Part shown: piece by piece, positions 1 to 64,000 of the stretch
How the letters are laid out: the number at the start of each line of letters is the position of its first letter
Position numbering within the stretch: position 1 is the first letter of the stretch
From: Paragonimus westermani
Taxonomy: Eukaryota; Platyhelminthes; Trematoda; Plagiorchiida; Troglotrematidae
Assembly: GCA_008508345.1 (NCBI GenBank)
Contig: QNGE01000855.1
Coordinates: forward strand, 1 to 64,000
DNA length: 64,000 nucleotides
Direction: 5' to 3'
Program-made: the position numbers and the translations under genes
The notes under the pieces: generated by a model
The model's database searches: none
The model's input: the letters and a program-made list of their open reading frames with translations, nothing else
Told to the model about the DNA's origin: nothing

Positions 1-3000
1 TCCGCTTATCTTTTGGCTGTCTAACGTTTCTTACTGTTCTTAACATTGACAATCGCTGCCTGGAAAAAGAGAAACGGCGGCATCCGCCATCTGTCACATT
101 ATGATGATGACCAGTCATTAGACTATACACATTGTGCATAAACATGTCGTGTTCATCCACTATGCAGCTGAAAAACTTCATAATTGAAAATGCAGGGAAG
201 TTGATCATACAGGCTGAACTGGGAGGCCTCTAAATAAGCGCACGGTTCAATAGAACATGATCTTTCATTCAGTCGAATAGTCGCGCAGCTGAACAATTAT
301 TTTACAATTCATCTAGGATGTCACGCTTGAATGGGTTGTATGCACAATACGTTCGCGTTTAAAGACGAAGGCACAATGACAGAGAACACAACCGGCAACC
401 CGTGCGACAACAGACTGATAGAGTTAGGTTAACAGTGTATCCAGTAAATAGCACAAAGCTGTTGAAGCGGTCACCACATGAGGCATTGGGTTCCAATATG
501 TCAAGAATGGGATAATATGAAAAGAATCATGCGTTACGCTTACCATGTAATTGGGTAAGTACACCCAGTTGTCGTTGCAAGTACAAACAAACATTCAATA
601 CAGTTGTACTGACACAACGTCCAGTATGATCTTTCCACGAAATGATGTTTCACTGAGATGATTCTGCTGATCTGTTGGGTGTCGTTCTATACTTCCAAAG
701 TGGCCTAAGCTAAACGAATCTCCCAGATCGAGTTGAATATAAGGTAGAAAAGAGCACATCATACCGAAGTTCCAGCATCGCGCACAAACTTACGACAGTA
801 GGCGTCTCAATCAGGTAGAGTTGGCGAACGCTCACTGCGCATTGCTTAGGCAAGACTGTTTTGGAAAATCGAGGCGTGTGATCCGTGTAGGTCACGTTTC
901 TATCTCCAATATCCTGGTGATTTTGCACCCGTAGACGATCAGCACTTGCTGCTCAGACTCAATTAGAAATTTCGTGGTGTATGAATTTGTAATGCTGGAA
1001 CTCTGGTGTGGTGCTTCTGTTTCCTCCCTCCGACATACATGTTTGGCCGTTTATAACAAAGCGGTTTGACGACAGTTAAAGGACTCATATGTTTCAACAC
1101 TGACGTGAACGTAAGCACTAGAGTTAATTTCTTTTCCTATACAGAAATTTGTATCTCAAGGTTCTGCAAGTAACACTTGAAGATAAAATCAAAGGTAAAC
1201 CTCTCTAACACCAGGTATAATGGCATCAAACAAACGTTTTGTAGCAGCCAGTTTATCGATTGTACCCACTCTAACTATCATTGTTGACAGCGTAGGTCAT
1301 CTCTGGAAATTTCAGTATTCACCCGAATGGTAGTTGGTATGCGTCGAGACAGCAGCAGGCATTATAACTACTTTTAAATGATACAATCCAACTGGCGCAT
1401 TACTTGAAGATGAGGTTCATTTGCATTAAATCAGTTTTTGTACAGCATGTTTAATGAGATAAACGATGTCAAAATTGTTCAAACAAACATGACAGATTGG
1501 ACGAAGGGAGGATTCTCGTTTTTCTTCTTGTGGCTCCTACACATTTTCCCTGAATTCTGTGGGTTCGAGACCAAGAAATTACTTTGTTCCCCCTTTTTGT
1601 AAGAAGTACCGCCAAAACATTTCGTACCTACGCGAAATTCCTGAGCTCCGTCCCCGGCTCCATACTTCAGCCGTTAGAGCGTTTGTCACTTCTGGGTATA
1701 CTGCTTCTGTCATGTTTCGAGTCCAAGCGAAGCTAAGATATTCCTGCAACTGAGTCCTCTATTAATTAATTATTCAACCTCGTTCAAAAACGTAGGCCTT
1801 ATACGATTCACTACATGCGTACCTGAGTTTATTTGGATTTTTGTGAATACCAGATCGCACAGTGTGTGTGACTGTTGAAACATGCTAACATGAAGAATAT
1901 TTCAACGAGGGACTGACAGTGAAGGTGCTTGAAGTGATGTTACATTCTTGAGCCAATAAACCATGTATAAGTCGAAACATGGTTTCATCATGCAAAAAAG
2001 TCTCACGGGGGTTTCATATTCAGCCGGTTTAAGATGTGGCAACACATCCAACCCACGTTGGTTTGCTGACAACGTTCACCCAAAGTATGATTCCACAGTT
2101 GTCGGGTCCGTTAAGTGTGTGCGTTACAAACACATCCGTTTTCGAGTTCAGTGTACTGTTCATCTTCTGTCGGGGAAGACAGAAGATTACGTAAAGTCCT
2201 TCATTTTGATGTGAAGATCACAGTACTCCTGCGCACTGGTGCTAATTGCCTACCCTGTCGTCGAGTTTGATCGGTTTCGTCTCTGCTTGTGCAACTTCGT
2301 TCAGTAAAGTGGGATCACTCTCCAACTTGCACCTTATCGTCTCTGTTGCGCAATCACGCTTACGAACCCGAGGTCCAATTCACAAAGTGATATTTCCATT
2401 CAAATGTCCCACCCAATTCCCGCCTGGTTCAGTGCGTTCGGCTAACGTTTTCTGTTGTGGATATTCGTTTTTTAATTTCTCCACCAGCGGGACGACCCCA
2501 ACTAGTGCCGACTCGTTAGATCCTTCATGTTTTGCGTGATTGACTCTTTATAAGCTTTGTTCTCATCCCACAATTGCATTTAGACATTCCATAGAATGTC
2601 AGAATAATGGTCTCTCAGATTTAGTCACCCATCGAAATCGGACAACATGCACAAACAAACGATCTTGAGCTTGTTTGCAACGTCTGTCCTTTTGACCTTG
2701 ATGATCACTGTCGACGTAGGTAAGATGCAACCCTATGTCTGGCCAGTGTTAACTGGCCCATCTACTAAGACCCCTTCACGAACGCCAATACCCAGATGGC
2801 ACTGGAAACGGTGTGTCACTGCTTATATCATCGTCACGCACCCACAATAGAATTATAGGCGGAATGGTCATCAAAATGACCAGTCGGTTGCTCCGGGGCG
2901 TATTTTGGTTACGGCTGGAGTTATGCGAAATTCTTGCAAGGGATATTGGCCAAATATGAAAAAATCACAGTGTACAACATTAAAGGGAAAACCAATAAAA

Positions 3001-6000
3001 ACTGGTGCAATGTGATCCACCCAAACACTTTCGGCATACCGTAAGTAAAGATTTGCCAAAACCACTCGTTACTACTGACTCACAGTAATCTGTATAGTTT
3101 TCTACCACTCCCTTTCTGAGAGCACTCTTATACCTAATTGCGATCGAAACAACTTAGTCCAATTTATGGACTTTTTCAAGCCCGATGTTCTTCGCTTGTC
3201 CGTTAGGTTGGGTCAGTCTCTAACTAACCGGCTTGCGAAATGGCTACCTTCCAGGAAGATGGAAAGGTGAGGTTTCTTATAGATGGGCCCAACATTCTGT
3301 GCCGTTGCTTCTCATGAGTGATTTTCACCTCGCATCGAAAAATACACTTTGTTGTGTGTTTGCGTGGATAGTGTATTTCATGTATACGGGATGGAAGAAT
3401 TCCGAAATGACTTAGAACACAAAACAACTAGTGAACTGTCTTGAATGCCTGTGTCATTGTACGCCTGTATCTTCTGTAAATGTTACGATATAGTGTGATG
3501 GATTTTCCCATAGCATAGGTTTGTGAAAACAGTGTCTTTCTCACGTTTAAACATACTGACCCAAGAAAACTGTCCATATTTTGTGAGGAAGCAGCCGTGA
3601 AAAGGATGTTTGTAGGCAACCGCCAAGTACGCCCAAATTTGTCAATACCAAAAGCCTGCATATAATTACAGCTCTATGCTACCCCGCAGTTATCACACCT
3701 CGGAGGTTCATTTACAGCAAGAATGATGAACATACTGTAGAGGATATAACCGCTGTATCAAAAAATCAGGTATCTGTATGCAATTGACAGAAAGGCCTAT
3801 TCTCCCGTGTGAAAACCGACCCTCGTGGAAGACTGTATCTAACTGTTTAGCATCAAAACAATTGGAGTTTGTAAATTGAAGGTTTTGTGAACCCTACTGA
3901 TGTGTTGACTTTGCACATACTAAAAGCGTCCCCGGTGCAACTATCAGCCGCCAAGAAAGACAGCACTTTGGCGATGATTTTCAATCTCGAAGGACTACTG
4001 ATCCTTTAGCGTCTTTAGTGACAGTTCTTCGGTTACAATCAACCGATACCTTTATGTCATCCAGAAGTACGTTTGTTCTCCTCTTTGAACAGTAGGTTAT
4101 TTAAACGTGTTTTAGCCGCATAATTAATCACATTCTAACGAGTACGTCGTTGACTATTCATGTGTGGTTGAATATGTGATTAAAACCTATAAGGATACAC
4201 CAGAGACGACCGAAATACGTCAGTATCACCTACAAGCGAATGTGGCTCTAAGTTTGACCATAAAATCATTGACAGTGGTTGACAAGACTGCGTCATGAAA
4301 ATGTGGACCGTAGTTCGAACCCAGATAGTGATAATGCTATACACAGTAAATTACACCAACCTTCACTGGCGCTTTTATCATCCTAAGGGATAAATTGAAA
4401 CTGCTCATATTTAGCTATTAGTTCCAGCCGAGCTCTGTTAAAAACGTACTACTCGTAACATATACAATTTGACCAGTATAAGTTGAATCCCCCAACAGTT
4501 CCAATACCAGTTACGTCACTACTACTGATCCCTCGATTCCGTTTTGGATCCGAGGCAAAGCACAAGGTCTTCATAACATAATGATGGCGTTGCTAGCATT
4601 CTTGTCTAGGCTTATGCTGATAGACGTGATACTGACGCTGTAGGTCACGCTTAAGACAGTCAGACCATGTTTTCGTCAACAATGACCAAATGGATTCCAC
4701 TAGACAACCGATTTAAACAATTAGTTCAATTTCTAATTTTCCTTCACACTCGTATCTGTGGCCGTCTGTGACCAGCGTTCGATTTCGTTCATTAAAAGTA
4801 CAAAATATCTAGACCGTGTGGTCGCGTTCACTGTCCGACCGCTTCCTACGATCATCGCGAATGCAGCATCCTCTCCTTTGTGTGATCAGTCGATGTTTGT
4901 GTGCGATATTTTCCACCGATCCGGACATGACGAGCGTACTGTTGCAATCGTCTAAAACTGTCTAATGTCGTGCGAAGTTCTCCGTATATTCAGGTGCCAT
5001 CTCAGACTGAAACATGGCAAACTGTAAAATACTCCAATACACTGACAGTTGCTTCCTACATCTTATATTATGTAGCCCACTAAGATGGCAAGTTTCTACC
5101 TATCACCGACAGGATGATGGTCCACCCACTCGGCAATCCCCTAGAAACCTGACCTTGAGTGCAATGTTTTGCAATTTTTCCTCATTGATTTGTATCGGAC
5201 CTTTGGAAGTTCTCGCTTATTTGAGGTCAAAGCAACAAGTTCCAGGACGCACAGTATATTCCCGTTACTCCGCCTAAAAAGACCAACTATTTTCTGATTT
5301 TTGAGAGAGCAAAAACTTAAAACTAAATCGACAACTATACGGCGTTGGAAAAAGTGGATGGTCAATGTTATAGCTAAACCATGACCGTTCTTGGGATTTG
5401 CCAACTGCTAAGTGAGTACACACGTGGTGATCCTGTATCACATGCCCTTCCCATGGACCGACAAGGTGTGCTGATGACCAGAACCAAAAATGAATGCGTG
5501 CCAGTGCAAGAAAGTGATGGTGATCTCACAAACTTTTCGTCCCTATCCTCTTGACGATCAGTGAATTTAGTTACTTTGAAAGTACATTTATAAGGGAACT
5601 GTATTCTTTGATTAAATTTAACAGATTCCCTAGAAATATCTACTAGTCAGTGCCAAGTGACCAAAACCGGTAGATTTCTATTACAATCGTAAACGTAGGC
5701 AAACGATAAAACTCGAGTGACTAGACAACCGATTCTCACAACTGATTACGTGGATAGGTTGTGTTCATTTTTGAACCGAAGACTTTTGAGGAGATCTTGC
5801 CACGTCTCGACGAAGTTCAAGAGTTATAAGTTTGGTTGATACAGTACACTCGAGTATGCTAACGTCAACTCCATGGTGGTATCCACACCGACCAACGGAC
5901 AGATTTCGGCGCTCACCCATGTCAAACTTTTCGAGCTGTCTCATGTAATATCACGCACACAAGCACAAACTTGCGTTCTAATCACAGAACCGTCAGTCAG

Positions 6001-7640
6001 GTACATTATACAATAATTCTTATGTTACCATGCGTGTAAAGCAACTCGTTGAATCATGACAATCGTTTGTCAAACAACGGTGCTAACGTCAAAAAATGAA
6101 TTCCTGATAAATTTACAATAAAGATGACAAGTTAACTCATAATTGCTTGAAAAACAAAAAGTCATGCGATGAACAATCAGCAGCGTAAGCGATATCTGGG
6201 AACTGAACTAAACACGAGATTCAGGCAGGGCCGAATTACAGGGATACTCAATTTCCATTATTCGGGTGCTCATCGAACAAATTCATCAATATAGTTATTA
6301 ATATCACTAAAACGAATGATTTCTGTTGAATGCAGGATACAACTTTATGGAAGAACTGATTGGTTAACGTAAATTTTTCATACTTTATTTCTAAACAAAA
6401 TCAACAGCAAAAATGATTAAAATTAGTCAGCAGGTTCTCCACCAAAATTTAATCTACATGTAAACTTTTTGGCTGTTTTGATTTACAAGTATATTTTCCT
6501 GAAATTCACAATCAGGTTGCCCACGCATACTTTACACTACAAGAACACTCAAAACAGTTTAGGAAAATCATTCAGTCGATCCTGCTTGTAATTAGTGAAT
6601 TATTGAATACAAAGAACTCTTCATATGATCTTCTCGTACGGTTGTACATTGTCTTGCTTAAAGGTATGTTTTCTCAAGATGTTTGGAGAGATTGGTTATA
6701 ACTCGTCACATCGTTACTAAGAGTGCACAAAACCGGGGCCATCGTGACCGCAAAGTAAGCCTGGTCTGGAAGGTTTTTATCCCTGAATAGCTTGTAACAG
6801 GTATGAGAAAAACGTGAGCAAGCTCTCTTGCAAAACTGACATATCCATATCTGTTGCCAACAGTTCACCAACAACCTTCTTGTTAAAACATTCCACAGGG
6901 TACATGTAGACGTTCCAAGCCATCGTTTCCACCTCCTGGTCTCCTACCCTTGTAATCCGCCCTAGAGTTTCCGGGCGCGCGACCACTGTCCAACTACTCA
7001 GTAGTGACGCTGTGCTTCACACAAACAAGAGTAACTCTAGTCAACCTAACAAGAGTCGTGAAAGTTGCAAGGTCAACCATTTAGAAATTTTCACTGTCGA
7101 ATCACACCCCGAATGATACACTTGTGGTCGCGGAATATTACCCGTCGAACAAGAGCACTGTTCACAATGAGAAAAAACGACAATACCCCATTCCGCTGAA
7201 TATGAGAACAAGGTCAGCCAAATATTTCGTGGATTTGCCACGATGAACACTGACATCATTATACTATCATTACTGTTGCAGGTTACTGGTGAGACATGGT
7301 AGAAATCCCATAAACTATGTGAATCATCAACACTGAAGTTGCGTCCTATCAAAGACGCGCAAGTCTGAAATACCACTCAGACTTCTCCTGACGATGGACA
7401 GCCGCCATACCACGAGCTGTCACAGCAATTGGTCTTCAGTCTTACTGCAATCAAACGCTATTTGGGACACAGTTCACCAAAGCTTCTTTCGAAATGATCC
7501 TTTTCTTAGGCACACTCAACCTTACCAGTGTGCTAGGCAGACGTCCAATCACCCTTCCCAAAAATCTCACTGCATTGACCCGTTTTGTACAATTGTGGGC
7601 CTGTTAAAATTTATCACGTTGTGTTCTTTCACCTGATAGA
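1..7640. other. No recognisable gene
   Basis: I read this stretch on both strands and found only short open frames with no family signature, no convincing exon with splice sites and no clear repeat. It is probably intronic or intergenic sequence with very old repeats. Confidence 0.5.
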
Positions 7641-7649
7641 TATTTTGTG

Positions 7650-8715
7650 GAAAACTTTGTTGCATTGCACTGGAAATGTTAGCTTTCGTTCTTTCGATCA
7701 GTCCTGTCTTCAGTTAGATAGTGTAGCCCTGGGAAGTTCACTTGGTTCCATTCCAGCAGGCCTTTCCTGCTAAGAACTAAGTAAGAGATATCAAGCTTGT
7801 CATGATGCATGTGTTAAGTAGACGATGCAGTAATATTCGGTCGATCTAAACGGATAATAGACAACCGGGTTCAACGTCAGAATAGCTAACATCATAACTT
7901 GAAGAGTACAAGTGAATTTGAGGTCAACTACTGCCAGTCATTTCCAGACATACTCACAAGTCGCCTAGATAGCTAGATTAGAACAGCTGTCTACTAGAAA
8001 TCTACGTGATCCGTCCAATACTTAAACTCCAGCAACTTTACCCCAGTCCAACGTGAACGAACTTTAGTGAATATGTTGTTCACATGAGCAAGCCGAATTT
8101 GTGCTGAAGGAATTCTTGCAGAAGTACTAGACTTGGTTATTTCTAGTTTCACAATCAGGCGTACAAGAAACACGATCGAAAAGCGAGGTCACTGCCAAAA
8201 AGGGTCTTCGTAAGGATGTTTTCCAAGGGTGGGTACACCACGCATCAGTTAACACATAGATTAAGGACTTCAGTTTCACAAACGTCTAATGCGGTTGAAC
8301 TCCACACACCCATTTGTACCCAGAAACTCTCAGTGCCTTCAGTCAAGCGAGGTCGGTCGCCCAATGCGTTTGCAATTTTATGTGTAACTATGATGACTGT
8401 TACGTAAACAGGATTGGGTAGTGCGCGATCCCCGGCTGAAGGAACATTAGCCTAAATGGGTGCAAAAATCCGTGTACTCGAAAAACAGCAAAGTCCTTGA
8501 AGCACGTAAACAACCAGTGTTTCCAGTCACTAGACACGTCCTGACCACCGGTCAAGCTATCTAACTAACTTGTGCTTTGAGAATCCTACAATGCCATTCC
8601 AACTTGAGGTTATTGTGATTCGCGGAGACAACTGCAATCTGTCGATTCAGGCTATCTCTGTGTACTCAAAAATAGCTGTTAGTGAACCTGACCGTTCCAC
8701 TGAATTAATGAACAT
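7650..8715 (+). pseudogene. Penelope-like retroelement remnant, RT to GIY-YIG end
   Basis: This is a 5'-truncated, frameshifted Penelope-like element. In order, I see the RT block around the template-grip motif, where the family's DGVAMGSPLGP reads DSVALGSSLGS (about 7708-7755), then the catalytic block as VDDAVIF (about 7818-7838). Next comes the connection region with THQLTHRL (about 8240), then a GIY-YIG helix piece reading RDPRLKEH-stop-PKWVQKS (about 8424-8471). Last is the C-terminal block starting TRHVLTTGQ (about 8526) and ending in LLVNLT (about 8700). Several frames and stops are used, so it is dead. It matches the copy at 56.7 kb at the DNA level through the C-terminal block and into the 3' flank. 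The family's function is target-primed reverse transcription with a GIY-YIG nuclease. The assignment rests on motif order, not on a search. Confidence 0.75.
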
Positions 8716-11700
8716 CCCTATTTGTTAACTGTAAAAAATTATTCATGTTACCCTAAGTTTAGTACGAAATGTTTGCACTTAACGCTTCTCCTGTTCTAAC
8801 TTTTTTTGTTAAAACTTCAGAAGGGACCCATTAGCTTTAAATTAGTACTTGATAATTTACATAAAAGAAACCTTTGTCACCGATTTGACGTTCAGCACAA
8901 CTCGCAAATCAGTGCAACGGTCAGTAGCACGCGCACAAATTATAGAGAAACTCAGCCAGCCTGAAGATTTTATGTGGTATTACAATTTTATTGGATGAGA
9001 CTGTATATATAGCACGTGTTCAACGATCAGAGTTCTAAGGAGGCACACACCCGCACTAATCTGCCGACTCCAACGGCTGTGAGATGACCGGTCTACAAAC
9101 ATGTGATTAAAACATAAATGAAAACCTTCATCTACTGCCATTCCCATACCAGGTTCCAGGTACAGTTCTCCGCGAGTGGTCACAAACATAAGGCCTGTGG
9201 TGCTCCCCTTGTGACTGTTTAACACATATTACGTATACCGTCCTAACTTGCAGAAGTAAAATAACGCGTCGCACAGACAAGAACAGAGCTATGGCCACTG
9301 TTAAAATACCGCGAGAAGCTGGATCTGTGTACCCAGACAACGTGAGTGTGTGTGCATATATGCTGGGCACGCTGGCAGTATCCGTTAGCCGTAGCTTGTC
9401 AGCACGACCTTAGCTTCCCGTTTACCTACGTCTGGTTGGACTGGGTCATGTGACATTCCTGATTGAACACCTGATTGCCCGACGCAATTACGATTGCGCC
9501 CATATACTCTATAGCTAACCGCTTAACTTCACAGGTGCTTTCGCTCGTTAATCTTTTGTGTTTTTGTTAAACTACTTCACTCCTGACCAACCGTGCGAAA
9601 CCCCCACATTACGGACATAACAGTTACGAGTATTCTTCATTTGTCATTAAAAAAATTTCCGCTTTCTCAACCTTAAAATGCAAAATTTGTCACGTGCTGC
9701 CAGTCACTATTTTACGTGAATAAAAACTATCCATTCCTTATCATACTCACGCAACACACCGACTTCTGTCAAGAAGTGTGACAAACCAGATGCATTTTAC
9801 AATAAGTGGTCTTCCGAAGTGGTATAAGTTCCGTATTGCCCACACATAACACAGGTATTAAATGGGTACATAATGTGTAAGCCAATAGAACCTTTTTGAA
9901 ACTAACTAATTGATGGTTCCTGTCAAATCACAAAATGCTGCTGCATTTTTTATGCTGAACGTTGACTTAACTTTCGAGCTAACTTGTTTACGAAAAATTC
10001 GCTCGATTCTTGTCAGCACACTGTTGAATCAAAGAGCGGTTACTCTTTCTTGTAGCACTCTTCTTGAATAAACGACAGAACTCCAGTTTATTCTACTCAT
10101 GACAGAATTGTTGCTAATTTTACGAATAACAGGTGACACCTCGTCGTTTTTGCCACATTTCAACCATCAGTAAATAGAACAGGATGGTAGTTGGTCTGAG
10201 AGAATTTGAAAATGTGTTGGATGTGATATAATCATCTCTTTCCAGAGTGACTTGAACCCATCTTTGACTATACAAAATTTAATGGAAGTTCCATTTGGCT
10301 TTGAGCAACTCATATTCATGTCTCTTGACCGGATGCAACAGAACCGAACTAATTATCTTATAATCGTTAAAACACGGGTAAGGTTGAACAAATTTTGATT
10401 CTGTAAATTATGGATGGAAGTGCACACAAAATTCTGACTTAACCCACGTCCACTTATTTAAAGTTATTCAATCAGCAGTGTACCGTCCAGTAATATGCAT
10501 TATTGGACTTTGTCAATCAAAACAGGTGAATTTCTCTCAGACAAAACTAAGTTCGTAATGAACTTACTTTGTTAGGTTTCACCATCCTTGTAGACAACCG
10601 AATCAAATATGTCAACACAATCTTCTGTCTGGACCAAAAATATTACTTCATAAAAACTAGTATACCTACTTGACAGTTTGTTTAAATGATGCTGACTTGC
10701 TGTCAGTTCTGACCGAATCCTAAAGCCATATTTTGAGTGTCCTCCACTACTCAGACAACAGAATAAACCAGAAGAATTGATGTGAATTTTCACTTTCTCG
10801 ACTTATTACCAATATGGCTGTTTTGTAATGCTTTACTTGTTTGAAATAACAGAGGATTGTAACGGTAATCTACGACTTGAAATATCAGAAACGGCTGCAA
10901 ATAAAACAGTTATATTTTAGGGATTTTAATAACATTTTTGGTCTCCAAATAGGCGGGAAAAAATCAGCAAACGTGTAGTGTGTTAGAGGAAACATAGAAT
11001 AATCCTTAGGATGAATATGACAAAGGACACGAATGAAGTCAGTGTGTTTAATGTGCATATTCAAGGGCCACTACTCTTCGCCAAAAGAATGCCATTCCAG
11101 TACTCAGCCTTTGCACGTAAGTAATTACCATTTCGGTCAAGCTATTTTGTATGATGAAAACACTTTCTTGTCGCTGCATTGTTTACCTCGGCAACTGCTA
11201 CTGCGATAAACTCTCAACTTAACAACCACGATTGACTGCACAACCCAATTAAGATTAGTCCGACCAAGATCTGTTAACTATCATAGTCAGACTACTGGAT
11301 AAACTACGGACCGCTTCTGAGAACACGATTACGTGGTAAAAAAGACGTGTTAATTATACTAAAATACAAATTTTCATGATACCCTATCCTTGCTCACGGA
11401 TAAAAAACGAGGCGTAGATGCATAATGTTTATGATGGGTCACTAAGATTGGCGTTAACTTTCAGTCCAAGATAAGTGCATATACAGGCTTATTCTGTACA
11501 AGACTGAACGGTTGGATCATTCGTCGTAGCCGTACTGTGGAGCGTGTAGGCATTCCGTATCCAACAATTTAAGAATATGTTTGCATTTCAGTGTATTCTT
11601 TGTGTGTCCAGTGACGATAATGACTACACCTGTGACTACCCATCGGTAAGCATTTGAGTTCAACAAGCCATCACCATGCAGGTTGCAGGAAATGGTCGAA

Positions 11701-12170
11701 GTCGAATCAAAAGTGTACGAAATGTCGTTTGATAGTGCATGAGACCTTTCGATGATTAAGTTACTTTCAAACACCCAAATGAGAATGGTTGGACTAAAAT
11801 AACCATCAACAAAGGATGATACGACGATCCAAACAGTTTTGAGTGACAACAACAATGCGGAAGTAGGGTTCCTCAACCTAACGAATATGAGCAATTGGAT
11901 ACAGGAGGACGATAGTGCCTTCACTTCGCCTTTTCAGACAGTGTCATAGTAGTTGCTTTACTCGCTGGTCAGTATTCATATCTGCTTGTGAAAAATTTGG
12001 GAACTCTATTGGTTAGCAAATGAGAGAAGTAGGAGTCATTCTTGATGTTGGCAACTCATGAAACCACTCGATATCAATTTGGAAAAATGTCCATAACTCA
12101 CATCATCGGAACGCTCGGCCATACAACTCACAGCGTTTAACACATACAAAACACAAGCGATCTTAATACA
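8716..12170. other. No recognisable gene
   Basis: The first 100-200 bases still resemble the 3' flank of the Penelope-like copy at 56.7-57.1 kb. Beyond that I see only short frames without family motifs. Confidence 0.45.
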
Positions 12171-12171
12171 A

Positions 12172-12265
12172 CTGAGGAGTGAACACACTCCTGATGATGA
12201 GCTCTAGCAAAGCTAACGAGACTAAGATGTAGTATACTCTTCCAAAAGAGGCCGGCCGAGGCGTC
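12172..12265 (+). repeat. SINE fragment with decayed hammerhead
   Basis: This is an old copy of the tRNA/hammerhead SINE. It keeps the hammerhead 5' core CTGATGA followed by a remnant of stem II and then the conserved block AAAAGAGGCCGGC. The GAAA core box has become GAGA-like, so the ribozyme is broken. The tRNA-like head is not readable here. Confidence 0.6.
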
Positions 12266-15200
12266 TGTGGATACAACAACTGTAATCAGTTGCAACTGCT
12301 GCTCGATACGTATCAACTAAAACCCCAACTAGTTGTGAACTATATGAAAACTTGTTCAACGAAAGCAAAGAGAAATTACTCCCTGACATTCCTTCTTATC
12401 AAAGGAGAAATCTTGCACGTCTTTCAAGGGTCTGAATGTAGAACTGTATTGCTCAAAAAATATGATTCTTCTGTTTTTCAAAAAATAACAACCATTTCAG
12501 TCACAGTCCGTTTCTTTGTAATGGGCAATTTACATTTTTATCTTATGTATATCCGGTCGTTCACACGACAGGGTATATATCGGACCTCCAAGACTGTCTA
12601 CATTCTTGTCACCAAGACATGCAGAAGATTTCCAAACTGAGCTTAACATGAGTTGCCTCATAAAACAGCAGGTAAAACTCTATATTTCGGCAGAATTATA
12701 CGGTTCTAACTAGAAGTTCAAAGCGTAATTCAGTACAATAGGAGTTCACCAACGCTTTCAATGATGTGTCATCTTGGCATAACTTCCATGTCATGATCCA
12801 CATCTTTGTATCAAGAATTCCTGATATCCATCGCCCTAGTTCGTGAAATATACAAACTGTACCAAATCCAAAGCTTCCCACTTCTCACTCAATTACCGTC
12901 AGTACAGTTACCCATAGCTCCATAGCTCTCCGCTGAAACAATATCTCGGTCAGATCATCGCAACCTCACAGTGCGTAGAGGACCTTATGGAACCCATTGT
13001 CTCACACGATGGAGTTGTTCTCTACCTGATCAGAATTGCATGCGATTGGGTAGAAAATAGGACCAACACTCACTCAGAATCGATCGAACGTGAGCGCAAA
13101 ATGCACTACCCTCACGCAAGACACGCTGCAACCCTACGTGCATGCAGCGATTGCAAACCCGTTTACCCAAATGGACAAAATGGTTCACAGTTTACCCTCG
13201 TTAGCTGACTCTCGGTGCCGGCCATTTCACATGTTTTATTGAACGTAGCCGATTCACTCGGTTACCATTTCCCACATTCCTAAGTTGTGCGTACCAAGGA
13301 CGCCTGGTATATAAAGCTTTTTATTGCCGGACACCCAGAGGACGATGTGGGAAAGTACACAATCATGAATGCGAACGTTAGACTTCCGTACAATAGCAGT
13401 TCGTTCATCCACACACGTCCCACACAATACATACAAACACGCCTCCAGTGTCCAGTCTCCCAGATGTGTAGAAATTTCGGTAGTTTAGGTACGTATATAG
13501 TTCCGTTAGTTTTTTCCGTACTATACATTAGCGATGCTGTACATAATGTAAAAATATACAAGAACATCATTCATCTACCGATTCCTAGACAGATTATTTA
13601 AGCAAAGTGAATTGATTGTTAAACAAAAGAAAATCAGACATTGTCAACTTGGTGAAAGCCTTGGATACGCACAAAGCATCCTCGGTGAAAAGAACTGGAG
13701 GTTGTAGATAGGCAATTGGTAGCGGACCTGTTGGAAATTGTGCACTTTGACCAACGCAATCCGGTAAAATGTTTGTGCGGGAAGTGTTTCACTTCAGCGT
13801 AGCTTCCCAAAGATGATATTGGGGTTCTAGCGAATAGCCAACTGCATGATTTCAGTGTTAAGCAGCGTCCAACTTGCCACTGTGGGGTAAAGTCTAGGAG
13901 GACACTAATGGGGAGCGTAATGTTAGTTTCCGTTTTCATTCACAGTGCTGCAGAGTTATTTGGACTAATGAATCCGGGTTTGCTTGCAAGAAATTGAACG
14001 GGAGAGTATGTGTGTGTAGATTCTAAAGTGAGCAAGCTTATGACAGTTTGAATCTGCTATAAATACAAGGTGACTGGTTTAGCCCATCTATGGACTTTGA
14101 TCTGGTTCATTGGAAGGGGTAAATCGATCTCATTTGATTTCACCGCCGGTGCTTTCCTGGCTTAAAATACAACTTCCTCCAACTACCTTCACTCTCACTA
14201 ATGTTTGATCGCGATGCTGGGATACAGTACGATAATAACGCACATTTTCAGCAGTGAAACCTCGCAAAAGTGTTTAAATTCGTCAAAAAAACTTATTGCC
14301 CAATTCGGTTTTCCCCGACAACTTGACCACAATCCCATAAAACATACATCAAAGTCTTGAGCGAAGCGGATAGGCTGTTTGTCCAGACTACTCGTCTAAT
14401 ATATTGGCTGAATTTCCTCGCAAAATAATCCTGAAGTGACCTATTACACAATGAACAATGTTAGGTCTTTTTGCACGTGTTGACCAACCTGAGTGAGGCA
14501 ACTCATTGTTGAGAACAAGCACACCCACCTTCACACTCCGAAGTAACAAATGAACAGACTAGTTGACAGTCCTCAGCTTGCAGAGATCAAGCATGTACAC
14601 TGGACTGAAAATGTTACCTTTCTCCTTGTGTACAGCGCTTCGGGTATGGTGCCTGACTCGCTGAAGAGATCGTAGATTTATTGGATAGGTGGAAATCGAT
14701 AAATCAAATAACAAATAGCACCCAGCATGTGACCGATGACTGGGTTGCAGTGGAAATGAAGGTGCAGCCGGTTGAAAGCAGGAACAGTTTGGTCTGATCC
14801 CTCTGTACAATATCAGCCGCATGTGTCTACGTCCTGTTTCTTCCAAGAGCGTACAACAGTTCGATACTATTCACTGTTCGACGAAAATGATTGTCCTGGT
14901 GCTACAGGAAGACAGATGGCTGGTGTGTATGTCAGTCACTCTTATCCCCAACAGACAGGCAGCCGTATTAGAGTATTTTTATGGTGAATCAAGATATATG
15001 AATATGAAAGACGAAAATTAGATGTGTTGCGTAAAATCTTGAATTAATAATTCACTGTTTAGTTCCGAAAAGATACATCGATAAACAAAAATATCGAGGC
15101 ATTGAAAGATTTGTGAAATGCCACGGCAGCACTTACATCCCGCTACCCTGACTCTAAAGTAGTACACAGTCACACAGAGTCTGATCCGCTGAAATGACCC

Positions 15201-17384
15201 CAATACTAACGCCGGGACAACTACGAAAACTTCTTGACGTCTTTTTCTGCTTGAGAAGGTACGTTGCAAGGACTTTCTTCTGTATGTTTACTATGGATGG
15301 CTCAAAATTACTGAAAACGGGGGAAACGGCCTTGGTGCAACCACACTTCATCGCTGAATAACCGCCAGAACGGCACACCCGTTCCATCGAAGGTTCGCAG
15401 AGTGAAACAATGAAGGCACAGCGAAAACTCATTCGCTGACACAACTAACTTCGCCCATACCCAGCTGTATGTAACAGCACGTCCCGGAATTGCACATCGC
15501 GCCGCAAGATCCGGAGTCCAGACGAAAGGCTTACTCGACGGGCTAGTCGTCTAACCGAGTCGGGTGAGGGAATGGGCAAAACACACCGCTGAGACTAAAA
15601 CCAAATTAGCTGGCCGTGACAGTAAAGAAACAGTGGTAACCACTGACATGTTGCAATGATCATGATGATGCCTCACACTTTTTTGTAGAAGAAGATATTT
15701 CTGTTGGGTTTACTAAAAAACAACGAATAATACTAACTCAAAAGGCTCCTCACAACTTACAGAAGAGTATTTACACCTTCGGCCGCGATGGTAGGAAGTG
15801 AAAGTTAGTCTTCTGCACTCAAGACTACTAAAAAAGGAGGATCGGAGTTTAAATCCTCGTTGTGAAAATTACATGCATTGTTGACGGATCCTGTACACAG
15901 TACAACTCCAGCATACTACTTTCTTTCAAAAGTGACTTGCTGAAGGACCTAGCTGAATAAGAAAAATGTGATCAGAGGTTAATGTTGTTCAGTGTATTTT
16001 AACCGTACTTTCAATTATCTGACCGTAATAAGTCGTCATCCAACAGACTAAACAGGAGTCCCGGGTAATTTGTTTTTAATCCATAGTTACTCCGCGTTGG
16101 TCTGATTGATAAATTTTGACCCACTGAATAAACTGAGCCGCATATGTTACATCAAATTACAGGATGGAGGACCGACCTGAACAAATTTCACCTAAAGTGA
16201 TTGTACTGACGTGGCGTTACCGTTAGATGAATGATATCCATAGAGAACATTTTTAGCATTCATCACCCTCTGAACGATATTCCATATCGAGATTTAAAAA
16301 GTCGGGAAGATCTGTTGAACAGAAGTGTGGAGACGTCAAAGCGAATAGTTGTACGGTGAAGCGAACAGTCACAACAGCTGTCCAATCAGTGAAGTATATT
16401 TTTCACTTCGTCCACGTAGGGTTTAGAAATCTTCCAAAAATCAGTTTTTCAGGAGTTAACCTTTTCAGAAGTCAGCAGCAACCAACTGCCCAATGGTGAT
16501 GTATGGCTTCAAAAGAAACACGCAATCTCCCACAATTTGGGATCATCGACTGTATAACAATGAGATAGAACGTGGCTTGAATTTTCCGTGTTATGTTATC
16601 GCAGCTTCGGTTTTTGCCATTTTAACATCAATTTTGTCGTAGTTAGCCTGGCGGAAAACGATGACAGAAAACAAACCTTGTTCGTTTTTCGCCACGATCA
16701 TGATCTCCTATTCAAATTCCCTATCTTTTCTGCGCTCTCTCACTCCAAGTTGTTGCTCGCCATTCACAGCGCAAAAACATCTGTTCCGTTTCGCTGCTTT
16801 TTTGTACATAATATTACAAGCAGATCTCACAAAATGTTACTCATACCTTTTCTAAGTACATGGGAGCGAAACAGAACCAGCTTGCTTGCAAATGTCACCG
16901 CTAACGCAGCTGTTGTAGAACATCTTTTTTCGTCTGGACAGCCGAATATGGCTGGCTGGCAGAAGTTTCGTAAGCAATTCCGTCAGCTGAGTGTTGTTGC
17001 TAGCATGTGATCAACAAATGACGTTCACTAAGGTGGACCTGTCGGCACATTATGTTCACCGAATACTTATTCACTTAACTAAAGTGAACACACCCATTTT
17101 TGTTAAAGTTGTTATTGCTGCTACAGTTGCTGCCGTTAAAACTGACGACGATGATGCTCGTCATTGTCATCTTCACTATATCCGTACAATTCAGTGTCAT
17201 ATAGTTGCTAAAATAATAAAGGTTAAATGACCTCATAATTTTCGACTTTCTGATTGGATTTATTTTGATCCTGATTGGTTCGTTACCGAAATCCCATTCA
17301 CTTGTTGGCTGTGTTTCCGCGAAGGATGCAAGTCTTCCCATCATCTACGTTTTCTGGGGTAACTTAAGGACATGATATGTCAGT
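12266..17384. other. No recognisable gene
   Basis: Several open frames of 100-140 codons occur here, for example at 12290-12640 (+), 13287-13601 (+), 13634-13939 (-) and 16588-17010 (+). None shows a family motif or convincing splice context, and opposing strands are often open together, which suggests chance. Confidence 0.4.
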
Positions 17385-17632
17385 TTGTTGGTTGTATCTA
17401 TTCCTATCGCTTCGGTAATCATCAAGTACGTGAAGTCTTGATAAATACCAAATATCAATCGAGTTGCTACTTCCCAGCCCACCAGGCCAGTACCTGTGGC
17501 CAATCGAACACCTTAGTACGTATGATTTGGGTGTCCTTTACTGAATACCGAATGCGTTTGGCAACGGTGACGAACGAACCCGTTGTGGTAATCAACAGAC
17601 TTAAGCGAACAGGCGTTTCGATTCGAACAGAC
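17385..17632 (+). pseudogene. Possible Penelope-like GIY-YIG remnant
   Basis: One open frame contains CIYSYRFGNHQV near its start. This resembles the family block Cys-Ile-Tyr...Cys-Gly-x2-Tyr-Val-Gly with Cys to Phe and Tyr to Gln changes. Further on it reads SFTEYRMR and VVVINRLKRT, which resemble the C-terminal block (AEA-x-AINRLKP) of the better copy at 56.8 kb. The catalytic residues are lost. Spacing between blocks fits the family, but identity is low and this could be chance. Confidence 0.45.
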
Positions 17633-18319
17633 TAGAATCAAAACAGCAACGACGGAAACATCAAGCGTAATTTCTTTTGGTGCGTCAACTAGAGAAGTTT
17701 TTAAGTTACAAATATGCTCCACCCTTGTGGAATATGAATGCAAAAACTACTCTATGTATTCTTGTCTATCAGTGTGCAATCAGGAGGGAGTAGTGTAACT
17801 GTATAAAATTCAGGCGTACTATGTGTGTACTACATAAACCAGTGCAATTGATTCTAAACAGACAGAACACTGGCTTGAAATAAGACAACACTATACAAAA
17901 ATTGGGTCACAAGTCCGAGAAACAGGATGCTTGGCTTGGAAGTTGCGTGAAAAAAAACTGAAGACTGCGCGACATGATTTAATGACGACACAAACACCTG
18001 TAGAGCAGCTGGGTGAAGTGAATTATGCATTTAATACACCCTCACAGGTGCTTCACTTTAATGAGACCTTTAAAATTACAGCGTCCCTTTATACATACAA
18101 TATTTTGCAACTTATGATTTACAATTTTCAGTGCTACCACGATACAACAACGTTCTTACGAAAAACAATCACGTTGGTCATTTCAACACAGTAGTCAACA
18201 GCACACATTCATTCTTTGTCTGTCACTGGATCGATCAGGTCTGGGCAAGGTAATCTGAAATTTCCAGCCGCGAATTTGTTTGATGATTAATTTCACTCCG
18301 TTTTGTAAAATGATAGAAG
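17385..18319 (+). repeat. 935 bp tandem duplication, unit 1
   Basis: This is the first of two nearly identical units. The second starts right after the single N at 18320. I count only about four base differences by eye, for example the CCCAGCCC versus CCCAACCC stretch near 17475/18411. The identity, single N and exact adjacency point to overlapping contigs or two haplotypes joined by a scaffolder rather than a biological tandem repeat. Confidence 0.95.
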
Positions 18320-18320
18320 N
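18320..18320. other. Single-N assembly join
   Basis: This is the only ambiguous base in the window. It sits exactly between the two copies of the 935 bp duplicated unit. A T here fits both the left context of unit 1 and the right context of unit 2, as expected if two overlapping contigs were abutted without merging. Confidence 0.95.
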
Positions 18321-19255
18321 TTGTTGGTTGTATCTATTCCTATCGCTTCGGTAATCATCAAGTACGTGAAGTCTTGATAAATACCAAATATCAATCGAGT
18401 TGCTACTTCCCAACCCACCAGGCCAGTACCTGTGGCCAATCGAACACCTTAGTACGTATGATTTGGGTGTCCTTTACTGAATACCGAATGCGTTTGGCAA
18501 CGGTGACGAACGAACCCGTTGTGGTAATCAACAGACTTAAGCGAACAGGCGTTTCGATTCGAACAGACTAGAATCAAAACAGCAACGACGGAAACATCAA
18601 GCGTAATTTCTTTTGGTGCGTCAACTAGAGAAGTTTTTAAGTTACAAATATGCTCCACCCTTGTGGAATATGAATGCAAAAACTACTCTATGTATTCTTG
18701 TCTATCAGTGTGCAATCAGGAGGGAGTAGTGTGACTGTATAAAATTCAGGCGTACTATGTGTGTACTACATAAACCAGTGCAATTGATTCTAAACAGACA
18801 GAACACTGGCTTGAAATAAGACAACACTATACAAAAATTGGGTCACAAGTCCGAGAAACAGGATGCTTGGCTTGGAAGTTGCGTGAAAAAAAACTGAAGA
18901 CTGCGCGACATGATTTAATGACGACACAAACACCTGTAGAGCAGCTGGGTGAAGTGAATTATGCATTTAATACACCCTCACAGGTGCTTCACTTTAATGA
19001 GACCTTTAAAATTACAGCGTCCCTTTATACACACAATTTTTTGCAACTTATGATTTACAATTTTCAGTGCTACCACGATACAACAACGTTCTTACGAAAA
19101 ACAATCACGTTGGTCATTTCAACACAGTAGTCAACAGCACACATTCATTCTTTGTCTGTCACTGGATCGATCAGGTCTGGGCAAGGTAATCTGAAATTTC
19201 CAGCCGCGAATTTGTTTGATGATTAATTTCACTCCGTTTTGTAAAATGATAGAAG
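18321..19255 (+). repeat. 935 bp tandem duplication, unit 2
   Basis: This is the second copy of the unit at 17385-18319, ending at the shared GATAGAAG string. It carries the same possible Penelope-like endonuclease remnant (18321-18568). Differences include ATACATACAA versus ATACACACAA near the 3' end. Confidence 0.95.
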
Positions 19256-21316
19256 TTAAGCCAAGCACACACGATTGGATAAAACGCTTCGAATTAGACC
19301 TAGCCTATAAACTTAATTGAGCTTATTAAAACATCGCCGGAATTGAGTAAAGTTGACGGGTGAACCGGAACTGACTATGAATCACTGGGAACATAAGCTA
19401 TCAATCGTGATGAGTTGGGTATTTCCATTGGTCAGGTTGGTGACTTAATGATCATGTGAATCATCCAGTGGATGGGCTATCCATAATGGCAACGTGTTTA
19501 GTTAAAACACGTGCCCCAACCACATTATATTTGCTGCTCCGAATACTTTGCTCAAATCACTTCACATACAGCCCTAACCGTCGACTATCTGGGTCAGCTC
19601 CTGGAGAAAACCATCTCCGGTGTTAAACTGAAACAGTAGATTGTAGTGGCGTTTGTTTGTATGCTTAGAGATCTGTCGCACTACTCTGACTATGAGGCTA
19701 TCATGCGTGCTTTGCGCTAACTCACTAGATAATGTGTGGCTGGACTGTTTGGCAAGAGTACAATGCATTTTTAGTACACTGCTTTCTCTGGCTGATGGCA
19801 CAGAACACAGCTGCGACCGGAGACACACTCAGATTTGCCAGAAGGAGATGTTTGGAATATCCTCAGACCATTTATCACAATGTCCAATTTAAAAGCGTTT
19901 ATTTTTTCCGTGTGGGTTGTTGTTCCTACTTTGAGGAAATTCTCACTTATACCTCCTGTCATGCACTTTCAACGAATATTTCCAAACTGGCAATCAGATG
20001 CATCTATGTGTTTGTGTCGAAAGTATCAGTACATAATACAGGCTAAACTGTAGCTGAAATCGTAGTGTGCATCTTTGAAAGTTTTCGCTAAAATGTTTCG
20101 GCGGACATCGACAAACGCCTCTTGACAAAATGTGTCCCATCAAGACCAAAGAAAATTTCCTTGATTGACTACTGTAAGGAAAAATGAACGTGACTGAAAT
20201 TGTCTTGTTTCATTTAATTGGAAGTGTCATTATCGTTCAAGATGAGTTGTTGAGAGGAATATTATTTAATCCCTGAATAACTCATGGATTTTCGTTTCTA
20301 CCATTTGACCTTATTCCAGTTTCACACATGTATAGCAAACAAAACGAACAACGTGCTTATGGTGCAGTAGGTTTGGATGTAAGGAACTGCAATAAACCCT
20401 GGTCAGTATTCTCAATAGCCACCTTCCCCTCGAACACCTTTGTGTTTTCACTGCGATATCTTCAAAGGCAATACTGTGCCATATCTTTTGTCCTACTGTG
20501 GCCCATGAGAACTACAAAACATCTGCAATGCAAGGTTTTTCATCACCTTCAGAACATGCTAATATCAGGGCATTTCAGCGCCAGGAACGAACCTCTAAAA
20601 ACTGCTTTAGTCATTGTTTCGTGGCAATAACAGAAAACTATCGTTTTTGGGAAATCGCTACGTCCTCGAAAGAGATCGTGTTCCATTTTCTTTCCTCTTA
20701 ACTACCATGCTAACAAAAATGAGTTTTCGATTAATCGACGGCGTAGACTTGGAGAGATACTTCAGTCTTGCTTTTGATTGTGTTTGTGATTGTTTTGTCA
20801 TTTTGAATCGACTCAATTGTTACTTTGGTGTGATGTTTCGGATTGAAGGAAATGTTGAACAAACTGATCCAGATGTTCGTCTGTGATCACCACAACATAA
20901 CACCAACAGTTTCCTTTCTTTCGATATACTGATTAAGTGAATCCATCAAACGTTCAGTGTACCAGAGTCCAAGATAGACATGAATTTTAAGAGTTCTGCC
21001 AATCTACAACGCTTCAACATTATGTACCTCGGAAAGACCATACATGAAGCGAGCAGCGTTGCAAAAACCTCTCGTATCAATAATTTATCAACAAATCTAA
21101 TCCGAAAATGGCGTAACATTAATGGCACAAAAAAATTAGCTGTGAAAATGATAAAGGATGCGGCCATTGTTTAAGACCCTTAGCACCGCTAGCCTGGAAT
21201 TTGCTTACAATGCAGCAAGGTATTCTTGCTCTGCCATCGGGAAAAAAACGAACTATCATACTATTGCTAAGCGAGCGTCGCTAAACATTTGCATATATTT
21301 CATGGTTGCCCAGTAT
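19256..21316. other. No recognisable gene
   Basis: Short overlapping open frames occur on both strands (19574-20053, 20328-21174), with no motif, splice context or repeat that I can identify. Confidence 0.4.
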
Positions 21317-21357
21317 GATTTCAGTAGCACAGTGGTCAACATGGTTGCCTCATAAAA
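21317..21357 (+). repeat. SINE head fragment
   Basis: About 40 bases match the A-box part of the SINE head: GCACAGTGGTCAACATGG followed by TTGCCTCAT. The B box and hammerhead are absent, so this is a small relic. Confidence 0.55.
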
Positions 21358-21816
21358 TTGTAACTAGTGTACAACTCCCTCTGCTGACCAGCTTTCACAA
21401 GAACGTAACTCGTGTATAGAGTTTGTTTTCTCAGGTCAGTGATCGAAAAGTCATTGAGAATACGAGAGCTGCAATCCAATATACGTAATACTTAAATCGC
21501 GATTCTTATACCCCTTGTTAGTTATTGTATCTATCTTTATGCAGTGATAGGAAGGAAACAGCTCTTGAAGTCGGTGCTAGGGAGTGGAACACAAACTAGC
21601 CAAATGATGCAACAGCTCAACAGTTGGTGTGTAACTGTCCGCGAAAACTAAACACCTTATCCCCCATCTGAGGTAGTTCTGCGGTGATGATCGGTTTCGT
21701 CCTATCTATAGGAGTAAATAACCCAACATTACCACATACCGGTTACCAAGTCGTTGCGCAGATCGGGGTCGTCTGATTCTTACAAAGAATGGAAACCGAA
21801 TTCACATGCGACTTAC

Positions 21817-22342
21817 CGGATATAAGCAATGTAACTTGACAACTCCGCTGAACCAAAGTGTCGGCCAACAGTTGTAATTGACAGTTGGCTATAAGAAGAA
21901 AAAACGAGACAAACACCAGAAATCCGCACGCCAACACAAGCATAATCATAGCAACTCGCCAAACTACATGAGGAATCCGTTTGAACTGGTAATGTCCACA
22001 GTTTGGGCGTAGAAGGACCCTTTTTGATGGATCGACTGTGGTCATGTGTGTGCCAGACGTATCCTGATCGGCATACACGGGGTACACACATCGTCGATAG
22101 AGTCCCAAAGCACTCGGCAAGGAGTTAAACTGTAAACCAAGTGCCATAGGCACTTGTTTGCTAAGCCTGGTTTGAATAGTACCTTTAAGCCAATAAGGCA
22201 GTATACAACCACTTGTACAAAGTATCGCAGATAAACAAGTCATTGTAGACCACAACAACCAGAACCAATGCTGCATGGATCTGTCAGAACACACAGTAAT
22301 TTTATTAGATAGGCCTCTCAGCTGTGCGGTGGATAACACCAA
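21817..22342 (-). CDS. LHFPL2-like tetraspan protein, internal or first exon
   Basis: This open exon encodes the N-terminal half of a protein of the LHFPL tetraspan family, closest by motif to member 2. These are four-pass membrane proteins of the plasma or intracellular membranes; the role of member 2 is poorly known. Counting codons from 22342, there is a hydrophobic segment at 27-49 followed by PYWL, then LGLYRRC at 79-85 (LHFPL2 has LGIYARC). CGHY follows at 115-118, then IPHVVW and a second hydrophobic segment at 129-152. A consensus donor GTAAGT follows the exon (21811-21816), giving a phase 1 intron. The 5' edge is uncertain: either an upstream start, or an acceptor after TTCTGACAG with the exon beginning at 22280, just before a Met that matches the RSM of LHFPL2. 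The exon for the last two membrane segments should lie at lower coordinates; I could not find it. The frame is intact. Confidence 0.6.
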
Positions 22343-25300
22343 TGAGCCAGTGCTTTCGAGCTGTTTACAATTTCCTACTAAATCAGTACAGTAGATTCAC
22401 ATAACCAACACGGGCTGGTTATTCAAATCATTGATCGTTCCCCTAACACCTACGCATTTTGTGTGTAACACCGGTAGACCAATCATATTACGATCTGTGT
22501 AGATAAGGCATTGCTGGCAACATGGTAGCAAGCACCGGACGGTTGGTGCCATCTGAGTGGCAGAGATTGGGAGGGGGTTGCGTGCTACGAATCGAGTTTG
22601 GTGTTAATTAAAAACGATGCATCTCCGATACTGACTCGGACTAGATTGGTGTGCAGAGTGACTGGCACCGACAGCGATTTAAATGGCCATGATGTAAAAT
22701 TGTAATTATCACTCTTTTGGCTTGTTAAGGTCAATGCGAAGTAGATTCAAAGTTCCAGTTAATTGCTGTTGCCAGTTATCAGTTCAAAACTGAAATAGAG
22801 TTTAGTAGATTTCCCTTATGAAACAGAAGCGTAGAATCAAATATTTTATGCCAAATCCAGAAACTGGTGTTTTCTGCACCACTAAGTATAGTATTTTAGT
22901 ATATTTATAGGATTTCGGCTGATGGTTAGGTGAGCTCTAAATCCTAGCGGTGGAGTGGTTTTGAAACAAACGTGAAACTTCAGAATTAAGAACAGAGAAT
23001 CTGAATTCGACCGTGCCTGTAACAACACTATGGTTGATGAATTGACAGTTAGCACACAGAACAACGCGTGCGTTAGTGTTGTAAACATGATATCGTCATA
23101 GTATTTACTGTCATATTACGACAAACGCGGAGCATCCGTGACCCCAATTAAGATAGAGTTATGTAGTTGAAAAAAGTATATCTGTATTCAATGCTCGAAC
23201 TACCGTGACATTTGAACTTCAAGTTGATGAGAAACAACCCAACTAGTTTTCACAGAGGCAATTCAAGTCAATTCACCACTCGAAGAAGCTGGCAAATATT
23301 GACCTATCAACTGACGTATTAACGCGGATTTGGTCGGTATTTTCTAGCTTTATCAACGAAGAAAAATCAGTAACCATGGAAACCTGTAAAAGAAGCTTGC
23401 TTGGCCAGCAATTGTCACTGTATGCTTTGCAGTTCGAATGTCATCGTTGTTACCAAGATTACAAGTCTTTAAACTCGGTTAACAAATATCGAATACAGTT
23501 ATCAGAATCATATTAAAATGTTCATAAAAATAATACCTGTTCCTCGTTTTCACTTATCCTATTTGATCGTATGACAAATGCATAAACCTGATCGTAAAAA
23601 GCGCAATTCTTCTCATAATAAATGCGTTTCTAGGCTGGGGATGAATCTTAGAACAGGATGTAATTGTTTGTTTCAGGGAGAGCTTACTGTGCGTGCAGAT
23701 CATGGCTGATAACTGAGTCAGTGAAAATTGGAATGTTGAGTTCCGCACTCGAGTAATCTTACCAGCAGATTAATCATAATTTGTGAATTCTCTTCGCATC
23801 TGAATTGACAGATTAGCTTGAGTACGATCTCGTGAACGCTTGAGCGGGAGGTTTGCAGTCCCTGCCTTGTGATTGCATGTGGTGGGTTGAAGGTCTACCG
23901 GTCACAGCCTCACACACGGGCAAGTATGAGAACAGATTCTCGAGCTTATTTCACCTTATCCATGACCAGCAAAATGAGTACATATGAGAAACGCGCACAT
24001 CCTATGAAATCGCTGATTGTTAACAGAGAAAACGACCCATTTTAACGTATAACAGAAATTTTACTAGACGAGGCATATCTCAAAACGATCACAAGGATAA
24101 AAAATAAAGCTTGTTTATTATAAATTATTCACGAGATTGTGAATAACTTGGTTTTTGCGAGGGGATCATGAACGCCATCTCTGGAGAATTACGAAACATC
24201 TACTATGTAACTGTTTTGAACGCGAAACACCGTACAGTCGACTCACAGTCAGACCTATGTTAAATCATAACTGGACTCTCATGTAATTTAGCTTGTCTTG
24301 CTCCAGACACAGCTCCTCCTCAAAAGGGTTGCCAAACATCGTCAAATATTGCTCAAAAGGAACGCAGGTTATGAGTGAATTGGAATCAGTGAGTTTAAAC
24401 ACACGCCCCAATGTCTCAATTGAGCCTGCTGCCTACCTTGCATCTGTCCTTAGACGTGTTACCTGTTTCGCTCTGCAAGCTTAAAACACACCAAATCCAC
24501 GTGAAACAGTAGATATTTAGTCACATCTAGACATCTTCCCGCAAAGATCAATATAAAATTTAGAATGAGACATAAACATGGACTAAATTGAAGAAAGAAC
24601 CTCAGAAACACAACATTTTGGTGCCACTAACAACATAGATCACTCGGAGGACAACAGCCAAGATATGGATATCATGGAGGGGACTTGCTATCACAGGCAC
24701 AACTGTTGAATTATATCTACCGACGCCGAAATGTTTTCGACACTCCGGATGAATGAAAACCATGAGAAAACGACCGTCTGTTACTTGGTTCAATATCGAC
24801 TCAGTCGGATACTGCAACGCACCGAACATTAAGCTTCGACCAGCTGATAATTAGCAATGAATGTCCAATACTTGGGTTTATCGGGAGCTGTTCTTCCAGG
24901 ACCTCTAAATATCCTTCGCGCGAAACCCAATCCGCTCACAGTTTCCACCGTAACACTGGACATTGAATCGTTTCGCCTGAATGCCACATATTTATAAACA
25001 GCAATCTGAACAAGTCTGAAATGCTTACTCTGGAAAATTTTAGAGCAACATTCACGAAAATTTAAATTAGTTTCTTAGTTCGTTTGTGCAAATGACCTTT
25101 TGTGGCTACACCGACCCAAACCGAGGCTGTAGCACTCACATTTCAGTTCACTGCAATATGTTCACTGCAAATTCTGCAATTGAATTTCAGCATAGATCAA
25201 CGTATAATTCCAGCAACGAAGGTGCTACTTTGTCAGCTCTGAAAGCTTTAAGAAAAATGTAGATACTTACTATATGGTGAGTATTCTACTACTTAGGGAA

Positions 25301-27600
25301 AACTCTTGTATGCAGTTTGATCCACTGTGGACCTAATTTAACATCACCATTTATCCTCAAGCTCCATTCATGTTAAAGTTATATCCTTGAAAAATTATAT
25401 GACAACTCCTTGACATTACTGGTAGATTTTACATTATATATCGCCCACATCCTTCTTACTCTCATGTGAATAGCCACCATGACATGATTTCAAGTCACGA
25501 CCAATGGTACCTGCGACAAGTAATCAATGTTTGTTCATCAAAAGTTGTGTACAATTTGAGACAAAACAAGGAAGATGACTTTATCAGAGTGAGGTTGCAA
25601 AGCGGAGCAAACGGTGCATGTTTCACCCGTCACGAAATCACATGGCAAGCTACTACAGGATCTGCATTCCGTATTCAAGGCGCAGATGTGCAGATCGACA
25701 TGACATTTAAATACACATACCCTCGGCACCTTCGAAAAGTAAATTAAACACGAAAAAGTCACGTTATGCAGCCGCCTAATTTGATGGCAGAAGGGAATGC
25801 AATAAAGAAAACAGTTGTCATCGAATGTCAGAACGTGATTTTGGAACTTGCATCTCCAGACGACTAGGATAAACTCAAGTTCAACAAAGTATTCAGTGAA
25901 TGTCCGTTCAGATGGAACGACTTGAAAACATATACTACAAGGACATTCAGTTTTGGCCATACTCGGTTAGACTACTGTTCATTTTATTGAGGGCACACAA
26001 ACTAGACTTACTAATAGACTGGAATTTGCCGAGGCACATTGGACGATGAACCAATAGGCAAAAAACAGAAGGCAAGCACCATTTGTGTAGTCTGTCGTGT
26101 GTTTAACCAGGGATGGTATTATAACGCTACCGACAAACGGTAAGGCTGAGATTCATTCTTTGAGAGCAAGGTTCTCGAATGCCCTCATCAAGATGTTTGC
26201 TGTCCCTATCAGCGCTTCGATTGTAGATTCTTCGCTTGCGTCATGGTCGCCTTTCGTCTTTTTCTTGGCATTTCCTCTTTCTTCCTGATTCCTAACGTCG
26301 TCGCCACATTGAAGTTTACCTATCGAGAGGGATCACGAGGGGTCACCAGTAAGTGTTTATCGAGAATATGTAACATTGTTCACGGTTCAGTCAATTGGTT
26401 TGTCGCCAATTGAGGCCTCTTCATCGAAAACTGCACAAGTCAGTGACTCTCCAATGCATGGGTAAAGACAGTGATTAAACGCGATTCGAGAACGTATGAT
26501 CCGCACTCTCTCAGAGTTGGTCTCACTTAACAGATGCTTTATGGCTGGTATAACTAGAAGTTTTTCGTGAAATGCCAATTTTGTCAAACTCTTGTTGTTG
26601 TGGGAAAGAGAAAAATTAATTGGAAGCCGCCTGTGTAAACTGCGTTTCGGTACATTTAGCAGTCTCGTTCGGATAGATTGATGATTGTCTATGTCTGTTA
26701 TGGAAACTGACTACATGTTTCCAGTCATGTTGCCCAGAACGGGTTACGTGAGTAACATCGTTTTCTGATACTTTTGTTTCGGAGAATGTCACTTTGAGAA
26801 GGCCTATGCGCCTATCTCAATTCGTCAACGGTTTCAAATTCTACACGGTGCAAGGTGGTTAAAAATGTCAGCCACCGTTGTGTCTTTTGCTAATAACGTA
26901 ACGTAGTGACTGACAAACAGTCAATTCCTTTTCGGAGAACGTAGTCTGATTAGCACACCTTCTCACAAATCGGTGTGGGTTGTTTTGGTCCAGTTGAAAT
27001 GAAAGGCAGTTGGACGGGTACCAAGAGATGTGGTTGTGTATTTAGGTGCTTGTAATCTGGAACAGTTTGCCTGCAGATAACGCAGGTCAAGAGTACGGAC
27101 TGACTTCTTATGCTAGTGATTCTGTCTGAGAGCGGGACACGAAAGCCAACTGACATTTATTCGGACAACGGTTCTGGCTTTCTGAACGCTAACAAAGAGT
27201 TTCACTGATGAAATGGGATGTCTTATCAGAATAATTTAGATGACTTACTACTACGAAAAGTTGTTGCATGACATTCCAGTCTAGTCACAGAGAGGAATCT
27301 GGGAGCAGCTGAAAAGACCCATTCAACGAGCTCTGAAATCAGTTCGCGTGGAGCAGAATAGATGTGTTAACCTTCCAATCGGATGGCTGATGTCTGATGA
27401 CAGTGATTCAACATCTTTGTCACTGAATGACCGGTTATTTCTAAGAAGGAATATCAAACTGCGGTGGTGTCAGTAGCCCCAAATATGCGGCAAATATACG
27501 CTCGTTCTCATGCCACTCATGAGACGTTCAAACTTTATCTGCCTCCTACCTCGTATCATAAAGTATAATCAATATCTTTGCGAGTATAACAAAATTTTCA
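22343..27600. other. No recognisable gene
   Basis: This is the interval between the head-to-head LHFPL2-like and THOC1-like genes. It would contain any promoters, but I can point to no specific element. An open frame at 25466-25747 (+) and a longer one opposite it (25538-25960) carry no recognisable motif. Confidence 0.4.
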
Positions 27601-27658
27601 CCGGTCGAATTCCAGATATAGGTTCTGCGCCTGAATCGCTTCTGGTGTTTCTGGATGT

Positions 27659-28080
27659 TTTGAACACAAAACCAAATCCATTTGCCGGGAATTGTTTGGA
27701 TTCATGAAGAAAACGATAACTACCTTGAAAGACGTCAGTGAAACTGACAGTTACTTTTGTATGCCCTCGCAGGTTGCCTTTTTCGCCTCCAGGCTAAACA
27801 CCCTCTTACGCATATGCAACGGTATGTTTCATTTATTTCCGTTTGGATAACAATGGAAACCGTCGGTTTCAAGATCTCCTACGCCCTCTATCAAAATCAC
27901 AAAATACTGAACTTTGCGGTCGAATACACTTCTTCTTACCCGGGTTGTTCCCGTTAGATGAAAAATCTGGTTTCAATCTGGTAAGCAAGTGTAGTTTGGA
28001 GAAAGACAAGAAGACCCCGGAAGCATCTGTCATCAAGCTTCAAACGTTCATCGAGAATCATGTAGAGGATTTGGAAGAGA
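27659..28080 (+). CDS. THOC1/HPR1-like exons with two micro-introns
   Basis: Three consecutive exons encode a segment matching THO complex subunit 1, a nuclear protein of the TREX mRNA export complex. Exon a (27659-27733) reads CRELFGFMKKTITTLKD, against human THOC1 CDTIFTFVEKNVATWKS. A 39 bp intron (27734-27772, ending TCGCAG) follows. Exon b (27773-27821) ends LLRICN, then comes a 52 bp intron (GTATGT...TTCAAG). The joined codon gives Asp, so exon c continues NDLLRPLSKSQNT, against human NDLLRRLSKSQNT. It then has CGRIHFFLPGLFPLDEKSG, against CGRIQLFLARLFPLSEKSG. Exon c runs into an acidic stretch and probably stops at the donor GTGAGA (28081). Residue spacing across both introns equals the human protein. 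Oddities are that proline replaces conserved residues twice here, and that the frame upstream of 27659 breaks. It may be a gene or a decayed duplicate. Confidence 0.75.
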
Positions 28081-30881
28081 GTGAGACCACGGACAATCCG
28101 GTTACTGTGGAAGCCGATGCCAATTTCGGATGACTGGTTGGCATCCACAGTGTTTGTTACACTCATCTTGAAATTCTTACAGAGAGGGCGGTGGAATTTG
28201 TCTCGTCCTATATACCGGATATCCGACTCCTGTTGTCATCTTTGCTTACCTGTTGCCTCCGTAACACCTGTGGAGTTTTGGACACTCATTAGTGGCTAGT
28301 TGTTTCAAAACTCTCTACAACCTTGTTTTGTAGCTTCAGAATGTACCACCCACGGTCGTCTAGTGCAAGTGCTTACTGACTCTCGGGTTGATGCCTCTTT
28401 ATCACCCAAAATAATCTTGACTGACCACACTTTCATTTACGCCGAGTTCTGACTATCAGTCGGTTGTACCATCCTTGTTAGAAACCGTTTATCTTTGTAA
28501 CTACCGATTTTCGCATGGAGCTACACACCACTCGACTTCATTGACTGGACACTGTATCTCTGTCGTTGTACAGTTTTGAACAAAGCGGAACAATGAATCT
28601 GTTCGTCTGTCAAATGTATTTCACTCGATCCACTCCACTCTATTCATCAGATCATTCCAAAGCTTTTCTGTAGTCCTCTAATATCATATACTTGCGGAAA
28701 TTTGGTACAGACTGGTTAGCAAAAAGGATTGTTATCATCTTGTCTCACACGTAATATAAACTGAAAGATCACTGATGATCATGCCGCTCGGTTTTTCACC
28801 CTATCCTCGGGATTGAAGCGTAGTTTTCAAGTTGATAAACTGCCTTATGCATCCCAAAATGATTAATTTTGTCCGTCAGCAACACCACGTGTTCAGCATT
28901 GACAAAAATTAACAGATGACGGTAGCTAATTTAAGAATGGACGCAAAGGAATTCAAACTTAATGGCGTACAGACGGATTAACAAAAAGTATATTATTGAT
29001 ACGCAGTCTCTCGCTTAGTGGGCTCTAGAAAAAACTGATTAATTCCTAAACTTCCTGCTAATTAAGTTTTTGATTTTCATGCGTTGTGTTCCATTGGTGA
29101 AGTAATCATTTAGTAAGTGAATTAAGCTCTGTGGAATATCGTTAGCTTACAGTGATTTACACAATTTTGCTGGTTTACGCGGTTGGAGGCAGTGATGTCA
29201 TCCGAACAGCCGTGGACAATCCTTAATCTTTCGAGTGATCGAACAAGGCCGACAACAGTATCATTCACTGTCGATCACAAATATGAATAAGTATACTGAG
29301 TGGACCAGCAGTAGTCAGTCGGGTAGTCATTTTAGCGGGTATAAATTTTTCGAACACTTTCAAGATTTTCAAGGCACACGTTTGTGAGCGTAGTTTGGTT
29401 TAGCAAACATGAGTCCATCCCATGCAGTGTTTCCGTTACAGTTAACTGGTCTTCATATCGTCGAACACAGTCTTTTCTACAACCGTTTGCTGTTGGTTTT
29501 ACCCAACCCGAAGTAGCTAAGCCGTAAAAACGTCCGGTAACCAATCACACGGATATGCGTTCGAATCTCATTTACAGCAAGTGCTTTCAGTGTTTTTGCC
29601 CCGAGAGGTTGTTGGTATCTGTCATTAATGCGATCCTGTTTGTCATTTAATGGAGAAGACTCTTGAGTCAGGCAGCTTGAACTTAATCGGTACATCTGAC
29701 TTCAAATACTAGACACCAAGCACGTCAGAGGTACATGCAGTGGTAAACGTCATATCTGCTTTCACACTTCAGACTGGCCCACCTAGTGAGCATAATTACC
29801 GATTATTTTCAGCTTGAGTTGAATCTAGATATGTTTCGATGTAAGTGTATTCTGTATTGTTACACTCTCAAGCACTTCGTTATTACTTGTTATTTGTCCA
29901 GAACTGATAATTTGTATACTACTGGACTAAATCATATTTACTAGATCGCCGATCGTACCAGTTTGTCTTTCTGACTTTTCTGTATATGGGCCTCCTAGTT
30001 CCCAATAAGTACCGCGATTTACAATCGGCGGACTGTTACGGCTCATCTTCAATTTGTGGTTAAGATTATTATGATTTTTGAAGCATTTTTGGCTTTTAGC
30101 CACTAGACGTGACCGCTCTCGGTTGGGGATATAAGATGTACTGATGTACTTGGTCATCGGTGCGAGTGCAGTCGTGTGCACCGGATAGCATCAGCTGATT
30201 AGCAGCCATCGAATTGAGTGGCTCGTCTTTGATCTTGAGGTTCAAACAGGCTGATTCATCGAGAGCCGCAAAACGCATGGAATGCCAACCTATCGTCTAC
30301 TGTGTTGCACATTCTTAGGTAAGCTCTCAGATCACACTCGTAAGATACAGGGCCAGTCGATTACCTGGCAAAGGGTGTTTAAAGCTACCATTATTAAATC
30401 GGAAACTGCAAATCGTGTTTGCCTTCTAGGCTGAGGTCCTTTTGACTCACTCGACTTATGTCTGATAAAACTAGGCGATACGGTGGCTGATCCCGATCAC
30501 TCGGGCGGTTGTTATGATTATCTGATTGAGAAGCTTGTGTAGTAAGTACAATCAGTAGGGCGTGGCTGTGGAAACCCCCAGGAAACTGTCTTGTGGTTGA
30601 CGCCTTAATCTCACAAAACATTTGTCTCATCTCTTTCCCTTCCTCTTCCAACTCGCGTTATTGACACTACTGCATCATATTTCCAGCAATTCCCGTTTGA
30701 ATCGTCACTTCATCTTAGTGGACCTTAAGTCAGATATGTTAAACGTACTCTTAATGACCTGATCCCTTCTGTAGTCTGCTGTACGTAAGAAACCTCAATG
30801 GCAGATATTGTTCCATACTTGGTTGGAGTCATTTTGACCTTAACAGTGCTTGCTTATTCTCATTCTATTCACCACGTTTAG
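28081..30881. other. Interval where THOC1 middle exons are expected but not found
   Basis: THOC1 normally has about 250-300 residues between the two matched segments. I searched the plus strand for the family blocks around FWSLQ, FRRHILLQYL and LWIED and saw none. An acceptor-like TTGTTTTGTAG at 28322-28332 opens a frame of about 38 codons without a convincing match. The minus strand has open frames at 29332-30651 that I cannot assign. Confidence 0.4.
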
Positions 30882-31014
30882 GTCAATAAACAAAGAGGAA
30901 TGGTGCTGGCAAACAATGCAACTTCCTTCTAGACGATCACCTGACTTCTACCTCAATTTGAATCCTCCGGGGCCACCTGTGACAGTGATTTTGACAGAAA
31001 AACTTCATGCAGAA
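30882..31014 (+). CDS. THOC1-like exon (C-terminal third)
   Basis: The exon follows a strong pyrimidine-rich acceptor (TTCTATTCACCACGTTTAG) and ends at the donor GTGAGC. It begins with the last base of a split codon and encodes 44 residues. WCWQTMQLPSRRSPDFY aligns with human THOC1 YGWRALRLLARRSPHFF, and the following region aligns with the segment before the acidic linker and death domain. A proline replaces a conserved Leu. The exon lies in the right order and orientation, 2.8 kb downstream of the other THOC1-like exons. The death-domain exon was not found downstream. Confidence 0.6.
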
Positions 31015-31753
31015 GTGAGCGTGAAAATGAATGTCTCTTTCGTAACTTTCATTTGTTTGTAGTCTTAAATTGTTGTTCACGTAGAGTGTTGTACAATCGA
31101 TTATCGATTTGATTTGGTAATCTGGCTAATACTTTTGTCTCTCTCTTCATTGTGTGCATGTATTCTGTCGTTTTAACCATAGTTCTGTTGCAGTTATAAC
31201 CAAGTGTCGAATGAAGGCAAACAATGTTAGTCTCAGTAGAGATGTTTGTAGACAGCGTTTAGCACTTGTCACAATCTTAACATAGGCACTATTTAGTTAC
31301 GGCCATTTCTCCTTCGTACGTGGCTTACTTCACTGTTGTTGAATCATAGAAATTGAGGGACACATCTAGCCACTTGGAGGTGACCAGTGTGGGTCGTTAC
31401 GGGCATTAGCCTCTTATAGAAACCCTCTCCTCTGAAAGTCCTGCTAGTTTATTCAGCTTCATGGAAAAGTTTAACGTACTGCTGATGTTTCTGGGTTCAT
31501 CCAGTCTAATAATCATTATCATTACCGTCAACACCAACAGGATAAATACCTCCATCCTTCGTAGTTATCATCATCAACCCCAGTACATCACTGATTGTTG
31601 CCTAACGGCTTTTTCACTTAGGTACTGTAACCTAAATCTGAATATAAGCATCAATCTAGCTACACCTGGAAATCGATTAATTCAGCTACAATTGGTTGTG
31701 AGGTGTAATATGTGTGGGACGGGTATTTGATTATATTCACTGCCCAGTTTCGT

Positions 31754-31783
31754 TAGCTGACAGCTAACTGACAGCTAACTCAC
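31754..31783. repeat. Short direct repeat with palindromic core
   Basis: An 11 bp unit (AGCTAACTGAC / AGCTAACTCAC) follows TTAGCTGAC. The TTAGCTG and CAGCTAA parts are mutually inverted. No function can be inferred. Confidence 0.7.
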
Positions 31784-32405
31784 ATCACAGAGCCCAATTA
31801 GTCGCTACTTACCTTGACGTCCCCTTCACAAATTGTGAACCACAGTATCCTTGGTCCGTTTTTCGTAGACGATCTGTAATGGTTAATCTGTTCTTATGTT
31901 TCTTCATTCCAGGCTATAATTTGTATACTTCGCGCCCAACGCCAGTCACCTGAGACACTGGCAACGAGCGTTCAGCTGACGATATTCGCCCACTGACTGA
32001 CCACCCAGGACTGTACCAGATTGATTTAATTTTTCTTCCTGCGGACGCGAGTCATCTGTTTTGACATGTTTCTTGTTTATAAACCCACGCGCCTAACAAC
32101 CAGACGTGTGTGCGTTTGTAATATGCGCAGTGTCCGTTCCAACCACCTGCAAGAACTATCCGCTATTTTCGTTCCGTATGTTACTGACTTTTTCAGTAGT
32201 GCGTACTGTTACATTTCTTGACCCACACCACAAGGCCCCAGCTGTTGTGCATGTATACTGCGTCACATTAAGGAAGTGACTACCCTAAGTTACCTTAATC
32301 AACATGGGAACGCTTCCGATAATCAAGTATAGGACTCTCGGTCTATCTTGCTGAACATTCTTTTCTACTGTCTGTAAACAAACGTTTGTACTTACTCATT
32401 CTAAG

Positions 32406-32611
32406 AAAATAAGAGAAACTCACAAATCATCGAACCAATGTCAGCACTGCCTCCGTCTACGGTTTCTGCCACACACGATTCCCATTCCAGTCTCACAAAA
32501 TCCTCACCAGCTAAACAACCAGAGGTCACAAAATGTGCTGCTGACTCTGATGACTCGAGAAGCAGCAAATCTCAATGCATCAAATCGACGGATATAGGAA
32601 ATACAAACTTA
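32406..32611 (+). CDS. Candidate Ser-rich exon, unassigned
   Basis: After an acceptor-like CATTCTAAG, one frame stays open and reads like a disordered, Ser/Lys/Asp-rich linker: KSSPAKQPEVTKCAADSDDS, followed by RSSKSQ. A possible donor is TTA|GTGAAT at 32612, which keeps phase 0 into the exon at 32978. THOC1 proteins have an acidic linker at this point, so this may be part of the same gene, but there is no sequence match to confirm it. Confidence 0.25.
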
Positions 32612-32977
32612 GTGAATCAAACCATAACGTGAACGTTGAAGAAAAGATTCACTCGAGCAGCAAACCGTCCGGTGGTATCGATCGATCTCGCTGCTGTGCT
32701 CGGGACCCAAGACAGGATGTTTATGGTCGTGTGGGTTCAATGGTAGACAAGGTAAAGAGCCATCGGTTGGATTCTGTGGCACGTGTTTGTTGCCTGTTTC
32801 GGTGCGTGCCGTCAGAAATGCAGTGCTTTCATCTCGCAGTGTCCTGCTGAGGAACTCCCTTATGTAACATATCCAAAGCGGTCGCTGTGAACTTATGTTC
32901 ACTGATTGAGATGATGATTTTCAAAGTACATCTTTCTCGACTAGCTGTATTAATCGAATTTGTCCCTCTTCCTTTAG

Positions 32978-33124
32978 TCTGTCACTAAACTTGATCGCCG
33001 TATTGACTTTTCCACTTCAGCTTCACTCCAGACAAATTACATGTGCGATCGACCTGTTTCTCTTCTTAAACTTTCCTGTCCCTCATCAGAATTCGTTGAA
33101 GCTGTCCAAAATCTTTTTGCTTGA
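32978..33124 (+). CDS. Candidate terminal exon, unassigned
   Basis: A classic acceptor (TTTGTCCCTCTTCCTTTAG) opens a 48-codon frame that begins SVTKLDRRIDFS and ends VEAVQNLF-Ala then TGA. Spliced to the candidate exon at 32406 it stays in frame. No family is recognised. An alternative frame is also open for a similar length, so coding status is uncertain. Confidence 0.25.
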   Translation, partial: SVTKLDRRIDFSTSASLQTNYMCDRPVSLLKLSCPSSEFVEAVQNLFA

Positions 33125-33599
33125 ACGGTCGGTTCAAATGCCTGTCGCATTTTACTGAAATTTCAGAAATGTCGTCAACAACTCCACAGTGGATGTCATG
33201 GACAGTGAGAGTCTGGCAAATGTCCCGTGGTCAACTTTAACAATTTCATGGCGCGCGCGCGAAATACCATAGGTCTTCAACTAACCACTTTTCTCGTTTC
33301 TTGAAATTTTTATTAAGAACAGTGGTGTCTTTTATTACACTGTGCGTCGAATGCTTCTGTTCGATACCTGACCTTCAGCCCTTTTGTTTCGCATAGCACA
33401 GTACGTTACAAGGGAACATCACATCTGCCTTCAATCTTTTATAGACTGAAAAAGGGGTGACGCTCCAGAAGATGACATGAACTATCCATCCGGTAGTTTG
33501 TGAGTGGTCATTCTTTGTTGAGTTACTCAAACATTCTGGTTTGTTACACTGAATTATGATCATTCAACTCGCCGTGGCCAAGACTTTTTCAGAATTATG

Positions 33600-33925
33600 T
33601 CGAAGTCGTCTGACATCCATCGGCAGCAGCCGCCAAGTTCTTCTTACTGAATCATCATCATCGCGACCGATAAGGATGTCTAAAAACAATAGGCATCTAT
33701 TCTTCATCAGCTCATAGGTGACTGTCAGATTGGCATGATACACTGAACCATTTCACCATTTCGTCGATCGTCTGCAGGATTGCGCAAAGATGAGGATGTC
33801 ATCCACATAACATTTATACAACGATAGTGACGAAATGTCTTGGGCAATTCGCTTTTCTACCATCAATATGAAAATCCTCTAGCATCGGTTTAATTGAGAA
33901 TCCGGACAAAGTCGACGTAGCAGAC
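33600..33925 (-). pseudogene. Penelope-like RT catalytic fragment
   Basis: On the minus strand I read a decayed GSPLGPMLADIF-like block (about 33884-33905) and then IFILMVEKRIAQD. The RT catalytic motif YKCYVDDILIFAQ follows at 33780-33818 (the YVDD codons at 33798-33809). After that comes ELMKNRCLLFLDILIGRDDD, typical of the FLDVLI block that follows the catalytic site in Penelope-like elements. The catalytic Asp pair is kept, but frame changes before and after it make the copy inactive. The 3' part (to about 33180) is too decayed to assign. Confidence 0.7.
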
Positions 33926-36705
33926 AAAGTCATGTGTTCAGTAGACGTTTAATCATTGTTTACAAATGTTCCATTGCATTGGACAAATGAGTTTATGTGC
34001 AGTCTGATCGGCACTGAAGGCACTGATATAGAAATTCTCGCGAATACGCTTAAACGGTCTCTACCGGTGTGTACGCAGAACATCAGTTTCAGTTTTCAGA
34101 AAAAGCTAATCGACAAATAGATGGGGTCTCCACCGAGAACCCGTTAGGACCGATGCTATTTCATGTTGCCTAATTGTCTTCATTCTAGGCACGACAGAAT
34201 TGGGGTCAAACTCATTCGTACGTGGACATTCTATGAAAAATGACAAGTCGCGAGGTTGACGAATAATGATAGACTGAACCTCAGTCCTCACTATGAAAAC
34301 TGTAGTAACACTTCGGACGACGAGTTAGTAATGGATCTGTCAAAATTGTCAAAAAATGAAGCGTTGTTCATACTTGAACAAACATTCACTTCTGAAACCA
34401 TGGTTATCTTGGTAGTAATTCCCACATTTTGTTGCTTTCTTTGGCCTGACCCTACCATGTTTGGGTCACTTGTGTTTGTTTGATCACTCAAGCCAAAATT
34501 TCCGCTCTCTATATACTTAAAGCCGATGAAGTTGGTGACGGTGTCGGCTCACCGATAGCATTGTGTCGCATGAAGTGTCTCATTCCAGAGGAGGATTCAA
34601 CGTACAGAACCAAAATGTGTTCATCTTACTGAGCTGAGAGAGTGTTCTCTCATTGCGATAAAATCACTCTGGGGTTCTTGGAGTTTCGGTTAAAAGCACT
34701 CCTTGTTAGGATGTGTATCCTGTTGAAGATTTTCTTGTAGGGATAAAGTGTCTCAATAAAACGCCACGCACTCAGCTTCCTAGTAAATCCATAAGCAAGC
34801 GAACTGGGTTAGTTTGTGGGAATCGAACTGAGTGAGAAATCGTAACCAAAAGACAGGGTACTAACAAATAAACACCTCCAACTGATTTGTGTGCAAAACG
34901 CGGCTGGCACCAAGTGTAGTTTATTATGCTAAATGACGTGTGCGAATTCAACACCATGAACAGATATTCATCTGTGCACTGTGGTTGTCTTTGTGCCAAT
35001 TTCTCGACTGGACACTGATGCTCAGTGATGCTCAGTGCACAGAGCGGGTGTTACTCTTACCCCTATATAATTGCACACAATCGGATGACTTGCTACTCCA
35101 AAATGTTGTAAGCCGTACATTACGTAAGACTTGGTGGCGTACTCAGGATTCTGACAGGACTATGGAAGTACTTCTCACAAGGTGTGGATTGATGGGAAAC
35201 TGAAGGTGATAAATACTTTAGAGATCCAACAAAAGACGTAAAAACTATAGCAGCGAACGCGAAGAAATGACTTCATTTTGCAACCACTGGAAAGCATCCA
35301 CATGTTAGTAAAACAACAGACTGGTTGTTGCAGGCGAAATATTTTTTAGGCATCGTTCATGTTGTGTTTTTTTCTAATGAAAATTAGGTTTATACAGAAT
35401 TGCCCCATATTACACATATGTCTCGACAGAACCTGGATAAACGCTCATTGTTGATGTAATGAGGAATTCAGTGTGTGTAAATTTCCTTGGATTATTTTCA
35501 GCAAAGAAAAGCTGAATAAGTGCCACCTAAAGGAGGCTTAGCGACAGAGAGTGGGTGGTGACCATGTTGACAGACCATTCCGTGAAATAGGTGCATAAAA
35601 CCACATTTTCTGGGTTGAACCTGTTATCAAAAATTAGCGTAAGTACTGCATAAACTTAAGAAAATGGCGGAGGGTGAATCGTGCCTTGCTGTTATGTATT
35701 GGTCTTGTGAGGTTTCCGGTGTATTCATAGGGCATAGTTCAGCGTTGGTTCACTATCATTCACAATCGATCACAGGTTTCGTTCACCACCTTTGTAATAT
35801 CGATTTGAAGGGTTAATACGTCCTTCTGTTTTCACATTTTCGATAAAAAGATCTGAACAGTAATCCGAAAATGGACGCTAATTTAGCCGCAGATCAAGAA
35901 GTGATCGAACGTGAATCGTCTGCTACCTCGTCCGAGGTGAATGCTTGTACGGGAGTCGGCGTCTGTTTAACCAAACACACTTGTCTGATTTCCGTCCACT
36001 TCATCGTTCGTGTTGGCCGACAATAATGAAGTTCATCGGCATGTTTTTGTGACAGACAGACTTTGCCAATCACTAGATCTAAGAGTCACTTCTTGCGAGA
36101 CTCGTTGATTTGATCACGTCTCACAAATGTTTACTCACCATTTGTCCTGTCACATCTTGTTCATGAGTGACGTGCGAGTTGGAAATGAAAGTCTGCTGGG
36201 CCCGAGTCGTAAGTTCCGACAAGGAAACTCGTTTCACCAAGAAGTTTCTTGCTTTTCGTTCCATATCAGGAACACAACAAACACCTTTAGTCGAGGCAGA
36301 TGTCTAGTGTGACCAATAACAGAAAGTGATGACACTCGTGTTGCGAATGTTTGCGCCGATTTGATTCAATCATTTCTTTCTGTCATTGTTTATTTTCCAT
36401 TCTACATGGTTCACATCGTCACTCTGTTTGTTATAGTGCATTTATCGCTTTGGGTGGTAGATCGTGGGTTTATCTGCAGTACGTTCCCATTTTCTGTATC
36501 TATACACAGATATTCGTGACTAACCTCATATCATCGAGTTGGAACAGGTACACATTAAATCGTTGAAAACGTTGAATGATCAGTGTGGTCATATAGTGAG
36601 TTTCGAGAAGCAGGATAACGAGAATTGTGAGCAAGTTCCTGTTTTGCAGACGTTGCCCTACCTCCATTTGTAATGTGGAATGTAAACGGATTGCTATGGC
36701 TTCTG

Positions 36706-36960
36706 TGGTGGTTGAACGTTCAGATTTGATAATTCGGTCGTGCCTAATGTGAGGTCAATGGCGCAGTGGTTAACACGGTTGCCTCATGATTGGAACGTCC
36801 GGAGTTCAAATCCCGGCCGTGACAAGGATATGCACTACTGACGAGCTCTAATGAGAGCGAAACTCGAGTCTAGTGCTTCTTTTCGAAAGAGGCCGGCTGG
36901 AAAGTCCCCCTGAATGCGAACGCTGCGATCAAATGTGAGTGATGGTCAACCTGAAAATCC
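36706..36960 (+). repeat. tRNA-derived SINE with intact hammerhead (best copy)
   Basis: The head is tRNA-like with an A box (TGGCGCAGTGG, 36760-36770) and a B box (GAGTTCAAATCCC, about 36802-36814), the internal RNA polymerase III promoter. A hammerhead ribozyme follows at 36832-36876, then a conserved tail containing GAAAGAGGCCGGCTGG and GTGAGTGATGG. Only the last part of the upstream conserved block (GTTGAACGTTCAG on) is present, so the copy is 5'-truncated relative to the 410 bp unit. It ends exactly where the minus-strand Penelope-like relic begins (36961). This is the least decayed copy in the window. Confidence 0.85.
36832..36876 (+). ncRNA. Type I hammerhead ribozyme
   Basis: All core boxes are present: CTGACGA (36838-36844), GAAA (36859-36862) and the cleavage triplet GTC (36868-36870). 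Stem I is perfect, GCACTA (36832-36837) with TAGTGC (36871-36876). Stem II is perfect, GCTCT and AGAGC closed by an AATG loop. Stem III is the palindrome ACTCGAGT with no loop, so a monomer folds poorly and a dimer is expected to be the active form. Predicted cleavage is after C36870. The arrangement, open at stem I and next to a tRNA-like head, is that of the schistosome SM-alpha SINE. Confidence 0.85.
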
Positions 36961-37660
36961 TTGATCCATTTTGACTGTGTTCAGCAGACTCACTGGATCG
37001 GCTTGGTTAAACTCAACCAACTGTGCAGCGACTACCAATTAACAAGCTTCCACGAACCCACGAGCTGGCCATGCCGGATTATGTTCTCGGATGTGTTCAG
37101 ACAATCGCTCTGTTGTGCTACCTATGTTGCTTTTTCCACAGGAACAAACGGAACGGTACACACAAAAAGAGGCAGCATGTACAAGCAACATATATTTCAT
37201 CTGGGGAAGTAAAACTAGTGCGAGAGTAAACTGAACGCGTAAATGAACAGCGAAATAGGTTTCGCTGAGTCCAACATTGGGTCCCTTGATCACATCCCCT
37301 GCTTTGCGATCGCTTTTGAATGTTAAAAAAATGTAGACAGGTTTTTCATGTATACAATTGGCGGTATATCTATCTTTGTGCCAATTAGCACGTACTTACA
37401 AAAAAACTGCTCCTGATAGTCGCTTTCAAGGAGTATATTAAATATAAATTGTTCTTCTCCTTCTATGATGTCATCGGAACATATTTTTCTCGGTTCTGCC
37501 TAGCAGAATTTTTCTGTCGTCTAAAAGGTACAAATCTATTAAAATTGGTATACTGTCCGGACCAAGTTACCTCAAGATATACCTCACGTTGTATTGTGCC
37601 ATCCTCACGACGTAATATGAACACATTCAAAAACGCTAAACGTCCTTTCAAAACACTAAA
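36961..37660 (-). pseudogene. Penelope-like remnant: RT end plus GIY-YIG endonuclease
   Basis: From high to low coordinates, the RT-end block reads LAFLNVFILRREDGTIQREV and then TWSGQYTNFNRFVPF (37463-37651), matching the family block FLDVL-x-RREDG...VYRK-x-TWSGQY. About 290 bases later the endonuclease start reads CVYRSVCSCGKSNIGSTTER, then LSEHIREHNPAWPARG (about 37060-37165). The YIG tyrosine is Asn. A further block in another frame, AAQLVEFNQADPV, matches the middle of the domain. The copy is then cut off at 36961 by the SINE. It is broken by frameshifts and stops. Confidence 0.75.
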
Positions 37661-37709
37661 CGTATCGTGCTCATGTATCGTTTACTCGGCTCGATCTGTT
37701 ATATAGGAG

Positions 37710-40700
37710 TACCGATTTTCTTTTAAAAATAGTACTTAGATCTCATCAGTTTGACTAACTTGACAATAATGATTACCATCCCTTACCCCGCTTATGCATT
37801 AACACCGTCGAATTAATGTAACGTAATGTAATGTAGTTAGCTCGCTGATGAAGCAATGAAACAAAGCTTGTTTGCTACCGCGTTTCTTTTCGTGACGTCA
37901 TTTAGTTCTTGCTCTTTCCTCATTGTAAACTTTGTGGACGCCTATGAACCGAAGAGGAATTTGTGCTCCCAGCTCCCCTCAATGTATACTCTTTACAGTT
38001 TATCAAAACTTCCGAAATTTTCGTCCACCATTCGATCTCTGATACAGGCTTTCAAAATGTTGCTCGCTTCTTCGTATTGTGAGTTTTATGGAAACAGCTG
38101 GTTCAGAAATGCGTCGCCCAATTTTTAAGTTTAGACAGTGTAAGTTCGGATCAAACTAGTCTAACCGAGTTCACCTAACTGTATGGGTCCTAGGACTTAC
38201 CGATTCAGTTCCAAAGTGGTCGTTTAATGTTCCAACCAAAAATCGGCCACTCCGTGATGCAGATTTGGATGCGTTCTGGTCACTTTTGCGCTCTTTAGAG
38301 GACAGTGGTTATTTTCCAAAATAGCTTGTGTAGTCACAGTGTGTACATTACAGGTGAGTGACGAAGTAACATCACACCATCGTCATGGCTGCCTTTATTA
38401 GATAATGACAAGAAATTTACTGGTGTTACGCTTCTACAAGAGTTTAATTTCATGAGGATTTCAAGCGTAGCGAATTTCTTAACAGGACCCTTACAAACCG
38501 CTTGACTAGCGACACACTGACGCCAGCACAGTTATCCCTCCCCTACTCATCGCGTCACAATAGAGATTTTCGTATCCCACAACAACCGCTCTCTACCTGT
38601 AACAGATGTCTAATTCGTCTACGAACGGTCCTTTTATTGACACAGTCGCTCACTTTGTTCCAAAACATGGGCCGACCTGTACATGTTAATCGGAGACAGC
38701 ATACGGATACTATATACCCAATTAGCCTGATTGCTGTTCACCTTGACCGATCTTCGTTGTCTTTTGGTAGGAGATCTCCATAGCTGTACTTTGTTCCAAT
38801 ACTATTATATCAGCATGTCAGTTTTCTTCAGGGCCGTTTGGTTGCCTTCGGCTAGTATTCAGTCTCTTAAGATGACTCTTCCGTTTTGCCACTCTCATTC
38901 GTTATATGGAGTAAAACGTCTATCAACCCTAAAGCAGTCCCTCTATAAATGGAGATATTTCACGTCGGAGCTGGAGCTCCAATTCACGGGGGAAAAGGCA
39001 GTAAATAAGTTCAATAGTAGAACCGTTGAAGTCTGCGAACGTATATCCTTTGTAGTTGGTATAGTGAAGGGATGTCAATGAGAAACGAAAAATCAATAAC
39101 CAGGGAAAAGAATTTATATACTGTCCTGCAACCCTGTTGACCGCGACCTGGTAGTTGAGTGGATAAACGTCTGGATTACAACCACACACTTATTCCTGGA
39201 TTACGGGTTCTCCTTTCCGGCGTTCGTGGTGTCAATACGGCCCAACACTGTCGAAACGACTGTCCAATACTTTGCTGCTGGTCACTGCGACCATTTGTTT
39301 GCAAAATCTTCCTCAACTTCTCATGGGACTTTGGTAGGTGCATTCTTTCTTGTAGGCCTACTGCAAACGGCTGTTGAATTCTATCCGATGAGAAAAGCAA
39401 ACAGAGCAGTTAGGATAAGTAATACCAGTGTAGATGAAAGAAATTCGCGGTATCCAAGTCACATTTTATGTCCATACTTGGGTGCAAACTGTATTATTGA
39501 GTTCTTACGGCAAAAGCCATAACAATCTCGTTTCTGGTAGACTACTGCACAGAAATGAAACAGTTATCTAAGACACATGTAATTGTGGCGGGCAGCTATA
39601 AAATTTCCAGTGCTGAAGTGGGACGTATTGCGGTTTAATGTTCTTCAAAGTGTAATGCAGTTCAGCCAAGATAACCACAAAGTAGGTCTTTTGAACAAGT
39701 ATCGTTTTTGTCGTCCTCCAGAATATTCACGTTGAAGGCTAAGGCATGTCTCTCCCATACAGGTGACCTCTGGGGGAAATCCTTCCTTCCCATCATGGTT
39801 GGGTGTGCCAATTATTACTTGTCATGTTAGCGACGACTGTCCCAAATTGCTTCCCCACATTTATCCGTACGCCACACGGCTGTAGGCAAGATGAACAAAA
39901 CACCACGTGACATTATCACAAAGTGGTACTTGAATCCACTTGGCTTATCCCGAGACGGTTACGTTGAAGTGACAACGAAATAGACGTAATATTGGCTGAC
40001 GAACTAGAGTGTTGGTAATGACGGCAACTTCTTGTCCACCGCCTCATCGGTTACGATTGCTAGAGTTAATGTCTTCACAAATAACTTAGCTGTGGTCATT
40101 GTCACATAGGGTAGGGGCTATGTTGCTAACATCCAGCCAGCGAAACGTGTACTGTCTGCTTCCCTGCGAGCGTATTTTTGTAGACTGATTATTTGCATTA
40201 GTGAAGTCAAGTTCTCTCAAACCATGTTTTGACGTGTTTGACTCTGATGATCTTGTTGGTGCAGGTTACGTGTGAATTTCATTCAAGTAAGCCTTTCGTG
40301 ATTCGTCAAATGACCTTAACCTGTTGCACTTACTTCCTGTCATGATTGGTATCTTGGAAGTAAGTTGTGTGATTCCGAATTGTTCGCCTCATTACTTTTC
40401 ATCCTGATAAAAAATATCTCGTTAAATAATAGGGTACTGCAAGAAGTCTGTGGGCGAGCGCGTTCGATTCTATCCGGAAGTACCAACAGAACACAGTTTG
40501 GTGTCAGAGCTATGAATGGAGTATTAGACAGGTCCACGCTGACACGATGATAAGACACCCCATATAACAGAAGAATTCTGCGTCCCCAGAGGTGCATCTT
40601 ATGATTTAACTGAACCGACCAATCCTGAAATGCAGATACATTTATCCAGGCATTCCACAGGTGTTCGTAAGAGCGCTGAATCTGCTCCATGCTTATTTCA

Positions 40701-42074
40701 CAGGACACTCATAACGTCTGATAATGAAAGACCGTTTTTTCCCGTCTGCTCACATCCTGCTGCAAAATAACGCCTGCTTTTCCGTGGGTCGCTCACACCG
40801 CGTTTGGTAAATCGGAGCAGTCTGAGTCGGTTTCACCGGTGTTGAAAAAGATCTTGTCATCATATGCACTCAAGACTTCATGTAATTACAAACAAAATGT
40901 GTTTATTTCTCCCTCAGACATGTTACCAATTTCGCCACAAACCTACAGGAATCAGTATGGTGCCTTTCAAAACATATATGAGATGATACCACACCTACCT
41001 CTCCATGCTCCAAGTCAAACATTCCACACCTTCAGCCCCAAACGTTTAGCAGACCGGCAAAATACATCTTCTCGCCTCATGTAGTTCTTGCTATCACATA
41101 TATTTCTTTTTTCGTGAATACCTGTGAATCACTTAAATGTATCACTGTTGACTTCAAGGGACTGATGGTGACATTTCTTAAATTATTTTTCCGCCATTCT
41201 TCTAATTTTTAGTTACTTATTCATCTGTATGTTCGTTCTGGACGGTCCCAACGGGACGCTGCAAGCAGTTTTGCCGCATGGCTCTTCGTAGCTCGTGGTC
41301 CCGAAAGTCTTTTGTTTTGTTAGCAATGGACAATCCATTTCTCATTACTAAAATGTGAATGCACAGGACTAGATTAGTACGAACGAAATGTGAGAGCATT
41401 TTGAAGGGAATTACATTCAATGAATTTAACAAATAAGGATGCTGAATGTGTTTACTTCCTAAAACAACACTGACGAGGTTGTGGACCTCAATTTGCATCT
41501 AGCAATGTAGGCAACATTTTTTAGGATAAGCGCGTCAGGTATACATGCGTGAGCATTTTTGCCTCGTTTATACACCCATTAACTTCTACATTTTCTCACC
41601 TTGATCACCCCCTTTTCTCAGGAAATGTGTGAAGATCAATAGAGACGGCAAACGAAAAATCTTCAAGGTTACGGTACATCGAGAAAACTCTACCAGCAGT
41701 GTATTTTGTGATTTTCTTTGCTTGACTTCCCATCGCCTGTGATTTGTCCTATTCCCCTCAACTGACTGTGTACTATCGAATTCACAATTTTAGGGTAGCC
41801 GCTACTCCCAATAGTTTGTCTGAATAAATATTCCAGTTTCAATTTATGGGTCTTTAATTCATTCTGTGAAAGTTTTTGGTTGGGCGATAACACTTTATAT
41901 GTGATTTTATTCCACACTCTTACAATTCGGACAGGAAGTTAGTCAAACTTGCGAGTGGTATCCCGGATACATTTTTCGCTGGGTCCTAAGTCGACCTCGT
42001 GTCTCGTGCTTAGAGAAAACAGACTCTCCTTTTTAGTATATGTGATGGCCTATGGGGTGTACGCAAACGGACAC
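37710..42074. other. No recognisable gene
   Basis: Apart from the tRNA-like stretch at 39138, I see only unassigned short frames, for example 38731-39081 (+) and 40340-40708 (-). None has family motifs. Confidence 0.4.
39138..39215 (+). repeat. Degenerate tRNA-like sequence (possible second SINE family)
   Basis: An A-box-like TGGTAGTTGAGTGG is followed by CGTCTGGATTACAACCA. This could form an anticodon arm with loop ATTACAA (anticodon TAC, valine-like). A weak B-box-like ATTACGGGTTC follows. The acceptor ends do not pair, so it is not a functional tRNA gene. Confidence 0.35.
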
Positions 42075-42094
42075 GTGTGTGTGTGTGTGTGTGT
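42075..42094 (+). repeat. (GT)10 microsatellite
   Basis: Ten uninterrupted GT dinucleotides, preceded by ACAC. Confidence 0.95.
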
Positions 42095-44079
42095 TTGTCT
42101 ATAAGTCGAACACATTTGCATGATTCGCCATTCTTGGCACGCGTGCGTTCCCGTAACCTTGTCTAAGTCACTCTACCATCTGGATTACTTTTTCACTTTG
42201 GGATTTTACAGTCTGCAGGACAGTCGTTACAAACTGCGGTAACCTACCCTTCTCCTTGTGCATTCGTTCTCTCTGCTACAACACTGTCTTTTGGTCATAT
42301 CTGATTTCTATCTTTGCCGATGCAACAATATTGGATAGAGCCCATTGAAAGCAACCAGTAAGAAAGCTTGCTAGTGGATTTCGTGAAAGTTGCATCAGAT
42401 TACAAGATTGTGGTTTCAAACCTCTTCTCATGTTAATTAGGACTAGTATAACAGGCTTACTTGGTGAATTAGATTTGTATAACATTCCTAAATGAACTCT
42501 ACACTTCTACTCTGCATACTGGTTTAGGTATGTGTGGCTGATAGTGTACCCTACATTTTCTCCCGAGAGGATTTGCTGTTAAGATGATTATCCCATATTC
42601 TGTATCGCAAAATAAGATTGGGTATCCAGCTACCAACATCATTATCTGGATTTTGTGCCACGGTCAGAAAGTGCTGAGCGAAGTCTGTTGTGGCGATCTA
42701 CTTTGAACTTCTTTGGATAGATCGATAGACGACGTGGTTGCTTATTCACTTGTTTAGATGAGTAAGTCAATGAAAACTTACCTTTTCTGGACAGACTGAT
42801 TGGCTTTCTGTAGAGTTGACGCGTTCTGTTCGTCAATGCATGCATCTAGTGACAGGCCTGGTGATAAGCAAAACGCACACCGTCGAAGTTTGGTATCGGC
42901 GTCACAACTTTAGCCGGGCTCGGCTGTGTAGGGAATCAATCGGAACGCTGCGATCATTATTCGTCCCCATGAAGAGTGCTACATCGTGACCTTTCTATGA
43001 GCACACACTTCAAAACTTGTACTCATTAAAACCTACCACATCCAGAGTAAATCGTGCTGTCAGTCTATTTTGTAGTCAACACGAATCGTTAGTCCTAATT
43101 ATGCACCGAATTCCGTCTACAACCTCATCTGTTAAACAGAAGATAAACGAACTGACAGTAACCATTTGATATGACCCAGCCTATGGGCTGCGGATTGTTA
43201 CCAACTTCCATCTGATGACTAACGACAAGGCACAATCGACGTTTGGTGCACAAATCATGACTAACCTACTGTGTTCGTCCCCCATTCCGTTCGTACGTTC
43301 TCTTTGACCTGTTCTCCGATGTGTATATTCAGGTTGTTTTCTAGTAAGCCACTGCTAACGAGACGAGCTCAAAACTTTGTCATCCGGCAGCACACACATC
43401 CTTACTGTTCAAATGACTTATGTATTAAGTTGGTCAAACTGGTATTCTCTGAAGTTTGTCACATTTGAATACAGATCACCAGAAATTCTTCGATGGCATT
43501 TCCTAATTCACCATGATAATTTGATCCTTGAAGTGGTTCTAGCAGTCTTGAAATGCTAGACTAATCTATTGCGGTCCAGATGAGTACCTCGTCGATCATC
43601 GTCCGCAGTGAATTCAGCGAGAATACTGTTTTCAGTTAACTCACGGAGTGAACGGATGATATCGACTTCTAGTTGAATACGGGATGGATGGAATAATGTG
43701 TAGGGTGTAGCGGCTCGTGAATAGCGTGTGAACTGCAACCGCCCGCCAGAATTGAGATGCTAATCTGGGTGGATTTGCGTCTTCCTGTGCGTCGATAACG
43801 ATGACTCATTGTGGGTGACAAGTCGAACACGAAACAACCCGGAGGATTCGAACTTGTGGGTTATAGCACGTCTTCCATGTGCCGCCACAAACAGCACCCA
43901 ATTTGTGTCTGTTTTATTGACTGGCAAATGTTGAAACCAACTGTGCGTGTCATACTACCCCTTGCATGTCAGTTAGAATCACGGGAATTGTGTCGGGTTC
44001 AAAAGCCTAATGTAGCTGGCGGCGTGAAACGTACGGGGTTAGACGGAACTGATGGTCACTCGATGTGAAAAACCAAAAT

Positions 44080-44495
44080 CCCTACTACTCATCAGTAATC
44101 AAAATATCGCTCAACAAGATAATGACCTAATTGAATTCAGCCTGAAGAGAAGTTGAGTAGTCATCGACTGGAGTTGGTGGGACAGTTACTGTGTCTGCTC
44201 TCGAGACGATCGGGCAACCTAGACATTATTCACAAGCGGATATGTTTGAGCGTTCACATGATGATTCGGTCGTGCGTAATGTGGGGTGAATGGCACAGTG
44301 GTCGACATGGTCGTCCAATGAAGGCATAGGCGGTGTTGTAGTCCCGGTCGCGGCAAGGATATGCACCACTGAGTAGCTCCGATGAGAACGAAACTCTAAG
44401 CTAGTGCTATTTTTCGAAAGGGGCCGACTGGAAAGTCTGTGGGAATGCGGCAGTTGCGATCACTTGTGGGTGATGTTCGATCTATGTGACCATTT
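44080..44495 (+). repeat. SINE, full-length but decayed
   Basis: This copy spans the whole roughly 410 bp unit. It starts at CCCTACTACTCATCAGTAATC, has the 5' block with CTCGAGACGATCGGGCAACCT and a tRNA-like head with A box (ATGGCACAGTGG). The hammerhead region is at 44363-44407, and the tail contains GGGCCGACTGGAAAGTC. In the hammerhead the second G of CTGANGA is T, stem II has mismatches and GTC is AGC, so it is inactive. The bases just before the unit (CTGATGGTCACTC) resemble the unit's own tail, which hints at tandem copying. Confidence 0.75.
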
Positions 44496-44575
44496 CGAAA
44501 ATTCCCACTGAGTCACAGAACACGAAGTATGGCAAACATGTTTTCAGTAAAATCTCATCAGCCTGTTACACCTAT

Positions 44576-44620
44576 AACAGATAATGAAACTAAAAACCGT
44601 TATATGCCAAACATGATATC
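44576..44620 (+). repeat. 45 bp direct repeat, copy 1
   Basis: It begins AACAGATAATGAAACTAAAA and matches the copy at 44705 at most positions. It lies in what would be the 3' flank of the minus-strand Penelope-like relic at 44813-45544. Confidence 0.8.
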
Positions 44621-44704
44621 GTTTCAAAGGCGCCCGTCTTAGACCAAGTGGCGACGCGCGTCTTCACGACACGTCCCTGTGGGCAGCGTTGTCAAGAGCT
44701 CTGC

Positions 44705-44750
44705 CACAGATGATGAAACTAAAAACCGTTACATGCCAGACTTGACATTG
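44705..44750 (+). repeat. 45 bp direct repeat, copy 2
   Basis: It begins CACAGATGATGAAACTAAAA. The distance to copy 1 is about 130 bases. Confidence 0.8.
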
Positions 44751-44812
44751 GTCAAATTTCACACCATCTCAATTTTGGGTTCGTGGATGCCGACTGGGTT
44801 TTAACTGCTCAC

Positions 44813-45544
44813 CTATCGAACGCGTGAGTCAGCTGATGGACAAGGCAGTTGAAGTGATTGAGTCAATTTTTTCTGCCCACACACCGTTGGATCACGTGAT
44901 CGAATGGCAATAGCCTCGACTGTCGCTAACACTCACTGGCTAAGGAGTTTCGGCCGGTTCGGTGGACTGTTGTAGATACCGGTGAACGATCGATCATTGC
45001 TGACCTGTTGATCGCTGTCAGCCAGATGACCTACGATGGCACTCATAATTGATTATCTGTCGCCTGTCCCGATCCATGCTGGATGTAGATGGCTGATTCT
45101 TATGGACGAATTCCGATTCGTATGACCCACCTAGTTTGCTGAACAATCGCAAACGTACGAGTAATCACCACAAACGAGTTGTGTACCGGCACTATTCTTC
45201 AGATTTAGAGTAGTCAGTGGTGAACTGAGGTATGGAATAATCGGTCTGGCTACGTTGAACGCTGTCTTAAGTGAACTAGTAACTCGATGGGTCAGTGATT
45301 CAGCCGACGTATTTCTGTTGTATTGTAATCGTATGAAAACAGGCTCACCATCAACCCCTTGAATCTTAGCTGATACGTGAACTGCCTTCATGTGTTTGGT
45401 CAGAAATTTGTCAGGGTGGTCATTCTGCTGTACAGTACGTGTTACAAACTGAAGTTTGTGTTCCAAAGCATCTGCTGAAGAGATTTTCCTGTCAGTTCGG
45501 GCAGACTGAAGGGTTTCTCCGCGTTCATAAACAAAGATGTTCAC
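44813..45544 (-). pseudogene. Penelope-like GIY-YIG module, one frame with three stops
   Basis: A single minus-strand frame covers the linker and endonuclease. It contains ISSADALEHKLQFVTRTVQQ then NDHPDKF (linker) and VFIRLQYN...LTHRVTSSL (before the endonuclease). Next is YSYVCDCSAN-stop-VGHTNR at the GIY-YIG start, where the YVG tyrosine codon is a stop. GHLADSDQQVSNDRSFT, VEAIAIRSRDPTVCGQKKL and LQLPCP follow at the C-terminus. I find only three internal stops (after CSAN, after GDR, after LLSQ), so this is one of the younger relics. The upstream RT should lie above 45544 but is not readable. Confidence 0.8.
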
Positions 45545-46154
45545 TACGAGGCTCTGATCAGACGCCAGTTATTTCAATATTGCAATCATCCTCAGTGTCG
45601 TCACAGCAGACTCGTGACTTTGACATCGCCCGAGTTTCATTATGCCCTCAGAATGAAAACAGTGCACCGAGTTTTGTCCTATGTGTGACTCAAAGTTGTA
45701 CAAACCACCAAAGATCTTACTCGTGATGGCCACACCTTTTCGGACATTCTTGCTACTTCTGTTGTCAAACATAATTTTATTTTATCCACGTCACTGATTG
45801 TTATCTACTTTCTGGAGCCAGCGTTACAACTCGCTCAGAGCCTTGCTGGTTTGACTTGCTTCTGCACGTACACTCGGTTTTCCAGTTCAGCGCACTGAGC
45901 CTCTGTTTTCATTATCGTTCGTCTCTCAACAATGGAAGTCAGATAGGTTGATATTCTATTGGACTATTTTTTTACCTGAGGTGACATTACAAACAGTAAC
46001 TTAACTGTAACTGTACGCATGGAATACGTTCTATGTGGTATTCATCTGCGGTAACCATTGGCTACTACCCAGCAAACAGAACTGTGTCATAAGATGCCTT
46101 GTGTACAAACACTTCGTTCGCATCACATCCGTTTCTACAGAGAAATTAGCGCAG

Positions 46155-48110
46155 TTAATATATAGCAATTAGCCACGAACGGTCGGTGGGTTTACTCCCA
46201 AAGTTAACAGCCTGACAGAATATGGTGTCCAAATCGACGGTCAGGTAGTCAAACAATCTTCCATCATTCACCCCGACGCACGTCAGACTATCCTGAGGGC
46301 AGAATTTCTTGACCGTTTTGAGGCCGTGATTGATTTGAAACATGACAGACTCGTAACGAAGTATGAGGTGGTTCCACTAGTGAGAAAGCCCAAACCTCGG
46401 CTCAGACAAATTTAATCGAATGCACCCAGAGCAATACCAACTCGTGACAATCGGTTGCTGAATAAAGTGATACGCAAGTTTCAAAGGTTGCTCATTACGG
46501 ATCAGGACCGGTAAGGCTATTGCGATTGGGTTGAACACGAAATCCCTATCGAGTTGAAGCGATTTAGGCCATTCGGCCCCAGAAGAAACCCATTGCATTT
46601 GCAGCCGGAAATTGAACGACAAGTGAAATACATGCTGAAGGAAGAAATCATCGAGGAGGGCGATATCCCATTCAATTCTCGCGTCTTGTTGGTGAGGTAG
46701 TCCAGTGGTAAATTCCGGTTTTCCGTCGACTTCGGGCGGGTCAACGAGATTACAAACAATAAAGTCGAAGTAGTCCCGGCGGTGGCGGAGATTTTTTGAA
46801 AAGCCACAGAACGCTAGGGCATCTACAGTGTTGGAATTATGGTCCGGATATTGGCTGGTCCAAATCAAGCGATCGGACCGAGATAAAACAGCGTTCACAG
46901 TAGAAGGAAAGCAATACCGCTTCAAACGGATACCATTCGGACTCTCAGGCGCCCACTTCACGTTTAGACCACTGGTGCTGAAGATGCTGGACGGATTAAG
47001 TAATATTGTTGTCTATGGAGACGATATCGTCATTTACAGCACAACTGAAACAGAATATACAGTACACGTTTCAGCCGTGACGCAGAAGACTGAAAAAGCC
47101 CGCCTACGGGCCAACAGTTCAAAGTCTCAACTGGCAAAACTAACAGCAGTACATCTCGGTCACAAGGTCATTCAGGGGGGAGGTCCGGTCAATGCTCGAG
47201 AAACTGATGGCGATCGAGGCTATTCCATTGCAAACCTCGTAGAGGACGTTGCGACAGTTCCTCAGTCGCGTTCGGTTCTACAGCCGTTTCATCAAAAAAT
47301 TCCATGACCGCGCGAGCCCATTGTACGAAATTCTGAAGAAAGATTGCCAGCTTCACTGGTCAGAGAAAGTCAGTCAAGCGTTTGTCGAGATCCAAAGATT
47401 GATGAAGAAGGGACAGTTTACCCCGAAATTGCCAATGACTGGACACAGATTTGTTGTCGCAACGGATGCGAGTGATGTAGGAATCGGAGAGATACTGAAG
47501 CAGGAAAACGGTGTCGTGGAATATGCCAGTGGGTACTAAGGCCTGTTGAACGAAACTATTTGACGACAGAGAAGGAGTGTTTGGGGATCGTGTGGACCTT
47601 GGAAGAACAGATGCCGTACTTGCTCGGCCGATGTTTCCATGTGGAGACCGACCACAAACCACTGGAATGGATTAAATCGGCTAAGGACTCCCGTGGAAAG
47701 CTGGCTCATTGGGCGTTACGACTTCACAACTCACCATGAAGCCGGAAAAGAGAACTGTGTGCCCAATTTGCTTTCCCGAATCCAACACCTGGATGGGATT
47801 CATAAGGACGTGATCAGAGTTAACATTATCGAACTGGGGGGTGACCGCGGAAGGTTACAAGTAGCGCAGGGGATGGGTACAGCGATTCAGGCGGAGATTG
47901 ACCAGTTTTGTCAGGAGGACAACTGCCAGAGGACGAGGGGAATCCGTAATTGAAGCCTGTCAGAATGCAGTGGTCCGACTTGCGGTTGAATAGTGCCGGA
48001 ATTTTAATGCGCCAGCTTCGAGAGGGAATAGACGTGCCGGTCATACCGGTGGAGTTGAGGGCGACAATTATGAAGTAATGTCTTGAGCTGGCTTCAGCGT
48101 TTGGTAGGTT
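46155..48110 (+). pseudogene. Ty3/gypsy LTR-retrotransposon pol relic
   Basis: Domains run in order. The end of the aspartic protease region reads ILRAEFLDRFEAVIDLKHDR (about 46280-46345). The RT N-terminal block has PIELKRFRPFGP and YMLKEEIIEEGDIPFNSRVL (46540-46690). The RT core has SGYWLVQIK, FKRIPFGLSGA and the catalytic box VVYGDDIVIYS (47008-47040). RNase H has VVATDASDVGIG, ETDHKPLEW and HHEAGKENCVPNLLSR (47454-47780). The integrase zinc-finger start reads VIPVELRATIMK-stop-CLELAS (48038-48095). Frames shift near a G6 run at about 47175 and again near 47540, and stops are frequent, so it is inactive. No LTRs or gag were found. It ends in a foldback at 48032-48189. Confidence 0.85.
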
Positions 48111-48189
48111 CGATGACAACCCGTATGAGCAAGCTGATGACATTCTTTCATAGTTGTCGCCCTCAACACCGCCGGTATGACCAGCACGT
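48032..48189. repeat. Inverted repeat (foldback) at the gypsy 3' break
   Basis: The arm at 48032-48073 (GTGCCGGTCATACCGGTGGA on) is the inverse of 48148-48189. Weaker pairing continues inward to a loop of about 35 bases. Read on the minus strand, the right arm encodes VIPAVLRATTMKECHQLAHT, the same integrase zinc-finger segment and closer to the gypsy consensus than the left arm. It therefore looks like two opposed copies of the same gypsy segment joined together. Confidence 0.85.
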
Positions 48190-48226
48190 TTATTACTTCA
48201 AACATCGAAAATAAACCGCGCAGATT

Positions 48227-48481
48227 TCATTTCTTTTGTGTTCCTTTCATCATAGACTGAGAGTCACTAACCGTGTGTGGGTGAACAATTGTTTCAAGCT
48301 TGCTGGGTCTCCTCAGCATTACGTACACTGGGCAATCAAATATATGTTCTTTCATAAATGCCCCGTGGCAGTCCACCAGGTCACGGAGTATAGTTTTGAT
48401 TCCCGGGATTGTGGGGTGCTGGCAAAATCCTGCGTGTTTCACACAATTGTCCATCAGATCATTCGTGGTCACTGGTACCAA
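48227..48481 (-). pseudogene. Possible Penelope-like remnant (second type)
   Basis: The minus-strand frame reads KHAGFCQHPTIPGIKTILRD then LVD, later CPVYVMLRRPSKLETIVHPH. This parallels THGITLAHKPTATLRRIL and IYKI...YVGQTGRKLSTRLHEH in the better element at 62.2 kb, in the same order. Spacing is shortened and the Cys-x2-Cys and YVG boxes are not intact. Moderate to low confidence. Confidence 0.35.
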
Positions 48482-48849
48482 CTCATTGTTGATAGGTGAA
48501 ATTGTTGCTACTCAGACGATCTGAAGGGTGAGCAGATTTGGTTCGTTATAAGATGCGAACTGATAGCCATGTCTAGATGACAGCTGGGAGCTATCTTGGC
48601 CTGACTTATCTTTGTAATCACTAACAGTTGCAGTCAGAAAACAGTTACAGAAGAGAAGTTATGCCAATTTGAAAGAACAGCAGTCAGAATGACTAGTTAA
48701 CCAGAATAACATTAGATGGCATCACATGCTTGAATTGATTATAGCTTTTTGGTTGTGACGATCTGGAGCGTTAGTGAACCACTGTTTCATCATGTTACTG
48801 GTGAGTAATAGGGGGTTTGTTGATATGAGCTGAAAAGTACAAGTATTGG

Positions 48850-48940
48850 ATCAACGACGCAGCGGTCAACATTGCTGTCTCGTGAAAGCGTGACCGGAGT
48901 TCTAGTCCCGACCGTCGCAAGCATATTTCATGGTGGCGAC
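48850..48940 (+). repeat. SINE head only
   Basis: The A box is ACGCAGCGGTCAACATTG and the B box is GAGTTCTAGTCCC, followed by CCGTCGCAAGCATAT, matching the SINE head. The sequence leaves the family before the hammerhead. Confidence 0.6.
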
Positions 48941-49633
48941 AATGACCGAACACATATTGCGTGATATGTATCTAAACTTGTTTATGCCGCGATGCCATGG
49001 GAAAATTCACACAAATGACACGATACAAGTAACCCGGGTCAGGAGGCGATCAAAGTAAGTGGAATGATCTATTCTTATCTGTTGTGAAGGCTATTTAAAC
49101 TTGAATTGACTCATCCGCCACTGAAAAGTTATGTAGAAATGCTTACCAGATTGTGGTTCGTATGTAAACTCTATCGGCGTACAATTTTTATGTCGAAAAT
49201 CTTACCGTAAATCATTATTCGACAGAGACATGTCATAAAATTTCATGACATATTCGTCGGTGCGCAAAAGCTACCCAGAATGCTACAGTAAGGTCGGAAC
49301 ATTCTTTTGCAGACTTTAAATATTATCTTCTTAATTGTTCATGAAAATATTGAGGATTTTCCAACAGTGTTCGCCTAAATCTGAAAACAAGTACATATCT
49401 CCACGAAACCCTTGGGAGTGAGTTGATCGTATTATTTTCATCAGTGTACACAGAGGAAGAATGTCATTCTTTCAAAAAAAAAATAGTTCGTGGTTAATCC
49501 TCTCCTTCTTCGACAGCTGATTTTTCCGATCACCAGAGTATGTTATGGAAGATGGATGGTCGGTTATGAGATCAGAAAGTCCTAACTTGGTAAATTGCAA
49601 TATTCCCATCATAATGGCCAAACGGAACCAGTA

Positions 49634-49916
49634 ATTAGAAGACAAAGGTGATTTTGGCGAACAGTCTGTTTTCGGTTATTCATCATCGGGCCAATTACAT
49701 AACATTTTATACCATCATGGTTGTCAAGCGAGAAAAAATCAAGAGCAATCGGTCACATAACCACATCAAACGGTTGTGAATTGGACGACAATTAGGTGAC
49801 AAAATTGACCTCCGGAGTTGTCAAGTGGGTAATGGGAGGCCATGGTGTCCGTAGGGTCTGAACAAATTTATTCACCGAAAACAGACTGTTCGCCAAAATC
49901 ACCTTTGTCTTCTAAT
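49634..49916. mobile_element. MITE-like element with 43 bp terminal inverted repeats
   Basis: The left end ATTAGAAGACAAAGGTGATT continues to TTTCGGT (49634-49676). Its exact inverse is at 49874-49916, with 39 of the bases forming a perfect inner arm (49638-49676 against 49874-49912). The interior of about 200 bases has no open frame. TA sits at both outer ends of the inner arms, compatible with a Tc1/mariner-type target duplication. The string GGAACCAGTAAT also occurs on both sides (49625 and about 49959), which may be chance or an older duplication. Confidence 0.8.
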
Positions 49917-52900
49917 GAATTCATGGGTCTATTCGAATCGTTGAAGCAATCCAAGGAACCAGTAATGACATAAGTTTATAAATACTTCGAACTGTACAGT
50001 GAATAAGTCGGATTTATTTCTTCAGGAAGCGGAAGATATCACAAATTGCATTGGACACTATTTTGTTCGATGAAATCATGAAGAGGAATGTTGGAAAGTT
50101 CAAGTGCGCAGTAAGGCTTTCAAGCTGACTTTAACGCTTAACACGAAATTGAATAACTTAAAAGTCTTTCGCAAATAATCAATCTGACCGCAGGCGATGT
50201 TACTTGAAACTTCTACCTCGAAGCGACAAACCATTCTATGACCGAAACGATAATGTTTTATCATTCTGCCAATAGTATGAGGTCAGATTTCGGAAATGCT
50301 AAGCTGCAATAGTTGCCACTTCCGGCTGATTTCAGTTTGGGACTGTCATTAGTGGAGAACAACGCGTTGTAGCTACACGTTCATCTATCAGAACGACAAC
50401 TGTAGCCGATCAATAACGTCCCTGTTTCCCGGATAAGAATCGCCGGAAGCATGTCAAACGGATGAGCCCGCGCGAATTAAGCACCAACAGAATTCAAACC
50501 GGTCAGCACATGACTATTTCACAATCCTTACCAAATGTACTGCGTATCGCCATCTTGCTACAAACCTGCGGGAAGATATGCTGACTCGTCCACGGAAGAA
50601 AAAATATGGGGTATTATTTATGGTGCATAATGACCTGCAAACATTCTCGGATAGGAAGGTCAAAGAACAGTCACCAAAAACAATAGGCAAGGTCGCCATG
50701 CCACCAACTAATATTTTTGATTAAAAGTCGAGTGAGCGAAAAATAACGAAGGTTACTTCCGGATGGTTCCGATAATTTCTCTTCATTTCGATTGGACAAA
50801 ATTGTTTCAACAAGTGCATTTTCGAAGCAAACTAAACTGAATTGCGTTCACATCTCCCCGTTTCCTACCTCTACCGTGTTGTACACAACCTTGAACTCGA
50901 GCCAAATCCTCATTGCCTTTTCATTAGTATATTAAGATTTATTCCTATGAGTTTATATGGACAGTTAGTAATCGGCGAACGTCTGACACGTGTCTCAGTC
51001 CAAGAGTTGGTGTGAACAAAACATACTTGCAGTTTTTCACGATCAAATCAACTAGACAACTCGACTTTTTGATTGCTTTCCTCCAACCTGTTTTAACTTG
51101 ATCTAAACGCGTGTTTTTGAAGCTCTCGAGAAGGTTAACACAATACGTTTTCAGCGCAATAGTACAATCAGCAGAAGAGCCAGCAGAATTCTTGTGAAGT
51201 GAAAAGAAACGGTTCGATTATTTGTCAGATCATGATAATGCTTGAACACGGTAAACTTGATGACAAAATGATATTTCGTCTACATTCTAGATCTAAGTGT
51301 TTAGCTGTTAGAAGGGGTAAGATTTCAGGAACAAAATTCTTCTGTCTAAATGCAATCCTTTGACTTACTTAACACACAGTTCATTCAAGTAGCCATAATA
51401 GTCACATCGTTGAATATAATCAACCATCTCTTCCTCAGTCAGTTGACAAATGGGTCACGACGACCACAACGGGGGAAGCCGAGCGTGGCTCACCACGTTA
51501 CCGTTAGCTTGTCACACTGATTCATCTAATTGTCATCTTATGTCTTGAACAAATGTGCGAATGCCCTATCAAAGTAAACGGTGTGTTGGCATTCGTAATG
51601 CATGAAGTACACACCATAACCTGTGCATTTTTATGATTTGGTTGAGTATAATCGTTTGTTTTTGCAAACAAGACTTCGTTTCATAACCTTCCTACTGTTC
51701 GTTCGCTGATGTGATGTGATGAATGGAGCCATTCAAAGATTCTCATGCAAGTGAATCTATAGGAATGCAAACCTAAATTAACCAACGACATCTGGAAGTC
51801 CACCTTTACATTGTTACACAGAATCTACCGCAAATCCAGCTGACTTGTAGTTGCTCTGGTGAATTGCGAGTGATCTTTAGACTGTACCGTCCTGAAGAAG
51901 GCATACGTTGCACAACTGATTTCTTTGCTTATAAAAACGATGTCCTGAGCAGCGTGGCAGTCATTCACTCACGTGACTAGTGTAGTAACACTGATCGAGC
52001 ACCGACTGATTGATCACAAATGCACACGGCTTCATGTAGTTCACCTACTTACAGCGAGTATCATACCAGTTACAATCCTGCACAGCACGCCTCATCGAAT
52101 CTTTCAACATTCATGCAATTTTAAAAAATATGGCAGCTAAACAAACACACTTTGGCTCAGCAATACATGTCCACCAGATTTCTGTCACACCCCACTTATT
52201 TTTAATTAGGGAAAACTGGATTTTCGTATGCGAAGGCAAACTATTCATTAACGGGTGGGAAACTTTCATATTAACAAGACAAACTACAGCTGTCCCACCT
52301 CATACTTATTCTGATACTTTGATCCGAAAGAAGTTACGTTGCTTCGAAATGAACGTGACCTCCACTTTTCCCACAGTCTGAGTTTCATTCACTATGCACA
52401 ATCACACTGCCAGATAAACACACTGATTACCGTCTGAGTCCCGTTCACAAATCGGTCGTAAATTGTATTGGGTTTTAGAGATTTTATCTTGCACCCTTAA
52501 AAATGCCCGGAAGAACGCTATTTGGGGAGTTTGAGAGAAAAAGCGCTTCAAGTTGCCAAGATAGATGAGATGATGTAAACCAAAATCCCAACAAGTTTTG
52601 TGCCGTTCATATTGTGTACGATTTGTTCGGCTTAGTCTTAAATAAGAGTGATACCGAGTGCTTTGAATGGACTACAGGATACAAATGAATCAGTTGTTCA
52701 CTTGCAACGGTTTGTAGAACCATCAAGAACACGTGATTTCTGATGAGTCAAAAAAATGAGGGGAATTTCATATTTGAGAGTCTATCACGAAACTAACTAA
52801 TCACTATGGAGAGGAAGAATTGTTGAGAAAGTCAACTATAATGTACCTGATGACCGGTGACTATACCGCCATGACCTTGGAACAGAATCAGTACTGCTTT

Positions 52901-53280
52901 GTTGTCCCCTCAATGGGTGATAGTTCGATAAACTGGTCACTGTTGTTTGTCTTTTTGGGGAAAACAGACAACGTGTACAACCTAAAGAGCTTGCGCTTCC
53001 ACCTCGTGCCATAACAACCATGAGCCCAATGCCTACTGAACAGTGGACGTTTTAGCCAATTCCGGTACACACCATCTGCTGTTAAAGTACAAACACCGTG
53101 GCTCACATGGTAAAACACTGATCCATTAAGCGGATTTATCAACTGCATGGTTTCGAACTTTATCCAGACCACGAGAGTGTGTTGTGTGGACAGGTGAAGC
53201 ACAATCAAGACGACAATACAACAAAATCGAGACTGTCAGACGCAACTCGGTCAGAACGTGTTGAAATCTGACAAACACAC
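49917..53280. other. No recognisable gene
   Basis: Only short frames are present (50514-50699, 52130-52381, 52820-53208), without motifs or splice context. Confidence 0.4.
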
Positions 53281-53289
53281 ATTCCCAAG

Positions 53290-53695
53290 CTGAACATCAC
53301 TCACATTTGATCGCAGCGTTCGCATTCAGAGGGACTTTGCAGCCAGCCTCTTTCGAAAAGAAGCACTAGACTCGAGTTTCGCTCTCATTAGACCTCATCA
53401 GTAGTGCATATCCTTGCCACGGCCGGGATTTGAACTCCGGCCATTCCAATCATGAGGCAACCGTGTTAACCACTGCGCCATCGACCTCACATCAGGCACG
53501 ATCGAATTAACAAATCTGAACGCTCAACCACTCTCGCTTGTGAGCAATGATCAGGTTGCCCGATCGTCTCGAGTTACTGTCTGTTAACTCCAATCGATAA
53601 CCCCGCGATTAGGACTTCCGAGACAGGTCGAGATCACTGAAATCATTAAATCTGCAAGGCGATATTTTAGATTACTGATGAGTAGTCGGGGATTT
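53290..53695 (-). repeat. SINE, full unit with near-intact hammerhead
   Basis: Read on the minus strand, the complete unit of about 410 bp starts with the 5' block (CCGACTACTCATCAGTAATC on, then CTCGAGACGATCGGGCAACC). The A box is GATGGCGCAGTGGTTAAC, the B box is GAGTTCAAATCCCGG, the hammerhead lies at 53363-53407, and the tail ends TGTGAGTGATGTTCAG. A second, partial unit tail lies directly upstream (53700-53765). Confidence 0.85.
53363..53407 (-). ncRNA. Hammerhead ribozyme, one stem II mismatch
   Basis: Minus strand: CTGATGA, GAAA and GTC are all intact, stem I is GCACTA/TAGTGC, and stem III is the same ACTCGAGT palindrome as in the copy at 36.8 kb. Stem II is GGTCT against AGAGC, giving one G-G mismatch. 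The active-site bases are therefore kept and partial activity is possible. Confidence 0.75.
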
Positions 53696-53699
53696 GGTT

Positions 53700-53765
53700 T
53701 ATTTTCAAGTTAACCATCACTCACATTTCATCGCAGTCTCTACATTCAGATAGACTTCACATTAC
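53700..53765 (-). repeat. Partial SINE tail joined to the next unit
   Basis: On the minus strand this is GTGAAGTCTATCTGAATG followed by ACTGCGATGAAATGTGAGTG, the SINE tail. It runs directly into the 5' block of the full unit at 53290-53695, a tail-to-head junction as seen in tandem repeats or dimers. Confidence 0.75.
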
Positions 53766-55154
53766 ATTCCTTGATCAACAACACATATGAACAGTACGTA
53801 GAAATTCTCAATAAAATTGAGAGCTCATTCCATTTTGGAACGACACGATGTGTTTATCATTAATGTCTGGAAAATTAACTGATAGGGACATATTGTATTA
53901 TACGGATTGAATTTTCCCCTAACATTTGGGAAATGTGTCGGATATTTAGATATCATTTCCATTTCCATTTTCCATACAGTTAATAGCGATATGTATGGAT
54001 ACTTTTTAAAAGACTGCTAAACTGAACTATTTGTTATAAGCACACTGCTCCCAGACTAACCGAAAAAGGACTGCAAATTGTATGAACGAACAAATAGTCA
54101 TGCAAGCCATGTTGGCTTTTTAAATTCCGAAGGCGCCTCTACATCTTCTCCTGGGTGTTATGCTAAGAAGCAGAAGTTGATTGCAAAAGTGTTCGACAGT
54201 TTTTAATGTTTTGTGTCTTATAACATGATGTTGTGTTTGAAAGTAGTCACACAATTGTTAGAGTCCGCAATCAATTTCATGATCAGTCCCTGTCAGTTCA
54301 CTCCGTATAATTCCTTCATCTGCGAGTAAATTTCACCTGCAGGAATTTCCCTTCACGTGGTTCGTTTCAGTAAACCCGAACTCACTAGCGGTACGGTTTT
54401 CGAAATTGATTCAACATTATAAAGTCGGCACCACCGGTGGATTGCCCGTGGCTGATATGACCTGTCGTCCTTTTCTAAGGTGAGTTTGAGTGGAAGTCTC
54501 CTGGAAGACGAACAACTTGAGCACGATTATCTAATCAGACTTCAAAAACATTTCCTCTCACGCTTTGATAAAATTCTTTCTAGATGTGGAGGGTTCTTAG
54601 AACTGTATTAATGCATATATAGTGTCAGCTCAGTCAGGTGTTGATTTGGTGAAGTGGTCTGCGCATACTTCAAGGACAAATCCAACTTAGAATTATTCGG
54701 GATTTTCCTGTCAGAAAATAAATGAGAGCACTTTTGCAATCAAAGTAGAGTGAACAGAATCTTTTCAGGCAATGGGAAATAGAATTTCATGATTCTGTGT
54801 GCGTATCTTTTTGAGTAAGTTATTCACGCTCCCCAAGAAAATTGGAGCCGCATTGTCTTTCAAAGCACCAAATTCATTTTGGGCTGGGGTGCTCGTACTT
54901 TTACGGTTGATTAAAATGGAGTGAAAATTTTCAGCTGTGTCAATCTATTGACATGTAGCATTCACTTCAGTAAAAAAAATCTAGTCGGTTATCTGTATTA
55001 ATAAGCAACATATGTAGAGAAAATAGGATGCCCGTGTGGTCGTTAGACGAAATGTATGACGGTTTATGCAGCTATATATTCTTTGTGGATTTTTAAACTC
55101 AGGACAAGAACGTTTCTAGATGGTTAGGAGTAGTTTTCTTCATCATATTGCCAT

Positions 55155-55245
55155 TTGTTAAGTGGTCAATTTTCATGTCACTGGTGCGGCACTAGGTATA
55201 TCGGATCCACTTTTAAAGATCCGAATTTCACTCGAGAAATTATTG
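55155..55245 (+). pseudogene. Possible GIY-YIG endonuclease start
   Basis: The frame reads FSCHWCGTRYIGSTF, close to the family's Cys-x-Cys-Gly-x2-Tyr-Ile-Gly block but with one extra residue between the Cys pair. No further blocks follow in the correct spacing; the nearest C-terminal block is at 56.8 kb. It may be a separate short relic or chance. Confidence 0.35.
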
Positions 55246-55589
55246 GAAAATTTTGTAAGTTAGAAATTTACAGGAGTGTATTTCATTCGAAAACACAGTT
55301 TCAAGTTTCTGGTTTTATAGAGACCTCCACTAAATATTTCGCGCAATCCATCTTTATGCTCGGTAAGCAGCACAGAGTGATGTTGAAACACTGAAGAGTT
55401 GGTAGATGGGAATTTTTGTAACGGCTGTGTACAATTGGATATGGGGGTGAAACCGTCTGACAATAAGATCGCAGTTTCTGGTAATCTGTAATACACAAGT
55501 GAGAAATAAATGGAAAAGATGGGTGATAGTTTATCGCGCTGCATTTAAAACTGAGGGTTTCTACAGTGGCAGAGTTATCAGTTACACCT

Positions 55590-55700
55590 ACTGAACACCA
55601 ATCACGTCCGACTTCACCTGTTGCATTCCGGGGACTTTGTAGGAGACTCTTTCGGACACTCGAATTTCGCTCTGGCTAGATTTCGTCAGTGGTGCCGGTC
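55590..55700 (-). repeat. SINE tail with decayed hammerhead
   Basis: On the minus strand, CACTGACGA and AGAGCGAAATTCGAGTG are hammerhead remnants with the GTC site changed to GTG. The tail segment containing GAAAGAGTC follows. It matches the 53.3 kb copy over about 110 bases. Confidence 0.6.
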
Positions 55701-55924
55701 CTCAATTAAAGATCTTGTTCTAATTAGAGAAGACTCATTGCTTACAGGTAAACTACAATTTGCTCAGAAATTGCAATCCGTTCTTAGACTTGATAAGGCG
55801 CACTAATCGTGAGTTATCCGTTTGGAGTAGCGAGTTGAGCTATTGTGCCTTACCTCAAAGTGAATGGGCAGTCTGAATGTCACTCAAATGAATGTGGCTG
55901 AGTATCCATGAATGCAAATTCATT

Positions 55925-56050
55925 TGAGCTTAACGAGGGATAATTGGCAAGGTAGTCAACCCAGTTGCCTTAGTGGAACCTGAACCAGAGATGACATCCG
56001 GTAGTGTCGATTATACGCACTGCCGACGAGCTTCAACCGAAAAACAACGA
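55925..56050 (+). repeat. Degenerate SINE copy
   Basis: It has an A-box-like TTGGCAAGGTAGTCAACC, then GTTGCCTTAGTGG and a hammerhead remnant GCACTGCCGACGAGC. It lies in the opposite orientation to the copy at 55590-55700. Confidence 0.5.
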
Positions 56051-56639
56051 CTATCACTAATTGATATGTTGTGCTAGGTATGCAGATATTAGTGTGAAAA
56101 CTGTGTACACCAGAAAGGTTGTTAAGCTGAGTGAACAATAAAGCAAGCTCGTCAGATCAAAGTGATGCACTGGTTATCAACTGTGATTTATTTGCTCCCC
56201 AGAGAGCTATTAACAAGTGACCGTCAGTTAGGACTTTCATATGTTCTACTGGCTTCCAGGTAGCTTATCCAACTTCATTCGAATGAAAACTGGTTGCATC
56301 ATCCAAGCTTTTGAAATCATACTGCAGTTTTTTCTGGAGTCCTTTTTATCATAGTATATGCTTTAACTTGTGTAATTATTGTTATTCATAGTGATCCAAC
56401 AGGTATCACGCAGTCTCTGAAGAATCAAGATGGCCAAACGAGAAGTACTGCACATGTGTTTCATGAGTGCGCTATATAAATGTTTTGTGTTGTCATTATG
56501 CCCAAGGTGTTAAGATCAGAGAGCTATCTTCGGGCAACTATAAACAAAGGATTCACTGAAGTTGTAAAAAAACCGAAGTAGTAGACATGGAAACCGCGTG
56601 GATGTATATTCCTAATAAAAATTGATTAGGACACTTGTC

Positions 56640-57000
56640 CGCAACTTTTCGTCTGCATAAATATGTTGTGGTCCAATTAAAACGTGTTGCATCGGTATGC
56701 CGCTTATCACTGACCCGACTGACCAATCATGTGATTTGAAACAGTTCATTCCCTTCAGTTTGAAACACGCAAGCAACTAACGTCCGCAGTCGCAAGACAC
56801 GTCCTGACCACTGGTCACGTTATCGACCCAATTTGTGCATTCGGAATCCTATCACGTCACTCCACTCCAAGATTCTTGCGGTTTGCTGAGGCGGTCGCAA
56901 TCAATCGACTGAAGCCGACCTTGTGTGTTCAGAAACAATTGCTTGTAAACTTGACCCTTCCCTGGACTTTGTGACCTTTCCTAAACCATTGATTGACTAT
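56640..57000 (+). pseudogene. Penelope-like GIY-YIG C-terminus
   Basis: One frame contains KQLTSAVARHVLTTGHVIDP and, after a short gap, FLRFAEAVAINRLKPTLCVQ and LLVNLTLPW, ending in TGA at about 56968. AEA carries the likely catalytic Glu region of the GIY-YIG fold. A weak N-terminal block (CCIGMP...DP) lies in another frame near 56690. DNA similarity to the 7.65-8.7 kb copy continues past the stop into the 3' flank, so both derive from one family. Confidence 0.75.
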
Positions 57001-58820
57001 CCACCCTGCCCCCCTAACTGCTCGATATAAAAACCGGTTCCATGTTATTGTAAATTTTGTATTGACGAGTCAATACGAAATGCCGGTTTTCGTGCTCTAA
57101 CGGTTTTGTTCAAATCATGTGATTTCCTAGTCAAGGCAATCAATACGTATCTTGATTCACACTCTTGCTGGCGCTTTTGTCTACACTCGCCTGTGGCTGT
57201 AGCATGAGCTTAAACTACTGGTTACAATGCACGAATTACTTTATTAAATGTCTTCTGGACTTACGAAATCCAACGAACTGGTATGTTGAACCTTCCCAAA
57301 TTGCTCTCTGAAACAGTTCCGGACGGATCCCACCGTGATATCCACTGCAGAGAGTGAGTCTACTTGAAAGACCACGTTTACATGTGTCACAGAGACAAGT
57401 TATTCTTTCAGAGAAACACCGAAAATGAATCTTGACTTGCCAAAACTACGATCGATGGTGGCAGTCAAAGGAGTATCCACTATCTTGATCAGATACTGGC
57501 GGATTCGTACAAATATCTATGCCGCCAGATATAAACGCACGAGGAATCACTAGATGTCTCCATTACAAGGTTAGTTCGCTTTTTTGGAGTTGGGTCTCGT
57601 TTAACCATTACTGCTACTGCAGCCAGATTTTATACTGAAAATTTCTCATTTATTTCTCAGAATTTCTCACATGGTTGTTCTAATGAGACAGAGAACATTC
57701 AGAGATTTTCACCAATTAGTTTTTTCGGAGGATCTAACAAATGTAAAATTATCGTTTACTTTCGTGGATGTGACTATGACTCTCTGTCTGAATGAACTGT
57801 TGTGTTAGCTGCACGTGTTTTACTCCTCATCGACAGCATGACAATTACCGACCCAAAAATCAGCCACATTCTGGAACATCATCGCACACGTGTGTACTAT
57901 CCATACCGTCTCAGCTACTATCGGGTAACCGGATAGCACCTCGAATCAAGAAGGCGTATATATCGAAGCACAAAACAGCTCTAAATTCTTACGATTCAAC
58001 CGAGTTCTGCAAATTACTAGCTTCCATTCACGATCGTAGATCTGAGATGAACAGAAATAAATTGCGCCTAGTTCCATTCATGACAGTCAAAGCTCTATAC
58101 TTCCATTACGCCCATAGCTGTTAGGAAGATTAACACAAGGCTTGTTGTATCGGCCACGTTCCAGTACAGTTCAACCACCAGAACTGCCGCTGTACCATCC
58201 AAGCTCTTGCCCATTTCTGATGATTAACATGGAGGTTCCCCAGTATGGCCGACTGTCCCAATCTACCCAATCATATATCCAGCCGCCCCAGATAGTAATT
58301 AGGAAGTACTATTGTGTGTGAATGAATGCATGTAGCACAGATGAGTATATTGTCGACTCGTTTAGCCACACTTGTATATGAATGTGTAGTTACCCATCGA
58401 ATTGTTTGATCATCATGTGACTGCCTAGTCAAAACGATCATTCTGTGTTGAATCGTGCCCATGCCTTCACCTTGCCTCAGGAGGTGTGGGTAACTGCTGT
58501 TCGTATTAAGTTTGTATTGAACCACAATATCCCCGTGTACGATAGCGTGTTGCCGGAGAAAGCAGCTCGATTGGAAATTATATCTAGAAGCACAACTCAC
58601 GGTACCCGCAAACGGCCTTCATATCAATTATGTTTCAACATTAGTGTTTCAACCATTGATGTGCCTATAGTCACTTGTCCCGTTGGTCGGATTTTATTGA
58701 ATTTTAAGTGTAGTAAATCTCCATGACCCAATGTCATTGCCGGACGTAGTGCAACATATCCTCACGTCAAACAAAACCTGAGCGAAATGCAATTACATTA
58801 AATTCACTTAAATATTCCAA
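57001..58820. other. 3' flank of Penelope-like copy, then no recognisable gene
   Basis: The first 150-200 bases look like element 3' untranslated sequence. A stretch at about 58400-58450 resembles the sequence at 57115-57165 (shared CATGTGA and CCTAGTCAA strings), suggesting another decayed copy of the 3' end. The open frame at 57792-58124 has no motif. Confidence 0.4.
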
Positions 58821-58821
58821 A

Positions 58822-59130
58822 TCTCCTTTCGGAAGAAAAGCACTGGACTCCAGTTTCGCTCACGTCAGGGTTCGCCAGCCACGAATATCCTTAACATGGC
58901 CAGGATTTGAAATCAGGTCATGGTTTTATGTGGCAACCGTCATGACCACGGTGTCAATGGCCTCACCTTAGGCACAACCAGTAACCACATCCAAACACTG
59001 AATAGAAGACACAGTAACTGACATGTCAAGTCCAATCCGTGACCCCAGAACTAAGACTTCTCTCTACGCTAGAATCACGTGCCATTAAAATTGCTAACAG
59101 GTATTTTGGTTAATGATAAGTCTATGGGAA
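58822..59130 (-). repeat. Degenerate SINE copy
   Basis: On the minus strand, the 5' block (GTCAGTTACTGTGTCTTC), head (GAGGCCATTGACACCGTGG) and hammerhead region (GAGCGAAACTGGAGTCCAGT) can all be aligned. CTGA is CTGG and stem II is lost, so the ribozyme is dead although GAAA and GTC persist. The tail beyond CTTTTCTTCCGAA is missing. Confidence 0.65.
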
Positions 59131-60830
59131 CACAAAAGCTACACACAATAGTGAATGATGTTCAAATGTTGTCACTTAAAATCCCCTACTACGTGTCAGA
59201 ACCAGACAGTGATTACGGGATTCAGTTTCTGAGACTACTTGTCAAGTGAGCAGACCATCGTGAGTGGGAATTGCTTCATACGGTCAAGACTGTTTACAGA
59301 GAGAACGCTGAACAGTGTTGGTGCTGACTATTAGTTATGTTCAGAGAGGAGTTGCTTTTTAATCAACGATGAGATGGCTAGAAGATTGGGCAATCGGAGT
59401 AATTAGAGGGCACTGAGACGGTTAGCATTAGAAGCGCCAATGATATTTTTGATGTATGGGCAACGGTAACAAGTGTTGTTCCACCAAACTATGTATCTGC
59501 TGAATGGAAGGTTAAAACCACCGTGTGCCTCCTAACTGGGTCGGTTAAAAACAAATTTCGCATCAAGCACCATTTGTGAGATGAACAATTCACCGACAAT
59601 GTGCTAAATTACAAATCAATGAATGACCACAGTTACGAAGCGAAATGATTGAATACACTGATACCTTTTCCCTTAAATTGTCACAAACAACAAAATTTCT
59701 GGAATCGCAATAAATTATTTTTCGGAATCCTCTTACCCTGCTTACTCATTCGAAATTTTAAAGCCTATACAAAACACGTTTAATTGCCATTGCTAATACT
59801 CATTAGAGCTTATCACTTATCTATCCGTTCATTATTCATGTACTGATTTCTGTTCCAAACTCCGCGCGAAAGTGACCGTTACGCGATACGTTGATATATA
59901 AAAGCTACTTACAAAATGACTGAATAGAAAACGATATTGACACTCGACTTCTGCAAGCAGTTCATATATTGATTATCATAGTTATTAGCAAGAGAAGATG
60001 GAAGATTTCCAATATTCTTCTATCTTGTCTAATTATATATGATAGATTTGTGTCATATATTTCTACACTAAGAAGGAATAGAGGTAGCTGACAAGTTAGC
60101 ACGTTCGAATTCATATGAGAGATAACACAACATTACCGCGTTGCACCTTTACAAGGCTGAATACTACTAAACTAAATTGAATAAAATATCCCATTGTTGT
60201 AATTACTGACAACTTTTCGATACTGACACCGTTTATTTGGTCAATCGTTATTCCATTTGATTTGCCACAATTCCATCGAGGCGGATATACTAAATGTCAA
60301 AGAACTAACAGCGGAAAGCGGATTTGTGGATCACTGTTCTTCGGTAGAAACTTTAGGTGGAAGAGAAATTAATGTGAGCACCTCAGGATGAATGGTCCAC
60401 AGACCTCAGACATTCCTACAATTATCTGTATGGCTTTTATCGGATCAACTATACTGAGTAAGTTGGTTTTCCCGGGTTATACCGCTAATAATCTCAGCTT
60501 AGATATCTTTCTTCAGGGAAATTTTATCTAATTGCTCTCCTTCTACAAAGACCTATGGTTCAAAATGACATACTCTGGAAACCATGATAATTGTGGTTTT
60601 GGGTATCAGTGGACATATTGTAGGGGTAAACTCGGCCATTGATAAGAGTATCATTCGTGTGTATGCTGACAGAAGTATTCTGATTGCGTCGGACAGTTAG
60701 CTCATGAAATGTTTCACAACAAGTCAACTTCTCTTGTGAGAATACTTTGAAGGCTGTCAGTGACTAGTCAATATCATACAGAGAACATCATTTGCCTCGA
60801 TAACATATTCCGAATCCACAGAAATGCTCC
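59131..60830. other. No recognisable gene
   Basis: AT-rich sequence without long frames. A short plus-strand stretch at about 59150-59205 resembles the SINE tail-to-head junction and may be a further relic. Confidence 0.4.
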
Positions 60831-60834
60831 AACC

Positions 60835-60990
60835 ATGTCCTTCGTAAAAGAGTCACTAAACCCGAATTTTCCGGTTGCTACACCACAACAATAATGAGTA
60901 ACAATGTCATGATCCGCAGTTGAAATCCGGCCTTTGTTCTCACGAGGCAAAAGTGTTGGGCCCTACGCCATTGATCGCACACTGGGTACT
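60835..60990 (-). repeat. Degenerate SINE copy
   Basis: On the minus strand, GATCAATGGCGTAGGGC (A box) and GGCCGGATTTCAAC (B-box side) mark the head. The tail piece GTTTAGTGACTCTTTTAC lies at the lower coordinates. The hammerhead cannot be read. Confidence 0.5.
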
Positions 60991-61279
60991 GCCGAACTGC
61001 CATATCTGAGCTCTTAGTCACGCCTAAGTTTGAGTAGTTAAGCTTGCTTGATTTCATCGGTAACAAGCACAATATCTGTCTTCCTATCTCTAGCCGACGA
61101 ACCCACGAGTTGGATCTCTTAGTCAGGTTGACAATACTGAATTTTCTAAACACACACCGTAATGAATTGATTACTGGTAAACGATTGAGAAGTATTTTGG
61201 TAAAGACTGAATAAGACTCTCACTTGATCACAGTTTTCGAATTCGAAACGACTTTTTAACAACACTTTCGGAGAACAGC

Positions 61280-61430
61280 TACTTGACAAGAGTTTCGCCC
61301 GTGAAGGTCATTGTAGAGCGCTCGCAAGGGTAAAACTCGATTCTAGTGTGCTGTTTTGTGGGAATGGCTGCGTGCTCTAGGTGAATGCGAGCACTACGGT
61401 CAATTACGAGGCGTGTTTAAGTTGCAACGA
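61280..61430 (+). repeat. SINE tail with hammerhead remnant
   Basis: AAAACTCGATTCTAGTG corresponds to the stem III and stem I region of the hammerhead. It is followed by GAATGGCTGCGTGC and GAATGCGAGCACTACGGTC, which match the SINE tail. The CTGA core and head are not recognisable. Confidence 0.5.
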
Positions 61431-62028
61431 TAAATTTGAAGAGATCCTTCAGTCTGCTCTGATCCACATTAACCGGTTTGTTGAATTCTGTTCTATTGCC
61501 TCAGTTAAGATTTCTGTTTCGCTTGTTCACAGCGTTTCACATCTCCCGTAATCTATCCTACCACTTGCAGGTGAAGTGACGTCCATTGTTGCAGAACGTA
61601 CCGATGCCTGTGAGAGTAGATGCTGAAACTTATGTTTGGTGAACTGATGCAGCAGGCAGTGTGAACAGTAAACATGAACTGGAAATCAACTTCGTTCATT
61701 ATAAGACATGTTGTGAAATTGATTAGTATTTTCACTTAGTTTAAAGTGAAAACGATCGATAGGAATTTGGAATTTCTCACATCCTCCGAAACCACGCTTA
61801 TCATCGAGCACTATGCGCACGAATATATGATCCGGAAAGTTTGCTATCTTAGAGCTGACCACACTCCATACTCCTAGGCACAGTATAGCTGCGTCGGGTT
61901 CCATATCCATACCGTTGATAGTTAAATGTTGTATCTGATGGTTGGGAATAGTGGTGGTGTTGTTTGTAGCTCGGGTTGATGGTTTTGGTATTGATATGTT
62001 CGCCGAGCTTGGCATTTAGGTTGCAAAC

Positions 62029-62059
62029 GTTTCATCACCAAGCGAGGTGACATCATCAG
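62029..62059 (-). ncRNA. Hammerhead-like hairpin 3' of Penelope-like element
   Basis: On the minus strand, CTGATGA (62053-62059) and GAAAC (62029-62033) flank a hairpin GTCACC/GGTGAT with loop TCGCTT. Penelope-like elements are known to carry hammerhead motifs in their terminal repeats. Here stem II closes with a G-U pair plus an extra U, and I see no clear stem III or GTC site, so this is at best a decayed or variant ribozyme. Confidence 0.4.
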
Positions 62060-62197
62060 TGCGTGAGTGTTCGGCGTATAATTTTGAATTTGGCGTTTGT
62101 TGAAGTTGGATCGATGCCTGCTCTTACAGAGCAGAGTGGGTTGACCTACTGGTCTGAATTCTGGTTGGTCGGTTTCTGTCGTGTTTGGCCTGACCCA

Positions 62198-62851
62198 CTA
62201 TTGGTTGATTTTGTCGCAATTTAGCTTTGACCTGATGTCCGATTGGTTGTTCCCTGGAGTCCTTGGGCCGGAGTCTGATTGGCTGCTCTCTGTCGTTTGG
62301 GCTTGATGACGTTTACGCCTCCTCAAATCCTTGATTCGCATTGGTTCATAGATTTTGTCTAGTTCGATGTGTTTGTTTATTGAACCGGTTGATGAGTACC
62401 AAGCTTCGAGAAACTCTCTTGCATGTTTGGTATTTGCTTGAGTAAGGATTTCTGCGGTGTTCAAGTTGAAAGCGTGTCCAGTTTCGTCCTCGTGGGCGGA
62501 GATCAGGGAAAACTGATCGTGCCTCTTGATGGCGAGTTCGTGTTCATGTAATCGTGTTGATAATTTCCGTCCGGTTTGGCCGACGTAGTGTTGTCTACAG
62601 TCATTGCATTGGATTTTGTAAATGACGTTACTTCTGTCGGCGGGTTTGGATTGTTCTTTTGGTTTTGATAGTATCCTTCGTAATGTTGCTGTTGGCTTGT
62701 GCGCTAGGGTGATGCCGTGTGTTCTCAGTAGTCTTGCGGTCATTTCTGATACGGTTTTGATGTAAGGTAGTGCAATTCGTTTTGCTGGTGGCTGAGCAGT
62801 GTTGGACTCTCTGTACATTCGCGAACGAACTGTCAGATGTTCGGAATCCAC
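62198..62851 (-). CDS. Penelope-like element C-terminus with GIY-YIG endonuclease
   Basis: This is an uninterrupted 217-codon frame. Counting from 62851, LPYIKTVSE is at 28-36 and HGITLAHKPTATLRRIL at 45-61. The GIY-type strand VIY is at 76-78, a Cys-x2-Cys pair at 82 and 85, and YVG at 89-91. The catalytic-type Arg is at 100 in RKLSTRLHEH, the His-x5-His pair at 120 and 126, and Glu149 in FLEAW. All the key endonuclease residues are therefore present, and the Cys/His set matches the zinc-binding insert of metazoan Penelope-like elements. A basic, Gln/Ser-rich tail follows. A stop codon lies immediately before the first codon and the RT is absent, so this is a 5'-truncated copy whose endonuclease part is preserved. 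Confidence 0.85.
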   Translation of the reverse strand: MDSEHLTVRSRMYRESNTAQPPAKRIALPYIKTVSEMTARLLRTHGITLAHKPTATLRRILSKPKEQSKPADRSNVIYKIQCNDCRQHYVGQTGRKLSTRLHEHELAIKRHDQFSLISAHEDETGHAFNLNTAEILTQANTKHAREFLEAWYSSTGSINKHIELDKIYEPMRIKDLRRRKRHQAQTTESSQSDSGPRTPGNNQSDIRSKLNCDKINQ

Positions 62852-62859
62852 TTAGGTAT

Positions 62860-64000
62860 GTCGTACCCCTCAGAGAGGACTCACATCACAGTTTAAGAAT
62901 ACGCATCTTGTTACATACGCACACAGGTAGTCAGTTGAAATTTTTGACGCACAAACTAGTCCAAGTGGAACTACAGTGTTGGATCGACCTCATGCTTTTC
63001 AAAATCCCGCGGGTCTTCCCGCTGTAAGTTAGCTTTTCGTGTTGTAGAAATTCACCTACGCAATCACGAGTAGCTGGCCTATGATCAAAGTTCTCCTAGC
63101 TCAAATTCATTGATGGTAACTCTATCACACTTCGTTACGTTCACACCAAACGATAGCGCGCACACACCGCGTTCACTTTCCAACGCAAACTGATTGGCCG
63201 AAGAGTGTACACCAAGCTTAACGACTTGTTGTCTCTGTATAGAATTCAGATACACACTATGTACTCGCGTCCATCAAAACTGTTTGGCCTTGTATGGCAA
63301 TGGCAACAGCAGACTGAACGCCACAAAGTTGTGTGCCGTGAAAATGAGGATAATCTTACGGTAGGTAGCAGAATTCTCTTTCCATTGGAAGAAAATAAGA
63401 AAGGAGTAGAACGCATTTAGACTGTAAATCACGATTTTTGGTCAAACTGAAGTAGAATTATGAAGAGTAGAGTACAAGGACATCTTCAGTGGCCACTTTT
63501 GTTCAGTTCGATGCTTAGAAATATTTCCTCTAAAAACATATTCATAAGAAACTTGGAGTAGCTAAGTTGCCTTAAAAATTCGGACTGGAAAGTCGGAACT
63601 TGTGATTCGTATGTTCTCATCTGGGATGATGTTTTGAGCATGTTGAAAAGCCTTATAGTTGATTGGAGCTCGAGAGAATCTAGCCATATAGAAAAACACA
63701 AGGAAGGGAGTCAACCACTGTTTGCGGAACGCTGCTACATGAGTAACCAACAGGGCAACTAGTAGTTCAGTACGAAATTTTACTGAGCTCAAAAACACCG
63801 ACTGAAACTTTTGACAGATAGCATGCCAACGTGCGTTCAGTTACGTATTAAAAGAAACTTGTCTGAAAAGAATGAGCTTCACACTCGTTACAGTTGATCA
63901 CGTCGGTTGGGTTCTTCGATATGGTTGTCCAGCACTTGACTTATTCATCTATCATCGCCAACATTGGAGAAGTGTAAGTGGTAAGATATGTGACTAGATC
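62860..64000. other. No recognisable gene
   Basis: This should be the upstream side of the Penelope-like copy, but no RT motif is visible, so the element is truncated near 62860. The remaining frames (62770-63027 +, 63486-63798 -) have no motifs. Confidence 0.4.

Follow-up and report, generated by a model that had tools for sequence, protein, structure and literature searches.

At positions 36832-36876 of this stretch of Paragonimus westermani DNA lies a motif that reads as a hammerhead ribozyme within a SINE-like repeat, which raises two questions: is the ribozyme real, and how is the element that carries it copied into new sites? The window referred to below is the whole 64,000-nucleotide stretch that was analyzed.

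The hammerhead motif and its repeat family

By direct reading, stem I comprises 6 bp, with GCACTA (36832-36837) pairing with TAGTGC (36871-36876). Between its strands lie the core strand CTGACGA (36838-36844), a 5-bp stem II (GCTCT/AGAGC with loop AATG, 36845-36858), GAAA (36859-36862) and a cleavage-site C at 36870. All features of the hammerhead class, i.e., CTGANGA, GAAA, a cleavage-site H and stems I-III with an open stem I, are present, and beyond an internal loop the strands could also pair as an outer stem I (AAGG/CUUU). The features of this copy are as follows:

36708-36958, plus strand: SINE-like copy, 5'-truncated at unit position 159 and reaching the tail (nhmmer round 3, unit 159-399, E 1.3e-78)
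36759-36769, plus strand: A-box-like sequence TGGCGCAGTGG (A-plus-B-box pattern match at 36759)
36804-36812, plus strand: B-box-like sequence GTTCAAATC (pattern AGTTCAAATCC with one mismatch)
36832-36876, plus strand: predicted type I hammerhead ribozyme (RF00163 above gathering; 14 of 14 pairs, 10 of 10 core bases), predicted to cut after 36870
36862-36869, plus strand: palindrome ACTCGAGT as stem III, loopless or formed between two strands (these 8 bases pair in the two-strand co-fold)
36877-36958, plus strand: tail 3' of the hammerhead, with a T run at 36880-36883 (unit 328-400 in the family alignment)

An Rfam type I covariance search had been set beforehand as a check on the claim, made in the earlier note, that the hammerhead is complete. 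In this search, the full RF00163 (Hammerhead_1) model, positions 1-45, aligned to exactly 36832-36876 with 34.7 bits against a gathering threshold of 34 (E 6.2e-5 for a search of 64 kb with 4227 families). Together with the legible core bases, 6-bp stem I, 5-bp stem II and palindrome, this bears the claim out. The match was the sole one at gathering level in the window; under permissive settings (E up to 5) two hammerhead matches were returned, i.e., the same motif as RF02275 and a second at 53346-53419 on the minus strand.

Iterated nhmmer searches (E<=1e-3) identified 14 fragments of one ~420-bp unit in the 64-kb window, 13 in round 1 and 14 in rounds 2 and 3. The unit consists of a body, the A and B boxes (unit 210 and 255), the hammerhead (283-327, with the predicted cut after 321) and a tail whose modelled 3' end lies at ~400. 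Two copies are young, the 36.7k copy being 93% complementary to 53281-53531, and the agreement of the other 12 fragments with the consensus is 68-73%, depending on the region. The remaining members of the family, with adjoining pieces, are:

53284-53764, minus strand: second young copy, a full unit (unit 1-401) with ~50 bp of direct tail before it, i.e., a partial tandem; hammerhead at 53363-53407
53279-53285, no strand: one side of the 7-bp direct repeat ACATTCC, the other being 53764-53770; possible target-site duplication
44035-44490, plus strand: old full unit with a short direct tail before it (unit 1-398, E 4.4e-99)
58802-59127, minus strand: old full-start unit (unit 1-366, E 4.1e-71)
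59118-59164, plus strand: inverted tail, head to head with the 59k unit (unit 353-399; E 0.12 in the window, 0.0016 at the locus)
60783-61186, minus strand: old full unit (unit 3-398, locus E 5.8e-91)
61208-61303, minus strand: direct hammerhead half and tail before the 61k unit (unit 303-399, locus E 3.7e-18)
61309-61419, plus strand: inverted hammerhead and tail, head to head with 61208-61303 (unit 287-399, locus E 3.4e-18)
55592-55702, minus strand: old hammerhead and tail (unit 276-399, locus E 1.5e-18)
55780-56037, plus strand: old piece with body, box and part of the hammerhead, head to head with 55592-55702 (unit 54-303, locus E 1.2e-50)
21240-21493, plus strand: old fragment (unit 119-398)
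15832-15992, plus strand: old fragment (unit 240-400)
12191-12304, plus strand: old fragment (unit 286-398)
4199-4344, plus strand: old fragment ending at the hammerhead start (unit 116-286)
48842-48939, plus strand: old fragment of the box region (unit 197-295)

Partial tandems were found at 53k, with a period of 420 bp, and at 61k; long tandem arrays of the unit were absent from the window. The longest open stretch listed for the regions covering the two young copies was 46 aa, and the unit contained no reverse transcriptase or GIY-YIG coding region.

Several other features share the window. A lipoma-HMGIC-fusion-partner-like exon (Pfam L_HMGIC_fpl) lies at 21743-22396 on the minus strand, with 138 of 154 residues identical to Paragonimus heterotremus. 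The segments 17384-17700 and 18321-18640 are ~99% identical (300 nt reported, longer by eye), the second beginning after a single N at 18320, and the pair has the appearance of a spurious assembly duplication. Inverted repeats occur at 48022-48199 (72-nt arms, 83% complementary, 34 nt apart) and at 49634-49916 (perfect 43-nt arms with 197 nt between them).

When 12 copies were scored for the ribozyme, one was perfect (36.8k), one had a single broken pair (53k) and ten were decayed or partial. The 53k hammerhead, at 53363-53407 on the minus strand, retains 13 of 14 pairs and 10 of 10 core bases, the broken pair lying in stem II, and falls below gathering in both RF00163 and RF02275 (30.3 bits against 52 in the latter, at 53346-53419, minus strand). 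The earlier note's statement that the other copies share the layout is to this extent put too strongly. It had also named sub-threshold scores in other copies as evidence that would speak against it, and among the copies of this window such scores were indeed found. Given that the majority sequence of the old copies restores the motif, we read them as neutral decay of dead copies. This majority, taken from the 12 old fragments with the two young copies excluded, contains every core base and the full palindrome, one stem I pair being G-U. It draws on 8-10 of the 12 fragments at each hammerhead column, is thinly backed at the cleavage-site C (4/9), two palindrome columns (5/9) and the first core C (5/10), and is biased towards the consensus by alignment of the old rows to a profile that includes the young copies. 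Because young and old copies have the same ribozyme, the comparison suggests that it was long present in the source elements. The hammerhead columns themselves were kept no better than the rest of the unit: identity of the old fragments to the consensus was 0.701 in the hammerhead, 0.676 in the head, 0.733 in the tRNA-like part and 0.686 in the tail, and 30% of random 10-column sets scored as high as the core columns.

Might the motif be a chance match, in a repeat that never had a ribozyme? The RF00163 score exceeds gathering by just 0.7 bits, as such a reading would have it, but the E-value of that match, the intact core of the 53k copy and the restoration of every core base in the old-copy majority make it highly improbable, in keeping with the earlier note's view that the match is too complete for chance. 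A B-box-plus-hammerhead pattern matched 16 times in a viral collection, and Rfam, run on 13 of the 16 (L001-L013; L014-L016 were left out), found no hammerhead in them, returning 46 matches, i.e., 44 tRNA, one tmRNA and one Y RNA-like. The hammerhead 5'-part pattern matched 3 viral and 17 prokaryote contigs, and a pattern scan for the palindromic form had no match in the viral collection.

Upstream boxes and predicted folding

Putative Pol III-type A and B boxes lie upstream of the hammerhead (36759-36769 and 36804-36812), as in SM-alpha-type SINEs, and the end of the B box is 19 nt before the motif, so that the ribozyme lies shortly downstream of it, as originally described. The A-plus-B-box pattern occurred 4 times in the window, compared with 0.38 in a null consisting solely of base shuffles in 500-bp blocks (at most 3 in any shuffle). 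The young copies account for two of the four; the other two matches, at 29514 (plus strand) and 37688 (minus strand), lie outside the listed copies.

The label "tRNA-derived", also from the earlier note, could be upheld in part, i.e., by the good A and B boxes. ARAGORN at default settings called no tRNA in this stretch, and the Rfam tRNA model had no match to the 36.8k stretch at E<=10. At a lowered threshold ARAGORN returned poor tRNAs only, with His for the 36.8k copy and no assignment for the consensus. The sole weak Rfam match of the tRNA-like part lies on the antisense strand and is to a plastid 5'UTR family (18.4 bits against a gathering threshold of 65.7), which we take to resemble an antisense tRNA. 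On the basis of the boxes, a tRNA origin is likely, although short of proven. Just after the hammerhead are four T residues, at 36880-36883. This run could stop Pol III and so yield a short RNA with the boxes and the ribozyme but no tail, in which case full units would need read-through.

The palindromic stem III bears on how the hammerhead might act. In two-strand co-folding, the 36.8k motif was predicted to form exactly the dimeric hammerhead (-34.1 kcal/mol, compared with 2 x -13.7 kcal/mol), and the 53k hammerhead co-folded likewise (-25.9 versus -17.4). As a 45-nt monomer, the hammerhead fold was calculated at -7.4 kcal/mol with stem III and -8.7 without it, compared with -13.7 kcal/mol for the best alternative; for 74 nt the corresponding values were -8.5 and -18.0 kcal/mol. 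The predicted stability of this 74-nt stretch was not unusual (z -0.98, with 31 of 200 shuffles as good). The dimer-based cleavage suggested previously is thus favored by the predicted dimeric structure, but not by its energy gain, which 191 of 300 shuffles matched. We consider it plausible that the hammerhead acts as a dimer, with which the modelled folding is consistent without being proof of it. A 420-nt circle was not clearly more folded than its shuffles (-119.8 versus -114.1 +/- 4.9, with 7 of 60 as low), and the predicted unit RNA of 420 nt was 66% paired, compared with 63% in shuffles.

A weak or minimal stem III is described for the hammerheads of newt, axolotl and Penelope elements, which cleave better as dimers (PMC7229834, PMC7761336, PMC6155905), and stem III is reported to be very short in those of schistosome W elements (PMC8490949). 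The loopless stem III had been put forward as an extension of the SM-alpha system. That proposal fails because the Rfam type I consensus is itself drawn with one: it reads GAAACGcgCGUC, with a loopless stem III of four pairs.

Insertion anatomy and the mode of copying

In round 3 of the nhmmer search, 10 of 14 fragments ended at unit 398-401, a position that the model length itself helps to fix at unit 400, and the others ended at 286, 295, 303 and 366. The 5' ends of the same round were scattered, at unit 1, 1, 1, 4, 54, 116, 119, 159, 197, 240, 276, 286, 287 and 303. With a query running on into the 53k flank, most matches still stopped near the same 3' place and three ran ~40 bases further (query ~610). 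None of the 14 round 3 fragments started or ended within 5 nt of the predicted ribozyme cut.

A tail precedes the unit in all four copies that start at unit 4 or earlier, directly in 53k, 61k and 44k and inverted in 59k. At 53k this upstream direct tail spans ~50 bp (53760-53712, locus E 1.5e-4). At 61k a direct hammerhead half and tail precede the unit, and an inverted hammerhead and tail precede these (locus E ~3e-18 each). A tail-to-start model placed the inverted tail of 59k at 59112-59199 with E 0.013 in the window, in addition to the unit-model values listed above. The direct tail at 44k is short and weak: the unit model did not find it at the locus, a 53k-only query crosses the junction (query 132-572 at 44040-44481), and the tail-to-start model, itself partly trained on 44k, also matches there. 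Because tail is followed by unit start, the template would have run from one unit into the next. We infer that circular or uncut head-to-tail RNA served as the copied template, with a Penelope-like or a LINE enzyme.

Pieces of the unit also occur head to head, as at 55k, where the hammerhead-plus-tail piece and the body piece are 77 bp apart. Three such inverted pairs were observed, whereas randomly placed intervals gave 0.11 on average, with at least three pairs in 4 of 20000 trials; the test is made optimistic by the choice of its 14 intervals, one of them weak (59112-59199), after the pattern had been seen. Tail-to-tail pairs were absent among these 14 intervals. A weak inverted tail-to-start match at 48795-48834 (minus strand, E 0.27) adjoins the 48.8k fragment and, if real, would raise the number of head-to-head pairs to four. 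The 53k insertion is bounded by the repeat ACATTCC/ACATTCC, possibly a 7-bp target-site duplication; 16 of 200 random flank pairs scored as high anywhere. At 61k a flank repeat lies 15-30 bp outside the ends, with 20 of 200 random flank pairs as high, and at the other 7 of the 9 loci nothing above chance was found that resembled a target-site duplication.

What the sequence shows directly is the hammerhead motif, its family of repeats, 3' ends that cluster and the junctions between tail and unit; transcription, cleavage, circularization and the enzyme belong to the explanation proposed for them. Our preferred reading, to which we assign a probability of about 0.62, is a non-autonomous retroelement of a digenean fluke with a ~420-bp unit, which would work like SM-alpha and the animal retrozymes and be copied from circular or uncut head-to-tail RNA. 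Tandem units would be transcribed and the hammerhead would cut the RNA to unit lengths, probably while dimer-paired via the 8-nt palindrome, after which a host ligase may close the unit-length RNA into circles. A borrowed reverse transcriptase would start at the tail and insert copies of the circular or uncut head-to-tail RNA elsewhere, which would account for 3' ends that hardly vary, for 5' ends at many positions and for junctions of tail to head. Such junctions agree with the retrozyme model, in which multimeric cDNA is made from circular RNA (PMC7761336). Against the mechanism we count that only one of the 12 scored copies is perfect and one nearly so, that the hammerhead columns are no better kept, that the monomer hammerhead is not the fold of lowest energy, that neither the dimer gain nor the folding of the circle stands out from shuffles, and that the 3' end is fixed in part by the model length, with three matches running beyond it. 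A lizard Penelope element was reported to insert in vitro without ribozyme cleavage, which counts against a need for cleavage (PMC11167929).

The same ends and boxes could belong to an ordinary tRNA-type SINE with Pol III transcription and LINE-driven movement, in which the hammerhead is a passenger. The A and B boxes at 36759 and 36804 and the clustered 3' and scattered 5' ends are what such a SINE would show; a tail before the unit would be explained by source loci in tandem, and head-to-head pieces by LINE twin priming, and the 55k pair (unit 54-303 inverted beside 276-399) does fit twin priming on a single unit. However, the boxes lie ~210 bp into the unit and only the 48.8k fragment (unit 197) starts near the Pol III start, the T4 run could stop Pol III before the tail is reached, and the old-copy majority keeps the ribozyme. 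We therefore regard this explanation as unlikely.

Two open reading frames of the window are of note. One, at 46777-47307 (plus strand), encodes a reverse transcriptase (RVT_1, E 1.5e-15) that by our own reading is LTR-type. The other, at 62201-62851 (minus strand), shares 63% identity, across 73% of its length, with a GIY-YIG-domain protein of Clonorchis and is probably Penelope-like. Downstream of it is a hammerhead-like CTGATGA...GAAACGTT that contains the palindrome ACGT, the two together spanning 62030-62851 on the minus strand. This motif, possibly a minimal hammerhead of the Penelope type, is among 17 pattern matches, compared with 6 expected, and Rfam does not call it.

Could a Penelope-like enzyme be the mover, with the hammerhead and tail serving as a miniature pseudo-LTR, both direct and inverted? 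The element would then be a Penelope-dependent SINE with Pol III-type boxes, copied from a circular or head-to-tail RNA template, and we put forward both the mover and this fuller description tentatively, as somewhat improbable on present evidence. Before full units, the tail is direct at 53k and 44k, inverted at 59k and inverted-then-direct at 61k, and three head-to-head pairs with no tail-to-tail pair point the same way. LINE twin priming can also make head-to-head pieces, and would do so on circular RNA too, which weakens the latter argument. In Penelope inserts, a direct pseudo-LTR may have an inverted one in front of it, head-to-head inverted pieces are described as typical, and the two orientations are mixed in the same way (PMC3846280). 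The GIY-YIG-like ORF and the hammerhead-like motif at 62030-62851 add to this, as does the published proposal that Penelope elements mobilize retrozymes, in which they are named merely as likely candidates for moving those of animals (PMC7761336). On the other side, the sequence shared with the Penelope-like fragment amounts to a weak match (E 0.13 at 62930-62865, nhmmer round 4), the 62201-62851 ORF has no Pfam match at 1e-3, and the loci are few and from one window. This alternative also overlaps with the preferred reading, which leaves the enzyme unspecified. Were it true, the insertions described here would back the published suggestion that animal retrozymes are mobilized by Penelope elements.

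Comparison with known ribozyme-bearing elements

A literature search, with subscription papers mostly outside its reach, returned no publication on a hammerhead ribozyme in Paragonimus, which does not establish novelty. For platyhelminths in general, the presence of retrozyme-like repeats has been stated (PMC7229834). The SM-alpha and Sj-alpha elements of Schistosoma are described as SINE-like and as carrying a hammerhead (PMC2770079, PMC8490949, PMC4918200, PMC5993326); the S. mansoni SINE is reported to derive from tRNA-Gln, with an SM-alpha unit of 335 bp (PMC2770079, PMC8490949). In S. haematobium, 7 of 16 hammerhead-like small-RNA clusters are reported to overlap SINE/tRNA repeats (PMC5993326). 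The arrangement found here, in which a repeated SINE-like element combines Pol III-type boxes with a complete hammerhead, matches that of schistosome SM-alpha, as the earlier note had proposed. Both SM-alpha and Sj-alpha resemble it in being SINE-like, with tRNA-type sequence, a type I hammerhead and repeated copies, and the Rfam type I consensus likewise has a loopless stem III. Unlike SM-alpha (335 bp, tRNA-Gln), and compared by description only, the present unit is ~420 bp long and has no clear tRNA identity.

Retrozymes are recognized by a type I hammerhead in ~150-450 bp repeats that occur as dimers or more, and the ~420-bp unit has these properties. As in metazoan non-LTR retrozymes, the hammerhead sits in short repeats with partial tandems and a putative circular or multimeric template. 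Those retrozymes seem to be promoterless (PMC7229834, PMC7761336), whereas Pol III-type boxes are found here, and the predicted circle is not clearly more folded than its shuffles. Penelope-like elements share a hammerhead in a repeated part and terminal pieces that are direct as well as head-to-head inverted, an arrangement that LINE twin priming can mimic. They differ from the present unit, which lacks a coding region, spans a few hundred bp and has no clear sequence in common with the Penelope-like fragment of the window. The satellite hammerheads of newt and axolotl (PMC7229834, PMC6155905), again compared by description, have a similarly weak stem III and work better as dimers, but their units measure 330-350 bp.

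The element is thus of a known kind; what is new is the anatomy of its insertions. Ribozyme-bearing SINEs, known from blood flukes, now extend to a lung fluke, whose old copies preserve a record of the copying of the RNA in their tail-to-head junctions and their head-to-head pieces. With these features, genome sequence alone can test whether circles made by the ribozyme are the template and whether Penelope enzymes or LINEs carry out the insertion.
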